Shown here one piece after another: positions 1 through 64,000 of a DNA stretch of 64,000 bases. The notes under the pieces are model-generated. The model did not search any database, was not told where the DNA came from, and saw only the letters and a list, made by a program, of their open reading frames with translations. Each line of letters starts with the position of its first letter. Position 1 is the stretch's first letter. A program made the position numbers and the translations under genes. The stretch comes from Microlunatus soli (GTDB taxonomy: Bacteria > Actinomycetota > Actinomycetes > Propionibacteriales > Propionibacteriaceae): the NCBI RefSeq assembly GCF_900105385.1, contig NZ_LT629772.1, positions 1,178,001-1,242,000 on the forward strand. The letters run 5' to 3'.

Positions 1-930
1 TCCGACCGTGCCCCCGAGATCTTCGACGGTCCCGGTCAGGTCGGCGATCGCGGCGCGGACATCGGCCTCCACCGGCCCGCGGGCGTCCAGCCAGGCGGTG
101 ACCCGGCTCGGGATCGCGTTGACGCCGTTGGGTTCGACGTCGACCTTGCCGACGGTGGAGACGCAGCCGTGTCGTTCGGCGACCTGTCGGGCCGACTGCA
201 CCGCGGTTGCCAACGCGAGCATCGCATCGTGCCGGTCGTCGAGGCGGGTGGTGCCGGCGTGATTGGCCTCCCCCGGCAGGTCGAGTCGCCAGCGACCGTG
301 CGGCCAGATGTCGGTGCCGACCGCAACGGAAGAGTCGAGGTCGATCAGCCCGCGGCCCTGCTCGACGTGCAGCTCGACGAAGCCGGCGACCCGGCGCAGG
401 GTCTCGTCGTCGCGACCGACGTCACCGGGTGTACGGCCGGCCGATCGGAGGGCCTCGGCCATGCTGATCCCGTCGTTGTCGGTCAGCGCCAGCGCACGAT
501 CAGCGGTCATCGCACCGGTGATCACCCGGGACCCGGCGCAGGCGACACCGAACCGTGCGCCCTCCTCGTCGACGAGGTTGACCACCCCGATCGGCCGGGC
601 CGGCTCGAACCCGGCTGTCCGGAGTTGATCGATCGCGGCCAGTGCACTGATCACCCCGAGCGGACCGTCGTACGCGCCACCGTCCGGCACCGAGTCCAGA
701 TGCGAGCCGGTGACGATGCCCGGCTGCGTGTCCGGGTCACCCCACCAGGCCCACTGGTTGCCGATCCGGTCCTCGACCAGCTCCAGACCTCGGAGCCGGC
801 ACTCGCCGGCGAACCATTCCCGCAGGGTCGCGTCCTCACCGGTCCAGGCGTAGCGGCGGTAGCCACCGCTGTGCCGGTCCCTCCCGATCGGCTGCAACGC
901 GGCCCACATCGGGTCGAAGGTGTTGTTCAT
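1..930 (-). CDS. Allantoate amidohydrolase-type M20 metallohydrolase (partial, C-terminus beyond left edge)
   Basis: The reading frame opens with ATG at 930 and runs off the left edge without a stop. It is an M20/M28-type di-metal amidohydrolase of the allantoate / N-carbamoyl-amino-acid hydrolase group: GSHLDSVPDGGAYDGPLG carries the first metal ligands, DEEGARFG the catalytic Glu, and ELHVEQG a further conserved segment. Such a gene is part of actinobacterial hut clusters, where it is thought to replace HutG/HutE in the last step from formimino- or formylglutamate to glutamate; that role is inferred from position only. It follows the NCS1 permease by 16 bp, and a strong GGAGGG lies 7 nt before the ATG. 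hutI and hutF are not seen and would be expected beyond the left edge. Confidence 0.85.
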   Translation of the reverse strand, partial: MNNTFDPMWAALQPIGRDRHSGGYRRYAWTGEDATLREWFAGECRLRGLELVEDRIGNQWAWWGDPDTQPGIVTGSHLDSVPDGGAYDGPLGVISALAAIDQLRTAGFEPARPIGVVNLVDEEGARFGVACAGSRVITGAMTADRALALTDNDGISMAEALRSAGRTPGDVGRDDETLRRVAGFVELHVEQGRGLIDLDSSVAVGTDIWPHGRWRLDLPGEANHAGTTRLDDRHDAMLALATAVQSARQVAERHGCVSTVGKVDVEPNGVNAIPSRVTAWLDARGPVEADVRAAIADLTGTVEDLGGTVG

Positions 931-946
931 GATCATCCCTCCATGA

Positions 947-2389
947 TCACCGAGCGAACTGTTGATCCGACGGCGGGTTGCTGGTGCGCCTGGCCCACGG
1001 ATAGTAGATGACCGCAGTGAGCAGCAGGCCGACGATCCAGGAGATGTCCGCGCCACCCATCGCCTTGGTGATCGGACCGGTGTAGAGGGTCTGTGCCAGG
1101 AACGGGATCTGAGCCAGCACCCCGATGGCGTAGCTGATCAATGCGGTCGGGTTCCAGGAACCGTAGCGGCCGGAGCGGTCGAAGAGCGCCGGGAGGTCCA
1201 CCCGTTCTTTGCTGACCAGGTAGTAGTCGACCAGGTTGATCGCGCTCCATGGTGTGAACACCATCAACAGCAACAGCACGAAGTTCTTGAAGTTGTCCAG
1301 GAAGTCGGCGCTGGCCACCAGCGCGATGATCACCGACACCGTCAGGAACCCGAAGACACAGGCCATCCTGATCACCGGCCGGACCCGCTCCCGGCCGGTG
1401 AAGGCGGTCACCGTGGTCAGGATGGTCATCGAGCCACCGTAGGCGTTCAGAGTGTTCACCGTCAGCTTGCCGACCAGGATCACCAGATAGATGATCATGG
1501 CGATCGCTGCCGGTCCGGCCAGGGTGCCGATGAAGCCGACCTGGCTGTCCAGGAAGGTGCTCTTGGGCACCGAGGCGATCAGCGCACCCAGTGTCATCGA
1601 CCACATCGAGCCGATCACACTGCCGGCGTAGGTGGCACCGAAGGTTGTGCGCTCCGGGGTGTCGGCCGGCAGGTAGCGGGAGTAGTCGGCGACGTACGGG
1701 CCGTAGGTGAGCTGCCAGCCGGCGCCGAGCGAGATCGCCAGCAGGAAGCTGACGGCGTCGAAGTGCGGGTTGCCCAGCAGGGTCGACGGCCCGTTGTCAA
1801 GGAGGACCTTGATCGTCAGGTAGGCAAAGCCGGCGATGCCGAGCACTGTGGCGACCCGGCCGAGTGCGTGGATCCAGCGGTAGCCGAAGGCCGCGACCAC
1901 AAAGGTCAACAGTCCGAAGATGACGATCCCGATCGCGGGTGCGTCGACATGCAGCAGGGCGTTGATCGCCTGCCCGGACAGCACCGTCCCGGTCGCGGCG
2001 AAGCCCAGATACATGATGATCACCAGCACCAACGGGACGCCGGCGCCGAGCACGCCGAACTGGGCGCGGCTGCTGATCATCTGCGGCAGCCCCAGCCGCG
2101 GCCCCTGCGCCGAGTGCAACGCCATCACCGCGCCACCCAGCAGGTTGCCGATCAGCAATCCGATGATCGCCCACAGGGCGTGCGCTCCGAAGACGACGGC
2201 GAGTGCGCCGTCCACCACGGCCGTCACCTGCATGTTGGCGCCGAACCAGAGCGTGAACTGGTTGAACGGCCGGCCGTGTCGTTCGTCGGCGGGGACCGGG
2301 TCGATGCTGCGGCGTTCGACGCCACCCGGCCCCGGCCGGGTCGGTAGGCCTGTTCGTCCGGGGTCGCTGTCGGCGCTGACGGTGCCCAT
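947..2389 (-). CDS. NCS1-family nucleobase/cation symporter-like permease
   Basis: A 480-residue integral membrane protein with about twelve hydrophobic segments. The N-terminal part (NQFTLWFGANMQ) and the mid-protein motif YGPYVADYSRYLP are typical of the purine/cytosine permease (NCS1, CodB-like) family. It lies between hutU (5 bp upstream, its AGGAGGG ribosome site inside the hutU end) and the amidohydrolase, so it is very likely co-transcribed with the hut genes. I infer that it imports histidine, urocanate or a related imidazole rather than cytosine. NCS1 members also carry hydantoins and allantoin, so the substrate is not settled by sequence. Confidence 0.85.
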   Translation of the reverse strand: MGTVSADSDPGRTGLPTRPGPGGVERRSIDPVPADERHGRPFNQFTLWFGANMQVTAVVDGALAVVFGAHALWAIIGLLIGNLLGGAVMALHSAQGPRLGLPQMISSRAQFGVLGAGVPLVLVIIMYLGFAATGTVLSGQAINALLHVDAPAIGIVIFGLLTFVVAAFGYRWIHALGRVATVLGIAGFAYLTIKVLLDNGPSTLLGNPHFDAVSFLLAISLGAGWQLTYGPYVADYSRYLPADTPERTTFGATYAGSVIGSMWSMTLGALIASVPKSTFLDSQVGFIGTLAGPAAIAMIIYLVILVGKLTVNTLNAYGGSMTILTTVTAFTGRERVRPVIRMACVFGFLTVSVIIALVASADFLDNFKNFVLLLLMVFTPWSAINLVDYYLVSKERVDLPALFDRSGRYGSWNPTALISYAIGVLAQIPFLAQTLYTGPITKAMGGADISWIVGLLLTAVIYYPWARRTSNPPSDQQFAR

Positions 2390-2394
2390 CGGTT

Positions 2395-4050
2395 TCAGCC
2401 CTCCTGAAGGGGAATGCGGATCTGCTGCTCGACGGCGGTCCGCTCGGCGATCTCGTAGCCGGCGTCGACGTGCCGGATGATCCCCATCCCGGGATCGTTG
2501 GTCAACACACGTTCCAGCTTCTGTGCGGCCAGATCGGTGCCGTCGGCGAGGCTGACCTGACCGGCGTGGATCGAGCGTCCGATGCCGACCCCGCCGCCGT
2601 GATGGATCGACACCCAGTCGGCACCGGAGGCGGTGTTGATCATGGCGTTCAGCAGTGGCCAGTCGGCGATCGCGTCCGAGCCGTCGATCATGCCTTCGGT
2701 CTCCCGGTAGGGTGAGGCGACCGAACCGGTGTCCAGGTGATCGCGACCGATCACGATCGGTGCACTGATCTCGCCGGACCGGACCAGGTCGTTGAACGCC
2801 AGCCCGGCCTTGTCTCGCTCGCCCTGTCCGAGCCAGCAGATCCGGGCCGGCAAGCCCTGGAACGCGATGCGTTCCTGTGCTCCCTTGATCCAGGTGTGCA
2901 GTCGCTTGTTGTCCGGGAACAGGTCGAGCACCGCGCGATCGGTGGCGGCGATGTCCTGCGGATCTCCCGACAGGGCGGCCCAGCGGAACGGTCCCTTGCC
3001 CGCACAGAACAGTGGCCGGATGTAGGCAGGGACGAAGCCGGGGAAGGCGAAGGCCCGTTCGTAGCCGCCCTTGCGGGCCTCGTCCCGGATCGAGTTGCCA
3101 TAGTCGAACACTTCAGCACCCGCGTCACCGAATTCGACCATTGCCTGCACCTGCTTGGCCATCGAGGCCCGGGCCCGATCGGTGAACTCCTCCGGCTTGG
3201 CCTCGGCGTAGTCCCGCCAGTCGTCGAGATCGACATCCTCGGGCAGGTAGGACAGCGGATCGTGCGCGCTGGTCTGATCGGTGACGATGTCGATCGCAAC
3301 GCCACGGCGCAGCAGCTCGGGGAAGATCGTCGCTGCGTTCCCGACGACGCCGACCGACCAGCCGCGCTTCTCCTGTTTGGCTTTCAGTGCCTTGGCGATG
3401 CCGTCATCAAGATCATCGGCGACCTCGTCGAGGTAGCGGTGCTCGACCCGGCGACGCAGCCGGGATTCGTCGACGTCGATGATCAAGCAGGCACCATCGT
3501 TCAGGGTGACCGCCAGCGGCTGCGCGCCGCCCATCCCTCCGCAGCCACCGGTCAAGGTCAGAGTACCGGCCAAGGTGCCGCCGAATCGCTTCTCTGCAAC
3601 GGCGGCGAAGGTCTCGTAGGTGCCCTGCACGATCCCCTGAGTGCCGATGTAGATCCACGATCCGGCCGTCATCTGCCCGTACATGGTCAGGCCGAGCTTC
3701 TCCAGCCGCCGGAACTCGGGCCAGTTGGCCCAGTCCCCGACCAGGTTGGAGTTGGCGATCAGCACTCGCGGTGCCCACTCGTGGGTACGCATCACACCGA
3801 CCGGACGCCCGGACTGCACGAGCATGGTCTCGTCCGGTTCCAGGGTCGTCAGGGTCCGGACCATCGCGTCAAAGGATCGCCAGTCCCGGGCCGCGCGACC
3901 GGTGCCGCCGTAGACCACCAGGTCCTCGGGTCGCTCGGCGACCTCGGGGTCGAGGTTGTTCTGCAGCATTCGCAGCGGAGCCTCGGTGCTCCAGGACTTC
4001 GCCGTCAGCCGGGTCCCGCGTGGTGCGCGGACCGTCCGTGCGCCCTCCAT
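2395..4050 (-). CDS. hutU: Urocanate hydratase
   Basis: Converts urocanate to imidazolone propionate using tightly bound NAD, the second step of histidine degradation in the cytoplasm. The 551-residue length matches the family. The Gly-rich NAD segment [13 protein letters not shown] lies near residue 170 and the active-site Cys segment [10 protein letters not shown] near residue 405, as in Pseudomonas urocanase. Two in-frame ATGs exist (4056 and 4050); I chose 4050 because GAGAGGA then has a 7-nt spacing, while the upstream ATG would be almost on top of it. The gene is 79 bp downstream of hutH, separated by a short dispersed repeat, and 5 bp before the NCS1 permease. Confidence 0.96.
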
Positions 4051-4105
4051 GATCATTTCCTCTCGTCCGTCATTCCAACGTGTCCGACCGATCCTGGACT
4101 CACCA

Positions 4106-4128
4106 GATCCTGAGCCTGCCGAAGGACC
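4106..4128 (-). repeat. Dispersed GACAGGCTCA-type hairpin, copy 1
   Basis: Directly after the hutH stop codon the minus strand reads GGTCC-TTCGGCAGGCTCA-GGATC, a small imperfect hairpin. Related copies lie at 54585-54604 and 60550-60583, and a related inverted pair lies inside the GH2 gene (16338-16415). The element sits in the only sizeable gap of the hut operon, so it could tune the hutH/hutU ratio. Confidence 0.6.
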
Positions 4129-4129
4129 G

Positions 4130-5704
4130 TCACTTCAGCTGCCCGGTGATCGACTCCGCCGCGGCAACCACGGCACCTGAGTCGACCAGGCCGACCGCGT
4201 CCTCGATCTCCGGCGCCAGGAACCGATCCGGTCCGGGACCGGAGATCGTCCGGCGCAACTCGGCGACCACGGCAGCGGTGGCCGGCGCGGGGTCCAAGGG
4301 CGCCCGCAGGTCCAGTGCTCGGGCGGCCGTCACCAATTCGATCGCCAGCACCCTGCCCAACCCGTCGACGGCTCGGCGCAGCTTCCGGGCACCGGACCAC
4401 CCCATCGAGACGTGGTCCTCCTGCATCGCGCTGCTCGGGATCGAGTCGACCGATGCCGGTTGCGCCAATCGCTTCAGCTCCGAGACGATGCCGGCCTGGG
4501 TGTACTGCGCGATCATCTGGCCGGAATCGACGCCCGGATCATCGGCCAGGAATGGTGGCAGCCCGTTGTTGCGGGCCTTGTCCAGGAACCGGTCGGTGCG
4601 CCGCTCGCTGATGCTGGCGACGTCGGCGGCCACGATCGCCAAGAAGTCCAACACGTAAGCGACCGGCGCGCCGTGGAAGTTGCCGTTGGACTCGACTCGG
4701 CCGTCGAGGGTGACGACCGGGTTGTCGATCGCGGAAGCCAACTCTCGATCCGCGACGGTCGCCGCATGGTCGACAGTGTCCCGGGCGGCCCCGTTGACCT
4801 GCGGGGTGCAGCGCAGCGAGTAGGCGTCCTGGACCCGGGTGCACGCCTCGGGATCGCGATGCGACTCACGGATCGGGCTGCCGGCCATCACCGTACGCAG
4901 GTTGGCCGCGCTCAGCGCCTGACCCGGATGCGGTCGCAGTGCGGCAAGATCATCGGCAAATACGTCATCGGTGCCGAGCAGTGCTTCGACGCTCATCGCC
5001 GCGGTGATGTCGGCCGTGGTCAACAGCCGGCGCAGGTCGGTGATCGCCAAGATCAACATGCCCAGCATGCCGTCGGTACCGTTGATCAGCGCCAGCCCTT
5101 CCTTCTCGGCCAGCGCGACCGGCTCGATGCCGTGCCGCCGCAGGGCCGTCGCCCCGTCGACGAGCTCGCCGTCGGCGTCACGGGCCCGCCCCTCCCCGGT
5201 GATCACCAGCGCACAATGCGCCAGCGGCGCCAGATCGCCGGAACAACCGAGCGAGCCGTACTCATGGACGACGGGGGTGATGCCTGCGTTGAGCACCGCT
5301 GCATAGGTCTCGGCGACGACGGGGCGGACCCCGGTGCGCCCGGTGGTGAGGGTGGACAGCCGGAGCAACATCATCGCCCGGACGACCTCGCGTTCCACCT
5401 CGGGACCCGAGCCGGCTGCATGGGAGCGGATCAGGCTGCGCTGCAGTTGCGCCCGCCGTTCGGTCGGGATGTGCCGGGTTGCCAGGGCGCCGAATCCGGT
5501 CGAGACGCCGTAGTGCGGGATCGTGTCGACGGCGAGGTTCTCGACGACCGCGCGGCTCTCTTCCATTGCCCGCCGGGCGTCGGCGCCGATGCTGATCGCC
5601 GCACCGTGCCGTGCGACGGCGACGACCTCGGCGAAGGTCACCGGACCGACGCCGACCTCGACGCCGCTGCGATCCTCGGCGCTGTCACGTGGCTGAAGTC
5701 CCAT
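4130..5704 (-). CDS. hutH: Histidine ammonia-lyase
   Basis: Deaminates L-histidine to trans-urocanate, the first step of histidine catabolism. At 524 residues it is full length for the family. Conserved Tyr lies in HYGVSTGFG (about residue 65). The electrophilic MIO cofactor site reads [14 protein letters not shown] (residues 151-164), so the tripeptide is Cys-Ser-Gly (154-156) instead of the textbook Ala-Ser-Gly; the modified Ser is kept. From memory, related actinobacterial enzymes share the Cys variant. The ATG at 5704 has no clear ribosome site; the first 15 residues are poorly conserved, so a slightly later start is possible. The gene is divergent from an IclR regulator and leads the hut operon. 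Confidence 0.95.
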
Positions 5705-5756
5705 GGCGGTATTACAGCCCGACCCGAGCGACCGGCGGGAGGGGCGTCACGGCATA

Positions 5757-5778
5757 GTTGTCTCAAATACGAGACAAC
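5757..5778. promoter_or_regulatory. Dyad operator between hutH and the IclR regulator (candidate HutR site)
   Basis: A perfect 8-bp inverted repeat GTTGTCTC-n6-GAGACAAC (spacer AAATAC) lies 53 bp from the hutH ATG and 25 bp before the regulator ATG. The core TCTCAAATACGAGA agrees at 12 of 14 positions with the HutR motif TCTGwwATwCCAGA that I recall for Corynebacterium, whose HutR is also IclR-type. It probably controls both directions. Confidence 0.75.
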
Positions 5779-5802
5779 CCTGGGTCGGGAGACGATGCCG
5801 AG

Positions 5803-6570
5803 ATGACGAACGCCGCGGCCGCAGCCCATGCCTTGGCGGTGCTGCGCCTGTTGGCCCAACACGCCGAGCCGCTGCCGGCGGCGATGATCGCCCGCGAGCT
5901 CGAACTGCCCCGCTCGTCGACCTATCACCTGCTGCGGGTGCTGCGCGATGCCGGCTTCGTCAGCCATCTCGGTGACGACAGGCGGTGGGGACTCGGGATC
6001 GGTGCGTACGAGTTGGGTTCGGCCTACTCGCGGCAGGCGCCACTGCAGCGGATCGCCCGACCGGTCGTTCGTGGCCTGGTCGACAGCACCGCGCACACCG
6101 CCCATCTGGTGATCCTGCACGGCAACGACGTGCTCTACGTGATCGAGGAACGGGCACCCGGCCGGGCGTCGTTGGTGACCGACGTCGGGGTCCGGCTGCC
6201 GGCCCAGCTGACAGCTTCGGGGCTGGCCGTGCTGGCAGCACTGCCCGCCCGACAGGTCCGCGCGCTGTACAGCTCGCCCGACGACTTCGTCGTCCGGCGT
6301 GGTGGGGGTCCGCAGAGCCTGTCGGCGTTGCGTTCGGAGCTGTCCGAGGTCCGCCGCCGCGGTCATGCGACCGAGCAGGGCAGGGTGACTCCCGGGTTGT
6401 CGTCGATCGGTGCGGCCGTGCTGGACCACACCGATCATCCGGTTGCCGGGATCGCGGTCACCTATCCGTACGGGGCGCTGACCGTCGGTGAACAGGACGC
6501 GATGATCACGGCCGTCAGGACGGCGGCGATCGAGCTGAGCAGACGACTCGGACGCCGGGACGACTCGTAA
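5803..6570 (+). CDS. IclR-family transcriptional regulator (candidate HutR)
   Basis: A 255-residue IclR-type regulator. The N-terminal winged helix (HALAVLRLLAQHAEPLPAAM to RSSTYHLLRVLRDAGFV, about residues 8-50) is followed by the IclR effector domain, with a region VNSxAHTAHL-like (VDSTAHTAHLVILHG) and the typical GLSSIGAAVLDH and GIAVTYPYG stretches. I chose the ATG at 5803 because an upstream TTG frame would run through the dyad operator. It is transcribed away from hutH, which suggests it controls the hut operon and itself, probably in response to histidine or urocanate. Confidence 0.88.
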   Translation: MTNAAAAAHALAVLRLLAQHAEPLPAAMIARELELPRSSTYHLLRVLRDAGFVSHLGDDRRWGLGIGAYELGSAYSRQAPLQRIARPVVRGLVDSTAHTAHLVILHGNDVLYVIEERAPGRASLVTDVGVRLPAQLTASGLAVLAALPARQVRALYSSPDDFVVRRGGGPQSLSALRSELSEVRRRGHATEQGRVTPGLSSIGAAVLDHTDHPVAGIAVTYPYGALTVGEQDAMITAVRTAAIELSRRLGRRDDS

Positions 6571-6771
6571 CGACCCGATAACGAACGCGATCACCCCACC
6601 GTCGGAGCCGTTATCGTCCGTCTCGGCCCGCCGTCGACCGAGAGACCGCCGATCGCCCGATGCCTGGAGCTGAAGATGCTCGACCGCGATCCGTGCGCCG
6701 AGGTCCGACCGCCGCGCCGAACCAGCGACCCCGTGCGGACTACCTGCCGCCGAACGAGACGAGGATGATCG

Positions 6772-7698
6772 ATGACCGAACAGCTGCTGAACCGACGCAG
6801 GTTGTTGATCAACACCGGCTTCGCTGCAGCGGGAGGAGCGGTCCTCGGCACCGGCGCAGTCTCCACGTTGCCGGTCGCCGTCGCGTACGGGCAGCCGAGG
6901 GCGACGTCGCCGATCTCGGTGGCCTATGTCGAGGTGAACAACCATCATCTGCGCCAGGTCGCCGACTATGCGTTGGCGACGACGGGCGCACCGGTGTTCG
7001 ACCTGGGAATCATCTTCGCCGCCAACATCAACTACGACGGCGAGCGGGCCTACCTGTTCTGCAATCCGCAGGTGCAGGCGACGCTGGACAACGCAACAAC
7101 CGAGATCAAGCCCCTGCAGGACAAGGGGATCAAGGTGCTGCTCTCGGTGCTCGGCAATCATCAGGGCGCCGGCTTCGCCAATTTCCCCGACCGGGCATCG
7201 GCCGCCGCGTTCGCCGACCAGTTGGCCGCGATCGTCGAGCAGTACGGTCTGGACGGGATCGATTTCGACGACGAGTACGCCGAGTACGGCGTCGGCGGCA
7301 CGGGTCAGCCGAACGACTTCTCCTTCGTCTACCTGGTCTCGGCGCTGCGCGAGAGGTTGCCGGACAAGATCATCACCTTGTACTACATCGGGCCGTCGTC
7401 GACCCGCTTGTCCTTCGACGGCGTGAACGTCGGTGACCTGATCGACTACAGCTGGAATCCGTACTACGGCAGTTGGCTGGTGCCGGACGTGCCCGGGCTC
7501 TCGCCGGCCGAACTCGGCCCGGCAGCGGTCGCCATCGCCGACACGGACACCACGACGGCAGCCGCGCTCGCCCGCCGCACGCTGAACGAAGGGTACGGCG
7601 TCTATCTGACCTACAACCTGCCCGACACCGACGTCCATGACTATCTGTCGACCTTCACCCAACCGCTCTACGGCAGTGACGCCAACTACCTGGGCTGA
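6772..7698 (+). CDS. Exported GH18 endo-beta-N-acetylglucosaminidase, EndoH-like
   Basis: A 308-residue secreted enzyme. The N-terminus has a twin-arginine signal (NRRRLLINTGFAAAGGAVL, residues 8-26), so export as a folded protein by Tat is likely. The catalytic GH18 motif DGIDFDDE (residues 161-168) contains the acid/base Glu, and the surrounding fold pattern matches EndoH-type enzymes that cut the chitobiose core of N-glycans; chitinase activity is the alternative. GAGG sits 5 nt before the ATG. The gene is alone; the stop codon overlaps the first base of a 161-bp inverted-repeat element. Confidence 0.85.
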   Translation: MTEQLLNRRRLLINTGFAAAGGAVLGTGAVSTLPVAVAYGQPRATSPISVAYVEVNNHHLRQVADYALATTGAPVFDLGIIFAANINYDGERAYLFCNPQVQATLDNATTEIKPLQDKGIKVLLSVLGNHQGAGFANFPDRASAAAFADQLAAIVEQYGLDGIDFDDEYAEYGVGGTGQPNDFSFVYLVSALRERLPDKIITLYYIGPSSTRLSFDGVNVGDLIDYSWNPYYGSWLVPDVPGLSPAELGPAAVAIADTDTTTAAALARRTLNEGYGVYLTYNLPDTDVHDYLSTFTQPLYGSDANYLG

Positions 7699-7858
7699 GC
7701 CTGGATCCGCCGATTTCCGGCTACTGCGCGACCCCATCCGGGCACATCGGCGGCGTTGCCGCCGCCTCAACGGTCAACCAGACCGCCCTCTCGGCGGCGC
7801 CTTGCCGATGCACCCGCCTGGTGCCGCTCGCTACACCGCAAATCGGTGGATCCAGGCT
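7698..7858. repeat. 161-bp long imperfect palindrome (MITE- or terminator-like)
   Basis: The ends AGCCTGGATCCGCCGATTT (7698-7716) and AAATCGGTGGATCCAGGCT (7840-7858) are inverted repeats of 19 bp with one mismatch. Complementarity continues with gaps far inward, so the whole element could fold into one hairpin. An 8-bp direct repeat GGCTGAGC spans both ends (7693-7700, 7855-7862). It lies between the convergent EndoH-like and kinase genes, where it could act as a two-way terminator. Confidence 0.75.
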
Positions 7859-7888
7859 GAGCTGTCAGCCGAGAAGGCAGCGGACCGA

Positions 7889-8425
7889 TCAGTCGTCGGG
7901 GCCGATGTCGCGAACGAGCCGCCGATTGATCTTCTCCAGAACGGTCGCCCGGGGCGTGTTCGGCTGGACCCGGATCGCATCCTCGTCGGCAGCCGGCGGC
8001 TCGAAGGATCCCAGGTGATCGGCCAGCACCTCATCGGTGAGGTCGCCGCGGGTGGGAGTGGCGCGATTGGCCGCCAGCCGTTCCATGATCACCGGTATTG
8101 GCGTGTCGACGTACACGAGGGCGAGGCTGGACCGTGACGACGTTGCCAGTTCTCGCCAGCCGTCGCGCAGGAACCGCGGCGAACTGGTGTCATCGACGAT
8201 CACGGTGTGGCCGGAGTCGAGCGCATCCCCGACTCTGTGTCGAGCGATCTCGTTGGTGTGTGCCCATTCCTCGAGCGGGATCCCATCGCCGCCCCACAGC
8301 CCGCGCTCGGCATTGATCTCATCCAGGGACACGACCACTCCCGGCAATGCGTCGGCCAGCCATGCCGCCGTCCTGCTCTTTCCGGAGAACGAGCGTCCAC
8401 AGAGCACGATCAGGCGTCGGTTCAT
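7889..8425 (-). CDS. P-loop kinase-like ATPase (AAA_33 / chloramphenicol phosphotransferase-like)
   Basis: A 178-residue single-domain P-loop protein. The Walker A GRSFSGKS lies at residues 10-17; SLDEINAERGLWGG looks like a Walker B/substrate segment, and the rest follows the small zeta-toxin/chloramphenicol-phosphotransferase kinase fold. Its start overlaps the stop of the upstream aminoglycoside-phosphotransferase-like gene as ATGA, so the two are translationally coupled. The substrate is unknown; phosphorylation of a small molecule or drug is a fair guess. There is no antitoxin-like partner, so a toxin role is unlikely. Confidence 0.75.
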   Translation of the reverse strand: MNRRLIVLCGRSFSGKSRTAAWLADALPGVVVSLDEINAERGLWGGDGIPLEEWAHTNEIARHRVGDALDSGHTVIVDDTSSPRFLRDGWRELATSSRSSLALVYVDTPIPVIMERLAANRATPTRGDLTDEVLADHLGSFEPPAADEDAIRVQPNTPRATVLEKINRRLVRDIGPDD

Positions 8426-9378
8426 TGATCATGGTCCTTCACACGTCGTCCGCCGCCGTTGTCGTCCTGCTGGAACTCGGTGATGATCTCGGTCAGCACC
8501 CGTTCGAACGGTGCCACCGGTTCGTCATCCTCGACCGCCGCTGCCAAGCTCGCCAGCGTCTTCCACAGAGCCCAGCCTCGGCCCCGCGCCCAGGTGTCGT
8601 CGTCGACCCCGAGCCCTCCGCGGAAGCGTTCCCGACCCGCTGCCGACAGCAGCGTCCAGGCGATTGCCAGATCGCAGGCCGGGTCACCGACGCCGCAGGT
8701 CCCGAAGTCGATCACGGCGCTCAGGGATCCGTTGTCCACCAGGAGATTCCCGGCGGCGACATCGCCGTGGAACCAGACCTCTCGTCGATCCCAGCCGGCC
8801 GTCAGGGCACGCTGCCAGACCCGGCGGACCATCTCCACCGTTGCCGGATCACCGAGCACGTCGAGCCCGTCGGCGACCTGCGGCGCATAGGTCTCCAGGG
8901 TGCCACCACGGAACCAGTTGTGGACACCGGGTCCCGGTCCGTCAGTCGGGTCGATCCGCTGCAGACCGCGGAGGAATTCGGCCAGCGAAGCCCCGAACTC
9001 GCCCATGTCGCCGATCGTGTCACTCCCGGCCGTCACGCCCGGGATCCAGCGATAGACCGACCAGTCGAACGGATAGTCATGCCCGGGACGCCCCAACGCG
9101 ATCGGCGTCGAGATCGGCAACGGCAGCTGCGCGGCGAGCACCGGGAGCCACCGATGTTCCTTGGCCACGGCGAGCGCGTAGGCAGCGGCGCTCGGCAGCC
9201 GCACCGACAACCGGTCACCGAGATGAAAGGTCCAGTTGTCCCAGCCACCGTTGGCCACCGGTCTGACCGGCAGGTCGCGCCACTGGGGGAACTGGTCGTC
9301 GATCAAACGCCGGACCAGATCGGAGCGGACCGGGATCCGGGTCGGAACCGGACCAAGATCGGCAACGTCCTCGGTCAT
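8422..9378 (-). CDS. Aminoglycoside phosphotransferase-family kinase
   Basis: A 318-residue APH/choline-kinase-fold protein. The catalytic loop WFHGDVAAGNLLV (Brenner-type HGD, about residue 200) and the metal-binding IDFGTCGVGDPACDLAIAW segment are clear; an N-terminal lobe with LSVRLPSAAAYALAVAKEHRW supplies the nucleotide-binding Lys. Proteins of this kind phosphorylate aminoglycosides, macrolides, homoserine or other small alcohols, and the real substrate cannot be told from sequence. GGGGCGGAG precedes the ATG. It is coupled to the downstream P-loop kinase by ATGA overlap. Confidence 0.85.
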   Translation of the reverse strand: MTEDVADLGPVPTRIPVRSDLVRRLIDDQFPQWRDLPVRPVANGGWDNWTFHLGDRLSVRLPSAAAYALAVAKEHRWLPVLAAQLPLPISTPIALGRPGHDYPFDWSVYRWIPGVTAGSDTIGDMGEFGASLAEFLRGLQRIDPTDGPGPGVHNWFRGGTLETYAPQVADGLDVLGDPATVEMVRRVWQRALTAGWDRREVWFHGDVAAGNLLVDNGSLSAVIDFGTCGVGDPACDLAIAWTLLSAAGRERFRGGLGVDDDTWARGRGWALWKTLASLAAAVEDDEPVAPFERVLTEIITEFQQDDNGGGRRVKDHDQ

Positions 9379-9511
9379 CTCCGCCCCTCTCGCGGCAGCA
9401 CGAGAGCCACCTCGGATGTGACCGGTGTCCTCATCACCTGCTCATGATGACGGCAGCACCGGGGCCTGTCACCCGGATAATCGGTCGGTCGCCGTGCCGC
9501 TCGGCACAACC

Positions 9512-10456
9512 TCAGCCACGGTGGGGTCCGCGCGCGTCGAGCACCGACTTGGCGATCCTGGCCAGCGTCACCTGCCCCTTCGCCCGGAAAGGGTGCAGCG
9601 GATCCGGGGCGACCGATCCGGTCGGTCCCCCGAGTTCGGTATGAGCCAACGCGCTCATGATCGTGTACGCGTCCTGCTGGGAGAACCCGTACTCCTCGGT
9701 CATGATCGCGAAGAGGTCGGCATAGGCGTTGATGATCGAGTCCTGCACCGGGTCCCCGAGGCCGACACAGACGAGTTCATCGCCGGTGTCGACCCGTGGG
9801 GCGCGCAGGCCGAGCCCGGGGACAAGATCAACACTGACCGTTGCGCGGCCGGCGATCTCGATCGCGACGAACGAGGACTCCCCCCGACTCATCACCGCAT
9901 GCAGGTCACCGATCGCCAGCAGCGCCCCGGGCACCTCGACCGGCAGATACACGGTCGATCCCGGCCGGGCGTCGGTGAGGTCCATGTTGCCGCCGGTCGG
10001 ATAGCTCGGCATCACCGTCGACATCTCACCGCTCGCCGGTGCGACACCGATGCATCCGATCATCGGAGCGGCCGGGCAACTGATGCCTTCGGCGAGCTCG
10101 ACGACGCCGTCGCGGACCGGTACCCGCCGGACGTACCAGTCCTCACCCATGACGTCGGCCAGCGCGCCGGCGCCAGGGATGTAGACCGACCATCCTTGGT
10201 CGACCATCTCGATGTCGTGGATCGTCACCGCCAAGGCGTCACCCGGCTCGGCACCCTGCACGTACACCGGGCCGGTCACCGGATTGATGGTGGCGGTGAG
10301 TTTCGACAGATCGCGCAACTCCTCCATCTGGGCGTAGGCGGCGTCGTCGGTCTCGAAGGTGATCAACTCACCCGTACCGGGTTGCATCCGCAGGACCGGT
10401 TCGGCATCGGGCGCGTAGCCGGCTCGGGACCGCTCCTTGGTGATCAACTGGGTCAT
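9512..10456 (-). CDS. Acetamidase/formamidase family amidohydrolase
   Basis: A 314-residue member of the FmdA/AmdA family that hydrolyses short amides such as formamide or acetamide to the acid and ammonia. Conserved family segments are visible: GPVYVQGAEPGDALAVTIHDIE, PTGGNMDL and LLAIGDLHAVMSRGE (metal/active-site region). It follows the APC permease by 6 bp on the same strand and belongs to an operon with the permease and a prolyl-aminopeptidase-like hydrolase, which suggests breakdown of an amide or amino-acid amide for nitrogen. Confidence 0.88.
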   Translation of the reverse strand: MTQLITKERSRAGYAPDAEPVLRMQPGTGELITFETDDAAYAQMEELRDLSKLTATINPVTGPVYVQGAEPGDALAVTIHDIEMVDQGWSVYIPGAGALADVMGEDWYVRRVPVRDGVVELAEGISCPAAPMIGCIGVAPASGEMSTVMPSYPTGGNMDLTDARPGSTVYLPVEVPGALLAIGDLHAVMSRGESSFVAIEIAGRATVSVDLVPGLGLRAPRVDTGDELVCVGLGDPVQDSIINAYADLFAIMTEEYGFSQQDAYTIMSALAHTELGGPTGSVAPDPLHPFRAKGQVTLARIAKSVLDARGPHRG

Positions 10457-10462
10457 CGTCCG

Positions 10463-11884
10463 TCACTCCTTGTCCTGTGCTGCACCATCTGGATCCTGTG
10501 CTGCAACATTTGCGCTGTGTTCGGGGAGGATGCCGATACCGCGACGGCTGTAGTAGACCAGCACCAGGAGCCCGATGATCAACCAGACGATTCCGCCGAT
10601 CTTCGCCGCCGGTTCAGCATTCCACAACACGAAGCCGATGATGCAGAACCCGATGATCGGCACCACCCAATGCAGCACGACATTCGCCGACCGTCTCCGG
10701 ACGCCGAAGTAGATGATCACCGACAGATGCAACAGCAGGAACGAGGTGAGCGCGCCGAAGTTGACCAAGCTGCTGATCAGACCGATCTGACCGACGAAGA
10801 ACAACCCCAGCACCAGGGTGATCGCCCCGACCAGCAGGATCGCCCGCTCCGGCACCTTGTTCTTGGCGTTGATGTGGGCGAGGAATCGCGGCAACTGTCC
10901 GTCCCGGCTCATCGAGAACAGCAGCCGCGAGGTCGCGCTCTGCGCGGCGACGGCGTTGGCGATACCGACGGCCAGCGCGTTCATGGCCAGGAACGCCACC
11001 TGCCAACCGTGACTGGAGACTCTCGCGACGATGTCGAAGAACGCGTTGCCTGCCTTGTCCTCGGGAAACGAGGTGGTGTCAGGGATCAGCATCCCGGCCA
11101 GCCAGGTCTGGGAGATGAAGAAGGTCGCCACCAGGAACAGTCCGAGGATCATGGCGATGCCGGCGGAGCGGTGCCCGCCCTTGCTCTCCTCCGACAGGGT
11201 GGCGATGCCGTCGAAACCGAGGAAGGACAACACAGCGATCGACAGCGCCGTGCCGACCAGCGGCAAGCTGAACTGGTCCGGATTGAACACCGGCTTCGTG
11301 GTGAACGTCGCGCCGTCCAGCCCGTGGGCGATCGCGACCACGGCCATGATCACGAAGATCACGATGAAGATCAGCTCCGCCGCCAGGAAGAGCCGGTTGA
11401 CGACGGCGGTGAACGAGATCCCGATGTAGTTGATCAGCGTGTTGATCACCAGGAAGACCACGATCCAGACGAACTTCGGCAGCACCGGGAAAATGCCCGA
11501 CATCGACTCCGCGGCGAAAACGTAGAGCAGTGTCGGGACCAACAGGTAGTCCAGCAGGATCGTCCAACCGGCAATGAAACCGAGCTTGGGATGGATACCG
11601 CGGCCGACGTAGGAGTAGACCGAACCCGCGATCGGGAACGCCCGCGACATCTGAGCGTACGACAGCGCGGTGAAGATCATCGCGACCAGACCGATGATGT
11701 AGACCAACGGGACCATGCCCTTGGCCTCGTTGAACACCGTGCCGTAGATCGCCCAGGGCGCGATCGGCACCATGAAGACCAGGCCGTAGATCAGCAGATC
11801 GACGGTGGACAATCTCCGGTTGAGCTCCTGTTTGTACCCGAACTCGGCAAGATCACCCGAGCCCGCGGATTGCTGGTCTGCCAT
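10463..11884 (-). CDS. APC-family amino acid permease
   Basis: A 473-residue amino acid/polyamine/organocation transporter with about twelve membrane segments. The N-terminal part MVPIAPWAIYGTVFNEAKG and the SYAQMSRAFPIAGSVYSYVGRG stretch (helix 2 region) are family hallmarks. It lies between the prolyl-aminopeptidase-like gene and the acetamidase, all on the minus strand, and probably imports the substrate they process. The C-terminus holds a 21-bp in-frame duplication (AAQDPDG then AAQDKE) that ends at the stop codon. Confidence 0.87.
   Translation of the reverse strand: MADQQSAGSGDLAEFGYKQELNRRLSTVDLLIYGLVFMVPIAPWAIYGTVFNEAKGMVPLVYIIGLVAMIFTALSYAQMSRAFPIAGSVYSYVGRGIHPKLGFIAGWTILLDYLLVPTLLYVFAAESMSGIFPVLPKFVWIVVFLVINTLINYIGISFTAVVNRLFLAAELIFIVIFVIMAVVAIAHGLDGATFTTKPVFNPDQFSLPLVGTALSIAVLSFLGFDGIATLSEESKGGHRSAGIAMILGLFLVATFFISQTWLAGMLIPDTTSFPEDKAGNAFFDIVARVSSHGWQVAFLAMNALAVGIANAVAAQSATSRLLFSMSRDGQLPRFLAHINAKNKVPERAILLVGAITLVLGLFFVGQIGLISSLVNFGALTSFLLLHLSVIIYFGVRRRSANVVLHWVVPIIGFCIIGFVLWNAEPAAKIGGIVWLIIGLLVLVYYSRRGIGILPEHSANVAAQDPDGAAQDKE
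10473..10506. repeat. 21-bp-period duplication at the end of the APC permease gene
   Basis: TCCTGTGCTGCA occurs at 10473 and 10494, a spacing of 21 bp. It encodes the repeated AAQD near the C-terminus. It is another short duplication close to a stop codon, like those at 11916, 33762 and 49905. Confidence 0.6.
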
Positions 11885-11915
11885 GAAGATCCCTTCTGCA
11901 GCAGTGAGAGCGCCC

Positions 11916-12003
11916 GTCAGTTGTTCGGCGGAGTCAGTTGTTCGGCGGAGTCAGTCGTTCGGCCGAGTCAGTCCTGATCAACCGAGTCAGTCATGTTCGG
12001 CCA
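11916..12003. repeat. 17-bp tandem repeat spanning a stop codon (five units)
   Basis: Units start at 11916, 11933, 11950, 11967 and 11986. The first two are identical (GTCAGTTGTTCGGCGGA), the third has two changes, the fourth is 19 bp and the fifth is the coding 3' end of the prolyl-aminopeptidase-like gene, including its TGA (tca at 11987-11989). The array fills most of the gap to the APC permease start. Confidence 0.85.
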
Positions 12004-12913
12004 GGAAGCCACCGACCACGTCGAGGAACTCCTCCGGTTGCTCCACGTGGGGCATGTGGCTGGAGTCGGCGAAGACATGCGAGCGTGACCCGGGGATGTT
12101 GTCCAGGAACGGCTGCCAGACGTACGGCAACGCCTCATCGTGCGCGCCGGCGACGACCAGGGTCGGCACCGTGATCTCGCCGACCCGATCGACGATGTCC
12201 CAGTCCCGCAATGAACCGATCACGTGGAACTCCGACGGACCGTTCATCGTGTGATAGACCGTCGGTTCGGCCTCGATCTGGTCGAAGGAGTCGGTGACCT
12301 CGGGCGGGTTGGGTACCACCCGGCAGACGTGCCGGTCGTAGAACACCTTCATCGCCGCGGCATAGTCCGGATCGTCGGTGCTGCCGGCCGCCTCGTGCCG
12401 CTGCAGGGTCTGCTGCACCTCAGCGGGAAGTTGATCACGCAGCTCGTTGGCCGCCTGCAACCACAGCGGCATCGAAGCCGGCGAATCGCAGATCGTCAGG
12501 CTTTGGATCCCGGAGGCGTCGTCGAGCACCACCTCGGGCGCCAGCATGCCGCCCCAGGACTGACCGAGCAGATGGAATCGATCACCGATACCCAGCTGAT
12601 CAACAACGGTGCGCAACTCCTCGACGAACAGCTCAACGGTCCAGAAGTCGGCCGGCGCGTCCGGACGGTGGGTGCTCTCACCGCAGCCGAGCTGGTCATA
12701 GTGCACGACGACGCGCCCAGCACGCGCCAGATTGGCCATCGCCAGCGTGTAGTTGTGCGCCGCACCGGGACCTCCGTGCAGGATCACCAACGGCGCTCGG
12801 CCCGATGCCGACCGGCGATCTCCGGTGACGCGGTACCAGGTCTGCCCGCCGCGGAAGGCGACGGTCCCGGTCTCGGTCGCATCCGGGAACCGCGAGTCAC
12901 GCGTCTGGACCAT
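11987..12913 (-). CDS. Alpha/beta hydrolase, proline iminopeptidase-like
   Basis: A 308-residue alpha/beta hydrolase. The oxyanion motif LHGGPGAAHNY (near residue 45) and the nucleophile elbow LLGQSWGGMLA (Ser in GQSWGG, near residue 120) are typical of proline iminopeptidase and the related L-amino-acid amidases; late Asp (VAGAHDEALP) and His (DSSHMPHVEQ) complete the triad. Together with the downstream APC permease and acetamidase this suggests uptake and hydrolysis of a peptide or amino-acid amide. It is divergent from a FadR-type regulator. The 3' end lies inside a 17-bp tandem repeat. Confidence 0.87.
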   Translation of the reverse strand: MVQTRDSRFPDATETGTVAFRGGQTWYRVTGDRRSASGRAPLVILHGGPGAAHNYTLAMANLARAGRVVVHYDQLGCGESTHRPDAPADFWTVELFVEELRTVVDQLGIGDRFHLLGQSWGGMLAPEVVLDDASGIQSLTICDSPASMPLWLQAANELRDQLPAEVQQTLQRHEAAGSTDDPDYAAAMKVFYDRHVCRVVPNPPEVTDSFDQIEAEPTVYHTMNGPSEFHVIGSLRDWDIVDRVGEITVPTLVVAGAHDEALPYVWQPFLDNIPGSRSHVFADSSHMPHVEQPEEFLDVVGGFLAEHD

Positions 12914-13037
12914 GCAACACCACTCCCATCGACCGGCACGCAGGGATCGGAGGTCACCCCGAGCCGAATTGGTCTCACTCTAATACCTTTTCGTCTTCGG
13001 GCGCCAGGAATGATCGTTACGGCGCTGCTACGGCTCA

Positions 13038-13043
13038 TAGACT
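13038..13043 (+). promoter_or_regulatory. Candidate -10 (TAGACT) for a leaderless FadR-type gene
   Basis: TAGACT ends 6 nt before the ATG at 13050. There is no ribosome site, so transcription probably starts at the start codon. Confidence 0.55.
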
Positions 13044-13049
13044 CCCGCC

Positions 13050-13847
13050 ATGCCCGCCGGCCCTGATGATCAGATCGCGACCGACGACCGAACTGCCGTC
13101 GGCCACCACGCAACGGTCTCACGGACGAAGTCGACCTCGCTAGCCGACCGGCTCGTGACGGCGATCGCTATCGCGACCTACTCCCCCGGTGAACGGCTCC
13201 CGCCCGAGCGGGAACTGGCCCTGTCGTTGGGCGTCAGTCGGGTGACCTTGCGCGAGGCGCTGCGGCAGGTGGCCGACCTCGGCCTGATCGAGAGCCGGCG
13301 CGGACGGGGTGGCGGCACCTTCGTCGCGACCACCGCCTGGGAGGACGTCGCCCCCGAGGTTGCTCGCCGCACCCTGGAGGTGGAGATCCCTCGGTTGCTC
13401 GACCTGTTCGACTATCGCTGCCTGGTGGAGGGCATGATCGCGCGAGCCGCGGCCGAACGCCGTACCGCCGACGACATCACCAAGATCAGGAGTGCGTTGG
13501 AGGAGTTCCGGCACGCCGCCGGCATGATCGACGCCCGATCGGCGGACCGCCGATTGCACGGACTGATCTGTGCTGCGGCCCGCAACCCTCATCTGACCTC
13601 ACTGAGTGCCAGGCTGACCGCTGAGGCAACGCTGGGTTTCGGGGCAGAACCGTACGATCCGGAGTTCCTCACCGCCGCCCTCGAACAACACACCGACCTC
13701 GTCGGTCATGTCATCCGCGGCGAGGCCGACGCCGCCGGCCGCGCGGCGCAGGCCCACTTCACCCTCACCCTGGAGACGATGCGCGCCGGGCTCCGCCGTG
13801 CCTCGGAGCGGGTCGCCCCGCCGAGTCCTCCCTCCCCAATCCGCTGA
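13050..13847 (+). CDS. GntR-family (FadR subfamily) transcriptional regulator
   Basis: A 265-residue regulator with an N-terminal winged helix (PGERLPPERELALSLGVSRVTLREALRQV, residues 46-74) followed by ESRRGRGGGTFV and an all-helical FCD ligand domain (RLLDLFDYRCLVEGMIARAAAER to LEQHTDLVGHVIRGEADAA). It is divergent from the aminopeptidase-permease-acetamidase operon and is its likely regulator. The last codons (…PSPIR stop) lie inside a 65-bp hairpin repeat: the element's first bases CCGCTGA give the terminal Arg and the stop. Confidence 0.9.
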   Translation: MPAGPDDQIATDDRTAVGHHATVSRTKSTSLADRLVTAIAIATYSPGERLPPERELALSLGVSRVTLREALRQVADLGLIESRRGRGGGTFVATTAWEDVAPEVARRTLEVEIPRLLDLFDYRCLVEGMIARAAAERRTADDITKIRSALEEFRHAAGMIDARSADRRLHGLICAAARNPHLTSLSARLTAEATLGFGAEPYDPEFLTAALEQHTDLVGHVIRGEADAAGRAAQAHFTLTLETMRAGLRRASERVAPPSPPSPIR

Positions 13848-13905
13848 CCCGTCAGTTTCTCCCCGACACGCGCGGCGTGTCGGGGAGAAACTGACGGGTC
13901 AGCGG
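13841..13905. terminator. 65-bp perfect hairpin, stop-codon-embedded repeat copy 1
   Basis: Two 30-bp arms (13841-13870 and 13876-13905) are exact reverse complements around a CGCGG loop. The left arm starts CCGCTGACCCGTCAG and so contains the GntR stop codon. No U-tract follows, as is usual for terminators in GC-rich actinobacteria. It lies between convergent genes (GntR and LacI), so it could stop both. Copies 2 and 3 are at 21926 and 59191. Confidence 0.85.
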
Positions 13906-13924
13906 ATGTGTGGGGGCGGGTGCC

Positions 13925-14959
13925 TCAGAGCGCGGGACCCGAACTCTCCCGAACGATCAGGGACGGTTCCAACATGATCTTGGTCCCGGACGCCGCGATC
14001 TCACCGGCGGCCACCTCGGACAACAATTCGGTGAGCGTTCTGCGGCCGAGTTCGTAGAAGTCGTAGTGCACGGTGGTCAACGACGGTGTCAGGAACGCCG
14101 ATTCGGCGATGTCGTCGAAGCCGACCACGCTCACCTGGTCGGGCACGGCGATCCCGAGCTCGCTCAGCGCCCGCAGCGCACCGATCGCCATCAGGTCGTT
14201 CGCCACGAACAGCGCGGTCGCCTCGCCGCCGGCGGCTGCAGCCCGGGCCAGCTCGTAACCCGACTCCGGCGACCAGTCGCCGACCGAGACGCCCAGCGGC
14301 TCGAGACCGGCCGCCGCCAGAGTGGCTTCCCAGCCCTGCCGGCGTTCCAGGGCCTCCAGCCGGTCTTCGGGTCCCCCGATGTGATGCATCGCGGTGTGTC
14401 CGAGGTCGATCAGATGCTGGGTGGCCAGCTCCGCACCGCGGACCTGGTCGACGGCCACTACCGGGGTCCGACCACGGATCCCTTCCATCGCGACCATCGG
14501 CGTGTCCATGGCCGTTACCATCGAGTCGTCGAGCCCGCTGTGCGGAGCGTTGACCACGATGCCGGCGACTGCCTGACTCTGCAGATAGTCCACGGCATCC
14601 GCGATCGACTCCGGTGTGAGTTCGGGCAGGATCGACATCGTCACCGCGTACCCGAGGGCGCGCGCGTCTTGCTCGATGCCGGCCAGCGCAGAGGTCGGCC
14701 CGTCGACGGCTCCTTCCATGGTGATCACACCGATACTGCGCGCCCGGCCGCTGCTCAGGGTCTTGGCCGCCAGGTTGGGGCGGTAGTTCAGCGTCGTGGC
14801 GGCCGTCACCACCCGCGCCCGGGTCTCCTTGCTGACCGCGCCGCTGCTGTTGAGCACTCGGGACACGGTCATCGTGGAGACACCGGCCAGCCGCGCGACA
14901 TCGTCGAGGCTCACCGACTGGGGTGATCTCGGTCGGGGTTTGCGGATACGGTCGGTCAC
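13925..14959 (-). CDS. LacI-family transcriptional regulator
   Basis: A 344-residue LacI-type repressor: helix-turn-helix and hinge at SLDDVARLAGVSTMTVSRVLNSSGAVSKETRARVV (residues 16-50), then the periplasmic-binding-protein-like sugar domain with ARSIGVITMEGAVD and late EVSVVGFDD-like (VSVVGFDDIAES) segments. It is the last gene of the glycosidase/ABC operon on the minus strand and most likely binds the paired TTAGCGCTAA operators at 21844-21875. The start is GTG at 14959, 25 bp after the GH2 stop. Confidence 0.92.
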   Translation of the reverse strand: MTDRIRKPRPRSPQSVSLDDVARLAGVSTMTVSRVLNSSGAVSKETRARVVTAATTLNYRPNLAAKTLSSGRARSIGVITMEGAVDGPTSALAGIEQDARALGYAVTMSILPELTPESIADAVDYLQSQAVAGIVVNAPHSGLDDSMVTAMDTPMVAMEGIRGRTPVVAVDQVRGAELATQHLIDLGHTAMHHIGGPEDRLEALERRQGWEATLAAAGLEPLGVSVGDWSPESGYELARAAAAGGEATALFVANDLMAIGALRALSELGIAVPDQVSVVGFDDIAESAFLTPSLTTVHYDFYELGRRTLTELLSEVAAGEIAASGTKIMLEPSLIVRESSGPAL

Positions 14960-14984
14960 AGGTCAGTCATCTCCCGAGCGCAGC

Positions 14985-17060
14985 CTAATGGTCGACTCGG
15001 CCGACGGCCCGGACGACGTCGACGACGGTGTGCGCGCGGACCTGATCCGACTCGTCGACGAGCCACAGCCGCAGCCGTGCGGTGCTCGAACCGGTGGGCA
15101 TCGTCGACCGCACCATCGTCGGATCGGACACCCGGTAGGGATCGACGACGACGTCGACCTTCTGCTCGGCCGCGGTGTCAGCTCCGTTCCCAGGCTGCGA
15201 CCAGGCCGCCGCCAGCGTCCCGCGGATCCTCGATCGTCCGTGGTGCGACAGCCGGACCGGAACGGTGACCTCACCGTTGGTGCTGATCACGTCGATGCCC
15301 GGCGCGATCGGGTCGAGATCGGTGATGATCACGGTCTCGGCATGGACGTCGGAGGAGGTCAGACCGAGATCGTCCTTGACCGACCGGTCGAAGGTCAGCA
15401 CCCCGGCGAACTCGTGCTCGACGTCGTACAACTCGGTGTAGACGTAGCCGTTGTTGTCGGCCTGCCGGCGTAGCTCCTGGGTCTGCCACCGCATCGCCCA
15501 GGCGCGATCGACCGCGGTCCGACCAGTGCCGTACTCGCTGTTGATCACGGGCAGTCCGCGGGCATCCCCCCGGTCGGCCATCAGGTACTTGCGTTCCACG
15601 TGACTGCCGAGATCGACATCGAAGCCAGGCGCGGCTCCGGTGTACAGGTCAGAGATCGCGTTCCGCCAGTCCGTCGGGGAGTCGGAGTAGACGTGCCAGT
15701 CGGCCAGATCGGTGGCGACGTGTGACCAGCCGGAGCAATCCACCACCGGACGGGAGTCGTCCAGTTCCTTGATCAACCGGTATCCGTCGGCGAGCACTCG
15801 CTGCTTGACCGGGTTGTCGACCACATCCCAGTCCAGACCCCACTCCTCGTTGTACAGCCCCCAGATCACAATGCACGGATGGTTACCGTCCCGCGCGACC
15901 ATCGGCGCGATCTGATCGGCGAAGGCGACAGTAGCTGGGGAGCTGTAGCGGCTCGTGCTGGCCGGCTCCTCCCACACCAGCATCCCGATCCGGTCGGCAT
16001 GATGCAGCCAGCGCGGGTCCTCCAGCTTGAGGTGTTTGCGGACCAGGTTGAAGCCGAGCCGTCTGGCATGATCAAGATCGGCGGTCAACGCGGCACCGTC
16101 CGGCGCCGTCCAACCGTACCTGGGCCAATACCCCTGGTCCAGCACGCCGCGGAGGAAGATCCTTTCTCCGTTGAGGAAGAGATGTCGCCCGCGGGTCTCG
16201 ATGGTCCGGATGCCGGTCGTCACGATCACCCGGTCGATCACCTGGTCACCGTCGCGGACCTCGACGGCGATCTCGTAGAGATGGGGGTCGGCCGGCGACC
16301 ACGGGCGCGGCTCATCGACCGCAACAGCCAGGGTCGTGAGCTTGTCGAAGGACCGGAACTCCTTCGAGGATCCGGCCTTACGTGGGCCGCGGGTTTCCAG
16401 CCCTTCGACCAGCTCAGGGCTCGGGTCGTCGAGCACGTCCACGGCGATGGTCGACGCGGGATCCGGTTCGGGTCCCGCCACCCGGATGGTCGCGTCCCAA
16501 CCGTCCAATGTGCTGCGCGGACGCAGTTCGACGGCAGCCAGATGACGTTCCGGACGGAGCTCCCACCAGACGCTCTGCCAGATCCCGCTGCACGGGCTGA
16601 ATGAGCAACTGTCGTAGGGATCCAGCGGGATCGATCGCTGCTTGCCGTGCGGGATGGCGCCCTTGTCCCGCGGGTTGCGGACCCGGACACACAGCTCGAT
16701 CCGGTCACCGGCGAACTCGGTGAGATCGACTTCGAACGGGACCTGGCCGCCGGTGTGCCGGTGCTGTCGGAGGCCGTCGACGAAGATCGTGGTCTCGTGC
16801 TGGACGGCACCGAAGTGCACGATCAGCCGGTGCCCGTCCGCCGGCGTCGGAGCCGTCCAGCGCAACCGGTACCAGCCGACCTCGAGCCAGCGGGCTGCGA
16901 CTCCGGATGCCTCGGTGTCCCAGCCGTACGGGACCATGATCATCTCCGGCCAGCACGTCGGCGGCGTCGTCTCGGCGCTGCGGGCGAACTCCCAGCTGCC
17001 GTCGAGCAGTCCCCACTCGGTGTCGCGACGGAAGTCCGGGCGCGGATAGTCGTCAGTCAC
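14985..17060 (-). CDS. Glycoside hydrolase family 2 enzyme
   Basis: A 691-residue GH2 protein with the usual order: N-terminal jelly-roll (LDGSWEFARS to LIVHFGAVQHETTIFVDG), an immunoglobulin-like domain, then a TIM barrel with acid/base Glu in WGLYNEEWG and nucleophile Glu in INSEYG. There is no signal peptide, so it acts inside the cell on imported sugar. Beta-galactosidase, beta-glucuronidase or arabinosidase activity are all possible; context with GH51 favours a plant-derived oligosaccharide. The GTG start overlaps the GH51 stop as GTGA. An insertion of repeat origin (SPELVEGLETRG… to SFDKL) interrupts the immunoglobulin-like domain. Confidence 0.9.
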   Translation of the reverse strand: MTDDYPRPDFRRDTEWGLLDGSWEFARSAETTPPTCWPEMIMVPYGWDTEASGVAARWLEVGWYRLRWTAPTPADGHRLIVHFGAVQHETTIFVDGLRQHRHTGGQVPFEVDLTEFAGDRIELCVRVRNPRDKGAIPHGKQRSIPLDPYDSCSFSPCSGIWQSVWWELRPERHLAAVELRPRSTLDGWDATIRVAGPEPDPASTIAVDVLDDPSPELVEGLETRGPRKAGSSKEFRSFDKLTTLAVAVDEPRPWSPADPHLYEIAVEVRDGDQVIDRVIVTTGIRTIETRGRHLFLNGERIFLRGVLDQGYWPRYGWTAPDGAALTADLDHARRLGFNLVRKHLKLEDPRWLHHADRIGMLVWEEPASTSRYSSPATVAFADQIAPMVARDGNHPCIVIWGLYNEEWGLDWDVVDNPVKQRVLADGYRLIKELDDSRPVVDCSGWSHVATDLADWHVYSDSPTDWRNAISDLYTGAAPGFDVDLGSHVERKYLMADRGDARGLPVINSEYGTGRTAVDRAWAMRWQTQELRRQADNNGYVYTELYDVEHEFAGVLTFDRSVKDDLGLTSSDVHAETVIITDLDPIAPGIDVISTNGEVTVPVRLSHHGRSRIRGTLAAAWSQPGNGADTAAEQKVDVVVDPYRVSDPTMVRSTMPTGSSTARLRLWLVDESDQVRAHTVVDVVRAVGRVDH
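16338..16415. repeat. Inverted-repeat element inserted in frame in the GH2 gene
   Basis: GAGCTTGTCGAAGG (16338-16351) and CCTTCGACCAGCTC (16402-16415) are inverted repeats with one mismatch. The frame stays open and gives the peptides SPELVEG and SFDKLTT, which I recognise as translated forms of short palindromic repeats common in high-GC genomes. It resembles the GACAGGCTCA elements at 4106, 54585 and 60550. Confidence 0.75.
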
Positions 17061-18577
17061 GATCGATCCTCCCAGCCACGATCATCACGGGTGGCGATCA
17101 CCGACCAGCTGCGGGCGGGCAGAGTTGCCATCACTGCGCCGTCGGCAGCGACGGCGTCGAGGCTGCCTGGCCCGGCCGTCTCCGGGTCGCCGGCGGCGAG
17201 CCGCTGAGGTGTGGCGATGACCGTTCGGGCTTCCATGATCAATTGGTCGGGTCGGTCGACGACGCCGATCTCGACCGGCAGCGGCTCGCCGGTCCGGTTC
17301 ACCAGGAAGATCGCGTTCTGATCGCCTTCCCGGCATGCGGCCACCGCCAACCCCGGAACGTCACCATGCTGGGGACTGCTGAGCGTCGGCCCGTCGACGC
17401 TACTCACCAGAGAACATCCCCGTGCCAGCCGGGCGGTCTGCGCCAGCGGATGGAAGATCGTCTGCCGGAGCACCGATCCGTCGGCTCGGGTCAGGATCGG
17501 CGCGCTGACGTTGACCAGCAGCGACAGACAGGCCACCCGTACCCGGTCGGAATGGTTCAGCAGGCTGATCAACAGATCGCCGACCACGACCGCGTCCAGC
17601 GTCTGGTAGCGATCCTCGCCGAGCGGCGGTCGGACCGCGATCTCGTCGTCGCGTCGGGTCGCCGTGTCGTCCGGCGTCGTCGTCCAGACGTTCCACTCGT
17701 CGAAGGCGATCGCCAACCTCTTGCTCGATCGGTGCCGCGCGACCACCGCATCGGCGGTCGCGGTGAGTTCCTCGATGTAGCGGCTCATCACCTCTCCCGA
17801 AGCCAGGTAGTCGGCGTCGGACTGGCGACCGTCGTAGTAGGCGTGGATCGACAGATAGTCCACCAGATCATGGGTGTGTTCCAGGACCGTCTGCTCCCAC
17901 TGTCCGTAGCTCGCCATCTCCCGGTTCGAACTTCCGCAGACGGTCAGCTCGATCGACGGATCCACCATTCGCATCGCCCGGCCGGCCGCGGCCGCTCGGC
18001 GGCCGTACTCCTCGGCGGTGGTGTGTCCGATCTGCCACGGCCCGTCCATCTCGTTGCCCAGGCACCACAACCCGACGTCGTACGGGTCCGCCCGGCCGTG
18101 TTTGCGGCGCAGGTCGGCATACCGGGTCGGCGACGTGGCGTTGCAGTACTCCACCAGGGCGGCCGCCTCGGCCGCCCCACGGGTACCGAGATTGACCGCC
18201 ATCATCGGCGTCAGCCGCCGGCCCTCGGCCCACTGCAGGAACTCGTCGGTGCCGACCTGGTTGGTCTCCACCGACCGCCACGCCAGGTCGAGGGTCGTCG
18301 GGCGGAGCTCGCGCGGCCCGACGCCGTCCTCCCAGCGATACCCGGAGACGAAGTTGCCGCCCGGGTAGCGGACCAGACCGATCCCGAGTTCGCCGATCAG
18401 CTCTGCGACGTCCTCGCGGAACCCTGACTGATCGGCCCGCGGATGATCGGGCTGGTAGATCCCGCCGTACACACAGCGACCCATGTGCTCGACGAACGAT
18501 CCGAACAGTCGCCGGTCGATCGTGCCGCGGTCGAACTCGGTGCACAAGCGGATCCGGGCAGCAGGGGGTGGTGGCAC
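17057..18577 (-). CDS. Alpha-L-arabinofuranosidase, GH51
   Basis: A 506-residue cytoplasmic GH51 enzyme that releases terminal arabinofuranose from arabino-oligosaccharides. The N-terminal RRLFGSFVEHMGRCVYGGIY, the acid/base Glu in WCLGNEMDGPW and the nucleophile Glu in IAFDEWNVW are diagnostic. The open frame extends far upstream as a shadow of the permease gene; the true start is GTG at 18577 with GACGAGGAG 8 nt before it. It sits 26 bp after the ABC permease and overlaps the GH2 start by GTGA, so the whole set is one operon. Confidence 0.93.
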   Translation of the reverse strand: MPPPPAARIRLCTEFDRGTIDRRLFGSFVEHMGRCVYGGIYQPDHPRADQSGFREDVAELIGELGIGLVRYPGGNFVSGYRWEDGVGPRELRPTTLDLAWRSVETNQVGTDEFLQWAEGRRLTPMMAVNLGTRGAAEAAALVEYCNATSPTRYADLRRKHGRADPYDVGLWCLGNEMDGPWQIGHTTAEEYGRRAAAAGRAMRMVDPSIELTVCGSSNREMASYGQWEQTVLEHTHDLVDYLSIHAYYDGRQSDADYLASGEVMSRYIEELTATADAVVARHRSSKRLAIAFDEWNVWTTTPDDTATRRDDEIAVRPPLGEDRYQTLDAVVVGDLLISLLNHSDRVRVACLSLLVNVSAPILTRADGSVLRQTIFHPLAQTARLARGCSLVSSVDGPTLSSPQHGDVPGLAVAACREGDQNAIFLVNRTGEPLPVEIGVVDRPDQLIMEARTVIATPQRLAAGDPETAGPGSLDAVAADGAVMATLPARSWSVIATRDDRGWEDRS

Positions 18578-18603
18578 GTCAGGACTCCTCGTCGGTCGGA
18601 TGG

Positions 18604-19494
18604 TCAACGGGCACTTCCGGCCAGCAGGCCGGCAATGAAGTGCCGCTGCAGCAGGATGAAGATGATCACGGTCGGGATGGTGGCGAAGGCGCTCGCGGCC
18701 ATCAGCTGGCCCCAGAGGTCGGCGCTGCTGACCGACATCTGCGAGCCGCTGACGTTGGTGGCCAAGCCGGCGAGCAGCACGGCGAGCGTCTGTTTCTGCT
18801 CGGAGTTGATGGCGACGATCGGCCACACCAGATCGTTGTAGATGTTGAACAGGCTGAGCACCGCCAAGGCCGCCAACCCGGGCCGGATGACGGGCACGAT
18901 CACCGCGTAGAAGGTGCGCAGTACACCGGCACCGTCGATCTTCGCCGCATCGATCAGCTCGTCGGGGACGTCGCTGATCACCTGCCGCATCCAGAACACG
19001 CTGAACGCGTCGATCGCTCCGGGCAGGATCAGCGCCTTGAACGAATTCACCCAGCCGAGCTCCCCCATCTGCACCAACAACGGGATGATCAACACCAGAG
19101 TCGGCAACATCAGGGTCATCATCACGAAGGCGAACAGCTGTCGCTTGAACGGGAAGTCGAACTTGGCGAATCCGTACCCGGCGAGCGGGCAGAAGATCAT
19201 CGTGATCGCCCCCTTGATGGCCACCACGACTGTGGTGTTGCCGAGCGCTCTGATGATCGGGACGTTGGACAGCATCCCCTCCCAGTTGCGCAGGGTGAAG
19301 TCGCGCGGGTCGAAGCCGAGCGGATCGTTCAGAATGCTCGCGCCGGGGCGCAGCGAGTTGACGATCATCCACCAGAGCGGGAAGCAGAAGGCCAGACAGA
19401 CCGCCACGATCACCAGCGCGGCGGCCGTCCGGCGGAGCGCGATGCCCAGCGGGTGTCGGCGCGGTCCGGCGAAGGACGAGACAGTTGCGACCAT
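18604..19494 (-). CDS. Carbohydrate ABC transporter permease, MalG-type
   Basis: A 296-residue inner-membrane permease with six predicted helices and the EAA motif DELIDAAKIDGAGVLRTFYAVIVPVIRPG that contacts the ATPase. It pairs with the MalF-type permease directly upstream (stop TGA at 19497, ATG at 19494, preceded by GGAGGA inside that gene's end). I took ATG 19494 as the start, since the frame further upstream is only a shadow of the partner gene. No ATP-binding subunit lies in the operon, so a shared MsiK-type ATPase elsewhere probably drives it. Confidence 0.92.
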   Translation of the reverse strand: MVATVSSFAGPRRHPLGIALRRTAAALVIVAVCLAFCFPLWWMIVNSLRPGASILNDPLGFDPRDFTLRNWEGMLSNVPIIRALGNTTVVVAIKGAITMIFCPLAGYGFAKFDFPFKRQLFAFVMMTLMLPTLVLIIPLLVQMGELGWVNSFKALILPGAIDAFSVFWMRQVISDVPDELIDAAKIDGAGVLRTFYAVIVPVIRPGLAALAVLSLFNIYNDLVWPIVAINSEQKQTLAVLLAGLATNVSGSQMSVSSADLWGQLMAASAFATIPTVIIFILLQRHFIAGLLAGSAR

Positions 19495-19496
19495 GA

Positions 19497-20429
19497 TCAG
19501 TCCTCCGCTCTGAGTAGTCGGACCGAGATCAGCGACAGCAGCAGCACCAAGATCACCAACAGGAAGGAGTTGGCGGCGCCGGTGCCGAGATCGGAGGCAC
19601 CGATGTGGTTGTACAGATAGAGACCTGAGGTCTGCGAACTCGTGTACGGGCCACCCTTGGTGAGCACGTACGGCTCGACGAACATCTGCGAGATACCAAG
19701 CGTCGATACCACGACGAAGAACGCCGTCGCCCGACGCACCAGCGGCACCGTGATGGAGAAGAAGGTCCGGAACGGCCCGGCGCCGTCGATCGCCGACGCC
19801 TCGTACACTTCTCGCGGGATCTGTTGTACCGCAGCCAGCATCACGATCAGCGCGAAGCCGCTGCTCTTCCAGAGCACGAACAGAGCGATCGTCGGTTTGG
19901 ACCAGAAGATCGTCGTCAGCCAGCCGATCTTCGGCAGGCCGATCGCCGACAGGATGAAGTTGGTGACACCGAAGTTGGTGTCGAAGAGCAGGATGAAGGC
20001 CTGCGCCATCGCCGCCACCGGAGTCACGTACGGCAGGATCGTCACCGTCCGCAGCACCTTCGCATACCACCGACCGGATCGGGTCAGCGCTGCGGCGACC
20101 GCGATCGCGACGACCGTCTGGACCGGGACCACCAGCAACCACATCACGCCTGAGTTGAGCAGCGACCCCCAGAAGTCGACGTTGCCGAGCAGGTAGCGGT
20201 AGTTGTCCAGCCCGATCCAGTGCAGCGTGCCCGAGCCGTGCCAATCGGTGAAGCTCAGCTGGAGCGCGAAGATCAACGGATAGCCGCCGAAGGCGGCGAA
20301 CAGGAGGAAGAAGGGAAGCACCAACAGATAGCCGACCCACCACTGTCGCGGCAATCGTCGACGTCGCGGCGGCTCACTTGCGTGATCACCGTCCGGCAAC
20401 CCTGTCCTGGTCTGCTCGATCGTGCTCAT
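19497..20429 (-). CDS. Carbohydrate ABC transporter permease, MalF-type
   Basis: A 310-residue permease; an Arg-rich cytoplasmic N-terminus (PPRRRRLPRQW) is followed by six helices and the EAA loop REVYEASAIDGAGPFRTFFSITVPLVRR. The ATG at 20429 overlaps the stop of the solute-binding protein gene as ATGA. Family, gene order (binding protein, MalF, MalG, glycosidases) and the LacI operators indicate import of an oligosaccharide, probably arabinose-containing given GH51. Confidence 0.92.
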   Translation of the reverse strand: MSTIEQTRTGLPDGDHASEPPRRRRLPRQWWVGYLLVLPFFLLFAAFGGYPLIFALQLSFTDWHGSGTLHWIGLDNYRYLLGNVDFWGSLLNSGVMWLLVVPVQTVVAIAVAAALTRSGRWYAKVLRTVTILPYVTPVAAMAQAFILLFDTNFGVTNFILSAIGLPKIGWLTTIFWSKPTIALFVLWKSSGFALIVMLAAVQQIPREVYEASAIDGAGPFRTFFSITVPLVRRATAFFVVVSTLGISQMFVEPYVLTKGGPYTSSQTSGLYLYNHIGASDLGTGAANSFLLVILVLLLSLISVRLLRAED

Positions 20430-21811
20430 CGTTGCCGATCGACGAGGTTCTTCTGGATCTGGTCCGAAGACTTGGAGATCACGTCGTCCACGCTCATCGA
20501 TCCGTCGATCATCTTCTGCATGTTGACGCCGAGGTAGTTCGCTGCCTGGTTGAACCACGGCGGGATGCGGTAACCGGCAGGAATCGCCAGCGCAGCCTTG
20601 GTGTCCACCGACCACAGGTCCTGATTGCCCAGTTGCTCGACGGGCTTGAAGAGTGCGGGTCCGTTCAGTGCTGCCTTGACCGAAGGCAGCGAGGTGTTCA
20701 ACCCGTTCGGGTAGGTCTTGTTCGGCCCGTACACGGTGCTGTAGCCCTTCTTGTTGTAGAGGGCGAACTCGTAGAACAACCAGGCCAGCTCCGGGTTCTT
20801 CGCCTTCAGCGGGATCACGAACGAGCTACCGCCCATCACCCCGGACCGCGCGCCGCCCTCGGTCCAGGCCGGCAACTCGGCGACCCGCCACTTGCCGACG
20901 GAGGTCTTGAGCCCGGACTGTGGCAGGAAGATGAACCAGATCGCCCACGGCACCAGGGAGATCGTGCCGTTGTCGAGCATCGCGATGTTGCTCGTGCTGG
21001 CGAACTTCGTCCGGGCACCGAGCCCCTGTTCGGCGACCTGCCGGATCCAGGTGAGGGCGTTGCGGAACGCAGGTGTGTCGATGGTGAGGTTGTCCTGCTT
21101 GTCGATCAGCCCGCTGCCCTGCTGCTGGTTGATCAACATCATCAGCCACTGCAGGCCGAGGTTGGCGTCCTGCTCCAGCGGGATGGGCTTGGCCTTGGCG
21201 TTCTTGGACTTGATCTTGTCCGCGGCGTCCAGCAGCGCGTCGTAGCTGATCAGCGTCGCCGGGTCGACACCGGCCTTGTCCAGGATGTCGGTGCGGTAGT
21301 ACAGCAGTCCCGGATCGGTGTCCCAGGGGATCCCGACCAACTTGTTGTCGAAGGTGTTGACGTCCAGCTTGAACTGCACCGTGTCAGCACGATGCGGTTT
21401 CATCAGGGACGTCAGGTCATAGAGGTGATCGGCCTGCGCGCCGATGTTGACGTCCTCGTAGAAGGAACCGTCCGGCACCGCAGTGCCACTGATCAAGGTC
21501 GGCGGCAGCTTGGTGTCGATGTCCAGACCGACCATCTTCACCGAGACGTCGGGATACACCTTGTTGAACGCCGGCACGACCGTGCGGAATACCTTGAGCA
21601 GGTCGTCGTCGCGCATCCACAAGGTGATCGAGCCCTTGGCCGTCGCACTGGGCTTGGGCGCCAACTTCTGCTCCGGCTGCGACGACCCCGGCATGCAGGC
21701 CGCCAGGCCGGAGCCGGCGAGACCCGCACCACCCAGCAGCGCCGCCGCCCGGAGCGCGGATCGTCGGTCGAAGCGGGCAGTCGACGACTGCATCGGGTCT
21801 GTCCTGGTCAT
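20426..21811 (-). CDS. Extracellular sugar-binding lipoprotein of the ABC transporter
   Basis: A 461-residue family 1 solute-binding protein. The N-terminus has paired arginines (DRRSALRAAALLGGAG) and a lipobox LAAC, so it is exported, perhaps by Tat, and lipid-anchored outside the membrane. TAKGSITLWMRDDDLLKVF begins the mature binding fold. It is the first gene of the sugar operon, with CAGGAGGTCAACG before the ATG at 21811 and two LacI operators 33-64 bp upstream of the ATG. Confidence 0.93.
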   Translation of the reverse strand: MTRTDPMQSSTARFDRRSALRAAALLGGAGLAGSGLAACMPGSSQPEQKLAPKPSATAKGSITLWMRDDDLLKVFRTVVPAFNKVYPDVSVKMVGLDIDTKLPPTLISGTAVPDGSFYEDVNIGAQADHLYDLTSLMKPHRADTVQFKLDVNTFDNKLVGIPWDTDPGLLYYRTDILDKAGVDPATLISYDALLDAADKIKSKNAKAKPIPLEQDANLGLQWLMMLINQQQGSGLIDKQDNLTIDTPAFRNALTWIRQVAEQGLGARTKFASTSNIAMLDNGTISLVPWAIWFIFLPQSGLKTSVGKWRVAELPAWTEGGARSGVMGGSSFVIPLKAKNPELAWLFYEFALYNKKGYSTVYGPNKTYPNGLNTSLPSVKAALNGPALFKPVEQLGNQDLWSVDTKAALAIPAGYRIPPWFNQAANYLGVNMQKMIDGSMSVDDVISKSSDQIQKNLVDRQR

Positions 21812-21843
21812 CGTTGACCTCCTGGTGCCGAGATCGCGCGAAT

Positions 21844-21855
21844 GTTAGCGCTAAC
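21844..21855. promoter_or_regulatory. LacI-family operator, proximal copy
   Basis: Perfect 12-bp palindrome GTTAGCGCTAAC, 33 bp upstream of the binding-protein ATG. An identical copy lies 20 bp further out. A central CG and this length are typical of LacI-family sites; the likely ligand is the LacI protein encoded at the end of the operon. Confidence 0.9.
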
Positions 21856-21863
21856 TATCAGGT

Positions 21864-21875
21864 GTTAGCGCTAAC
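21864..21875. promoter_or_regulatory. LacI-family operator, distal copy
   Basis: Second perfect GTTAGCGCTAAC, exactly two helical turns (20 bp) from the first. On the minus strand a GATAGT that could be a -10 lies between the two copies, so bound repressor would cover the promoter. Confidence 0.9.
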
Positions 21876-21925
21876 AGTATGCCTCCGCTCAGAGCTTGGC
21901 AAGGGGACGAAGGTCCCGGCCAAAT

Positions 21926-21990
21926 CCGCCGACCCGTCAGTTTCTCCCCGACACGCGCGGAATGTCGGGGAGAAACTGACGGGTCAGCGG
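21926..21990. terminator. 65-bp hairpin, stop-codon-embedded repeat copy 2
   Basis: Arms 21926-21953 and 21963-21990 pair with a single mismatch. Read on the minus strand it starts CCGCTGACCCGTCAG and supplies the last Arg codon and stop of metI (tca at 21984-21986). It separates metI from the promoter region of the sugar operon, both on the minus strand, and so insulates the latter. Confidence 0.85.
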
Positions 21991-22646
21991 TGGAGGACGC
22001 GGCGGGCCAGGACGTTGCCCAGGAGTTGAGCGCCTTGGACGATCACGATGATGATCACCACGGTGAGCAGTGTGACGGCCCAGTTGAGCTGCTGGTAGCC
22101 ATAGGTGATGGCGAAGTCGCCGAGCCCGCCGCCACCGATGTAACCGGCCATCGCGGACATGTCGACGATCCCGATGAACATGAAGGTGTAACCCAGGATC
22201 AACGGGGCCAGCGCCTCCGGGACCACCACGGTGAGCAGGATGCGGAGCCGACCCGCCCCCATCGAACGAGCGGCCTCGACCACGCCGGGATCGACGGCGA
22301 CCAGATTCTGCTCAACGATCCGACCGATGGCGACCGCGGCCATCACCGACATCGGGAAGATCGCCGCCTTGGTGCCGATCGTGGTCCCGACGGCGAGCAT
22401 CGTCAGCGGGCCGATCGCGGTGATGAAGATGATGAACGGGATCGGCCGGATCAGGTTGACCAACACGTTCAGGATGTTGAAGATGATCTTGTTCTGCGCC
22501 AGATTGCCCGGTCGGGTCGCATACAGCGCGGTGCCGATGATCAGCCCGCCGATGCCTCCGGCGAACAAGGTGATCACGACCATCAGCACGGTCTGCCGGA
22601 ACGCGATCCCGAGCTGTGGGAGCAGAGCTGAGATGTCCACGATCAC
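21984..22646 (-). CDS. metI: Methionine ABC transporter permease
   Basis: A 220-residue MetI-type permease with about five helices and the EAA-like segment VVEAARSMGAGRLRILLTVVVPEALAP. The GTG at 22646 overlaps the metN stop as GTGTGA and has GGGGGAG just upstream; a second GTG two codons later is possible. It forms the membrane channel of the MetNIQ importer for D/L-methionine. The stop codon lies in a 65-bp hairpin repeat. Confidence 0.92.
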   Translation of the reverse strand: MIVDISALLPQLGIAFRQTVLMVVITLFAGGIGGLIIGTALYATRPGNLAQNKIIFNILNVLVNLIRPIPFIIFITAIGPLTMLAVGTTIGTKAAIFPMSVMAAVAIGRIVEQNLVAVDPGVVEAARSMGAGRLRILLTVVVPEALAPLILGYTFMFIGIVDMSAMAGYIGGGGLGDFAITYGYQQLNWAVTLLTVVIIIVIVQGAQLLGNVLARRVLHR

Positions 22647-23665
22647 ACTCCCCCTTCCGGCCACTCGGTGACCTCGGTGATCTCTGCGAGCGAGGCGATC
22701 GTCGATCGGATCGCGTCGGGTTCACCGGTCAGTTCGAAGGTCAGTGACCCGAACGGCCGGTCACCGATCTCGGAGATGCCGCCGTAGATCACCGCGCTGT
22801 GTACGCGCTGATCCCGGAGTCGGTCGAAGATCGCGGTCCGCTGGTCAACCAGCTCGACAGTGATGATCGTCCCGGCATGATCGCCGCGCAGCCGTGAGAT
22901 CACGTCCGCGTCCGGACGATCATGCAACACCGTCTGGACGAACCGCCGGGTCGCGGTCGACTGCGGACGAGCGAAGACGTCGAAGACCGGCCCCCGTTCC
23001 ACGATCCGTCCCTGCTCCATCACCACCACCCGATCACAGATCGAGCGGACCACCTCCATCTCGTGAGTGACCACCACGACGGTGGTCCCGAGATCGCGAT
23101 TGACCCGGCGCAACAGCGCCAGCACGTCGGCTGTCGTCTCCGGATCGAGCGCACTGGTGGCCTCGTCGGCCAACAGCAGCTTGGGACCGGTGGCCAGCGC
23201 CCGGGCGATCCCGACTCGCTGCTTCTGGCCACCGGACAGCTGGTTCGGGTAGGCCGACGCCCGATCCGCGAGACCGACGAAGTCCAACATCTCCGCCACC
23301 CGGGCCGCACGTTCGGCCCGACCGAGACCGGCCAGCTTCAACGGGTAGGCAACATTGCCGGCGACGGTCCGGGAGGCGAACAGGTTGAACTGCTGGAAGA
23401 TCATCCCGACCTCGCTGCGCACCCGGCCCAGCTCCCGCTCGGTCAAGCGACCAAGATCAACGCCGTCCAGCAGCACCCGGCCGCTGGATGGGCGTTCCAG
23501 GGCGTTGATCAAGCGCACCAAGGTCGACTTGCCGGCCCCGGAATAGCCGATCACTCCGGTGATCTCGCCAGCGTTGATGTCCAGATCGACATCATCGACC
23601 GCACGGACCACCGACGGCCGGCGGAACTCCTTGCTGACGCCGACCAGGCTCACCAGGGCGGCCAT
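22643..23665 (-). CDS. metN: Methionine ABC transporter ATP-binding protein
   Basis: A 340-residue ATPase: Walker A GYSGAGKST (near residue 40), Q-loop FQQFNLF, signature LSGGQKQR (near residue 143), Walker B LLLADEAT, switch His in VVTHEM. The C-terminal NIL domain (about residues 265-338) is the regulatory methionine-binding domain that inhibits transport when methionine is plentiful. The ATG shares one base with the metQ stop (TGATG). Confidence 0.95.
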   Translation of the reverse strand: MAALVSLVGVSKEFRRPSVVRAVDDVDLDINAGEITGVIGYSGAGKSTLVRLINALERPSSGRVLLDGVDLGRLTERELGRVRSEVGMIFQQFNLFASRTVAGNVAYPLKLAGLGRAERAARVAEMLDFVGLADRASAYPNQLSGGQKQRVGIARALATGPKLLLADEATSALDPETTADVLALLRRVNRDLGTTVVVVTHEMEVVRSICDRVVVMEQGRIVERGPVFDVFARPQSTATRRFVQTVLHDRPDADVISRLRGDHAGTIITVELVDQRTAIFDRLRDQRVHSAVIYGGISEIGDRPFGSLTFELTGEPDAIRSTIASLAEITEVTEWPEGGV

Positions 23666-24567
23666 CAGTTGGCAGCCTTGATGTCGTCCTCGATTCCGTT
23701 CAGTGTCTTCTGCAGATCGGCGGTGGAGTTGGTCTTGAAGGTGCCCCCGGCGCCGAGGTCCTTCTTGACCGCGGCAACCACGGCCGGGTCATGGTAGAGC
23801 TCGGCCAGCTTCTTGTAGGTCGGGTTGTCCTTGTCCTCGGCGCGCGCGACGAAGATGTTGATGTAGGGCTTGAACTCGTCGGCGTTCACGTTGTCCTTGT
23901 AGATGATCTTGTCCTCGCCGAGCTTGGCGGCAGTGGCGTAGTTGTTGTTCACGATCGCGGCGTCGACGCTCCCCAGGTTGGCCGCGGTCTGGCTGGCGTC
24001 CACCGGCACCACCTTGATCTTGGCGCCCGGCTGCACGTCGGCCGGGGTGGACAGCGAGTTGCCGCCGTCCTTCAGGGTGATCAGCTTCGCGGCCTGCAGG
24101 ACGAGCAGCGCACGGGCCTGGTTGGTGGGGTCGTTGGGGATCGCGACCTTGCCGCCGGCCGGGATCTCGGCGGTGCTGGCGTGCTTGGTCGAATACAGCG
24201 GCAGCGGGTAGAGCGCCGTCGCGCCGATCGGCGTCAGGTCCTGCTTGGCCTTCACGTTGTATTCGGCCAGGTACTGCAGGTGCTGGAACTCGTTCAGGTC
24301 CAACTGCTTCTGGGTCAGCGCCGGGTTCGGCTGGTTGTAGTCGGAGAAGTTGACGAGCTCGACCTCGATGCCGGCCTCGGACGCCTTCTGCTTGTAGGTC
24401 TGCCAGTACGGCTCGGCCGCATCGGCGACACCGATCTTGACGTGCTTGTCGTCTCCTCCGGAGGCACCGGAGTCCGTGCCGCAGGCGGCTGCCAGCAGCA
24501 GGGCGGTCGCGGCGACGACGGCGCCGAGCAACCGCGGCAGTCGGCGTACCAGGTCTGGACGGGACAT
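23665..24567 (-). CDS. metQ: Methionine-binding lipoprotein
   Basis: A 300-residue NlpA/MetQ-type lipoprotein: a positively charged start (RPDLVRRLPRLLG), a hydrophobic core and lipobox LAAAC near residue 27, then the NlpA fold (KIGVADAAEPYWQTYKQKA, QPNPALTQKQLDLNEFQHLQYL, VAIPNDPTNQARAL). I chose ATG 24567, which has AAAGGA 7 nt before it; a longer open frame upstream lacks homology. It leads the metQNI operon. Confidence 0.95.
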   Translation of the reverse strand: MSRPDLVRRLPRLLGAVVAATALLLAAACGTDSGASGGDDKHVKIGVADAAEPYWQTYKQKASEAGIEVELVNFSDYNQPNPALTQKQLDLNEFQHLQYLAEYNVKAKQDLTPIGATALYPLPLYSTKHASTAEIPAGGKVAIPNDPTNQARALLVLQAAKLITLKDGGNSLSTPADVQPGAKIKVVPVDASQTAANLGSVDAAIVNNNYATAAKLGEDKIIYKDNVNADEFKPYINIFVARAEDKDNPTYKKLAELYHDPAVVAAVKKDLGAGGTFKTNSTADLQKTLNGIEDDIKAAN

Positions 24568-24815
24568 GATGGATTCCTTTCTGTGTCCACGCGGGCGGAT
24601 CGGCGCACGCGCAGGCCCGGCTCCGCACGCTGTCGATGCGCGGTCCGGATGGGGAGGGGTGTGGGTGTTCGCAGGCTCAGACGTCGGGTCAGCGACAACA
24701 GGCCACGGCATGCCGCAGAGCGCGGCAGCCGGGCATTCGGAGCTGGTGCGGAATCACCCCACCACGGTACGAGCCCGGTCACAGAAAGCCAGCGAAGCGT
24801 CCGGATAGCGGTACC

Positions 24816-24836
24816 CATGACCATATTCTGGACATG
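24816..24836. promoter_or_regulatory. 21-bp dyad, candidate operator
   Basis: CATGACCATATTCTGGACATG reads as CATG-n-CCA-n5-TGG-n-CATG, an inverted repeat of seven bases per side. It lies 27 bp before the thiamine-binding gene start and about 250 bp before metQ. The binding protein is unknown. Confidence 0.5.
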
Positions 24837-24849
24837 CCGGAGGTCCCAG

Positions 24850-24855
24850 TAGCGT
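24850..24855 (+). promoter_or_regulatory. Candidate -10 (TAGCGT) for a leaderless gene
   Basis: TAGCGT ends 7 nt before ATG 24863; no ribosome site is visible. Confidence 0.5.
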
Positions 24856-24862
24856 TGTCCTC

Positions 24863-25180
24863 ATGATCGTCGCCTTCAGCATCTCCCCCGCCGCACCGGA
24901 CGAGAACGGATCGGTGTCGGCCGCCGTCGCCGAGGTCGTCCGGATCGTCCGCGAGTCCGGCCTGCCCAACGAGACCAACGCCATGTTCACCAACATCGAG
25001 GGCGAGTGGGACGAGGTGATGGCCGTGGTCAAACGGGCCGTCGACGTGCTCGCCGCTGAGTCGCCGCGGGTCAGTCTGGTCCTGAAGGCCGACATCCGCC
25101 CCGGGTACACCGGCCAGTTGACCGCCAAGGTCGAGCGGGTCGAGCAGCATCTGCAGGGCGGTCGATCAGCGGCCGAATGA
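24863..25180 (+). CDS. MTH1187-family thiamine-binding protein
   Basis: A 105-residue single-domain ferredoxin-like protein of the MTH1187/YkoF (DUF77) family: IVAFSISPAAPDENGSVSAAVAEVVRIVRESG, NAMFTNIEGEWDEVMAVVKRAVDVL, RVSLVLKADIRPG. Members bind thiamine or its hydroxymethylpyrimidine part in the cytoplasm. It is alone, divergent from metQ, and followed 77 bp later by the DUF2510 array. Confidence 0.85.
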   Translation: MIVAFSISPAAPDENGSVSAAVAEVVRIVRESGLPNETNAMFTNIEGEWDEVMAVVKRAVDVLAAESPRVSLVLKADIRPGYTGQLTAKVERVEQHLQGGRSAAE

Positions 25181-25257
25181 CGCTGCGGTGACGTAGGGTT
25201 CTGCCTGATCGAGCACCGATCCGGTGCCAGACACGGCAGAGCGAGGAGTCGCCTACG

Positions 25258-26229
25258 GTGGCAGCAACCGGTTGGTATCCCGATCCCGGAGGAGCGACGG
25301 GGCGTTACCGCTATTGGGATGGCAGCAGGTGGTCCGCTGAGACCACCGATGATCCGACCGCCCCACCGCCGACCGCGTCCTACGGCTCGGCGACGGCTTC
25401 CTCGACGGGTCCGACGGACCCCTCGAGCCGGCCCTCCGCACTCGTTGGGCAGCGGCAGAAGAGCCGCACCGGCATCGTGGTCGGCGCCCTGGTGGTGCTG
25501 GTGGTGTTGATCTTGGCCGTGGTGTTCACCGTCCGAGCGGTGACCGATCGGCGCGACCGGGTGCTGATGGATCCGGATCCACCACAGTCCAGTGTCAGCG
25601 GCTGGGACGACTCGAGCCCGCTGCCGACCGAGACACCGACCCCGACGCAGAGCGCCGAGCCGTCCGACAGCGCCAGTCCACAGGGCCTGGAGTCCTGCCC
25701 GGACGGTGATCCGAGCCGTCGCCAGAACCATCCGGCCGACGACAAACGCACCTATGGCGGTGACCTGTCGTTTCCCAAACCGGCGGGCTATGACGACAAC
25801 GCCGCCTACACCCATTCGATGACCTGGGCCTACGACACCGACGGTGTCTACACCAGCACCGAGCCGGCCTGGGCGTCGTTGCTGGCGGTCGGCTACATCA
25901 CGTCGGCCGACGGCTTCAAGACCACCAAGCAGAGCGCCGACGGCATGATGCAGTGCATCGCTTCGTCGGGCTACTACAGCCAATTCACCGGCCGCAAGGA
26001 CGTGTTCTCCAAGAAGGTCACCGTCGACGGCCATCCAGGCTGGGCACTGCGATCAGAGATCCGAGTGGACAATCCCGACCTGAGCGTCGAAGGCGACGTC
26101 GCCGAGGTGATCGTGGTGGACACCGGTACGGCCGGACAGCTGTCCTTCTTCGGTGGCTTCGTGCCGATCGGCGACCAGCCGCGGATCCGGACGCTGGACG
26201 ACACCATCGCCGGCCTGCAGGTCGGCTGA
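25258..26229 (+). CDS. DUF2510 membrane-anchored protein, array member 1
   Basis: A 323-residue protein: cytoplasmic DUF2510 ([18 protein letters not shown], residues 5-22), a Pro/Ser/Thr linker, one membrane helix (about 71-95, positive residues before it, so N-in/C-out), a second Thr/Pro-rich linker opening with [11 protein letters not shown], and an external domain of about 180 residues. The external domain has two Cys (147 and 233) present in all five paralogues, probably a disulphide, and the motif [18 protein letters not shown] at 25258 has GAGGAG 11 nt upstream; a -10-like TAGGGT lies at 25195. Function unknown. Confidence 0.85.
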
Positions 26230-26232
26230 ACG

Positions 26233-27153
26233 ATGGCAGCGGCGGGCTGGTATCCCGACCCGGACGGCACCCCGGGACGCTTCCGTTACTGGGACGGCAA
26301 CCAGTGGTCCGCGGCGACGAGCAACACTCCCCAGGCGCCGCCGCCGGGCCCCACCGGGCCATCGGCGCAGCGCCGACAGCGCGGCAGGGCCGGCCTGCTG
26401 ATCGGTGGATTGGCGGTGCTGATCGTCGGGGCGATCGTGGCCGCGCTGATCGTGCGCGCCCTCGATGATCATCACGACACCGTGCTCGACGACCCTGATC
26501 CACCGCCATCGACGGCCAGCGGCTGGGACGACTCCAGTCCGCTGCCGACCGCCACTCCCACACCGACACCGTCGAAGAGCGCGCGGTCTCCGAGCCCGCG
26601 CAGCAATCCGAAGGTGGCCTGCGCGGTCGGTGCTCCGACCGAGCGGGCGAAGCACCCCGACAACGGCCGGGTGTACGGCGGTGAGTTGTCGATGCCGTCG
26701 CCGGACAGCAGTTGGAATCACACCAACCGGGACGCCATCGGATTGTCCTTCGCCTACGATGTCGGCCTGGTCGACAAGATCGTCGAGGCGAATTGGTACG
26801 AGTCCATCGCGGTCGGTGAGGTCCGCACCGAGGATGGATTCACCGGCCCCGAACAGGCGGCCGAGGCGATCACCCAGTGCATCGCGTCGTCGACCTTCTA
26901 TCGTGGTTTCCAGGGACGGCACGACGTCTACAGCAAGCGGCACGATGTCGACGGCGAGCCGGGCTGGGCGGTGCGCACCGAGATCCGGGTGGACGATGCC
27001 GGCGACGACCTCGAAGGTGATGTCTCCGAGGCGATCGTGGTGGACACCGGTGAGCAGGGCACACTGTCCTTCTTCTGGGGTTGCGTGCCGATCGACGACA
27101 CCGCCCGACTCGAACAACTGGAGGCCGTGATGCACGACCTCCGTGTCTCCTGA
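26233..27153 (+). CDS. DUF2510 membrane-anchored protein, array member 2
   Basis: A 306-residue paralogue of the preceding gene, starting only 3 bp after its stop. Order: DUF2510 (GWYPDPDGTPGRFRYWDG), membrane helix (LLIGGLAVLIVGAIVAALIV, about residues 55-74), [15 protein letters not shown] linker, external domain with the conserved Cys pair (NPKVACAVGAP and ITQCIASS), the HPDNGRVYGGELS motif, and the end signature LSFFWGCVPIDD, which adds an extra Cys not seen in the others. It is very likely co-transcribed with member 1. Function unknown. Confidence 0.85.
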   Translation: MAAAGWYPDPDGTPGRFRYWDGNQWSAATSNTPQAPPPGPTGPSAQRRQRGRAGLLIGGLAVLIVGAIVAALIVRALDDHHDTVLDDPDPPPSTASGWDDSSPLPTATPTPTPSKSARSPSPRSNPKVACAVGAPTERAKHPDNGRVYGGELSMPSPDSSWNHTNRDAIGLSFAYDVGLVDKIVEANWYESIAVGEVRTEDGFTGPEQAAEAITQCIASSTFYRGFQGRHDVYSKRHDVDGEPGWAVRTEIRVDDAGDDLEGDVSEAIVVDTGEQGTLSFFWGCVPIDDTARLEQLEAVMHDLRVS

Positions 27154-27166
27154 GGGGCGAATCGAC

Positions 27167-28108
27167 GTGGCAGCGACGGGCTGGTATCCCGATCCGGACG
27201 GCACGCCGGGACGCTATCGCTACTGGGACGGCCGCCAGTGGTCGGCCGAGACGACCGACAACCCGAGCATCGGCAGCCCGACCGGTGGCGGTCCGATCGG
27301 CAGCTCCTCCACCGCACAACCTGCGTCCGGCGCCGGCCGGCAGGCAGCGCGCCGCGGCCGGACCGGGCTGATCCTGGCCGCCCTCGCCGTTCTGCTGGTC
27401 GTCGTCGTGATCGCCACCCTGGTGATCCGTTCGCTGGGTGATCAACGTCCCGGCGCACTCGGCGATCCTGACCCGCCGGAATCCAGCGTCAGCGGTTGGG
27501 ACGACTCCAGTCCGTTGCCGACCGCGTCGCCGCCGCCGACCGGCGACAGCACGGGGCCGACCAGTGCCGTCGCCTGCGCGGCAGGTGCGCCGGGCAGTCG
27601 CAATCCGCACCCGTCCGACGGCCGGCTGCACGGCGGCCGACTGTCACTCGAACAGCCCGGCAGTCCGTGGCGACGCGACGACCGTTATGCCTCCGGACTC
27701 AGCTACGCCTACGACGTCAGCGGCGCCAGCGAACAGGTCGAGCCGAGCTGGTTCGCCATGGTCGCGGTCGGTGAACTCCACGCCGACGACGGTTTCCGCC
27801 GGCCGAAGCAGGCTGCCGACGGGGTGCTGCAGTGCATCGCCTCGTCGTTCTACTACGAGTACTTCACCGGCAGGAAGGATCTGTCCAGTAAGCGATTCGC
27901 CCTGGACGGCCATTCCGGCTGGTCGATCCGCAGCGAGATCCGTGTCGACGACCCCGCTGTGCAGGCCGCCGGCGACGTGGTCGAGGTGATCGTGCTGGAC
28001 ACCGGGGACGCCGACCGGCTGTCGCTGTTCGCCGGCTTCGTCCCGATCGGTGATGCCGCACGGATCTCCCAGCTGGATGAGGTGATCAGCGGGTTGCGGG
28101 TGGATTGA
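27167..28108 (+). CDS. DUF2510 membrane-anchored protein, array member 3
   Basis: A 313-residue paralogue. I start at GTG 27167, preceded by AGGGG at good spacing, since the homology begins with [21 protein letters not shown]. Membrane helix TGLILAALAVLLVVVVIATL, then [15 protein letters not shown], the Cys pair (AVACAAGAP, VLQCIASS), HPSDGRLHGGRLS, FTGRKDLSSK and IRSEIRVDDPA. It follows member 2 by 13 bp and completes a three-gene unit; an 80-bp gap separates member 4. Confidence 0.85.
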   Translation: MAATGWYPDPDGTPGRYRYWDGRQWSAETTDNPSIGSPTGGGPIGSSSTAQPASGAGRQAARRGRTGLILAALAVLLVVVVIATLVIRSLGDQRPGALGDPDPPESSVSGWDDSSPLPTASPPPTGDSTGPTSAVACAAGAPGSRNPHPSDGRLHGGRLSLEQPGSPWRRDDRYASGLSYAYDVSGASEQVEPSWFAMVAVGELHADDGFRRPKQAADGVLQCIASSFYYEYFTGRKDLSSKRFALDGHSGWSIRSEIRVDDPAVQAAGDVVEVIVLDTGDADRLSLFAGFVPIGDAARISQLDEVISGLRVD

Positions 28109-28188
28109 CAACCGCTCCGCACCCGTGCCGCGGCCGCCGCCGGGTTGGTGGCTTCGGTTAGGTTCTGAACTGAGGTGGAAGGAGGTCG

Positions 28189-29094
28189 ATGGCGTTGGCC
28201 GGCTGGTATCCGGACCCCGGTGGCAAACCCGGGAGATACCGCTACTGGGACGGTGAGTCCTGGTCGGAGGTGATGACCGACGACCCCGCCGACCCGCCGC
28301 CCGGCGCGGGGACCGGGCGGCGACCGACCCCCGATGCCGACCATCACCATCCGGGCCGGACGATCGGGATCGCCGTCCTGGTGCTCGTCATCGTCGTCGT
28401 CAGCGCGGTGCTGATCGTCCGCCGCACCGACAACGCGAGCAGCATCGGCGCCCCGGGAGCCGGCGCGAGCGGCTGGGACGACTCCAGTCCGCTGCCGTCG
28501 TCGCCGGCGGGCGGCTCGCCGTCGACATCGGGCTCGAGCGGCCCACCCCGTACGGCGGTGAACTGTCCGGCGGGGCGTCCCGACGAGCTGTCGTTGCACC
28601 CTAATGACGGCCGGATCCACGGCGGCCGGCTGTCGATGGCACCGATCGACGGTTACTCCGATCCCGAGCCGGAATACATGCTGAGCTGGATGTGGGACAC
28701 CGAAGGTGTCAGTCAAGTGACCGAACCGGGCTGGCAGTCGATCTTCGCGGTCGGCGAGATCCAGCGCTCCGACGGCTTCGACAGCCTGCGCGACGCCGCA
28801 CGGTCCTCCCTCGACTGTGCGAAGCGGACCGGCTGGTACCTGCATCTGGCCGGCTCCAAGAACATCCGCGACGAGGCGACCAAGGTCGACGGCCGCGACG
28901 CCTGGATCGTCACCGCCGAGATCCGCGACGACAGTCCGCGGGTCAGGGTGGACGGCGACCAGCTCACCTTCGTCGTGGTGGACGACGGCCGCGACGGTGC
29001 CTATTCGGTGTGGTGCGGGATGGTCCCGTTGGGCGACCGAACCCGCTTGGCCCTCAGCCAGCGGGTGTTGTCCGGTCTGAAGGTGCGCGGCTGA
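28189..29094 (+). CDS. DUF2510 membrane-anchored protein, array member 4
   Basis: A 301-residue paralogue with its own AAGGAGG ribosome site and, about 25 bp upstream, a TAGGTT that could be a -10. DUF2510 ([18 protein letters not shown]), helix (TIGIAVLVLVIVVVSAVLIV), [17 protein letters not shown], Cys pair (VNCPAGRP and SLDCAKRTG), HPNDGRIHGGRLSM. It is more diverged than members 1-3 in the second half (YLHLAGSKNIRDEATKVDG replaces the FTGRKD stretch). Function unknown. Confidence 0.84.
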   Translation: MALAGWYPDPGGKPGRYRYWDGESWSEVMTDDPADPPPGAGTGRRPTPDADHHHPGRTIGIAVLVLVIVVVSAVLIVRRTDNASSIGAPGAGASGWDDSSPLPSSPAGGSPSTSGSSGPPRTAVNCPAGRPDELSLHPNDGRIHGGRLSMAPIDGYSDPEPEYMLSWMWDTEGVSQVTEPGWQSIFAVGEIQRSDGFDSLRDAARSSLDCAKRTGWYLHLAGSKNIRDEATKVDGRDAWIVTAEIRDDSPRVRVDGDQLTFVVVDDGRDGAYSVWCGMVPLGDRTRLALSQRVLSGLKVRG

Positions 29095-29168
29095 CGACCG
29101 CCGACGGGTGGTGCCGCCCATGTTGCCGGTAGGCCGTGGTGATCATCGGACTCGACCGACCGATCGGG

Positions 29169-29174
29169 TAGCTT
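29169..29174 (+). promoter_or_regulatory. Candidate -10 (TAGCTT) for leaderless array member 5
   Basis: TAGCTT ends 7 nt before ATG 29182; no ribosome site precedes the ATG. Confidence 0.5.
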
Positions 29175-29181
29175 GGCCGCC

Positions 29182-30111
29182 ATGGCCGAGCCGGGCTGGT
29201 ATCCAGATCCCGAGGGCGCTCCCGGCCGTTTCCGCTTCTGGGACGGCCAACGGTGGGCGGCCGAGTCTGTCGACTCACGCCCCGACCGGGCTCGAGGTTC
29301 GGCGCGGTTCATCGCACTTCTCGGTGCCGGACTCGCACTCGTCGTCGTGATCGTGATCATCACCGTGATCATGGTCCGACCCGATCGATCGGCAACGCCG
29401 GACACCAACCCGCCCGGGTCCTCGGCCAGCGGCTGGGACGATTCCCACCCGACCTCCTCGGCTTCACCGTCGCCGTCGCCGTCGCCGACTGCATCGCCAT
29501 CACCGACGGCGAGCCGAGCTCCTTCCAGTCGGGCCGCGACGATCCCCCGACCCGCCGGCAACTGTCCGGCCGGCGAACCGGAGCAATCGGTCAAACATCC
29601 CCGCGACGGCCGCGTGCACGGCGGCCAGCTCTCCTTCGATCCGGTGTCCGGGCACGGATTCGGCAAGCCCCGGAGCGATGATCATTACGGCTGGTGGTAC
29701 GACGAACACGCACAGATCGCTCGAAGCACCGCCGGCGCCGGCACCGGCCGTGCCGCGCGCTTGGCTGTCGGTTCGTTGGCGATCCGCGACGGCTACCGTT
29801 CGGCCCATCAGGCGGCCCGATCGGCCCTGCGCTGCGTGATCGGCTCCGCGGAGTATCAGCACTACACAGGTCAGGATCTGATCCGCAGCAGGAAGCGGAC
29901 CGTCGACGGTCAACAGGGCTGGGAGATGATCACCGACGTCGGCGTCCGGCCGGTCGGCGACGGCGCAACCGGTGACCGGATCCGACTGCTGGTGGTGGAC
30001 GCCGGGGCACCGGGATCGTTCTCGATCTTCGTCGGCGTCTCCCCGCTCGGCGACAGCCGACGGACCAAGATCGTCAACGCGACCGTCGCCGACCTGCGGA
30101 TCGGGTATTGA
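29182..30111 (+). CDS. DUF2510 membrane-anchored protein, array member 5
   Basis: A 309-residue, most diverged paralogue. DUF2510 (GWYPDPEGAPGRFRFWDG), helix (FIALLGAGLALVVVIVIITVIMV), ASGWDDSHPTSSAS, then a Ser/Pro repeat linker (SPSPSPSPTASPSPTAS), Cys pair (GNCPAGEP and ALRCVIGS), HPRDGRVHGGQLSFD, YQHYTGQDLIRSRKR and the family end SIFVGVSPLGD. Its leaderless promoter suggests it is expressed apart from members 1-4. Function unknown. Confidence 0.84.
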   Translation: MAEPGWYPDPEGAPGRFRFWDGQRWAAESVDSRPDRARGSARFIALLGAGLALVVVIVIITVIMVRPDRSATPDTNPPGSSASGWDDSHPTSSASPSPSPSPTASPSPTASRAPSSRAATIPRPAGNCPAGEPEQSVKHPRDGRVHGGQLSFDPVSGHGFGKPRSDDHYGWWYDEHAQIARSTAGAGTGRAARLAVGSLAIRDGYRSAHQAARSALRCVIGSAEYQHYTGQDLIRSRKRTVDGQQGWEMITDVGVRPVGDGATGDRIRLLVVDAGAPGSFSIFVGVSPLGDSRRTKIVNATVADLRIGY

Positions 30112-30135
30112 TCACCGTCGCCGACTGACGGTGGA

Positions 30136-30687
30136 TCAGTTGTCAGTTTCCGGCTGCCGGATCAGAGCGGTGGACAACATAACCCGCCGACGGTCGCGGG
30201 ACTCGTCACCTTCCGGCTCGACGAGATAGGGGGCCAGCAGCTCGGCCATCGCCTCCTGGAGTTGCGGCAGGTCGTCGTCGGACAGGTACAGCATCGTGTG
30301 GCCGAAGCCGAGAATTCCTCGGTCTCCGTGCTCGTCGGGTTCGGCCGCCCGTTCGAAGCTCTCGCTGATGGTTCGCAGAAAGACCAGGAAGGTGGACCGC
30401 AATTGCGCGGTGTCCATCGCCACCAGTTCCTTCTCGTCGGCATGGGCCAACCGATCACCCAGCGCGTAGCTCCGTTCGACCGTTCCGCGCACCGGGCGTT
30501 CATCGACGACGGCCAGGAAACCCTGCTGCACCATCGCCGCAACGTGTCGGTAGAGCGTTGCCTGAGCGACGTCGGGCAGCGCCTCGGCCAGCTGCTTGGT
30601 GGTCAATGTCCGGCCGCCCAACGCGATGATCACCCGGAGCCGCACCGGATGCCCGATCAGCCGGGCGACGTCGCTGTCCGCGGTCAT
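30136..30687 (-). CDS. ArsR-like helix-turn-helix regulator
   Basis: A 183-residue regulator with an N-terminal winged helix (IGHPVRLRVIIALGGRTLTTKQLAEALPDVAQATLYRHVAAMVQQGFLAVVDE, residues 11-63) of the ArsR/HTH_20 kind and a helical C-terminal part. SD GGAGGGG precedes ATG 30687. It is divergent from a small-protein/ABC exporter operon and probably regulates it through the GATAA-n2-TTATC dyad in the shared promoter region. Confidence 0.85.
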   Translation of the reverse strand: MTADSDVARLIGHPVRLRVIIALGGRTLTTKQLAEALPDVAQATLYRHVAAMVQQGFLAVVDERPVRGTVERSYALGDRLAHADEKELVAMDTAQLRSTFLVFLRTISESFERAAEPDEHGDRGILGFGHTMLYLSDDDLPQLQEAMAELLAPYLVEPEGDESRDRRRVMLSTALIRQPETDN

Positions 30688-30718
30688 CGCCCCTCCCTTC
30701 GATTTATGTTCTCACTCT

Positions 30719-30730
30719 GATAATGTTATC
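30719..30730. promoter_or_regulatory. GATAA-n2-TTATC dyad, candidate operator
   Basis: A short AT-rich inverted repeat in the 80-bp divergent region between the ArsR-like gene and the ABC operon; TAATGT inside it could also be a -10. Confidence 0.4.
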
Positions 30731-30767
30731 GCCACGAGACCAATCGTAACGTTCGTCAGGAGTGATG

Positions 30768-31142
30768 ATGCCCGCAATCGAACTCGACCGGCACCGGCTG
30801 ATGGTGCGTTTCACCGGATGGGAATCCCTGATGGTCCGCCGCCAGACCCTGGAGGTGCCGATCGGAAGCATTGATCGTGTCGAGGTATTGCCCGATTGGA
30901 CATCGGAATCACTCGGCTTGCGGGTCGGCCTGGTGATCTCCGGCTGGTACAAACTCGGCACCTTCACCCACCCCTCAGGCACGCGCCGACTGGTAGCCAT
31001 GAAGCGAGGGCTCCCCGTGCTGAGACTCGGCCTGACGGGCCCAGCCGATGCCGCACCGCGCTTCGACGAGCTGCTGCTCAGCACCCAGCGCGCCTCGGAG
31101 ATCGCCAGCACGATCACGTCGGCGCGGGCGGCGTACCGATGA
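30768..31142 (+). CDS. Small hypothetical protein of an ABC operon, PH-like fold possible
   Basis: A 124-residue protein without signal or membrane segment. Alternating beta segments (IELDRHRLMVRFTGWESLMVRRQTLEVPIGSIDRVEVLP … LRVGLVISGWYKLGTF … RRLVAMKRGLPVLRLGLT) ending with one helix suggest a bacterial PH-like domain; this is inference. Three starts lie in a row (GTG 30762, ATG 30765, ATG 30768) after AGGAG; 30768 has the best spacing. The stop overlaps the ABC ATPase start as ATGA. Confidence 0.7.
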   Translation: MPAIELDRHRLMVRFTGWESLMVRRQTLEVPIGSIDRVEVLPDWTSESLGLRVGLVISGWYKLGTFTHPSGTRRLVAMKRGLPVLRLGLTGPADAAPRFDELLLSTQRASEIASTITSARAAYR

Positions 31143-31876
31143 CCACGCCCCGCCATCCAGCGATGCCGATCGAGGTCAACGGCCTGTCCAAGCAGTACGG
31201 GGCGGTCGCCGCCGTCCGGGACGTGCACTTCACTGCCCACCCCGGACGGGTCACCGGCTTCCTCGGACCCAATGGTGCGGGCAAATCGACCACCCTGCGG
31301 ATGATCCTCGGATTGGTCCGCCCCGACTCCGGATCGGCCACCGTCGGGGGCTCCCCCTTCCGCGACCTGCCGACCCCGACCCGGATCGTCGGCGCCACGC
31401 TCGACCTCGCAGCGGCGCATCCGGCAATGACTGCGCGCACACAGCTGCGGATCCAGTCCGACCTCGGCGGCCATCCGCGCGACCGTATTGACGACGTGCT
31501 GACGATCACCGGACTCCATCGAGCGGCCGATCGACGGACTCGCGGCTTCTCCACCGGGATGCACCGCCGACTCGCACTCGCCACCGCTTTGCTCGGCGAT
31601 CCTGCCGTGTTGATCTTGGACGAGCCGTCCGCCGGGCTCGACCCGGCCGGGGTCGCTTGGCTGCGGCAACTCGTTGTCGACCATGCAGCTGCGGGCGGCA
31701 CGGTGTTGATCTCCAGCCACCAGCTGGCCGAGCTCGAGCTCAGCATCGACGACTTGGTGGTGATCAACGACGGACAGATCGTCTGGTCGGGGAGTCGACC
31801 CGATTTCGTCGACGGCCACCCGGACCTGGAGACGGCATTCCTCACTCGGACCATGACCACGGAGGCAGCGCGATGA
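31139..31876 (+). CDS. ABC transporter ATP-binding protein (ABC-2 exporter type)
   Basis: A 245-residue ATPase of the CcmA/DrrA-like export group: Walker A GPNGAGKSTT (near residue 45), signature FSTGMHRRLALA, Walker B AVLILDEPSAGLDP, switch region VLISSHQLAELE. The ATG at 31139 is preceded by an open frame that only shadows the upstream gene. It overlaps its neighbours by ATGA on both sides, so the three genes are strictly coupled. Substrate unknown. Confidence 0.93.
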   Translation: MTTPRHPAMPIEVNGLSKQYGAVAAVRDVHFTAHPGRVTGFLGPNGAGKSTTLRMILGLVRPDSGSATVGGSPFRDLPTPTRIVGATLDLAAAHPAMTARTQLRIQSDLGGHPRDRIDDVLTITGLHRAADRRTRGFSTGMHRRLALATALLGDPAVLILDEPSAGLDPAGVAWLRQLVVDHAAAGGTVLISSHQLAELELSIDDLVVINDGQIVWSGSRPDFVDGHPDLETAFLTRTMTTEAAR

Positions 31877-32733
31877 CCACCAGTACGACGCAGCGACCGA
31901 CAGCCTCGGACGTGACCGTCACCACCGGCCGCGGGCTCCGGCGGGCGATCCGCGGCGAACTCAGCCGATTGTTCGGCACCAGGATGCCGCTGATCGCCAT
32001 CATCCTCGCCGCACTCAGCGGGCTCGTTCCCACCGGAGCTCTGGTGCTCGGCGGCCCCGGCACTGCACAGCCTCCGATGCCCGACATCGATTCCGCGGCC
32101 GGCGTCAGCACCGCACTCGGCCTGGCCGGTGTCTCGTTGTTCGTGCCGGCGCTGATCGGCACCATCGCAGTCACCAGCGAGTACCGTCACCGCACCATCG
32201 GCGCCACCTTCCTGGCCGTCCCGCGCCGCGGCCAGGTACTCCTGGCCAAGCTGCTCTGTTATGCGGGATTCGGCCTGACCTACGGTCTGATCGTCGTGGT
32301 CGCTGCGGCCATCGGCCTGTACGGTGCGGCGGCACTCCGCGGGATGCCGATCGGCATGCCGATCGCCGTCGTTGTGACACTGCTGTTGCGGATCGCCGTC
32401 ACAGCAGCGATCTACATGATCATCGGGGTCGCGATCGGCGCATTGGCCCGCCATCAGTTGGCGGCCGTCGGGATCGTGCTCGGCTATTTCTACTTCTTGG
32501 AGTACCTGTTGATGATCATTCCCGGTGTGAACGCGATCTACCCGTTCCTGCCGGGCGGGGCCGCTGCCGCACTCACCCAGTTCACCTTCATCACCGACAG
32601 CGTCGGTGCCACCGGGACGCTGTCGGCTCCGGGCCTGTTACCGCCGGTCGCCGCTGCCGCAGTTCTGATCGGGTACGCCGCCGTTGCCAGCTGCGTGGCG
32701 GTCCTGCTGCCGCTACGCCGCGACCTTCGCTGA
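31873..32733 (+). CDS. ABC-2 type transporter permease
   Basis: A 286-residue membrane protein with about six helices, beginning RRAIRGELSRLFGTRMPLIAIILAAL and containing TSEYRHRTIGATFLAVPRRGQVLLAKL, the conserved coupling segment of ABC-2 exporters. It forms the channel for the ATPase upstream. An export role in antibiotic or envelope stress resistance is common for such pairs with a nearby ArsR-like regulator, but nothing in the sequence names the substrate. Confidence 0.9.
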   Translation: MTTSTTQRPTASDVTVTTGRGLRRAIRGELSRLFGTRMPLIAIILAALSGLVPTGALVLGGPGTAQPPMPDIDSAAGVSTALGLAGVSLFVPALIGTIAVTSEYRHRTIGATFLAVPRRGQVLLAKLLCYAGFGLTYGLIVVVAAAIGLYGAAALRGMPIGMPIAVVVTLLLRIAVTAAIYMIIGVAIGALARHQLAAVGIVLGYFYFLEYLLMIIPGVNAIYPFLPGGAAAALTQFTFITDSVGATGTLSAPGLLPPVAAAAVLIGYAAVASCVAVLLPLRRDLR

Positions 32734-32914
32734 TCGCATCACCCTGGCTGCGGTGATCGCCGCCGTCAGGGTGGACGGTCCCGGCAGCCCGGGCCTGCCG
32801 CCGACGGTCGACCACGAGACGTCGGTGTGCCGGCAACACCCCTCAGGCGGCATTTCTCGACGTGTCGGCACGCCCTGATGCGTCATGATCATCCTCTGTT
32901 CACGGTGCTCAGCC

Positions 32915-33184
32915 TCAGACAGCAGCGAGCCGTCGACCCAGGAAGTCCTTGATCCGCATCGCCACCTCGTCGAGCGCGCTCTCCAGCAGGAAATGTCCGC
33001 CGGCCAGCAGTGTGATCTCCGGGTCGACAGCGTCCCGCCGGAAGGCCTCAGCGCCGGCAGCGGCGAAGATCGGATCGCCTTTGCCCCAGACCGCCAACAC
33101 CGGGACCGCGGTGTCGGCCAGGCAGCGATGCAAGGCCGGGTACTGCGGTGGATTGCTGGCGTAGTCGGGGAACAGAGTCCTGAC
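32915..33184 (-). pseudogene. 3' remnant of an alpha/beta hydrolase gene
   Basis: The last 90 or so codons of a haloalkane-dehalogenase-like hydrolase survive: LFPDYASNPPQYPALHRCL, VPVLAVWGKGDPIF, AGAEAFRRD, GGHFLLESALDEVAMRIKDFLGRRL. The acid (GKGDP) and His (GGHF) of the triad remain, but the nucleophile half is gone. Upstream the homologous frame meets a stop near 33190, and the next gene's stop lies at 33217, so there is no room for the missing part. An in-frame Met exists, but a 72-residue product would not be active. Confidence 0.75.
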
Positions 33185-33216
33185 CGGCCGTCAAGGTCTC
33201 GATCTGCTTGCGGGTG

Positions 33217-33684
33217 TCAGTCGCGGACGAGCTCGAACACCGGGATCTGCCGATCGGTGCGCCGTTCATACAGGGAGAAATTCGGCCAGACGGCGCGCAG
33301 CCGTTGCCAGCCGGCGTGTCGTTCGTCGCCACCGAGCTCGGAGACAACAACGGCGATCCGGCGGCCATGATCAACGACGGCGGCCCGGTCGACAGCGCGC
33401 AGGTTGAAGACCCATTGGGGTGTCCGCGGTCCGCCGAAGTACGAACCGGCGATCAGCCAGCCGGACCCGGTCGGCGCCGCCAGCAACCGGGTGACACGCC
33501 GAACACCCGAGCGGCGCCCGGTGGTCAACAGCGTGACATTGGGCAGACCGGCGATGTCGAGCAAACCGCAGCGTTGGCCGGTGACGGTCTGGACGGCATT
33601 GTCACAACGCACGATCAGCGGCAGCAGCCGCGGCATCCAGGGCACCGAGCCGATCTTGATCGCCAATCGGGTGCGCCACCGCAT
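33217..33684 (-). CDS. Deazaflavin (F420)-dependent nitroreductase-family protein
   Basis: A 155-residue protein of the DDN/Rv3547-like split beta-barrel family: LLTTGRRSGVRRVTRLL, WLIAGSYFGGPRTPQWVFNLRA and the end WPNFSLYERRTDRQIPVFEL are characteristic. Members use cofactor F420 to reduce quinones or nitro compounds, or only bind it. It abuts the hydrolase remnant and lies after the katA terminator, so it is probably transcribed alone. Confidence 0.85.
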   Translation of the reverse strand: MRWRTRLAIKIGSVPWMPRLLPLIVRCDNAVQTVTGQRCGLLDIAGLPNVTLLTTGRRSGVRRVTRLLAAPTGSGWLIAGSYFGGPRTPQWVFNLRAVDRAAVVDHGRRIAVVVSELGGDERHAGWQRLRAVWPNFSLYERRTDRQIPVFELVRD

Positions 33685-33706
33685 GCCCCCAGTGTCCCAG
33701 CAATGC

Positions 33707-33740
33707 GAACGCCCGCCCCGATGTATCGGGGCGGGCGTTC
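33707..33740 (-). terminator. Strong hairpin terminator downstream of katA
   Basis: A perfect 16-bp GC-rich stem (left arm GAACGCCCGCCCCGAT, right arm its exact complement) with a 2-nt loop lies 57 bp after the katA stop and 22 bp before the nitroreductase-family ATG. No U-tract. Confidence 0.8.
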
Positions 33741-33761
33741 ACGTCGCATCGGCGACGCCGT

Positions 33762-33812
33762 ACTACGGGTTGTTCGGAACTACGGGTCGTTCGGAACTAC
33801 GGAGCGTTGGGA
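33762..33812. repeat. 17-bp tandem repeat spanning the katA stop codon (three units)
   Basis: Units start at 33762, 33779 and 33796: ACTACGGGTTGTTCGGA, ACTACGGGTCGTTCGGA and a coding unit ACTACGGAGCGTTGGGA. The katA stop (cta at 33797-33799) lies in the third, and CTA is repeated in the same place in the other two. Confidence 0.88.
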
Positions 33813-35281
33813 GCCGGAGCCGACGGCGCTGCGCCGGCCTGGACCTTCTCGGCGATGGCGTCGCCGACGCCCTTGTCCACGTTGCGCCAGTACTCGAAGA
33901 CCCGCTGCTTGACCTCGTCCCGGACACCGGTGCCGTCGAGGGTGGAGGCGACGGTCTCGACCAGGCGGCCGCGCTCGGCCTCGTCCATCACCTCGCGCAC
34001 CAGGGTGCCGGGCTGACCGAAGTCGTCGTCCTCGGCGTGCAGCGAGTAGGCGGCACGGACGAAGTCACCGTCGGCGGACCAGTTGGAACCGGCGAACAGG
34101 TCCTCCTTGGCCTCCGGACCGCCGACACTGTTCGGGAAGTAGACCGGCTGACCGACATTGAAGTCGTAGCGCATCGCGCCGTCGAAGTCGTAGCTGTTGA
34201 CCTCGACCTTCGGCTTGTTGACCGGCAGCTGCAGGTAGTTCGGCCCGATCCGGTAGCGATGCGTGTCGGAGTAGGCGAACACCCGGCCGAGCAGCATCTT
34301 GTCCGGGCTGAAACCGACACCCGGCACGATCGACGACGGCTCGAACGCCGCCTGCTCGATCTGGGCGAAGAAGTTCTCCGGGTTGCGGTCCAGCACCAAC
34401 CGGCCGACCTTGATCAACGGGTAGTCGCTGTGCGGCCAGATCTTGGTCAGATCGAACGGGTTGAACCGGTAGTCGGCTGCGTCGTCGAACGGCATCATCT
34501 GGACATGCAGATTCCAGATCGGAGCCTCGCCGTTCTTGATCGCGTTGAAGAGATCACGACGGTGCGCGTCCGGATCCTGCGCACCGAGGGCAGCGGCTTC
34601 CTCGTTGGTCAGGTTGACGACGCCCTGCTCGGAGATGAAGTGGTACTTGACCCAGAACCGTTCGCCGGCGGCGTTCACCCACAGGTAGGTGTGCGAGCCG
34701 TAACCGTTCTCGGTCCGGTAGCTGGCCGGGATGCCGCGATCACCCATCAGGTAGGTGACCTGATGCGCCGACTCCGGCTGCAGGGTCCAGAAATCCCAGC
34801 GCATGTCCCAGTCCTGCAGTCCGGTGTCCGGCAACCGCTTCTGGGAACGGATGAAGTGCGGGAACTTGATCGCGTCCCGGATGAAGAAGATCGGCGTGTT
34901 GTTGCCGACCAGGTCGTAGTTTCCTTCGCTGGTGTAGAACTTCAGCGCGAAACCGCGCGGGTCACGGGCGAGGTCGGAGGAGCCCTGCTCGCCGGCGACG
35001 GTGGAGAACCGGGCCAGCGCCTCGGAGCGTGCCCCCTTCTGGAACAGCGCCGCCTTGGTGTACTGGCTGACGTCCTCGGTGGCCTCGAAGAAGCCGAACG
35101 CACCCGAGCCCTTGGCGTGCACGTTGCGCTCCGGGACCCGCTCCCGGTTGAAGTGCGCCATCTGATTGACGAAGTGGTAATCGTGCAGCAGGATCGGGCC
35201 GTCCGGTCCGACCGTCAGCGAGTTGTTGTCGCTCGGCGCCGGAGCGCCGCTGTCGGTAGTGGAGAACTTCGTTTCGGTCAT
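33797..35281 (-). CDS. katA: Monofunctional haem catalase
   Basis: A 494-residue small-subunit catalase converting hydrogen peroxide to water and oxygen in the cytoplasm. The catalytic His is in [16 protein letters not shown] (near residue 54), the distal Asn in [23 protein letters not shown], and the proximal haem Tyr in [17 protein letters not shown]. Length fits clade 3. The fur-type gene lies 94 bp upstream on the same strand with a 25-bp palindrome between, so peroxide control by that regulator is likely. It ends in a 17-bp tandem repeat followed by a strong terminator. The Pro/Ala tail ([12 protein letters not shown]) is low complexity. Confidence 0.97.
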
Positions 35282-35352
35282 CGCTGTCTCGCTCTTCCTC
35301 TCGCTGGTGCTGTCTGATGAAGTCGTCGCGGCCGGGCCGCTGAGTCAGGTGA

Positions 35353-35377
35353 GATGATCATGGTGACCATGATCATC
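35353..35377. promoter_or_regulatory. 25-bp perfect palindrome between fur and katA
   Basis: GATGATCATGGT (35353-35364), a single central G, then its exact complement (35366-35377). It overlaps the fur stop codon (tca at 35376-35378) and lies 72 bp or more upstream of the katA ATG. A one-base centre fits a protein dimer site better than an RNA terminator. Confidence 0.8.
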
Positions 35378-35870
35378 AGGTTCGGGTGTGATCATGGAGC
35401 CGGTCGGCAGCTGCCGGCGGCCGGTCAGTGCCGGCGGCGCAGTCCGGGCACAGACCCCAGTAGGTGACCTCGGCTTCGTCGATCACAAAGCCGTGGGTCT
35501 GCTGCGGTGTCGCGCAGGGCATCGCGCCGACCGCACAGGGCACGTCGACGACGGCGCCACAGCCGCGGCAGACCAGGTGGTGGTGGTTGTCGCCGGCATT
35601 GATCTCGAACAGCATCGACGACCCCGCGGGCTCGATCCGGCGCAGGATCTGATGCTCGGTCAGAGTGTTCAGGGCGTCATACACGGCCTGAGTGGACACG
35701 GTGCCGATGGTCGACCGGACCCGGTCCGACACCTGGTCCGCGGCAAGGTGTGAGTCGGTCTGCACCGCATCGAGGACCGCCAGCCGCGGCTGGGTGACGC
35801 GCAACCCGGCCGAACGCAGCCGCGTCCGCCACTCCTCGTGCTGAGCACTGCTCCCGGTGGCCGTCTGCAT
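35376..35870 (-). CDS. furA: Fur-family regulator (FurA/PerR-like)
   Basis: A 164-residue Fur-type regulator: winged helix with RVTQPRLAVLDAVQTDSHLAADQVSDRVR and STQAVYDALNTLTEHQILRRIEP, then the dimerisation domain with metal ligands in GDNHHHLVCRGCGAVVDVPC and a second Cys pair position at YWGLCPDCAA (structural zinc). It precedes katA on the same strand as furA precedes katG in mycobacteria, so it is probably a peroxide sensor for katA. I chose ATG 35870 over a TTG four codons earlier. The promoter carries a candidate FurA site. Confidence 0.92.
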   Translation of the reverse strand: MQTATGSSAQHEEWRTRLRSAGLRVTQPRLAVLDAVQTDSHLAADQVSDRVRSTIGTVSTQAVYDALNTLTEHQILRRIEPAGSSMLFEINAGDNHHHLVCRGCGAVVDVPCAVGAMPCATPQQTHGFVIDEAEVTYWGLCPDCAAGTDRPPAAADRLHDHTRT

Positions 35871-35880
35871 GCTCCGATTC

Positions 35881-35909
35881 AATCACCTTGTCTGGAATCA
35901 TTCAAGATT
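35881..35909 (-). promoter_or_regulatory. Candidate FurA autoregulatory site and promoter
   Basis: On the minus strand the sequence includes CTTGAATGATTCCAGACAAG, 11-35 bp before the fur ATG. It resembles, from memory, the FurA-bound sequence upstream of mycobacterial furA. GGTGATT repeats occur inverted at 35881 and directly at 35918, 35930 and 35944. Confidence 0.55.
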
Positions 35910-35959
35910 CGTACCAAGGTGATTCATCGGGTGATTCGTCCAGGGTGATTCGCGGCCGG

Positions 35960-36157
35960 TCAGTCCGGCCGATCGACGCCCTCCCACTCGGCGTCCTCAC
36001 GATCGGCCTGCTCATTGCGCTCGGCGACCTTGGCCATCGCGTTCTGAGCTTCCTCCTGCGTCGGATAGGGCCCGAACCGATTCGCCGAACGACAGCCGTC
36101 GGCGGTCTCGACGGTCTTGTGATCGAGGCAGTAGAACCACTGTTGATCTTCAGCCAT
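35960..36157 (-). CDS. Small conserved hypothetical protein
   Basis: A 65-residue acidic protein: [37 protein letters not shown] then a charged helix rich in Glu/Asp. Two Cys, one His and the [13 protein letters not shown] pattern recur in small actinobacterial proteins often labelled SPOR-domain-like, apparently because of the aromatic/EA-repeat segment. I chose ATG 36157, with AAGGAGGAACG before it, over an in-frame Met 21 codons upstream. Function unknown. Confidence 0.75.
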
Positions 36158-36477
36158 CGTTCCTCCTTCGTCGGAACCGAGCCTACAGCCGGACTGTTTC
36201 CCACAGACCCGGCACGTCACGGCCGCGCGCCTTGTGGAGTCTTGTCAAACGATCCAGTCCGACCCAGCCCGTCACGGTCACGACCACTCCATCGTCGGTC
36301 GACACAGGTGCCGGCCCGACCCCCGCATCACGAACAGATCAACGAAATCAACGCTCGCCTCAACTGGACTCTCCGTGCGGTGAAAACTCGACAGCTTCCT
36401 GCACCCCCGGGGTCCGGTGTTGCCGCGCGGCGGACCGTCTCCGGCGTCCTACCAGGTCGCGAATAGGATCGGATCTC
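36158..36477. other. 320-bp divergent intergenic region
   Basis: No gene-like reading frame or RNA is evident between the 65-residue gene and map. The left end holds the ribosome site of the small gene; the right end holds the leaderless promoter of map. Confidence 0.5.
36464..36469 (+). promoter_or_regulatory. Candidate -10 (TAGGAT) for leaderless map
   Basis: TAGGAT ends 8 nt before GTG 36478, which is the start that gives the conserved N-terminus. Confidence 0.55.
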
Positions 36478-37338
36478 GTGACGTCTCTCAGGTCCCCGAT
36501 CAAGCCGTACGCCGTCTCCCCGATGCGTGCAGTACCGGCAGACATACCGCGTCCGGAGTATGTCGGCAAGAAGGGACCACAGCCGTACACGGGCCCGGCG
36601 GTGCAGACCAGCGAGACCATCGAGAAGATGCGGATCGCGGGCCGGATCGCCGCCCAGGCGATGCGAGCAGCCTCCGAAGCGATCGCACCGGGCGTGACCA
36701 CCGACGAGATCGACCGGGTCGGCCACGAGTTCCTGATGGACCACCACGCCTATCCGTCGACACTGGGCTATCGCGGCTTTCCCAAGTCGCTGTGCACCTC
36801 GGTCAACGAGGTGATCTGCCACGGCATCCCCGACGCCCGACCATTGCAGGACGGCGATCTGGTCAAGATCGATCTGACCGCCTTCATCGGCGGCGTGCAC
36901 GGCGACAACTGCGCCACCTACTTCTGCGGCGAGGTCGACGACGAAGCACGCAAGCTCTCCGAGGTCACCCAGGAGGCCATGCTGCGCGGCATCAAGGCCG
37001 CCAAACCCGGCCGACAGGTCAACGTGATCGGTCGGGTGATCGAAAAGTACGCGACCCGCTTCGGCTTCAGCTCGGTGCGCGACTACACCGGACACGGCGT
37101 GCACACCACCTTCCATTCCGGTCTGGTGATCCCGCACTACGACGAACCGGCCTACGACACGGTGATCGAGCCCGGCATGACCTTCACCGTCGAGCCGATG
37201 CTGACCACCGGCGGCTACGACTGGATCCAATGGGACGACGGCTGGACCGTGCTGACCGCCGACGGCTCACGCTGTGCCCAGTTCGAACACACCATCGTGA
37301 TCACCGGCTCGGGTGCGGAGATCCTCACCCTGCCCTGA
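36478..37338 (+). CDS. map: Methionine aminopeptidase type I, with N-terminal extension
   Basis: Removes the initiator Met from nascent proteins. The 286-residue protein has the Pro-rich N-terminal extension ([25 protein letters not shown]) of mycobacterial MapB-type enzymes, followed by the pita-bread fold. Metal ligands: Asp in [11 protein letters not shown] and [12 protein letters not shown], His in [11 protein letters not shown], Glu in FTVEPMLTT and FEHTIVIT. I start at GTG 36478 since it gives the full conserved extension and fits a leaderless promoter; the open frame further upstream shows no homology. kynU follows 33 bp later. Confidence 0.95.
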
Positions 37339-37371
37339 CCGTCACGGCCGGAGCCGATTCCAGGAGGACAG

Positions 37372-38592
37372 ATGACCGTGACGAGTTTGCAGACCAGCGC
37401 CGCCGAGTTGGACGCGGCCGACCCGCTGGCCTGGTGCCGACACGAGTTCAGCGGCGAGGTCCGGGCCTACCTGGACGGCAACTCGCTCGGCCGGCCACCG
37501 CGGGAGGCCGCGGTGCGGCTCGCGGCTGTGGTCGAACACGACTGGGGCAACCGGCTGATCCGCAGCTGGGACGAGCAATGGTTCGCACTCCCGCTGGAGC
37601 TCGGTGATCGTCTCGGCCGACTCACCCTCGGAGCGGCCGCCGGTCAGACCGTGATCGGCGACTCGACAACGGTGATGCTCTACAAACTGCTGCGGGCAGC
37701 GGTCGATGCGGCGCCGGACGGCCGGAACGTGATTGTGGTCGACCGGGAGAACTTCCCCACCGACCGCTACATCGTGGAGTCCGTCGCGTCCGAGCGTGGC
37801 TTCACCGTGCGTTGGCTGGAGCCCGATCCGGTCGCCGGCGTCACGCCCGATCTGTTGGCCGCGGCGCTGGCCGATGACGTCGCCGTCGTCACGCTCAGCC
37901 ACGTCGCGTACAAGTCCGGGTTCGTCGCCGACCTGCCGACCATCACCGAGCAGGTCCACCGGGCAGGCGCCGTGGTGCTGTGGGATCTGTGCCACTCGGT
38001 CGGACTGTTGGACGTCCGACTGGACGACGCGGACGTCGACCTGGCTGTCGGCTGCGGCTACAAGTTCCTCTGTGGCGGGCCCGGCGCGCCGGCCTTCGGC
38101 TACGTCGCCGCCCGACTACAGGACCGGCTGACCCAGCCCATCCAGGGCTGGATGGGGCACGCCGACGCGTTCGCGATGGGCCAGGGCTGGTCGCCCGGCC
38201 CCGGGATGCGGCGCTTCCTGTCCGGTACGCCGCCGATCCTGGCGATGATCCCGCTGACCGCCAGCCTGGACCTGATCGAACGCGCCCGGATCACCACCAT
38301 CAGCGACAAGGCGCGCCGGCTCGGCCGGTTTGCGATCGAGGCCACCGACACCCTGCTGGCCGGACACGGTGTCACGGTGTCCTCTCCTCGCGAGGACGCG
38401 CTCCGCGGTGGCCACGTCACCATCTCGCACCCCGCGTTCCGTGAGGTCACCCGACGACTGTGGGAAGCCGATGTGATCCCCGATTTCCGCAACCCGGACG
38501 GGATCCGACTCGGCCTGGCGCCGCTGACCACGAGCTTCGGCGAGGTGCTCGATGCCGTCGCCTCCATCGGGGAACTGCTGAGCCGGCGGTAG
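37372..38592 (+). CDS. kynU: Kynureninase
   Basis: A PLP enzyme (406 residues) that splits kynurenine to anthranilate and alanine in tryptophan degradation. YLDGNSLGRPP near the N-terminus, the Asp of WDLCHSVGLL and the PLP-binding Lys in VGCGYKFLCGGPGAPAF are diagnostic, as is the C-terminal PDFRNPDGIRLGLAPLTTSF. AGGAGGACAG precedes ATG 37372. No tryptophan dioxygenase or formamidase gene is adjacent, so the rest of the pathway must be elsewhere. Confidence 0.93.
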   Translation: MTVTSLQTSAAELDAADPLAWCRHEFSGEVRAYLDGNSLGRPPREAAVRLAAVVEHDWGNRLIRSWDEQWFALPLELGDRLGRLTLGAAAGQTVIGDSTTVMLYKLLRAAVDAAPDGRNVIVVDRENFPTDRYIVESVASERGFTVRWLEPDPVAGVTPDLLAAALADDVAVVTLSHVAYKSGFVADLPTITEQVHRAGAVVLWDLCHSVGLLDVRLDDADVDLAVGCGYKFLCGGPGAPAFGYVAARLQDRLTQPIQGWMGHADAFAMGQGWSPGPGMRRFLSGTPPILAMIPLTASLDLIERARITTISDKARRLGRFAIEATDTLLAGHGVTVSSPREDALRGGHVTISHPAFREVTRRLWEADVIPDFRNPDGIRLGLAPLTTSFGEVLDAVASIGELLSRR

Positions 38593-38656
38593 GGTTCTGC
38601 CGTTCGCGCAGCGTCGCGCAACTCCACCTCCCGCGACCAGCGAACGGAACCACCCC

Positions 38657-40189
38657 TTGTCCACCACCGGCCCAGACGCCAGCACGCCCGCACCGGACAG
38701 CCTCCCCGACTCCGGCGACCCCTACACCGTCCGGGCGGCCTTCGGTTCCCTGCGTCGGATGCGGATCGAGGTGCTCGGCGGTCTGGTTGTCGCGCTCGCG
38801 CTGATTCCGGAGGCGATCTCGTTCTCGATCATCGCCGGGGTCGATCCGCGGGTCGGCCTGTTCGCCTCGTTCACGATGGCGGTGACGATCTCGATCGTCG
38901 GCGGCCGCCGGGCGATGATCTCGGCCGCAACCGGTTCGGTCGCCCTGGTGATCGGTCCGCTGACCCGCGAACACGGCATCGATTACCTGATCGTCACCGT
39001 GTTGTTGGCCGGGGTGATCCAGATCGTGCTGGCACTGCTCGGAGTGGCCAAGCTGATGCGGTTCATCCCCCGCAGCGTGATGATCGGCTTCGTCAATGCG
39101 TTGGCGATCCTGATCTTCATCGCCCAGTTGCCGCACCTGATCGGCGTCCCCTGGCTGGTCTACCCACTGGTCGCGGCCGGCATCGTGATCATCATCGGTT
39201 TTCCGCGGCTGACCACGGTCGTGCCGGCACCATTGATCGCGATTCTGGTGATCAGCGTGCTGGTGATCGCCACCGGGCTGGACATCCCGAACGTCGGCGA
39301 CGAGGGCAAGTTGCCCGACAGCCTGCCGACCCTCTTCCTGCCGGATGTGCCGCTGAGCTGGGAGACTCTGCGGATCGTGGGACCGTACGCGTTCGGGATG
39401 GCACTGGTCGCCCTGCTGGAATCCCTGATGACGGCGAAGCTGGTCGATGACGTCACCGACACCCACTCCAACAAGACCCGGGAGGCGCTCGGTCAAGGCG
39501 TCGCCAATGTCGTCACCGGGCTGTTCGGCGGGATGGGTGGCTGCGCGATGATCGGCCAGACCATGATCAACGTCAAGCAGTCCGGTTCTCGGACCCGGAT
39601 CTCGACTTTCCTGGCCGGTGTCTTCCTGCTGATCCTGGTCGTCGCACTGAACGACATCGTCGCTGTCATCCCGATGGCTGCCCTGGTAGCGGTGATGATC
39701 ATGGTCTCGGTCGGCACCTTCGACTGGCACAGCATCCACCCGCGGACACTTCGGCGAATGCCGATCAGCGCCACGGTGATCATGCTCTGCACCGTGGTGC
39801 CGACAGTCCTCACCAACAATCTCGCGGTCGGTGTGATCATCGGTGTCGTGGTGGCGGCTCTCTTCTTCGTCGCCCGGGTCGCGCACTTCACCGAGGTGGT
39901 CGACGTCGCCCATCCCGACGACGAGACCCGGGTGTACGCGGTCAGGGGACTGTTGTTCTTCGCCTCCAGTAACGACCTGGTCTACCAGTTCGATTACACC
40001 GGTGATCCGCCGAACGTGATCATCGACCTGTCACAGTCCCAGATCTACGATTCATCGACCGTCGCCACCCTGGACGCCATCGAGCAGAAGTACCGGGAGA
40101 AGGGCAAGAACGTCGAGATCACCGGACTGAACGAGCCCAGCCTGCGTTGGCATTCCCGACTGACCGGCACTCTCGGCGGCGGCAACTGA
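38657..40189 (+). CDS. SulP-family inorganic anion transporter with STAS domain
   Basis: A 510-residue transporter: about 10-14 helices with the SulP entry region VVALALIPEAISFSIIAGVDPRVGLFASF, then a C-terminal cytoplasmic STAS domain (NVIIDLSQSQIYDSSTVATLDAIEQKYREKG, residues about 455-485). Family members carry sulfate, bicarbonate or other anions. The best start is TTG 38657; a -10-like TAGGGT lies at 38591, near the kynU stop. The next in-frame Met (near residue 35) would remove part of the conserved N-terminus. Confidence 0.9.
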   Translation: MSTTGPDASTPAPDSLPDSGDPYTVRAAFGSLRRMRIEVLGGLVVALALIPEAISFSIIAGVDPRVGLFASFTMAVTISIVGGRRAMISAATGSVALVIGPLTREHGIDYLIVTVLLAGVIQIVLALLGVAKLMRFIPRSVMIGFVNALAILIFIAQLPHLIGVPWLVYPLVAAGIVIIIGFPRLTTVVPAPLIAILVISVLVIATGLDIPNVGDEGKLPDSLPTLFLPDVPLSWETLRIVGPYAFGMALVALLESLMTAKLVDDVTDTHSNKTREALGQGVANVVTGLFGGMGGCAMIGQTMINVKQSGSRTRISTFLAGVFLLILVVALNDIVAVIPMAALVAVMIMVSVGTFDWHSIHPRTLRRMPISATVIMLCTVVPTVLTNNLAVGVIIGVVVAALFFVARVAHFTEVVDVAHPDDETRVYAVRGLLFFASSNDLVYQFDYTGDPPNVIIDLSQSQIYDSSTVATLDAIEQKYREKGKNVEITGLNEPSLRWHSRLTGTLGGGN

Positions 40190-40279
40190 GCGGTACGCCG
40201 CTGACCACGGCGAGGTTCCTGGCGCATTTCGCCTCACGGACACCTGCACTGTGCCTCGCACGCCTCGATGATACGTTGC

Positions 40280-40298
40280 TTAGGTAAGGCTTACCTAC
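40280..40298. promoter_or_regulatory. IdeR/DmdR iron box of the des operon
   Basis: TTAGGTAAGGCTTACCTAC is a 19-bp near-perfect dyad very close to the DtxR/IdeR consensus TTAGGTTAGSCTAACCTAA. It lies 13 bp before the desA start codon, so Fe-bound repressor would block transcription or early elongation when iron is plentiful. Confidence 0.93.
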
Positions 40299-40310
40299 CT
40301 AAGGAGAACA

Positions 40311-41798
40311 GTGCACCCCCACCTGTTCAGCCACCGCACCGTCGACGATTACGACAAGCAGGTGCGCGCAGCGGTCGAAGCGGTCAGTTCCCGGATCCAG
40401 GCGGTCCGCCAACCGAGGACCGCAGCAGCGCCCGAGCAGCTGCAGGCGTTGGTCGACGGCATCGACCTGGACCGCCCGACCGGCGACACGTTCGCCGCGA
40501 TCGACGAGGCGGCATCGCTCTACCTGGAGCACGCGGTCTGGTTCCACCACCCCGACTACCTGGCCCATCTCAACTGCCCGGTCGCCCTACCGGCGCTCGC
40601 GGCCGACGCGATCGCCTCCGCCGTCAACACCTCGGTCGACACCTGGGATCAGAGCACCAGCGCGACCCTGATGGAACAGAAGTTGATCACCTGGACGGGG
40701 GCCCGGATCGGCTTCGACGAGCAGTGTGACGGCATCTTCACCAGCGGTGGCACGCAGTCCAATCTGCAGGCGATGTTGTTGGCTCGCGATGAATGTCGAC
40801 GACGCAGCGGGCTGCGTTCCACGGCAGGGTTCTGCATCCTGGCCACCGACCAGACCCATTTCAGCGTCGCCAAGGCCGCCGGCATCCTCGGGCTGCCCGA
40901 CGACGCCGTACGGGTCGTCTCGACCGACCGACGGGGCCGGATGCGGCCCGATGCCCTGACCGACCTGATCTCCGACCTCCGGGCCGCCGGGAAGTCGATC
41001 ATGGCGGTCTCGGCGACGGCCGGAACGACCGACCGCGGAGTGATCGACCCGCTGCCCGAACTCGCCGCGATCTGCACCAGGGAAGGGATCTGGCTGCACG
41101 TCGACGCGGCGTACGGTTGCGGGCTGCTGGTGTCCCGGCAGCGTCGTTCCTGGCTGGACGGGATCGAGCGGGCCGACTCGGTCACCGTGGACTATCACAA
41201 GAGCTTCGGTCAGCCGGTCGCGTGCAGTGCCGTCCTGGTACGCCGCGCCGAGACGATGCAGCACGCCGGGTGGCACGCCGACTATCTGAACCCGGCGGAG
41301 AGCCGGCATCCCAACCTGGTCGACAAGAGCCTGCAGACCACCCGCCGATTCGACGCCTTCAAACTGTGGCTGACGCTGCGGGCGACCGGACCGGACCTGC
41401 TGGGCGACGCATTCGACCAGGTGATCGACCTGGCGACCGGCGTGGCCGAGCTGATCGACGACGACCCGGTCCTGGAGCTGCTGCAGGAGCCGACCCTGAG
41501 CACGGTGCTCTTCCGCTACCTCCCGGAGGACGGATCAACCGGGCCGCGGCTACTCGATGCGGTCAACACCCGGATCCGGGAGGAATTGTTCGCCTCCGGC
41601 CGGGTGCTGATCGCCAAGACCAGGATCAACGGCAGCAGCTGGCTGAAGCTGACCCTGCTCAACCCGGAGACCGGGATCGACGGCATCGCGTCGGCGCTGG
41701 AGTTGATCAAGTGGACCGGACGACGGCTGATCGGGTCGGGCGAGTTCGTTGACTGTTCGAGCGACGGCGCCGACGGCACCGGGATCGAGGCCGCCTGA
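40311..41798 (+). CDS. desA: PLP-dependent lysine decarboxylase of desferrioxamine synthesis
   Basis: A 495-residue group II PLP decarboxylase that makes cadaverine from lysine. Family marks: FTSGGTQSNLQAMLLARDE, AGTTDRGVIDPL, VDAAYGCGLL and the PLP Lys in VTVDYHKSFGQPVACSAVL. The assignment to DesA rather than diaminobutyrate or glutamate decarboxylase rests on the hydroxylase, acyltransferase and synthetase downstream. Start is GTG 40311 with AAGGAG just upstream; the iron box immediately precedes. The stop shares one base with desB (TGATG). Confidence 0.93.
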   Translation: MHPHLFSHRTVDDYDKQVRAAVEAVSSRIQAVRQPRTAAAPEQLQALVDGIDLDRPTGDTFAAIDEAASLYLEHAVWFHHPDYLAHLNCPVALPALAADAIASAVNTSVDTWDQSTSATLMEQKLITWTGARIGFDEQCDGIFTSGGTQSNLQAMLLARDECRRRSGLRSTAGFCILATDQTHFSVAKAAGILGLPDDAVRVVSTDRRGRMRPDALTDLISDLRAAGKSIMAVSATAGTTDRGVIDPLPELAAICTREGIWLHVDAAYGCGLLVSRQRRSWLDGIERADSVTVDYHKSFGQPVACSAVLVRRAETMQHAGWHADYLNPAESRHPNLVDKSLQTTRRFDAFKLWLTLRATGPDLLGDAFDQVIDLATGVAELIDDDPVLELLQEPTLSTVLFRYLPEDGSTGPRLLDAVNTRIREELFASGRVLIAKTRINGSSWLKLTLLNPETGIDGIASALELIKWTGRRLIGSGEFVDCSSDGADGTGIEAA

Positions 41799-43141
41799 TG
41801 CGAATCAACGATCTGATCGGGATCGGGATCGGCCCGTTCAATCTCGGCCTGGCCAGTCTGACCGACCCGATCGAGGACCTGGACGCGATCTTCCTCGAAG
41901 CCCGGGACGAGTTCAGCTGGCATCCGGGCATGCTGCTCGACGAGGCAACCATCCAGGTGCCCTTCCTGGCCGATCTGGTGACGATGGCCGACCCGACGTC
42001 GCCGTACTCCTTCCTGAACTACCTGAAGCAGACCGGGCGGATCTATCCGTTCTACATCCGGGAGAGCTTCTATCCGCTGCGCCGGGAGTACGACGCGTAC
42101 TGCCGGTGGGTCTGCGATCAGCTCCGCACGCTGCGTTTCGGCCAGCGGGTCACCGCGGTCCGCTACCACCCCGGCCACGACGCCTACCAGGTGATCGCCG
42201 ATCACCGCGGCAGCGAGGTGCAGCACTGGGCACGCCGGCTGGCTGTCGGTATCGGCACCGAACCGTGGCTCCCGGATGCCGTCGGCGGGCTTCCGGGAAC
42301 GGTCCTGCACAGCTCGGATTACCTGCACCGCAAGGAGGAGCTGCAGCAGCGACCGGCGATCACGATCGTCGGCAGCGGACAGAGCGCGGCCGAGATCTAC
42401 CTCGACCTGCTGGCCGATATCGAGCAGCATGACTACCGGCTGGACTGGTTCACCCGTTCGCCGCGGTTCTTCCCGATGGAATACACCAAACTGACGCTGG
42501 AGATGACTTCACCGGAATACACCAGCTACTTCCATCAGCTGGCGGCTCCGCTGCGCGCCGAGCTGCTTGATCAACAACGCGGGCTGTACAAGGGAATCAG
42601 TTCCGATCTGATCAACGCGATCTACGACACCCTCTACGCCAAGAGCGTAGCCGGCCCCCCGCCGACCCGACTGCTGACCGGTGTCGAGCTGGTTGCGGCG
42701 AACGGTGCCGAGGCCGCGGACGGCCACGAATCGGAACTGACGTTGGAGTTGCACCAGATCGAACAGGGCCGACGGTTCACTGCTAAAACCTCGGCGATCG
42801 TCTGTGCCACCGGCTATCGGCCCCGCCGGCCGGACTTCCTGGAGCCGATCGTCGATCAGATCGCGATCGGTGCCGACGGCCGCCCCGATGTGGCTCGCGA
42901 CTACTCCGTCGACGGGGGTCGGGGCCGCATCTTCGTGCAGAACGGCGAGGAGCACACCCATGGACTCAGCGCCCCAGATCTGGGTCTGGGCGCCTACCGC
43001 AATTCCATGATCATCGCCGGCATCCTCGGCCGTGAGGTGTATCCGATCGAGCGGCGGATCGCGTTCCAGGATTTCGGAGTCCCTGCAATGTCCGGCCCCG
43101 AGCCGGAACGGGTGCCGCACCGCGAGGAGCTCAGCGCATGA
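41798..43141 (+). CDS. desB: Cadaverine/lysine N-monooxygenase
   Basis: A 447-residue flavin N-hydroxylase that makes N-hydroxycadaverine. FAD motif GIGIGPFNLGLASL at residues 6-19, NADPH motif IVGSGQSAAEIYLDLL near residue 190, and the late ATGYRPRRPDFL signature of the IucD/DesB group. One base overlaps desA and four overlap desC, so the four genes are translationally coupled. Confidence 0.95.
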   Translation: MRINDLIGIGIGPFNLGLASLTDPIEDLDAIFLEARDEFSWHPGMLLDEATIQVPFLADLVTMADPTSPYSFLNYLKQTGRIYPFYIRESFYPLRREYDAYCRWVCDQLRTLRFGQRVTAVRYHPGHDAYQVIADHRGSEVQHWARRLAVGIGTEPWLPDAVGGLPGTVLHSSDYLHRKEELQQRPAITIVGSGQSAAEIYLDLLADIEQHDYRLDWFTRSPRFFPMEYTKLTLEMTSPEYTSYFHQLAAPLRAELLDQQRGLYKGISSDLINAIYDTLYAKSVAGPPPTRLLTGVELVAANGAEAADGHESELTLELHQIEQGRRFTAKTSAIVCATGYRPRRPDFLEPIVDQIAIGADGRPDVARDYSVDGGRGRIFVQNGEEHTHGLSAPDLGLGAYRNSMIIAGILGREVYPIERRIAFQDFGVPAMSGPEPERVPHREELSA

Positions 43142-43776
43142 TCGAGACATCGCCGGACACCGTCGTCTTCGACCGACCGTCCGAGATCGGCCGGATCACC
43201 ATCGAACCGCTCGAACTGGACCGCGATCTGACCCTGCTGCACGGCTGGGTGACCGATCCGAAGGCCCGCTTCTGGGAGCTCCAGGATGCCGACCTGGAAC
43301 GCGTCCGAGCCGAGTACGCCGAGATCGACGCCGATGATCATCATCATGCCTGGCTCGGTCGGGTGAACGGTCGTCCGATCTTCCTGACCGAGAGCTACCT
43401 GCCCGCGCACAGCGAACTGGCCGACGTCTACTCGGTCCGGTCGGGCGACGTCGGCATGCATCTCCTGGTCGCGCCGACCGACCGGCCGCAGCACGGCACC
43501 ACCGACGCGGTGCTGTGCACCGTGCTGGAGTTCCTCTTCAGCAACCCTCGGTGCGAACGGGTGGTCGTCGAGCCCGACGTCGACAACACCAAGATCGCCA
43601 CCAAGAACGCGGCAGCGGGCTTCGTGGTGGACCGCGTCGTCCGGCTGCCGACCAAGCACGCCTCGCTCTCGTTCTGCAGTCGCGCCCAGTTCGCCGACAG
43701 CACGCTCGCCCGCAGCCCGCTCGCCCGTCGTCCTCAGCCAGCCCCTGATTCACCTACCCGGGAGGTTCTCCGATGA
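43138..43776 (+). CDS. desC: Siderophore N-acyltransferase
   Basis: A 212-residue GNAT-fold acyltransferase of the IucB/DesC type, which transfers succinyl- or acetyl-CoA to N-hydroxycadaverine. Visible marks are WVTDPKARFWELQDADLERVRAEY, HHAWLGRVNGRPIFLTESY, GDVGMHLLVAPTDRPQHGTT and VVVEPDVDNTKIATKNAAAGF. It overlaps desB and desD by ATGA. Confidence 0.93.
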   Translation: MIETSPDTVVFDRPSEIGRITIEPLELDRDLTLLHGWVTDPKARFWELQDADLERVRAEYAEIDADDHHHAWLGRVNGRPIFLTESYLPAHSELADVYSVRSGDVGMHLLVAPTDRPQHGTTDAVLCTVLEFLFSNPRCERVVVEPDVDNTKIATKNAAAGFVVDRVVRLPTKHASLSFCSRAQFADSTLARSPLARRPQPAPDSPTREVLR

Positions 43777-45632
43777 GCACCACCACTCTGCCCCGTTCGC
43801 ACGCCGGGTCGTTCGCAGCCACCGAACCGTCCGATGCCACCGGACAGTCTGCCGTCGCCCACCTCAATCCACGGACTGCCGAGGTCTGCCATCGACATCT
43901 GACGGCCAAGGCGATCGCGGAGTTCAGTCATGAACGGCTGATCGTTCCGCACCGCGAAGCTGCGACACCGGACGGCGGCCATCGGTACCGGCTGTCGATC
44001 GCCGGTAGTCGAGCCGAGTACACCTTCACCGCCCGGCTGCTTCCGTTGGAGCATTGGTTGATCGACCCCGGCTCACTCGCCCGGACGGTCGACGGTGACG
44101 AGTCGACGCCCGACGTCCTGGAGCTGATCCGCGAGCTGGCGCCGACGCTCGGAATCCCGGACAGCCTGTTGCGGACGTATCTGGAGGAGATCAGCAGCAC
44201 TCTGGCGGCTGCGATGTACAAGGCGACCCATCAACGGCTGACTGCGGCCGAGCTGGTCGATGCCGATTTCCAACAGATCGAGGCGGCGATGACCGAAGGG
44301 CATCCGGCCTTCGTCGCCAACAACGGCCGGATCGGATTCGGCGTCGGCGACTACGCCGCGTACGCGCCGGAGACCGGTCGGCCGGTGCGGATCCAGTGGC
44401 TGGCAGTACGTCGCGCGGCAAGCCACTTCGCCGCCATGGACGGCATCGACGAGGACGAGCTGTATCGGGCCGAGGTCGGGGCGGCGACACTGGCCCGGTT
44501 CGCCGACCGGTTGCGCAGCCTGGGCCTGGAGCCCGACGACTACCGCTACCTGCCGGTGCACCCGTGGCAGTGGGAGAACAAGATCACCGTCACCTTTGCC
44601 GCCGACCTGGCCCGGCGGGACCTGGTCTACCTCGAGCCCAGCGCTGCTCGTTATCAACCCCAGCAGTCGATCCGTACGCTGTTCAACCTCGACGATCCCG
44701 ACCGGGCCTACGTGAAAATGCCGTTGGCGATCCAGAACATGGGCTTCCTCCGCGGCCTGTCACCGCGCTACATGCGGGACACCCCGGCGATCAACGCCTG
44801 GGTGGCAGGCGTCGTCTCCGCTGATCCGGAACTGGGTGGCCGCGGGTTCGGTGTGCTGTGCGAGGCGGCGTCGATCGGCTACACCGGCAGCAGCTACGAA
44901 CGGATCGACGGCTCGGCACCGCAGCAGAAGATGGTCGCCGCGTTGTGGCGGGAGAGCCCGATGCCGCGGGTCCGCACCGACGAACGGCTGTCCACGATGG
45001 CGGCGGTGCTGCATCGGGACCGGAGCGGCCGGCCCCTGGTCGGCGAGTTGATCACCGCTTCCGGCCGATCCGCCGACGACTGGCTCGGCGCGTTCCTGCG
45101 GGCCTACCTGCGCCCGATCGTGCACTCCTTGCTGGTGCATCGGCTGGTGTTCATGCCGCACGGCGAAAACTTGATCATGGTGCTGAAGGACCACGTTCCG
45201 GCCCGGATGTTCATCAAGGACATCGGCGAGGAGGTCGCGGTGCTCGACGACCAGCCCTTGCCCGACGCCGCGCAGCGGATCCGGGCCGAGGTGCCGGAGG
45301 AGATGATCATGTTGTCGATCCATACCGATGTGTTCGACGGGTTCCTGCGCTACCTGGCAGCGATCCTCGACGATGCGGCTGTCCTGTCCGCAGAGCGCTT
45401 CTGGCAGCTCGTCGCCGACTGCCTGAACGACTACGCCGAGGACCACCCGGAGCAGGAGCAGCAGGTCCGGGAACTGTTCGCCGGGCAGTTTGCGCATTCC
45501 TGTCTCAACCGGTTGCAGTTGCGCAACACCCTGCGGATGGTGGACCTCGGCGATCAGGCCGGCTCACTGCAGTTCGCCGGCTCGCTGGACAATCCGATCG
45601 CCGGACGGCGGCGGACGCCCGCCCGCCGGTAG
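43773..45632 (+). CDS. desD: NIS siderophore synthetase (IucA/IucC family), desferrioxamine
   Basis: A 619-residue NRPS-independent synthetase that joins and cyclises N-succinyl-hydroxycadaverine units to ferrioxamine E/G1-type products with ATP. The IucA/IucC core is seen at GHPAFVANNGRIGFG, YLPVHPWQWENKI, SIRTLFNLDDPDRAYVKMPLAIQNMGFLRG and the FhuF-like C-terminal part ARMFIKDIGEEVAVLDDQPLP, MPHGENLIMVLKDH. It ends the operon; a hairpin follows 42 bp later. No exporter, receptor or reductase gene is attached. Confidence 0.96.
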   Translation: MSTTTLPRSHAGSFAATEPSDATGQSAVAHLNPRTAEVCHRHLTAKAIAEFSHERLIVPHREAATPDGGHRYRLSIAGSRAEYTFTARLLPLEHWLIDPGSLARTVDGDESTPDVLELIRELAPTLGIPDSLLRTYLEEISSTLAAAMYKATHQRLTAAELVDADFQQIEAAMTEGHPAFVANNGRIGFGVGDYAAYAPETGRPVRIQWLAVRRAASHFAAMDGIDEDELYRAEVGAATLARFADRLRSLGLEPDDYRYLPVHPWQWENKITVTFAADLARRDLVYLEPSAARYQPQQSIRTLFNLDDPDRAYVKMPLAIQNMGFLRGLSPRYMRDTPAINAWVAGVVSADPELGGRGFGVLCEAASIGYTGSSYERIDGSAPQQKMVAALWRESPMPRVRTDERLSTMAAVLHRDRSGRPLVGELITASGRSADDWLGAFLRAYLRPIVHSLLVHRLVFMPHGENLIMVLKDHVPARMFIKDIGEEVAVLDDQPLPDAAQRIRAEVPEEMIMLSIHTDVFDGFLRYLAAILDDAAVLSAERFWQLVADCLNDYAEDHPEQEQQVRELFAGQFAHSCLNRLQLRNTLRMVDLGDQAGSLQFAGSLDNPIAGRRRTPARR

Positions 45633-45673
45633 CCCGATCACGGGTCGGCTGCGCCGAGGGGCCGCGAAGCGCC

Positions 45674-45693
45674 GCCCCACCGTCAGGTGGGGC
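45674..45693 (+). terminator. Hairpin after desD
   Basis: GCCCCACC-GTCA-GGTGGGGC, an exact 8-bp stem with a 4-nt loop, 41 bp after the desD stop. Confidence 0.65.
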
Positions 45694-46092
45694 TGCGCCC
45701 CGCTCTCCTCCCCCTCTGCTCGACGAGCCTTGGCGAAGCGATCGTCGACGAAGCGGGGAGAGCCACGCGGTCGGGACACCGGGGGACGTGCGTCCCTGAC
45801 CACGACCAGGGTCGGGGGAAAGGGGCAGTTGTTGCGACGACGCGAGCCCTCGATCCCGCAGCGATCCCGAGCAGCCCCGAGTCACACGTCGTCACCGGAC
45901 CAGCCCCATGACGATCCGTGACCGCTCCATCATGCGCGCGTCGGCGGTCGCTCGGGGCCAGATGTCAGGAATTACCCGCAAAAACTGTGCGACCCGGGCG
46001 TGACGACCCCGCGTCGGCGGTGTCCTGCCCTGTGGCGCGCCGCCGCCGATCTTTCACATCCCGATGTGGCCCCTCGGGTGGCGGCCCGTCGT

Positions 46093-46138
46093 CGAGAGGG
46101 CCGCTCACCTGTCGGGGGTGGGTCGAGCGGCTCTCTCG
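46093..46138 (-). terminator. Hairpin terminator of rnpB
   Basis: CGAGAGGGCCGCTC and GAGCGGCTCTCTCG pair over 14 bp with one mismatch, about 20 nt past the 3' end of the RNase P RNA. Confidence 0.7.
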
Positions 46139-46158
46139 GTCGAACCGGCGGCTGAGGG

Positions 46159-46550
46159 GGCGAGCCGGCCGGTAAGCCGGATTCTGTACCGCCCGGAGGC
46201 GGTGGCGATCATCCATCTGCGACCGTCGTTGCCGACGGCCTGGTGCGATCTACCCGGAAACCTCGGGCGAGCAGCCCTCGAGCGGCTTCCGCGGAGGCGC
46301 CGAAGCGCCCCCTTCTTGATCTTGCTCCGGGTGGGGTTTACCGAGCCGGCCCAGTCACCTGGACCGCTGGTGGTCTCTTACACCACCGTTTCACCCTTAC
46401 CCGATGACCGATGATCATCGGGCGGTTTGCTTTCTGTGGCACTGTCCCGCGGGTCACCCCGGGTGGGTGTTACCCACCACCCTGCTCATCGGAGTCCGGA
46501 CTTTCCTCGACACCGGTCACCCGATGCCGCGATCGCCTGGCCGACTCGCC
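46159..46550 (-). ncRNA. rnpB: RNase P RNA (bacterial type A)
   Basis: The catalytic RNA that trims tRNA 5' leaders. On the minus strand the 5' side shows GAGGAAAGTCCGGACTCC and a following GGTGACCCGCGGGACAGTGCCACAG-type region (written here in part), the middle shows AGGGTAAGGGTGAAACGGTG, and the 3' side shows AGATGGATGATCGCC and ACAGAATCCGGCTTA, all diagnostic of rnpB. The ends are set by P1, where GGCGAGTCGGCC (5') pairs with GGCCGGCTCGCC (3') with one G-U pair. Ends may be off by a few bases. A TAGACT -10 lies just upstream and a hairpin terminator downstream. Confidence 0.95.
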
Positions 46551-46561
46551 CGAAGAGACAG

Positions 46562-46567
46562 TCTACG
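46562..46567 (-). promoter_or_regulatory. Candidate -10 (TAGACT) of rnpB
   Basis: Minus-strand TAGACT ends 11 nt before the deduced RNA 5' end, a fair fit for a sigma-A promoter given the uncertainty of that end. Confidence 0.5.
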
Positions 46568-46705
46568 GTCTGGCCGGCCGATCCGGCCAATGCCGAGCCC
46601 GGCCCGGCAGCGGGATGCGCCCGTCGCCCCATGCCGGCACGCGGGAATCGGACGAAGCCACCGAATCCGATTGACCGTCGCCGGGACCGGATCCAGCATG
46701 ATCAC

Positions 46706-47494
46706 ATGCCGACAGCAGACCAGACCTCGATCGCAGACACCGTCCAGGACAAGGCGGCTCGGTTGCTCAGCCTGCACCGCCGCCCCGAGATCCTCACCTT
46801 GATCAACTGCTGGGACGTGATCAGCGCCCGTACGGCAGCGGGGCTCACCGGCGCGCAGGCCATCGCCACCGCAAGCCACGCGATCGCCGCGTCCTACGGC
46901 TACCAGGACGGCGAGCAGATCAGCCGGGACGAGATGCTCGCGGTGGTGGCTCGGATCACCCGGTCGGTGGAGCTGCCGGTCACCGCCGATCTCGAAGCCG
47001 GTTACGGCGACGTCGGCGAGACGATCCGCCGAGCGATCGGGGTCGGCGTGGTCGGTGCCAATCTCGAAGATCACCTCCGGCCGATCGAGGAGTCGGTGGC
47101 GATGGTCGAGACAGCGCTCGCGGCCGGCGCGGCGGAGGGAGTGCCGATCGTGATCAACGCCCGGACCGACGCCTTCCTGCTGGCACCCGAGCGAGCCGCC
47201 GACCAGTCGCTCGCCGATGCGATCGAACGCGGCCGGGCCTATCAGCAGGCCGGCGCGCAGTGCGTCTTCGTGCCCGGTGTGCTGTCCACCGAGCTGATCG
47301 GTGAACTGGTCGGCGCGCTGGGCCGGCAGCAGGTCAGCATCATGAACGCTCCCGGTGGGCCGACGACGGCGGAGTTGGCCGAGCTCGGCGTCGCCCGGGT
47401 GTCGATCGGGCCGTTCGGACAGGCGCTCGCGACCGCCCGGTACGCCGAGATCGGCAGCCGCCTGCTGGCCGGCGGGGGCCTGCCGGCCGCCTGA
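46706..47494 (+). CDS. Isocitrate lyase/phosphoenolpyruvate mutase family protein
   Basis: A 262-residue TIM-barrel enzyme of the ICL/PEPM superfamily. Mg-binding and active-site segments are seen: NCWDVISARTAAGLTGAQAIATAS, PVTADLEAGYGD, GANLEDHLRPIEES and VINARTDAFLL. The family also includes methylisocitrate lyase, oxaloacetate decarboxylase and carboxyvinyl-carboxyphosphonate mutase; the short length favours a C-C lyase or hydrolase of unknown substrate. The open frame continues upstream over rnpB, but homology begins at ATG 46706. Confidence 0.85.
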   Translation: MPTADQTSIADTVQDKAARLLSLHRRPEILTLINCWDVISARTAAGLTGAQAIATASHAIAASYGYQDGEQISRDEMLAVVARITRSVELPVTADLEAGYGDVGETIRRAIGVGVVGANLEDHLRPIEESVAMVETALAAGAAEGVPIVINARTDAFLLAPERAADQSLADAIERGRAYQQAGAQCVFVPGVLSTELIGELVGALGRQQVSIMNAPGGPTTAELAELGVARVSIGPFGQALATARYAEIGSRLLAGGGLPAA

Positions 47495-48208
47495 TCAGAG
47501 ACCGGAGTTGACCGTCCGGACCAGGATCCGGCCGCACTCCTCGCAGCGCAGCACCTCGTCGTCGGCCGCCGCAGCGAAGTCCCGTAGGTCGGCCGCATTG
47601 ACCTCCAGCTGGCAACCGGTACAGCGCCGGTTGCGCAGCTCTGCCGCGCCGACGCCGCCGTGGCCGGCGCGGAGCTTGTCGTAGCTGGCCAACAACTGGG
47701 CCGGGATGTCGGCGGCCACCGCGTCACGCCGGGTGCTCTGATCGGACAGCTCCCCGTCGATGCCGGTCACCTGCTGGTCGCGGCGGGCGATCACCTCGGC
47801 CGCCTTCTGTTCCAGCTCGGCGCTGGCAGCGGCACGCTGATCACGGGTCGCGACGGCCGTCTCCAGTTGTTCCATCACCTCGAGCTCGGCGTCCTCCAGA
47901 TCACCGATCCGGCGGTCCAGATGCTGGATCTCCTCGACCAGTCCTGCCAGCGCCTTCGGGTCACCGACCGAGCCGTCGTCGATCCGCTGCTGGTTGCGGA
48001 TCCGCCGCTGCCGGACCGGCTCCAGGTCGGTCTCGGACTGCCGCTGCGCCAACTCCAGATCCGACACCTTGGTCTCGGCCTCGACCAGCGCCTCGGAGGC
48101 GGCCGACCGATCGGCAGCCAGCTTGGCCAGCTGCGCATGCTCGGGCAGATTGGCCCGGCGATGCTGCAACTGCGCGATCGTCGTGTCGACGGCCTGCAGG
48201 TCCAGCAA
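47495..48208 (-). CDS. Coiled-coil zinc-ribbon protein
   Basis: About 237 residues: a long helical hairpin rich in Glu, Arg and Gln (residues 1-185) and a C-terminal C4 zinc ribbon (RCTGCQLEV … LRCEECGRIL). It belongs to a conserved actinobacterial group of unknown role, possibly in nucleic-acid or stress metabolism. The start is odd: homologues begin about ten residues earlier and that stretch (KADHAVQLR) is encoded here, but the frame between its upstream stop and TTG 48208 holds no ATG, GTG or TTG; only ATC codons at 48241/48238 after GGAGGG, or CTG 48214. I list the TTG as the conservative start. Confidence 0.8.
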   Translation of the reverse strand: MLDLQAVDTTIAQLQHRRANLPEHAQLAKLAADRSAASEALVEAETKVSDLELAQRQSETDLEPVRQRRIRNQQRIDDGSVGDPKALAGLVEEIQHLDRRIGDLEDAELEVMEQLETAVATRDQRAAASAELEQKAAEVIARRDQQVTGIDGELSDQSTRRDAVAADIPAQLLASYDKLRAGHGGVGAAELRNRRCTGCQLEVNAADLRDFAAAADDEVLRCEECGRILVRTVNSGL

Positions 48209-48645
48209 CCTCAGCTGGACCGCGTGATCGGCTTTGATGATTCAGCCCTCCCAACCCTGCATCGCCCCGGGAATCGCCGGCGGCGTTTCCTCGTTGCCGG
48301 TCCACCCTATTCGCAGCCGTGCGGTCCGGTGTCAACAGGCCAGTTCGGTGCCGAACGGGCCGGTCCCGCAGCGTCAGGACAATCCGCTGCCGACAGGCGG
48401 CTGCTGTGCTGGACGCCGACCTGGACGATGGTGCATCATTTCTGGCAGAGCGAGCACGGACCGCTGCCACCTCTGGGCAGCAGGGAATGAAATCTGCCGG
48501 TACCGAGTTGGGCCGGACAGCAGCGATCCCGGACCGTGATGGTCGAGCGCCCGGTACAGCCCGGGAATTCCTGCAGCACCCCGACCTCCCGGGTCTTGGC
48601 GATGTGGCCGACCCAGCCGTTCCCGTACGCCTGAGATGGACCGCC

Positions 48646-49875
48646 ATGACCAGCGCCACCGCGCCCTCCGCTCCCGTTGCCCTCGGCGACCGCTTCGTCG
48701 GCCGCAAGTACGTCCAACTCGTGCTGTTGCTGGGCGCCCTGACCGCGATCGGTCCGCTGACCATCGACACCTATCTGCCCGCGCTGCCGGCTCTGCGCGC
48801 CGAACTGCAGGCCGGCGATGCCAGCACCCAGCTGACCATGACCGGTCTGCTGGCCGGACTCGGACTCGGTCAATTGATCATCGGTCCGCTGTCGGATTCG
48901 GTCGGCCGGCGGAAGCCGCTGATCTTCGGTCTGCTCGGCCACGCCCTGATGTCACTGGTCTGCGCACTGGCGCCGAGCATCGAGATGTTGATCATCGCCC
49001 GTACGGTTCAGGGATTGTCCGGCGCTGCGGTCGCGGTGGTCGCGATGGCGATCGTTCGGGACCTGTTCACCGGCCTGAAGGCCGCCCAGCTACTGTCCCG
49101 GCTGGTGCTGGTGACCGGGGTGTCCCCCATCCTGGCGCCGAGCCTGGGCAGCGCACTGCTGGCATTGACCGACTGGCAAGGAATCTTCGTGGTGCTGGCG
49201 CTGATCGCGTTGGCGGCGATGATCATCGCCGTCGTGGCACTGCCCGAGACGCTGCCGACCGGACGTCGGGTGCCGGCCGAGCCGCTGCGCTGGCTGCAGG
49301 GCTACGCCGGTCTGTTCGCCGATCGCCGATACCTGACGATGGTCGCGGTGGCCGCGTTGATGTTCGCTGCGCTGTTCGGCTACGTCGCCGGCTCGCCGTT
49401 CGTGTTGCAGGACGTCTTCGGGCTGAGCCCGGCCACGTACGGTGTGGTGTTCGCCGTCAATGCTGTCGGGCTGATCGTCATGACGCAGCTGAATCCGTTG
49501 CTGGTCAAGCGATTCGGGCCCGAGCGGGTGCTGCGTGGAGCGGTGATCACCGCTGTCACGGCCTCGGTGGCGCTGCTGCTGACCTCGCTGTCGGGTGCCG
49601 GGCTGATCGGCTTCGTGGTGCCGATCTTCGCACTGCTCGCCGCCTGCGGGGTTTCCGCGCCGAACGCAGCCGCGATCGCACTGTCCCGGCACGGCGAGAA
49701 CGCCGGCACCGCCGCCGCCCTGCTCGGTTCGGCCCAGTTCGTGATCGGTGGTCTGGCCACTCCGCTGGTCGGGCTGCTGAACAACGGCACCGCCGTCCCG
49801 CTGGCCGGCATGATGATCTTGGCCACCGGCCTGGCTCTGGCCCTGATGTTGCGGCTGTCCCGGCGATCGCTCTGA
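48646..49875 (+). CDS. MFS transporter, Bcr/CflA drug-efflux type
   Basis: A 409-residue, 12-helix major facilitator protein. ALTAIGPLTIDTYLPALPAL (helix 1) and LGQLIIGPLSDSVGRRKPL (motif A) place it in the Bcr/CflA subfamily of 14-TMS-like DHA1 exporters; PxLGSALL follows in helix 5. The in-frame extension upstream of ATG 48646 is not conserved. It could export a drug or the siderophore made 3 kb away, but nothing links the two. Confidence 0.9.
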   Translation: MTSATAPSAPVALGDRFVGRKYVQLVLLLGALTAIGPLTIDTYLPALPALRAELQAGDASTQLTMTGLLAGLGLGQLIIGPLSDSVGRRKPLIFGLLGHALMSLVCALAPSIEMLIIARTVQGLSGAAVAVVAMAIVRDLFTGLKAAQLLSRLVLVTGVSPILAPSLGSALLALTDWQGIFVVLALIALAAMIIAVVALPETLPTGRRVPAEPLRWLQGYAGLFADRRYLTMVAVAALMFAALFGYVAGSPFVLQDVFGLSPATYGVVFAVNAVGLIVMTQLNPLLVKRFGPERVLRGAVITAVTASVALLLTSLSGAGLIGFVVPIFALLAACGVSAPNAAAIALSRHGENAGTAAALLGSAQFVIGGLATPLVGLLNNGTAVPLAGMMILATGLALALMLRLSRRSL

Positions 49876-49904
49876 TCGGGAGAACCCGACAGCACCGGCT
49901 CAGC

Positions 49905-49962
49905 CGGCGGACCCGATTCTCGGCGGACCTGATTCGGCCGACCCGACTCAGCCGACCGGACC
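49905..49962. repeat. 14-16-bp degenerate tandem repeat spanning a stop codon (four units)
   Basis: Units start at 49905, 49921, 49935 and 49949 and follow CGGC(G/C)GACC(C/T)GATT. The stop of the histidine phosphatase gene (tca 49948-49950) lies at the border of the last two units. The MFS gene ends 30 bp away on the other strand. Confidence 0.7.
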
Positions 49963-50526
49963 GTTCCAGCGTTGCAGTGCGGGCTCGTTCTTCTCCCAGC
50001 CGAGCACCGAGATCGTCGCCGTGTGCAGCGGGAACTGATCACCCAGGCTGATGTCGAGTCCGAGCCAGCACAGGGTCAAGACCCGGAGGGCGTGGCCGTG
50101 AGCGAACGCGATCGACCGTTCGACGCCGGAGTTGCGCACTCTGTCCACCACCCGGGTCAGCCGCTGGACCACGTCAGCCGGTGACTCGCCGCCCGGGCAG
50201 CCGTCCCGCCACAGATCCCAGTCCGGGCGGGCGGTCCGGATGTCCGGACTGGTCCGGCCCTCGTAGTCCCCGTAGGCCCATTCGACGAGATCATCGTCGG
50301 TCTTCGGTTCGGCATCGCCGGTGAACCCGGCCAATCGGGCCGTCTCCCGGGCCCGCAGGCGTGGACTGGTCAGGATCAGCCCGAAGTCCTCCGGCAGCAG
50401 TCGGCCGTTGAGCAGCTCGGCCTGTTCGCGGCCGTGTTCGGTCAGCGGCAGATCGGTGGTCGAGGTGTGCTGACCGCTCTTGCTCCACTCGGTCTCACCG
50501 TGCCGGACCAGGTACAGCTCGGTCAC
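49948..50526 (-). CDS. Histidine phosphatase family protein
   Basis: A 192-residue phosphoglycerate-mutase-like enzyme. The phospho-accepting His is in LYLVRHGETEW (His 9), with the partner Arg in TSPRLRARETA, Glu in LVEWAYGDYEG and the second His in IAFAHGHALRVL. Such proteins are phosphatases of sugars or nucleotides; the substrate is open. The ATG overlaps the stop of the GNAT-like gene. Confidence 0.88.
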   Translation of the reverse strand: MTELYLVRHGETEWSKSGQHTSTTDLPLTEHGREQAELLNGRLLPEDFGLILTSPRLRARETARLAGFTGDAEPKTDDDLVEWAYGDYEGRTSPDIRTARPDWDLWRDGCPGGESPADVVQRLTRVVDRVRNSGVERSIAFAHGHALRVLTLCWLGLDISLGDQFPLHTATISVLGWEKNEPALQRWNGPVG

Positions 50527-51482
50527 CGGTCGAGCTCCGGAAAGCGCTGCTGATCGATCACGCCCTCCCGGACGCTCCAGTGCCCGCCGTCATTCAGCCG
50601 GGCGACGATCGCCCGCTCCAGTGACGTCCGCTGCGGCAACGTCGTGTGATCGACCTCGCCCCGCCGGCGGAAGACGAAGAACAGGGCATCGCCGTCGCCG
50701 TCCCGCGGCTCACCGCGCAGCTCCCACAGCTGCTGGAAGGCGACCATGTTGGATTCCGGCGCCAGCACCTCGACCAGCTGCGGATCCAGCAACCAGGACG
50801 CGCAGTGGAACAACGTCGTCGGGTAGTCGGCGAAATACCGACCGAAGAAGGCGCGTGCGCGGCCGAACGACTCGGCCACCGCCTCCGGGGTCAGCGGACC
50901 GGCCTCGGGGATATGGGTCGAGATCACCCAGCCACCGTCGATCCCGGGCAACTCGGAGCGGGTGAGATTGAACTGGAGCCGGCCGAGCCAGTAGAGGGCG
51001 CCGGACCAGGCGACGGTCAACCAGCCGAACGTGTGCAGACCGAATTCCCCGTAGGTGCGGCGGTGCACCCAGGCCTGCTGTCCGAGATCGGACAGGCTGA
51101 CCTCGGAGATGTCTCGGCCGATGCCCCGCTCGGCATGGAAGGCGGCGACGTCGTCGGCGGTGACCAACAACGCCAGCAGGGGCAGGACGCCGATCCCCCA
51201 CTCGGCGTCGGCACGCTCGCGTTCGTCCCCGGCGTAGCCGGCGAACGGCTGCTCCTCGCTGTCGAAGGCACCGATCCGCGCCCTCAGCGCCGCCGCCAAC
51301 TCCTCGACCTGAGCGAGACGGTCGGTGTCGGCGAGCACTCGTTCGATGATCGCGGCCAGCTCGGCACGATCGTCGTCACGGAATCCCAGCCGGCGCAGGG
51401 CGGCGTCGTCGGCGGCGGCCAGGCGATCGGCGGCGGTTCGGGTCGGGGTGGTTCGAGCAGAGGAGGTCGCGGGAGTCGGCAC
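50523..51482 (-). CDS. Acyltransferase domain-containing protein (GNAT-like N and C domains)
   Basis: A 319-residue protein with an Ala-rich helical N-terminal part (TAADRLAAADDAALRRLGFRDDDRAELAAIIERVL) and a C-terminal part with YGEFGLHTFGWLTVAWSGALYWLGRLQFNLTR, ISTHIPEAGPLTPEAVAESFGRARAFF and TTLFHCASWLLDPQLVEVL. This matches what I remember of actinobacterial proteins labelled as GNAT-like acyltransferases. Start GTG 51482 follows TAAGGT by 7 nt (leaderless). It is coupled to the histidine phosphatase by ATGA. Confidence 0.7.
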   Translation of the reverse strand: MPTPATSSARTTPTRTAADRLAAADDAALRRLGFRDDDRAELAAIIERVLADTDRLAQVEELAAALRARIGAFDSEEQPFAGYAGDERERADAEWGIGVLPLLALLVTADDVAAFHAERGIGRDISEVSLSDLGQQAWVHRRTYGEFGLHTFGWLTVAWSGALYWLGRLQFNLTRSELPGIDGGWVISTHIPEAGPLTPEAVAESFGRARAFFGRYFADYPTTLFHCASWLLDPQLVEVLAPESNMVAFQQLWELRGEPRDGDGDALFFVFRRRGEVDHTTLPQRTSLERAIVARLNDGGHWSVREGVIDQQRFPELDR

Positions 51483-51489
51483 GGTCCAA

Positions 51490-51495
51490 ACCTTA
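51490..51495 (-). promoter_or_regulatory. Candidate -10 (TAAGGT) for a leaderless gene
   Basis: Minus-strand TAAGGT ends 7 nt before GTG 51482. Confidence 0.55.
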
Positions 51496-51613
51496 GCGGG
51501 CCGCGGTCGGCAACTCCCGGCCATCGATCCTCCCCCAGGTCGTCGGTACGGCCGGACCACGGCTTGGCTTCGTCAGCTCGTGGGGCTGTCGGACCGAGTG
51601 CAAGAATGCGGTC

Positions 51614-53092
51614 ATGAGCGAGAAGCAAGCCAAACCGACGAACCGCCAGACCCCGTTCTCCGAGGCGTTTCGCGCGTTCATCGGGACCGGTTGGGCCGCA
51701 GACCCTGCCGAGCTGCCCGATCCGCTGCCCGCCACCGGGCCGGCCGCAGACCGGCGGGCCGCGGTCAGTGCCGCCTATCCCGGCGAACGGGTGGTGATCC
51801 CGGCCGGCGGCCTGCAGGTCCGCTCCAACGACACCGACTACCGGTTCCGGCCGCATTCGGCGTTCGCGCACCTGACCGGGCTGGGCACCGACAAGGAGCC
51901 CGACGCCGTGTTGGTGTTGGAGCCGACCGACTCCGGGCATGACGCCACGCTCTACTTCAAGCCGCGGGCGCCGCGTGACTCCGAGGAGTTCTACGCCAAC
52001 GCCCGGTACGGCGAGATGTGGGTCGGCAAGCGGGAGACGCTGGAAGAGATGGCGGCCCTGTCCGGCCTCAGCTGCGTCCCGATCGAGGAGCTCGCCGAAG
52101 CACTGGCCAAGAACGCCGATCAGACGGCGATCCGGTTGCTGCGTTCGGCCGACCCGGAGATCGCCCGGATCGTCGACCAGCTCCGGGCCGATCAGGAGAT
52201 CGACAGCGAGGCTGCCGAGCAGTCCGACGAGGAGCTGACCGTCTTCCTCAGCGAACTCCGGTTGATCAAGGACGCCTTCGAGCAGGATCAACTGCAAGAA
52301 GCCTGTGAGCAGACCGCGGCGGCCTTCGCCGAGGTGGTGAAGGGATTCCCGGAGGCGATCCGTCGCGGCCGGGGCGAGCGCTGGGTCGAGGGCATCTTCG
52401 GGCTGCACGCCCGGCATGCCGGCAATGCGGTCGGCTACGACACGATCGCCGCCTCCGGTGATCATGCCTGCACGCTGCACTGGATCCGCAACGACGGCGA
52501 CCTCAAGGACGGCGATCTGATCCTGATCGACGCCGGTGTGGAGCTCGACTCGCTGTACACCGCCGACGTCACCCGGACGTTGCCGCTGAACGGGACGTTC
52601 TCCGAGGCCCAGCGCAAGGTCTACCAAGCAGTCCTGGCCGCGCAAGAGGCCGGTATCGCCGCGGCCAAGGCCGGCACCACGTTCTCCGAAGTCCACAAGG
52701 CGGCGATCGCGGTGATCGCGCAGTACCTGGATGAATGGGGCATCCTGCCGGTGAGCGTCGAGCAGACGCTGAGCGACGACGGCGGGCAGCATCGGCGCTG
52801 GATGGTGCACGGGACGTCCCACCATCTCGGCATCGACGTGCACGACTGTGCCCAGGCCCGCAAGGAGAACTACAAGGAGGGAACGCTGGCGCCGGGGATG
52901 GTGATCACCGTCGAACCCGGGATCTATTTCAAGTCCGACGATCTGCTGGTGCCGGAAGAGTTGCGCGGCATCGGCGTCCGGATCGAGGACGACATCTTGA
53001 TCACCGAGGACGGCAATCGCAACCTGTCCGCCGCTCTGCCCCGGACCGCCGACGATGTCGAAGCCTGGATGGCCGGCCTGCTGAAGGCCTGA
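51614..53092 (+). CDS. pepP: Xaa-Pro aminopeptidase (aminopeptidase P)
   Basis: A 492-residue di-metal peptidase that removes N-terminal residues before proline. The creatinase-like N-terminal domain (FRAFIGTGW to FRPHSAFAHLTGLG) precedes the pita-bread domain with ligands Asp in LIDAGVEL and SLYTADVTRTL, His in HGTSHHLGIDVHD, Glu in VEPGIYF and GVRIEDDILITEDG. It is full length. corA starts 4 bp after the stop, so the two form an operon. Confidence 0.94.
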   Translation: MSEKQAKPTNRQTPFSEAFRAFIGTGWAADPAELPDPLPATGPAADRRAAVSAAYPGERVVIPAGGLQVRSNDTDYRFRPHSAFAHLTGLGTDKEPDAVLVLEPTDSGHDATLYFKPRAPRDSEEFYANARYGEMWVGKRETLEEMAALSGLSCVPIEELAEALAKNADQTAIRLLRSADPEIARIVDQLRADQEIDSEAAEQSDEELTVFLSELRLIKDAFEQDQLQEACEQTAAAFAEVVKGFPEAIRRGRGERWVEGIFGLHARHAGNAVGYDTIAASGDHACTLHWIRNDGDLKDGDLILIDAGVELDSLYTADVTRTLPLNGTFSEAQRKVYQAVLAAQEAGIAAAKAGTTFSEVHKAAIAVIAQYLDEWGILPVSVEQTLSDDGGQHRRWMVHGTSHHLGIDVHDCAQARKENYKEGTLAPGMVITVEPGIYFKSDDLLVPEELRGIGVRIEDDILITEDGNRNLSAALPRTADDVEAWMAGLLKA

Positions 53093-53096
53093 CCCG

Positions 53097-54206
53097 ATGA
53101 GCCCGCGCCGACCCGACGGTCCCCCGTCCCGCCGAGAACGCTATCTGTCGTTGAACGTTCTCGGCTCACGGCGGCGGCCGCCCGCGCCGGCAACGGCTCC
53201 CGAGCCGCCGCCGAACTCGGTGATCGACTGGGGCTGGTACGTCGGCGGCGTACGGCAGTCGGCACCCGATGTGGCGACCGCTGCCCGGCGCGCGGTCGCG
53301 GACAAGCACGGCTTCGTCTGGCTCGGGCTGAAGGATCCGACCGACGCCGATCTGCATGCGCTGCCGCAGCAGTTCGATCTGCATCCGTTGGCGATCGAGG
53401 ACGCCGTCGAGGGCCACACCCGATCCAAGATGGAGATGTTCGGCGACGACATGTTCATGGTCATCTCGACCGTCGCCTACGTCGAGCACCAACATCTGTC
53501 CGAGGCCGCCGAGGTGGTCTCCACCGGCCAGGTGATGATCTTCCTCAACGAACACTTCGTGATCACCGTGCGGCGCGGTGAACATGCCCCGCTGGGCAAC
53601 ATCCGCAAGACTCTGGAGCAGGATCCCGAACGTCTCGCCGAAGGGCCGTGGACGGTGCTCTACTCGATCGCCGACATGATCATCGACGACTACCAGGACG
53701 TGGTCGGCGAGTTCGAGACCGACGTCGACGAGGTCGAGGCCGCGGTGTTCGCCGAGGACGGCGAACGCAAGGTCGCCAGCGTCTATCAACTGAAACGTGA
53801 GCTGATCGAATTCAAACGGTCGGTGGTGCCGCTGGGCCAACCGCTGCAGCGATTGTCGACCCGCGGCTACCCGATGATCCCGTCCGACGCCCAGGCCTAT
53901 TTCCGCGAACTCCATGATCATCACATCGCCGCCGCCGAAGCCGTGTCCTCCTTCGACGAGGTGCTCACCTCGATCATGCAGGCCGCCCTGGCCCGGCTGT
54001 CGGTCAGCGACAACCAGGACATGCGCAAGCTGGCCGCGTACGCCGCGATGATCGCCGCCCCGACCGCTCTGGCCGGCATCTACGGCATGAACTTCAGCTG
54101 GATCCCCGGCGCCGACAGCCACTGGGGCTTCGTGATCTTCTGCGCCATCATCGCCGCCATGGTGCTGGCCATCTGGATCGGCTTCAAACGCAACAAGTGG
54201 TTGTAA
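53097..54206 (+). CDS. corA: CorA-family magnesium/cobalt transporter
   Basis: A 369-residue pentameric divalent-cation channel. A long cytoplasmic domain (VWLGLKDPTDADLHAL … HPLAIEDAVEGHTRSKMEMF) and long helix lead to two C-terminal membrane helices, with the signature YGMNF (in GIYGMNFSWIPG) after the first. The N-terminal 40 residues are Pro/Arg-rich and not conserved. A soluble MgtE-like protein and a DUF1003 protein lie 3 kb downstream. Confidence 0.94.
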   Translation: MSPRRPDGPPSRRERYLSLNVLGSRRRPPAPATAPEPPPNSVIDWGWYVGGVRQSAPDVATAARRAVADKHGFVWLGLKDPTDADLHALPQQFDLHPLAIEDAVEGHTRSKMEMFGDDMFMVISTVAYVEHQHLSEAAEVVSTGQVMIFLNEHFVITVRRGEHAPLGNIRKTLEQDPERLAEGPWTVLYSIADMIIDDYQDVVGEFETDVDEVEAAVFAEDGERKVASVYQLKRELIEFKRSVVPLGQPLQRLSTRGYPMIPSDAQAYFRELHDHHIAAAEAVSSFDEVLTSIMQAALARLSVSDNQDMRKLAAYAAMIAAPTALAGIYGMNFSWIPGADSHWGFVIFCAIIAAMVLAIWIGFKRNKWL

Positions 54207-54394
54207 GACCCATCCACCACCTGCAGCAGAGGCCGACCCGGCTCCACAGACCCGGCTCCACAGACTCCGGCCACTTCGCAGCAGCTGTTACCAAATCGCC
54301 CCGGAACAGCGACTACCGAGGGCGATTCCGCAACAAGAGTTACCATCTGACCAGCAATGCGGGGCGAGACGTTCGACAGCGACAACCGCACCCG

Positions 54395-54555
54395 GGCACC
54401 CAACGGGGATTTCGGCCCGGTGGTCGGGTTTCGGGTGTGGCGGGCGTTGCGTCGCGGCCGGTAGGACCAACAGCACCCAAGCACCCGAAGCGACCCGGCC
54501 GCGATGCTGGGCGGAAACCCGACCACCGGGCCGGAATCCCCAACCAGGCACCCAA
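54395..54555. mobile_element. 143-bp MITE-like element flanked by 9-bp direct repeats
   Basis: Left arm 54405-54432 (GGGGATTTCGGCCCGGTGG…) and right arm 54514-54541 are inverted repeats of 28 bp with one mismatch. The element (54404-54546) is bordered by GGCACCCAA at 54395-54403 and 54547-54555, which looks like a target-site duplication. It has no transposase frame. Confidence 0.75.
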
Positions 54556-54584
54556 TCCTTCACAAACGAGGACCCATGGTGAGA

Positions 54585-54604
54585 GGTCCGACAGGCTCAG
54601 GACC
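54585..54604. repeat. Dispersed GACAGGCTCA-type hairpin, copy 2
   Basis: GGTCC-GACAGGCTCA-GGACC, an exact 5-bp stem, starts 6 bp beyond the stop codon of the stress-protein gene. Same family as 4106 and 60550. Confidence 0.65.
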
Positions 54605-54610
54605 CTTGGG

Positions 54611-55123
54611 CTACTGGAAGTAGGCGGCCCGAGCGCCGGGCATCTGCTGCAGCATCTCCCGAGCTTTGGCGGCGAGCTTGTGTTCGCAGAGCACCTCGTA
54701 CTGGGCGGCGACGGTGTGACTGATCGAGGTGAAGTCGCGGCCGCGGCTGAGGGCGTACCCGATGGCCTGGAAGCCGATGCCGAGCACGATGCCGATCCCG
54801 AGGGCGACGGCCAACAGGGCCAGCCAGCTGCCGGGACGCCCGAAGATCACCATCACCACGGTGATCAACAGACCGGTGGTGACGCCGGACTGGATGCCCT
54901 GGCCGATCACGGTCCGCCAACTACGTCGGCCGAGGACCCGTTCGACCGACTTCAGACCGGTGCCGACGATCGCGAGATTCTGTACCTCGAACTTGTTGTC
55001 GGCCAGGTAGTCCACGGCCTTCTGGGCCTCGGCATAGCTGGTGTAGGTGCCGACCGTCTGCGGGAACTCGAGCTCGAACAGCGAGTTCCCCGGCCGGGAG
55101 AAGCTCTGGTTGGAAAATGACAT
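54611..55123 (-). CDS. Membrane protein with general stress protein 17M-like domain
   Basis: A 170-residue protein. The N-terminal segment TVGTYTSYAEAQKAVDYLADNKFEVQNLAIVGTGLKSVERVLGR matches the YflT/GspM-like stress domain; two close hydrophobic helices follow (TTGLLITVVMVIFGRPGSWLALLAVALGIGIVLGIG), then a soluble tail. Homologues are widespread in actinobacteria without a known role. GGGAGG lies 8 nt before the ATG. Confidence 0.82.
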   Translation of the reverse strand: MSFSNQSFSRPGNSLFELEFPQTVGTYTSYAEAQKAVDYLADNKFEVQNLAIVGTGLKSVERVLGRRSWRTVIGQGIQSGVTTGLLITVVMVIFGRPGSWLALLAVALGIGIVLGIGFQAIGYALSRGRDFTSISHTVAAQYEVLCEHKLAAKAREMLQQMPGARAAYFQ

Positions 55124-55153
55124 TGGGCTCGCCTCCCGTTCTCACCCCCAACG

Positions 55154-55843
55154 CTACCGCGTGAACACACAGAACTCGTTACCCTCCGGATCTGCGAGCA
55201 CGTCCCAGCCGATCTCGTCGTCACGGCGCCTCAGCAGCGTCGCCCCGGCATCGAGGTAGTCGGCGGTATCACCCCACACGTCCCAGTGGATCCGATTCTT
55301 CACCCGCTTGGGCTCGGGCACCGGGTTGAAGACCAGATCCCACGGCAGCCCGGCGGCTCCGCCGTCGATCCAGTGCCACGGATCGGCGGGATCGTGCTGC
55401 GCCGCCAGACCGAACTGCTCGGCCCACCAGGCGCTGATGGCGGCCGGGTCGGCGGCGTCGATCACCAATTCGTACAGTCGGTAGTCGGTCAACTGGGACG
55501 CGTTCCGTTCGAACGCGCAGAACTCTCCGCCCTCCGGATCTCGCATCACCGTCCAGCCCGGATGTTCGGTGTCTACGGTTGCGCCGAGTGCCGTCAGCGG
55601 GTCGGTCCCGCTCGCATGCACGTCGAGGTGGACCCGCTGCTTGACGGTCCGTGGCTCGGCGACCTGGTTGATCCAGATCGTGTGTTCCGGTTCGGTCCCC
55701 CGCAACACCCCGTCCGGGCCGTCGCCGTCGAACTCCGCGCTCAATCCGATCGCAGCCGCCCAGAAGTCGCCGATCCTGCGAGGGTCCTGAGCGTCGATCA
55801 CCAGATCCTTGAATGCGCGCTGTCCACCCTGGTTGTCGACCAT
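55154..55843 (-). CDS. VOC-superfamily protein with two glyoxalase-like domains
   Basis: A 229-residue protein made of two repeated glyoxalase/bleomycin-resistance-like modules: FKDLVIDAQDPRRIGDFWAAAIGLS … HLDVHASG … MRDPEGGEFCAFER, then YELVIDAADPAAISAWWAEQFGL … HWDVWGD … LADPEGNEFCVFTR. Each module has the His and late Glu expected for metal binding. The ATG at 55843 lies 7 nt after TACCGT and has no ribosome site. It is head-to-head with zwf (45 bp apart). Substrate unknown. Confidence 0.87.
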   Translation of the reverse strand: MVDNQGGQRAFKDLVIDAQDPRRIGDFWAAAIGLSAEFDGDGPDGVLRGTEPEHTIWINQVAEPRTVKQRVHLDVHASGTDPLTALGATVDTEHPGWTVMRDPEGGEFCAFERNASQLTDYRLYELVIDAADPAAISAWWAEQFGLAAQHDPADPWHWIDGGAAGLPWDLVFNPVPEPKRVKNRIHWDVWGDTADYLDAGATLLRRRDDEIGWDVLADPEGNEFCVFTR

Positions 55844-55850
55844 GATCGAA

Positions 55851-55856
55851 ACGGTA
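55851..55856 (-). promoter_or_regulatory. Candidate -10 (TACCGT) for the leaderless VOC gene
   Basis: Minus-strand TACCGT ends 7 nt before ATG 55843, in the short divergent region shared with zwf. Confidence 0.55.
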
Positions 55857-55888
55857 TCGTCCACCTCAGGATCCCACCAGGAGGAACG

Positions 55889-57328
55889 ATGCCGCAGCAG
55901 ACGATCAGTTCCGGCCCGCAGCAGGCGCCCACGCCGACGGTGTTCGTGTTGTTCGGTGCGACCGGCGACCTGTCCCGGCGGATGGTGCTGCCGGCCTTCT
56001 ACGACCTGTTCTGCCGGGGACTCACCCCGCCGGAGTGGGTACTGGTCGGCAACGGCCGCGGTGCCGACGCAGACCAGGACTTCGCCGAACGGGTCCGCGC
56101 CTCGTTGGAGGAGTTCGGGCCGGGCAGCGACAAGATCGACGACAAGCAGTGGAAGGACTTCTCCGATCGGCTGCGGTTCGCCGGTGGTGGCTTCGACGAG
56201 ACCGATCCGGGCAGTCTGCTGGATGTGATCGGCGAGGCCGCCGACGGCATCGGCGACGGCGCTCAGTACGTGCACTATCTCGCCGTTCCGCCGGTGGCGT
56301 TCGGTGAGGTGGTGGCCGGGCTTGCCGCGCACGACCTGCTGAAGAACGCCAAGGTCGTGTTCGAGAAGCCGTACGGGACCTCGCTGCAGTCCTTCACCGA
56401 GCTGGACGAGCAGGTCCATTCGGTGATGAAGGAGGAGCAGGTCTTCCGGATCGATCACTTCCTGGGCAAGGAAGCCACCCAGAACCTGCACGTGCTGCGG
56501 TTCGGCAATGCCATGATCAACAAGATCTGGTCGGCCGACGCCGTGGCCCAGGTCCAGATCGACGCACCCGAACCGCTGGACGTCGCGCAACGGGCCGAGT
56601 TCTACGACGCCACCGGCGCCTTCAAGGACATGATCGCCACCCATCTGTTCCAGGTCGCCGCCGAGGTGGCGATGGATCCGCCGGCCAGCATCGCACCGGA
56701 CGACCTGCAGGATGCCCGGGAGCAGGTGCTGGCGGCGTTCCGGCCGCTGGATCCGTCCGAGGTCGTCTTCGGTCAGTTCGACGGCTACACCGACATCGAC
56801 AAGATCACCGACGACTCGACCACCGACACGTTGGCTGCGGTCAGACTTTGGGTCGACACCGATCGGTGGCGCGGTGTGCCGTTCGTGTTGCGGAGCGGGA
56901 AACGGATGGCCGGCGACGACCAACTGGTGTCGTTGATCATGCGCGAGACGCAGGGACCGCTCGGCGATCTTGACGATGCGGCGGCCCGGCTGGAGATCTC
57001 ACTGAAGGGCAGCGGGTCGATCGCGGTGGCGTTGATCATGAAACGTCCGGGCCCCGACCTGACCCTGCGGGAGGAACGGATCGATCTCAGCCTGGGCGAG
57101 GTCTCCGGAGGCGAAGCGCTGGACCCGTACGTCGCGTTGATCCACGACGTGCTGCTCGGCGACCGTTCGCTGTTCACCAGTTCAGCCGGCTTGGCGGACG
57201 CCTGGCGAGTGGCCGAACCGGTGCTGGCCGATCCGCCCGAGCCGCTGCCGTACGAGCCGGACGGTTGGGGCCCGAAGCAGGCCGAAGCGTTGACCGACGG
57301 GCTGGGCTGGATGACCGAACGGGAGTGA
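55889..57328 (+). CDS. zwf: Glucose-6-phosphate 1-dehydrogenase
   Basis: First enzyme of the oxidative pentose phosphate pathway, making 6-phosphogluconolactone and NADPH. The nucleotide-binding motif FGATGDLSRRM (near residue 22) and the catalytic RIDHFLGKEATQN (near residue 190) are clear, with GKRMAGDDQ later. The frame is open far upstream, but AGGAGGAA before ATG 55889 fixes the start. 479 residues is slightly short for the family. It stands alone instead of in the usual tkt-tal-zwf-opcA operon, so another zwf may exist and this copy may be auxiliary. Confidence 0.94.
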   Translation: MPQQTISSGPQQAPTPTVFVLFGATGDLSRRMVLPAFYDLFCRGLTPPEWVLVGNGRGADADQDFAERVRASLEEFGPGSDKIDDKQWKDFSDRLRFAGGGFDETDPGSLLDVIGEAADGIGDGAQYVHYLAVPPVAFGEVVAGLAAHDLLKNAKVVFEKPYGTSLQSFTELDEQVHSVMKEEQVFRIDHFLGKEATQNLHVLRFGNAMINKIWSADAVAQVQIDAPEPLDVAQRAEFYDATGAFKDMIATHLFQVAAEVAMDPPASIAPDDLQDAREQVLAAFRPLDPSEVVFGQFDGYTDIDKITDDSTTDTLAAVRLWVDTDRWRGVPFVLRSGKRMAGDDQLVSLIMRETQGPLGDLDDAAARLEISLKGSGSIAVALIMKRPGPDLTLREERIDLSLGEVSGGEALDPYVALIHDVLLGDRSLFTSSAGLADAWRVAEPVLADPPEPLPYEPDGWGPKQAEALTDGLGWMTERE

Positions 57329-57362
57329 GCACGTTCGTACCGATCCGGAGGCACGGACGCGG

Positions 57363-57368
57363 TACTCT
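57363..57368 (+). promoter_or_regulatory. Candidate -10 (TACTCT) for the leaderless MgtE-like gene
   Basis: TACTCT ends 6 nt before GTG 57375. Confidence 0.55.
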
Positions 57369-57374
57369 CGCGGG

Positions 57375-58652
57375 GTGAACGGGCCCAGCATCTTCATCTC
57401 CCGGATCCGCGGTTGCGCGATCGTGGACGATGCCGGCGACACCATCGGCAAACTGCGCGATGTGGTGATCAGTGAGCGGACGTTGAGTCGTCCGCCGCGG
57501 GTGAAAGGACTGGTCGTCGAGCTGTTCGCCCGGCACCGGATCTTCGTCCCGATGCAGCGCGTCCGCAGCATCGACGCGGTCCAGATCGTCACCTCCGGAG
57601 TGGTCAACACCCGCCGGTTCGCCCGCCGGGACTCCGAGACGCTGGTGGTGGAGGACCTGTTCGATCAACAGGTCACGCAGCCGTCCGCGCCCGGTCCGTG
57701 GGTGATCTTCGACGTGGCGATGCATCAGGTCCGCAATGACGATTGGGAGGTCTCCGAGGTCGCGGTCCGCGAGGCCACCCGGAGCCGTCGGTTCGGTCGA
57801 CCCTTCACCCGCAAGGGTCAGGTCTCCATCGTGGAGTGGTCCGACATCGCCGCGATGCTCGGATCCTACGGTCAGGCGGCGGAGCAGTTGTTGGCCGAGA
57901 TGGAGGATATGAAGGCCGCCGACGTCGCACGCGAATTGCACGAGCTGACTCCGCAGCGCCGGGCGGATGTGGCGTCCGGGATGGACGACGAGAAGCTCGC
58001 CGACGCGTTGGAGGAGTTGCCCGAGGACGAGCAGGTGCAGCTGATCCAGTCTCTCGATGTCGAACGGGCGGCGGCGGTCCTGGAGGAGATGGACGCCGAC
58101 GACGCCGCCGACCTGATCGCCGAGCTGCCGGCCGAGATGGCCGAGTTGCTGCTGGGTGAGATGGAACCCGACGAGGCCAAGGACCTGCGCCGACTGCTGA
58201 CCTACGAGGAGTTCACCGCCGGCGGCATGATGACGCCGGAACCGGTGATCGTTCCGCCCGATGCCACCGTCGCCGATGCGCTCGCCCTGGTCCGGCAGGA
58301 AGAGCTGAGCCCGGCCACTGCCGCGATGATCTTCGTCTGCCGACCGCCGCTGGAGACCCCGACCGGGCGGCTGATCGGTTGTGTCCACACCCAGCGGTTG
58401 CTGCGGGAACCGCCGTCGGTATTGGTGTCCGGGCTGATCGACTCCGATCTGGAGCCGTTGAGCGACCAGTCCGATCTGCACGCGGTGAGCCGCTACTTCG
58501 CCACCTACAACCTGGTCAACGCACCGGTCGTCGACAAGGCGGGGCGACTGATCGGCGCAGTCACCGTTGACGACGTTCTTGATCACGTGCTGCCACAGGA
58601 TTGGCGAGGTGATCAGCTCGACGCGATGAGCGACAGCGAGGAGGCGAACTGA
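57375..58652 (+). CDS. MgtE N-domain/CBS protein without membrane channel
   Basis: A 425-residue soluble protein: PRC-barrel-like N-terminal part (ISRIRGCAIVDDAGDTIGKLRDVVI and a second copy near 100), the MgtE intracellular N domain (about 160-270, ADVARELHELTPQRRADVASGMDDEKLADALEELPEDEQ, VLEEMDADDAADLIAELP) and two CBS domains (MTPEPVIVPPDATVADAL; AVSRYFATYNLVNAPVVDKAGRLIGAVTVDDVLDHV). MgtE channels need a C-terminal five-helix domain, absent here. It probably senses Mg2+ and/or nucleotide and acts on a partner. The ATG of the DUF1003 gene overlaps its stop (TGATG). Confidence 0.9.
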   Translation: MNGPSIFISRIRGCAIVDDAGDTIGKLRDVVISERTLSRPPRVKGLVVELFARHRIFVPMQRVRSIDAVQIVTSGVVNTRRFARRDSETLVVEDLFDQQVTQPSAPGPWVIFDVAMHQVRNDDWEVSEVAVREATRSRRFGRPFTRKGQVSIVEWSDIAAMLGSYGQAAEQLLAEMEDMKAADVARELHELTPQRRADVASGMDDEKLADALEELPEDEQVQLIQSLDVERAAAVLEEMDADDAADLIAELPAEMAELLLGEMEPDEAKDLRRLLTYEEFTAGGMMTPEPVIVPPDATVADALALVRQEELSPATAAMIFVCRPPLETPTGRLIGCVHTQRLLREPPSVLVSGLIDSDLEPLSDQSDLHAVSRYFATYNLVNAPVVDKAGRLIGAVTVDDVLDHVLPQDWRGDQLDAMSDSEEAN

Positions 58653-59197
58653 TGGCACGAGCACCGCGTGAATCCCGCCGCGACTCCGAACGCGATTCCG
58701 AACGACTCGACACTCCTGGCCGCAGTCGACAACGCCGGCTGCCGCGGATGCGCATCTCCGGCGACGCGTTCGGCAACTTCGCCGAGGCGTTCGCCCGCTT
58801 CATGGGTACGGCCCGGTTCCTGGCCTACATGACCGGCTTCGTCGTGCTGTGGGTGCTGTTGAACTTCATCGGCCTGTTCGGGCTGCGCTGGGACCCGTAC
58901 CCGTTCATCCTGCTCAATCTGTTCTTCTCCACCCAGGCCAGCTATGCCGCGCCGTTGATCCTGCTGGCTCAGAACCGGCAGGAGGCCCGCGACCGGGTCG
59001 CCCTCGACGACGACCGCCGGCAGGCCGCCCAGACGCGGGCCGACATGGACTACCTGGCCCGCGAGATCGCCTCGCTGCGGATGTCGGTCGGTGAACTGGC
59101 CACCCGCGACTACCTGCGCGCCGAACTCCGCACCGAGCTGCGCGCCATCCTCGCCGAGCTCGACGACCCACCCCAGCAACCCACCCCCTCCCGCTGA
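58652..59197 (+). CDS. DUF1003 membrane protein
   Basis: A 181-residue protein with a charged N-terminus, two membrane helices (FLAYMTGFVVLWVLLNFIGLFGL and YPFILLNLFFSTQASYAAPLILLAQNRQ) that define DUF1003, and a long coiled-coil C-terminal tail. It is translationally coupled to the MgtE-like protein and near corA, which hints at a role with magnesium transport; this is inference. Its last codons (…PTPSR stop) are supplied by a 65-bp hairpin repeat. Confidence 0.9.
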   Translation: MARAPRESRRDSERDSERLDTPGRSRQRRLPRMRISGDAFGNFAEAFARFMGTARFLAYMTGFVVLWVLLNFIGLFGLRWDPYPFILLNLFFSTQASYAAPLILLAQNRQEARDRVALDDDRRQAAQTRADMDYLAREIASLRMSVGELATRDYLRAELRTELRAILAELDDPPQQPTPSR

Positions 59198-59255
59198 CCC
59201 GTCAGTTTCTCCCCGAAACGCCGGGCGTGTCGGGGAGAAACTGACGGGTCGGCGG
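59191..59255. terminator. 65-bp hairpin, stop-codon-embedded repeat copy 3
   Basis: Arms 59191-59220 and 59226-59255 pair with two mismatches around a CCGGG loop. The left arm begins CCGCTGACCCGTCAG and contains the DUF1003 stop codon (59195-59197). It lies between genes on the same strand and would end transcription before the leaderless mrp promoter. Confidence 0.85.
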
Positions 59256-59317
59256 GTGTGTGGGGCGGCGGACGGTTGCGGAGTGGTACCGGGGGCGGTG
59301 CGGGTCGGGTGGGCTAT

Positions 59318-59323
59318 TACGCT
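59318..59323 (+). promoter_or_regulatory. Candidate -10 (TACGCT) for leaderless mrp
   Basis: TACGCT ends 7 nt before ATG 59331; no ribosome site is present. Confidence 0.5.
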
Positions 59324-59330
59324 GGCGGGT

Positions 59331-60530
59331 ATGCCGGATGTTGAGACGACCAGCCCTGACAACCCACTGGTGAGCCAGATCACCAAGGTGTTGGACGGAG
59401 TGAACGACCCGGAGATCCGGCGACCGATCACCGACCTCGGCATGGTCAAACGGATCGACATCGTCGACGGCAGCCGGGCCGAGATCGAGATCCTGCTGAC
59501 GGTCGCCGGCTGCCCGATGAAGGACACCCTGCGCCGCGACGTGACCGCGGCCGCGGTGACCGTGCCCGGCATCGAGTCGGTCGACATCACGCTCGGCGTG
59601 ATGAGCGACGAGCAGCGGACCGCGCTGCGCGACTCGCTGAAGGGCGGCCAGACCGACCGGGAGATCCCGTTCGCCAAGCCGGACTCGTTGACCAAGGTGA
59701 TCGCGATCGCGTCCGGCAAGGGCGGTGTCGGCAAGTCCTCGGTGACGGTCAATCTGGCGATGGCACTGGCCGCGCAGGGCCAGAGTGTCGGTGTGCTGGA
59801 CGCCGACATCTACGGACACTCGGTGCCGGCCATGCTGGGCATCGCCGACGCCCGGCCGACCTCGGTCGAGGACATGATCATGCCGGTGCCGACGGCACCG
59901 GACTCCGACGGTCGCACCAATCTCAAGGTGATGAGCATCGGGATGCTCAAGCCGCGCCGTGACCAGGTGGTCGCCTGGCGGGGGCCGATCCTGGACCGGG
60001 CACTGCACCAGATGCTGGCCGACGTCTACTGGGGCGACCTGGACTTCCTGCTGCTGGACCTGCCGCCGGGCACCGGTGATGTGGCGATCTCGGTCGGCCA
60101 GAAGCTGCCGAATGCCGAAGTGATCGTGGTCACCACCCCGCAGCAGGCCGCAGCGGAAGTGGCCGAACGCGCCGGCACGATGGCGTCGATGGTCAACCAG
60201 CGGGTGATCGGCGTGGTCGAGAACATGTCGTTCCTGCAGGTCAGCTGCCCCGACTGCGGCAAGCAGCACCGCTACGACGTCTTCGGCAGCGGCGGCGGCC
60301 AGGAGGTCGCCGAGACCCTCAGCACACAGCTCGGCTACGACGTCGACCTACTGGCCCAGGTGCCGTTGGATCCGCAGCTGCGCGCCGGCGGCGATCTCGG
60401 CAAGCCGATCGTCGGCACCGCACCGGCCGAGCCCTCGTCGGAGGCCCTCACCGGGCTGGCGCAGAAGTTGATCAAGCGCGGCCGTGGGCTGGCCGGCCGG
60501 CAGCTCAACCTGCAACCGGCCGGTCGCTGA
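59331..60530 (+). CDS. mrp: Mrp/ApbC-family P-loop ATPase, iron-sulfur cluster carrier
   Basis: A 399-residue protein that carries and delivers Fe-S clusters. An N-terminal MIP18/DUF59 domain (VLDGVNDPEIRRPITDLGMVKRIDIVDG, residues 20-100) is fused to the Mrp ATPase: deviant Walker A SGKGGVGKSS (near residue 128), GPILDRALHQML, LDLPPGTGDVAIS, and the Cys pair in SCPDCGKQH (near residue 310), likely the cluster ligands. ATG 59331 follows a leaderless promoter. It converges on the GH127 gene. Confidence 0.94.
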   Translation: MPDVETTSPDNPLVSQITKVLDGVNDPEIRRPITDLGMVKRIDIVDGSRAEIEILLTVAGCPMKDTLRRDVTAAAVTVPGIESVDITLGVMSDEQRTALRDSLKGGQTDREIPFAKPDSLTKVIAIASGKGGVGKSSVTVNLAMALAAQGQSVGVLDADIYGHSVPAMLGIADARPTSVEDMIMPVPTAPDSDGRTNLKVMSIGMLKPRRDQVVAWRGPILDRALHQMLADVYWGDLDFLLLDLPPGTGDVAISVGQKLPNAEVIVVTTPQQAAAEVAERAGTMASMVNQRVIGVVENMSFLQVSCPDCGKQHRYDVFGSGGGQEVAETLSTQLGYDVDLLAQVPLDPQLRAGGDLGKPIVGTAPAEPSSEALTGLAQKLIKRGRGLAGRQLNLQPAGR

Positions 60531-60549
60531 TACAGCCAGATGACGCCCC

Positions 60550-60583
60550 AGGTCCAGGGGCTCTTCGACAGGCTCAGGGACCT
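60550..60583. repeat. Dispersed GACAGGCTCA-type hairpin, copy 3
   Basis: AGGTCC … TTCGACAGGCTCAG … GGACCT, an inverted repeat between convergent mrp and the GH127 gene; could serve as a two-way terminator. A further GGCTCAGG follows at 60589. Confidence 0.6.
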
Positions 60584-60591
60584 TTGTGGGC

Positions 60592-62460
60592 TCAGGCTCC
60601 CGGATGAGGGGCGGCGACCGTCGGCAGTTCGGTGACCCGGAGGCGGGCACTGCCGTACGGCGTCAGCGTCACCTCGTGACCGACCGGTGAACCGAGCACC
60701 GGGCCTTCGGGGAGCGGTGCTGCCTGTTCCCCGTCCAAGCCCCAGCCGGGGATCCGCGCACCGGGCACCCGAATCCGGATCGGCGCATCCTCGGCCGCGA
60801 ACGGCACGGCGCTGATCGGGCGCTTGTCGATCACCCAGTTTTCATGATCATCGGCAACGATGCCGTGGTTCCAGGAGCTGCGCGGGTGCACCTCCCACTC
60901 CCCGAAGCCGGGTGCGCCGGGCACCGGGATCCAGTTCTCGGCAACGCCGGCGACCATGATCAACGGACCGTAGCGGACGGCGACGGCCTGCTTCTCCCGT
61001 CGCTCCAATTGCGGCTTCGTCGGCAACTCGAGCTGGATCGTCTCGCCACCGGCCCACTGCCGGGTGATCACCAGATGGTCGTCGACGATCTCTGCCTGTT
61101 CGACCTCTCCGGCGACAGTGACGCGCGGATCGTTGCACCAGCCGGGGATCCGCAGCCGGATCGGGAACGACGCCGGGCGGTCGCACTCGACCTCGATGGT
61201 GATCACGCTGTCGAAGGGATAATCGCCCCGCACCCGGAGTCGGACCTCGGCGCCGGTGATCGTGACCCGGATCGAGCAGGCAGCGTAGCTGACGGCGGTG
61301 AGTCCGTCGGGGGCGCCATCGGTGTCCAGGGTGTGCATCCAGAGAGTCCTGACCAGCTTCGGCCAGCCCTGGTGCAGGTTGGCGGTGCAGCAACCGAAGT
61401 GCGGTTCCAACCCGAAAAGGTTGGCATCGTCGCTGGAGTAGGTCCAGGGCCGGCTGCCCACCGAAACCCTGACCTGGTTGGCCTGCTGGTGATATTGATG
61501 GGCCAGCATCCGCGGATCGCAGCTGGCCGGCAGCAGGTTGTAGGCGATCGTCTCCAGTCGATCGGCCCATTCACCGTCACCGAAGATCCGGGCCAGTTGC
61601 TGGTAGGTGTACATCAGTTCCACCACCAGGCAGGTCTCCACCCCGGCGGTCGGCTCCCGTCCGCCGAGGAACTCGTCACCGGAGAAGCATCCGTGCGCCA
61701 GACCGTGCCACCGCTCCAGTGCCGCCAGTCCGTCCCGGGTACGTTGCCGAGCAAGATCATCACCGGTCCGCAGGAAGCGAACGGCCTCGGTCTTGAGCCC
61801 CATCGCCACGTTCACCCCGTGGGTCCGGTGGTCGAAGAACAACGCGCGACCGGTGACCAGATCCTCGGTCAGGTAACGGCCCCAGTCCTCGGTCTGGGCC
61901 AGCAACAGATCGGCCAGCTCCAGCAGCCAGTCGTCGCCGGTCAGCCGATGCAACCACAACACACTGAGGACGTTGTCCGCTCCCCGGACCCGACCCCAAC
62001 CGGACAGCGGCCGCTGGACCAGATTGTCCAGCTGGTAACGGAAATAGCGGCTCAGCAGCTCCGGCACCCGGTCGTCGCCGGTGGCGTCGTGGTGCTGGCA
62101 GAGCACCTTGCAGGCGACCATCCGCGGCCACCAGTCGTCGTTGCCGGCCGGGCCGAACCAGCCGTCCGCACGCTGGGAGCCGATCATCCACTCCACCCAC
62201 GGCCGGACCTGGTCGATCAGATCTTGATCATCGAGGACGTAGGCCAGCGGCAGCAGCCCGTCCAGATAGTACGGGCCACGTTCCCAGGACTCCCCCGTGC
62301 CGCCGAGCCAGCCGCTGTCCGGGCCGACATCGGGCCAGACCTCGGGCAGCCGACCGGTCAGTCCGTCGGCCTGCAACCGTAGTTGATCATGGAGCCAGCC
62401 CTCGGGCCGGATGGCACCGAGCGGCAGCTCGGCCTGGCGGGGTCTGTTCGACGACGTCAC
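60592..62460 (-). CDS. GH127 (DUF1680) beta-L-arabinofuranosidase-type enzyme
   Basis: A 622-residue cytoplasmic enzyme with an (alpha/alpha)6 barrel then beta-sandwich domains. GH127 enzymes use a zinc-bound Cys nucleophile; the Glu-X-Cys pair in VETCLVVELMY (near residue 290) and the double Cys in HFGCCTANLHQGWPK (near residue 365) match the Zn/active-site set of bifidobacterial HypBA1. NDDWWPRMV and the WVEWMIGSQRADGWFGP part are family hallmarks. GTG 62460 is 6 nt after TAGGCT. Substrate inferred: beta-arabinofuranosides, fitting the GH51 system at 17 kb. Confidence 0.9.
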   Translation of the reverse strand: MTSSNRPRQAELPLGAIRPEGWLHDQLRLQADGLTGRLPEVWPDVGPDSGWLGGTGESWERGPYYLDGLLPLAYVLDDQDLIDQVRPWVEWMIGSQRADGWFGPAGNDDWWPRMVACKVLCQHHDATGDDRVPELLSRYFRYQLDNLVQRPLSGWGRVRGADNVLSVLWLHRLTGDDWLLELADLLLAQTEDWGRYLTEDLVTGRALFFDHRTHGVNVAMGLKTEAVRFLRTGDDLARQRTRDGLAALERWHGLAHGCFSGDEFLGGREPTAGVETCLVVELMYTYQQLARIFGDGEWADRLETIAYNLLPASCDPRMLAHQYHQQANQVRVSVGSRPWTYSSDDANLFGLEPHFGCCTANLHQGWPKLVRTLWMHTLDTDGAPDGLTAVSYAACSIRVTITGAEVRLRVRGDYPFDSVITIEVECDRPASFPIRLRIPGWCNDPRVTVAGEVEQAEIVDDHLVITRQWAGGETIQLELPTKPQLERREKQAVAVRYGPLIMVAGVAENWIPVPGAPGFGEWEVHPRSSWNHGIVADDHENWVIDKRPISAVPFAAEDAPIRIRVPGARIPGWGLDGEQAAPLPEGPVLGSPVGHEVTLTPYGSARLRVTELPTVAAPHPGA

Positions 62461-62466
62461 ACCTCG

Positions 62467-62472
62467 AGCCTA
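62467..62472 (-). promoter_or_regulatory. Candidate -10 (TAGGCT) for the leaderless GH127 gene
   Basis: Minus-strand TAGGCT ends 6 nt before GTG 62460; it lies within the end of the upstream membrane-protein gene. Confidence 0.5.
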
Positions 62473-62937
62473 ACGGTGCCTGGCTCTCCTGCTGTCGACC
62501 CCGTCCGGACCGGTGACCGGTTTGGCCCGGCCGCGGGTGATCGTGACGAGCATGATCGCGATCCCGAGCAGCGCAACGGTCGCATTCGCGCCGGTCAGGA
62601 AGATCGCCTGACCGGTGGTCGCCATCTCCAGGTGGGTCAGGTGGAAGAAGAAGTGCGGCACCGAGAACACCGAGTAGGCCAGCATCGCGGGGATCACGAA
62701 GTGTGCCCTCGGCCGGATCAGGGCGATCAGGATGATCACGGCGGTTCCCAGGGTCGCCTCGCCGAAGTCGCGGGCGTGGTGCTCGCTGAACGGCGGCGTC
62801 AGGTCGACAGTCGGGAAGTAGCGACAGAAACTCGCGGGATGGACGGCGTTCCAGCCGTCGACGACGAGCTGGTCGAGCAGCAGGATCGCGAGTCCGATCC
62901 TGATGAAAGCGTCATGGCTGCTTCCTCGGTTCTCCAT
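62470..62937 (-). CDS. Hypothetical four-helix membrane protein
   Basis: A 155-residue protein with about four hydrophobic helices (FIRIGLAILLLDQLVVDGW, FGEATLGTAVIILIALI, HFVIPAMLAYSVFSVPHFFFHL, GQAIFLTGANATVALLGIAIMLV) and charged tails. I do not recognise the family; small DUF4345-like membrane proteins have a similar layout. Upstream is a 33-bp divergent gap to a small plus-strand gene. Confidence 0.7.
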   Translation of the reverse strand: MENRGSSHDAFIRIGLAILLLDQLVVDGWNAVHPASFCRYFPTVDLTPPFSEHHARDFGEATLGTAVIILIALIRPRAHFVIPAMLAYSVFSVPHFFFHLTHLEMATTGQAIFLTGANATVALLGIAIMLVTITRGRAKPVTGPDGVDSRRARHR

Positions 62938-62957
62938 CGATTTTCGAACATGCGTGC

Positions 62958-62963
62958 TAACGT
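62958..62963 (+). promoter_or_regulatory. Candidate -10 (TAACGT) for a leaderless small gene
   Basis: TAACGT ends 7 nt before ATG 62971. Confidence 0.5.
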
Positions 62964-62970
62964 CGCAGGT

Positions 62971-63222
62971 ATGGGCACTGAACAGGTTTCATTCCTGGCA
63001 GGCAAGGATCCGCTCGGCGACAACGTCTGGATTCCCGCGTCCGTTGAAGACCGGGAAGAACGGGACGACGGCGAGTGGCTGTACGTCCTGCCCGCGTTCT
63101 CCGATTCCGAGGACTCGGCCACCTGGGTCAAGGCCAGCGAGGTTCGGCCGATCACCAACCGGGCCGCCGAACCCGACTCGGATCCACCATCGTCGCCGCC
63201 CCGGCTTCGGGTGGTCAGATGA
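62971..63222 (+). CDS. Small hypothetical protein
   Basis: An 83-residue acidic soluble protein (EQVSFLAGKDPLGDNVWIPASVEDREERDDGEWLYVLPAFSDSEDSATWVKASEVRPI) with a low-complexity Pro/Ser tail. No known domain is recognised. Support for its being real is a leaderless promoter at fixed spacing, and its position in an otherwise empty gap; homology is untested. Confidence 0.5.
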   Translation: MGTEQVSFLAGKDPLGDNVWIPASVEDREERDDGEWLYVLPAFSDSEDSATWVKASEVRPITNRAAEPDSDPPSSPPRLRVVR

Positions 63223-63293
63223 ATTATGGACCGACGGGCCGTTCCTGTTGGAACGTTCCCTGACGACCTCGGGGCGCCGGCTGGTCGCGAAGG

Positions 63294-63932
63294 CTACAGA
63301 TCGGCGAGCCAGCGGTGCCCCGGATGCGTCAACGCGATCGCCTCCCGCAACCAATGCCGAGCGCCCGCGTCCAGCAACGGACGAACGGCCTCGAAGTCTG
63401 CCTGGTCCTTCGGACGGAGACCGGCGGCCTTGTGCAGCAGCTGGATCTCCGGGCGCAGGTAGTTGACACCGTCCTGGGTCCAGACGATCTCATCGAGCGG
63501 CAGTGACGTCCGCGCGTCCCGTTTGAACACCCACCGGTCGCCCACCGTGGTCATCAGGATGATGTCGTACTCCCACGGATCGCCGCCGCTGCGACGAGCC
63601 CAGACGTTCTCGCAACTGTCGGGGACCAGGTGATCGTCGGCACCGACGTCGCCGGGAAGCAGGATCCGCAGCGTTTCCTGGTCGGCCGACCAGAGGTCGA
63701 TCCGACCGGCAAGGTAGCGCCGGAGCAGACCGAGCTCGCTGCGCGGGATGCTCGGGTCGACGTCACCATGATCACGCGGTACGCCGCTGAATGTCTCCAG
63801 GGACCAGCCGCCCGCGACCCACCAACGTCCCTGATAGTCGGCGAGCAGTTCGGCGACATCCGCCGGCGTCCGTTTCCGCCACGGACCGTAAATTCGGACC
63901 AGCTCGTCATGATCAACATTGCTGACAGGCAC
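63294..63932 (-). CDS. Nucleotidyltransferase-fold protein (aminoglycoside 2''-adenylyltransferase-like)
   Basis: A 212-residue protein resembling the ANT(2'')-type family: IYGPWRKRTPADVAELLADYQGRWWVAGGWSLETFSG, then RDHGDVDPSIPRSELGLLRRYLAGRIDLWSADQ. The GG(W)S and HGDVDPSIP segments fit a nucleotidyltransferase core, with the usual HxDxD altered to HGDVD. The tail holds RPEIQLLHKAAGLRPKDQADFEAV, also family-typical. I chose GTG 63932, 6 nt after TACGGT; an in-frame ATG lies at 63983. Resistance is possible but unproven. Confidence 0.75.
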   Translation of the reverse strand: MPVSNVDHDELVRIYGPWRKRTPADVAELLADYQGRWWVAGGWSLETFSGVPRDHGDVDPSIPRSELGLLRRYLAGRIDLWSADQETLRILLPGDVGADDHLVPDSCENVWARRSGGDPWEYDIILMTTVGDRWVFKRDARTSLPLDEIVWTQDGVNYLRPEIQLLHKAAGLRPKDQADFEAVRPLLDAGARHWLREAIALTHPGHRWLADL

Positions 63933-63938
63933 TGCAGG

Positions 63939-63944
63939 ACCGTA
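63939..63944 (-). promoter_or_regulatory. Candidate -10 (TACGGT) for a leaderless gene
   Basis: Minus-strand TACGGT ends 6 nt before GTG 63932. Confidence 0.5.
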
Positions 63945-64000
63945 TCGGCTCTCGGCCGCGTCGTGAACCCTCGCGGTCGCCATGGATTGGTACGGCACCG

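Follow-up and report, generated by a model that had tools for sequence, protein, structure and literature searches.

A repeated hairpin behind genes of Microlunatus soli, a probable member of a family of 3'-end hairpins in actinobacteria

The window analysed here, a stretch of 64,000 nucleotides from Microlunatus soli, contains three copies of an inverted repeat of 65 nt each, at 13841–13905 (plus strand), 21926–21990 (minus strand) and 59191–59255 (plus strand), which is where the initial annotation had placed them; their arms, previously given as about 30 bp, measured about 28–30 bp. Copy 1, of the symmetric type described below, is situated 3' of a gene for a GntR-family regulator with an FCD domain (13155–13847, plus strand; PF00392, PF07729; longest ORF from 13050), whose TGA stop (13845–13847) lies within the first arm. 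It is preceded by a C/A-rich leader (13821–13840, plus strand) encoding a P/S-rich tail, and a convergent ORF, by eye of a LacI-type regulator (13925–14959), has its stop 19 nt past the far side; an identical 65-nt core is present at position 2026753 of the same genome. Copy 2 follows a gene for an inner-membrane component of an ABC transporter (21984–22664, minus strand; PF00528, BPD_transp_1; considered MetI-like in the initial annotation), with the TGA stop (21984–21986, minus strand) in the arm. Copy 3 follows the gene of a DUF1003 protein (58652–59197, plus strand; PF06210; the gene caller prefers a start at 58748), whose TGA stop (59195–59197) is again within the first arm; 75 nt beyond the copy another called gene begins. 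In the sense of the neighbouring gene every copy begins with CCGCTGACCCGTCAG, and the ORFs end with ...SPIR*, ...VLHR* and ...TPSR*, CGC TGA being located within the arm in all three cases, as had been noted. Within the far arm, copy 1 has GGTCAGCGG where copies 2 and 3 have GGTCGGCGG; thus, the TGA is not invariant in the repeat. When 95 nt of each copy were folded as RNA and compared with 200 shuffles, z values of -13.5, -9.1 and -9.5 were obtained for copies 1, 2 and 3; every copy forms one long hairpin whose stability greatly exceeds that of shuffled sequence.

An Rfam scan of the whole window gave no match above the gathering threshold at the hairpins, the sole match being a class A RNase P RNA (RF00010, 46157–46548, minus strand, 304.9 bits); with eight hairpin loci, likewise none was above gathering at a hairpin, and weak matches to miRNA families were all that was obtained there. 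Several other features of the window were recorded. The palindrome GTTAGCGCTAAC occurs twice, 20 bp apart (21844–21855 and 21864–21875), upstream of a gene at 20426–21811 (minus strand; by eye solute-binding-protein-like); the pair presumably resembles a LacI-type operator. At 25259–29275 there is a local paralogue array of five similar stretches, spaced by about 1 kb and each situated at a gene start, whose segments of the type WYPDP...RYWDG we take to be DUF2510-like. Inverted arms of 28 nt, 96% complementary and 81 nt apart (54405–54432 and 54514–54541), are by eye unrelated to the hairpin family.

Within the genome of M. soli (6.73 Mb, one contig) the family comprises at least 52 copies. 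A 75-nt query with a window copy produced at least 80 matches over the two strands, corresponding to at least 40 places; word search and BLAST of the fetched stretches gave 46 places, of which 45 were kept, the one at 1608998, inside a gene, being regarded as a chance match. The 45 copies were aligned (alignment A1) and used for a covariance model, R1, which together with a second covariance model added seven diverged copies, all of them read. With about 6,100 genes, as extrapolated from a sample, about 1% of the genes carry a copy. The stems co-vary: for the 45 copies a score of 0.149 was obtained, compared with 0.096 +/- 0.007 in shuffles, and changes in one arm are matched on the opposite arm, e.g., TTTCTCC/GGAGAAA to TTCCTCC/GGAGGAA or to TTTGTCC/GGACAAA. 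Two classes are present, a minor one with a polar loop and a larger one with the palindromic loop GACACGCC/GGCGTGTC, which is a near-perfect palindrome with the loop motif on both strands; mean pairwise identities in A1 are 0.85 for the six polar and 0.89 for the 39 other copies. The seven diverged copies are all polar, in the sense of a gene ending 5–22 nt upstream. Weak polarity was found in 16 of the 45 copies of A1, with a stop on the sense side only in three, on the opposite side only in four, on both sides in seven and on none in two; these copies thus do not favour the sense side.

For the placement relative to genes, gene ends were taken from a gene caller based on codon usage, for which sequence of the same genome had served as training set, and the background was a 464-kb sample, consisting of the window and 20 stretches of 20 kb, in which intergenic bases in gaps of at least 70 nt were counted. 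According to their neighbour genes, 16 of the 45 copies are convergent, 26 codirectional and three divergent, whereas the shares of intergenic bases in the sample are 0.11, 0.54 and 0.35, respectively; the convergent excess and the divergent deficit each have p ~1e-5. In 24 of the 26 codirectional copies the upstream stop is nearer than the downstream start (p = 1e-5). Among these 24 is the copy at 2146855, which is 353 nt from the upstream stop and within another called ORF; the latter (L039 1799–2437) would read through the whole hairpin (L039 2355–2419) and end about 19 nt past it. A total of 59 gene ends face a copy: 12 of them, at 11 copies, stop at the TGA of the arm (position -7), 32 stop 0–20 nt ahead of the core and 13 stop 21–60 nt ahead, the remaining two being at -54 and 95. 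From this spread it follows that the tie is to gene ends and not to the reading frame. The link to gene ends, which the initial annotation had suggested, is thus borne out.

The 20-nt leader before the core is rich in C and poor in G (C 0.51 and G 0.16 in M. soli, 0.57 and 0.09 in the relative G009), while control gene ends have C and G contents of 0.30 and 0.33 ahead of the stop and of 0.36 and 0.31 past it; the 20 nt after the core are G-rich. Pairing of the flanks in register was slightly above shuffles in M. soli (offsets 1–10, z of 2.3 to 2.6) and not clearly above shuffles in relatives, so that the C-rich leader and the G-rich follower mostly reflect composition. An extended outer stem was considered and rejected, as the flank pairing barely exceeds that of shuffles in the genome of M. 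soli.

When 40 relatives, including M. soli, were searched with R1, at least ten matched; all counts with R1 and with the model R2 are lower bounds, since limited candidates were scored per genome. Three relatives of the same genus, designated G004, G016 and G009, possess at least 93 places, of which 88 were read (four of G004 and one of G016 were left out). Alignment A2 of polar forms contains 83 of these 88 places, six copies of M. soli and one of the genome G040. In the polar form a C-rich leader is followed by CCGCCGACCsGTCAC or a variant thereof, then by a stem specific to the species, a loop similar to GTTTTGGCGGCGTGT and the second half of the stem. Its foot is GCCGA...TCGGC, and the stem varies by species yet pairs. 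The loop, which is U-rich and then carries CGGCGUGU and a CG closure, reads in the same direction as the gene whose end lies directly upstream. Of five measures of co-variation, three are strong for the 90 polar sequences, e.g., a score of 0.201 compared with 0.083 +/- 0.005 in shuffles, and both sides changed in 176 cells against 69.7 in shuffles; the two other measures were not clearly above shuffles, since 363 of 500 shuffles reached the number of pairs changed on both sides and 46 of 500 that of pair types.

Direction could be scored in 86 of the 88 polar copies. Of these, 46 have a stop at -20 to 25 nt solely on their sense side, three solely on the antisense side and eight on both, while 29 have none in this range; the median stop distance is 5 nt for 63 sense ends and 37 nt for 29 antisense ends. 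By neighbour genes, 32 copies are convergent, 25 are codirectional after the sense gene, 15 have only an antisense gene before them, 11 are divergent and three lie within a called gene; therefore, with 26 antisense-only or divergent copies and the three in genes, a third departs from the sense rule. Additional forms were observed in relatives: enlarged hairpins of about 115–138 nt (L079 of G007, 1501–1638; L085 and L297 of G012) have words of the loop motif in both arms, which enclose an additional hairpin, and G004 contains pairs of oppositely oriented hairpins separated by about 70 to 540 nt (L203, L200, L188). Rfam matches above gathering in relatives were an ALIL pseudoknot (L248, 1133–1261, 79.2 bits) and an msiK RNA (L217, 1628–1684, 58.4 bits).

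The initial annotation had proposed that the repeat supplies the last codon and the stop of the gene it follows, in fixed fusion to the reading frame. This holds for a minority of copies. Among the 12 ends at -7, in which the leader is translated, often as a Pro/Thr/Ser-rich tail, nine have CGC TGA and thus a final Arg, two AGC TGA and one CCG TGA. The fusion is not fixed, since 47 of the 59 facing ends stop elsewhere and 53 of the 90 arms of the 45 copies have CGA in place of the TGA found in 37. Stops inside the element were also found in relatives, at -17/-18 and at -54. That such stops arise where a gene end happens to overlap the edge of the element is proposed here. A stop codon from a repeat at gene ends has precedent, GTAG REPs being said to "often provide" one in the accessible part of PMC3733652.

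Orthologues without the hairpin bear directly on the terminal Arg. For the MetI-type permease, three of 20 genomes of the genus, M. soli included, had a match at the cut-off; the hairpin-less orthologue of G009 (90% identical) ends with ...NVLARRVLHR* and CGC TGA, i.e., the same stop, and that of G006 (86%) with ...NVLAKKVLHR* and CGA TAG. Both end at the same Arg; hence the stop of the permease gene is not supplied by the repeat. The DUF1003 gene is present in all 20 genomes of the genus, and among those read the hairpin follows it in M. soli alone; CGC TGA is found in seven of the 19 orthologues lacking it, and the C-termini vary (the end in G007 was misread past its own stop). Orthologues without the element thus do end in the Arg-stop, an outcome which the initial annotation had named as speaking against its proposal. 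In 80 relatives of a genome collection the tail of DUF1003 is variable, and no hairpin of the family was found behind the gene. Other long hairpins of quite different sequence are situated behind DUF1003 elsewhere (L116 of Actinopolymorpha alba, L128/L279, L149), one of them with CTTCGACAGGCTCAG, which suggests other repeated hairpins at gene ends. Of the DUF501 genes, found in 19 of 20 genomes of the genus, only those of G004 and G009 are followed by such a hairpin; 17, including that of M. soli, lack it and have other tails. In G009 the frame of DUF501 enters the arm, which encodes the last residues PPTGH and the TAA.

The codon TAA is enriched shortly before hairpins: among the loci retrieved from G004, G009 and G016 it terminates 27 of 53 sense ends, compared with 22 of 326 other genes (Fisher p = 6e-14), and before copies of M. 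soli five of 57 versus 11 of 408 (p = 0.035). TAA may be brought along by the element or be preferred next to it: one pair of G004 and G009 shares the C-terminus RGLFGTARRRR, with TAA 3 nt before the hairpin in one and TGA 20 nt before it in the other. The enrichment, the 12 ends in the arm and the DUF501 of G009 would fit one of the explanations offered with the initial annotation, a stop-and-terminate cassette, with the repeat selected for a stop codon plus a terminator; the 47 ends elsewhere, the arms without TGA, the permease stop in genomes without hairpin and, by inspection, a consensus which gives stops in at most two frames speak against it, and we regard it as very improbable. As a general rule it is refuted by the stop positions and by the hairpin-less MetI and DUF1003 orthologues.

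Short distances to the stop could also point to an effect on translation, in which a hairpin no more than about 15 nt from the stop would slow the terminating ribosome and lower the output of the upstream gene. Distances of -7 to 15 nt are found for 38 of the 59 gene ends in M. soli, relatives have a median of 5 nt on the sense side as given above, and the enrichment of TAA could reflect a need for quick release; furthermore, stalling of ribosomes is reported for E. coli REPs located within 15 nt of a stop (accessible part of PMC12306157, citing earlier work). The 13 gene ends at 21–60 nt do not agree with such a brake, which we consider rather unlikely. Annotation of the neighbouring proteins covers ten proteins only.

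The repeat could also be a site at the DNA level, a cruciform or a protein-binding site, found behind genes because promoters exclude it. Each arm holds the imperfect dyad CGACnnGTCA (A1, A2), the flanks shift symmetrically from C-rich to G-rich, and the main class of M. soli is a near-perfect palindrome. The polarity of the loop relative to the gene in relatives of the same genus points to the transcript instead, and the pairing of the flanks past the core is weak; a site of this kind would appear to be quite unlikely.

With the model R2, which favours loops like its own, at least 26 of 245 genomes of the order matched at E <= 1e-4: seven of genus g1, 18 of family f3, which is presumably Nocardioidaceae-like, and one of f2. 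Other genera of the family to which M. soli belongs gave no match among those sampled. At the class level, with E <= 1e-5, matches were obtained in at least 11 of 296 genomes, and five of these genomes belong to other orders. The word GGCGTGT was found in the loop of five of 17 best hits of f3 which were read (G040, G067, G131, G193, G201); 11 of the 17 lack it and one, G129, has it elsewhere, and hairpins of G003, G006, G097 and G506 have loops without it. The feet recur widely; the loop is not universal. Four of the five genomes outside the order belong to one genus, g43, labelled as mycobacterium-like on the basis of one locus (best named match fadD4 of Mycobacterium branderi, 75.6%). In g43, 21 of the 28 places read (of 37 listed) have the GGCGTGT loop on a different stem (GCCGAGCAGACGCAAAAGCCCC...). 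Ten of these 21 hairpins are located between two close stops, and no polarity was visible among the 21 (three sense only, four antisense only, ten both, four neither). As background, the word CGGCGTGTCG occurs twice in 400 kb of stretches of M. soli without any of the 52 copies. Since selection by the model favours loops like its own, the shares of loops are biased, which does not affect the finding that some twenty such hairpins exist. The repeat is best regarded as belonging to a family of 3'-end hairpins in actinobacteria, which probably act as RNA.

Within one species the copies resemble each other, and stems are species-specific. Mean identities within species, based on 65-nt copies only, are 0.80 for G004 (42 of 50 copies) and 0.86 for G009 (15 of 18). 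Comparison of adjacent genes revealed one gene end with hairpins in both M. soli and G016 and two in both G004 and G009, in addition to DUF501. The three same-site pairs of G004 and G009 have identities of 0.75, 0.75 and 0.72, the general value between these species being 0.745; same-site pairs are thus no closer than random copies of the two species, and their identities are below both within-species means. With three pairs, this suggests that copies are homogenised or replaced, or that they co-evolve with a partner acting in trans. Either a trans-acting factor or a conversion process may keep the copies alike.

A DNA mechanism of spread should be considered here, i.e., a mobile palindrome similar to REPs or MITEs, tolerated mainly behind genes, with any effect on RNA being secondary. 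The number of dispersed copies in M. soli and the turnover of sites (a hairpin behind one of 20 DUF1003, two of 19 DUF501 and one of three MetI genes) would agree with it, as would the crowding of REPs within 20 bp of 3' ends, as described in the accessible part of PMC3733652. No Y1/RAYT transposase (PF01797) was found in the four genomes richest in copies, M. soli, G004, G009 and G016; two of 55 genomes matched, neither being one of these four. BLAST of the window copy gave no match on plasmid or phage records. The arm word TTTCTCCCCGACA, the one word searched genome-wide, is found in M. soli as pairs at short distance, within diverged copies and, at four places (213143, 1608999, 1702017, 4688159), by itself, and a long parent element around it is not apparent. 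Co-variation of stems and a sense polarity of 46 to 3 would also be unexpected for a purely selfish palindrome. A mobile palindrome is thus possible, if somewhat doubtful; a REP driven by RAYT is rejected on present evidence, because of the lack of a Y1 transposase in the four copy-rich genomes.

In our opinion the repeat is probably a hairpin of the RNA 3' end, a terminator or a 3'-end protector, which was dispersed and is homogenised in each species, and this is held with moderate confidence. The hairpin would be transcribed at the end of the message of the upstream gene and fold directly behind, or over, the stop codon; once folded, it could end transcription or shield the 3' end of the mRNA from exonucleases. 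This reading is supported by the placement behind genes, the co-variation of stems, the sense polarity in the genus and the breadth of occurrence. The polar form is presumably the older one; the main class of M. soli would then have become a near-perfect palindrome, and the window copies would be members of this younger, symmetric class. As its loop motif is on both strands, the symmetric class could serve genes on either side. Some observations do not fit easily. A plain terminator needs neither loop nor polarity, and the 29 of 86 polar copies mentioned above have no called stop at -20 to 25 nt on either side. The same applies to the loop, which many hits lack, to the missing sense preference in the weakly polar copies of M. 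soli and in g43, and to the low share of genes with a copy. U-tracts are scarce, a run of at least four T within 12 nt after the core being found at three of 90 arm ends in M. soli, and a simple terminator scan of window positions 13000–23000 found neither of the two copies there.

More tentatively, the hairpins could perhaps be parts of a wide actinobacterial 3'-end signal, i.e., a polar RNA hairpin whose loop, U-rich and followed by CGGCGUGU, would be read by a putative factor, a termination factor, RNase or RNA-binding protein being candidates. Stems would drift and become homogenised again in each species, while loop and orientation would be kept in lineages using the signal and lost in others; in M. 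soli the loop would have become palindromic and serve both converging genes. If true, this would be a loop-dependent definition of mRNA ends without U-tracts. Transcript ends of GC-rich actinobacteria are unsettled, and U-tracts are scarce there. The presence or absence of the hairpin at the same genes in related species provides natural pairs for tests of function, and the shared loop motif is a concrete bait for a partner protein. For annotation some caution is advisable, since Pro/Thr-rich C-terminal tails with a final Arg can be derived from the repeat.

Titles and abstracts of the open-licence papers searched contained no description of this hairpin family, which is weak evidence of absence, and several known systems share features with it. 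Inverted DNA-uptake sequences of competent Gram-negative bacteria form terminators, i.e., hairpins of short uptake words repeated behind genes; a repeated sequence with hairpins behind genes is present here as well. TRIT, a motif modelled by covariance in the RNIE study of Gardner et al. (2011, NAR), is reportedly a conserved structural motif at gene ends of M. tuberculosis. A symmetric form such as that of the window copies is, to our knowledge, not known for TRIT. Like TRIT, the family of the window is a conserved sequence-structure motif at actinobacterial gene ends; the mycobacterium-like hairpins share the loop with it, whereas the stems of the family in Propionibacteriales differ. Kinship to TRIT is possible. 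A TRIT model exists (accessible part of PMC3526491).

Intrinsic terminators of Streptomyces with few Us are long, very stable, co-varying hairpins behind genes of GC-rich actinobacteria, as is the case here, whereas a repeated family with a shared loop is not described in the accessible part of PMC12207403. Compared with a canonical intrinsic terminator, a GC-rich hairpin behind the stop is present and a U-tract after the stem is lacking. REPs of the GTAG and CGTC super-families, according to the accessible part of PMC3733652, are likewise dispersed palindromes, mostly in convergent or codirectional gaps and within about 20 bp of 3' ends, which sometimes supply a stop codon; their stems, however, are 5–13 bp and their total length 20–40 bp, compared with about 25–30 bp and 65 nt here. 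The hairpins also differ from REPs by their loop and the sense polarity in the genus, and by the lack of an unpaired GTAG/CGTC tag and of a Y1 transposase. The dispersed palindrome near 3' ends is thus shared with REPs; the short tagged stem and RAYT are not. Probably the hairpin works like a U-less terminator or like a REP, although a defining feature of either class is lacking, the U-tract for the former and the short tagged stem and RAYT for the latter.
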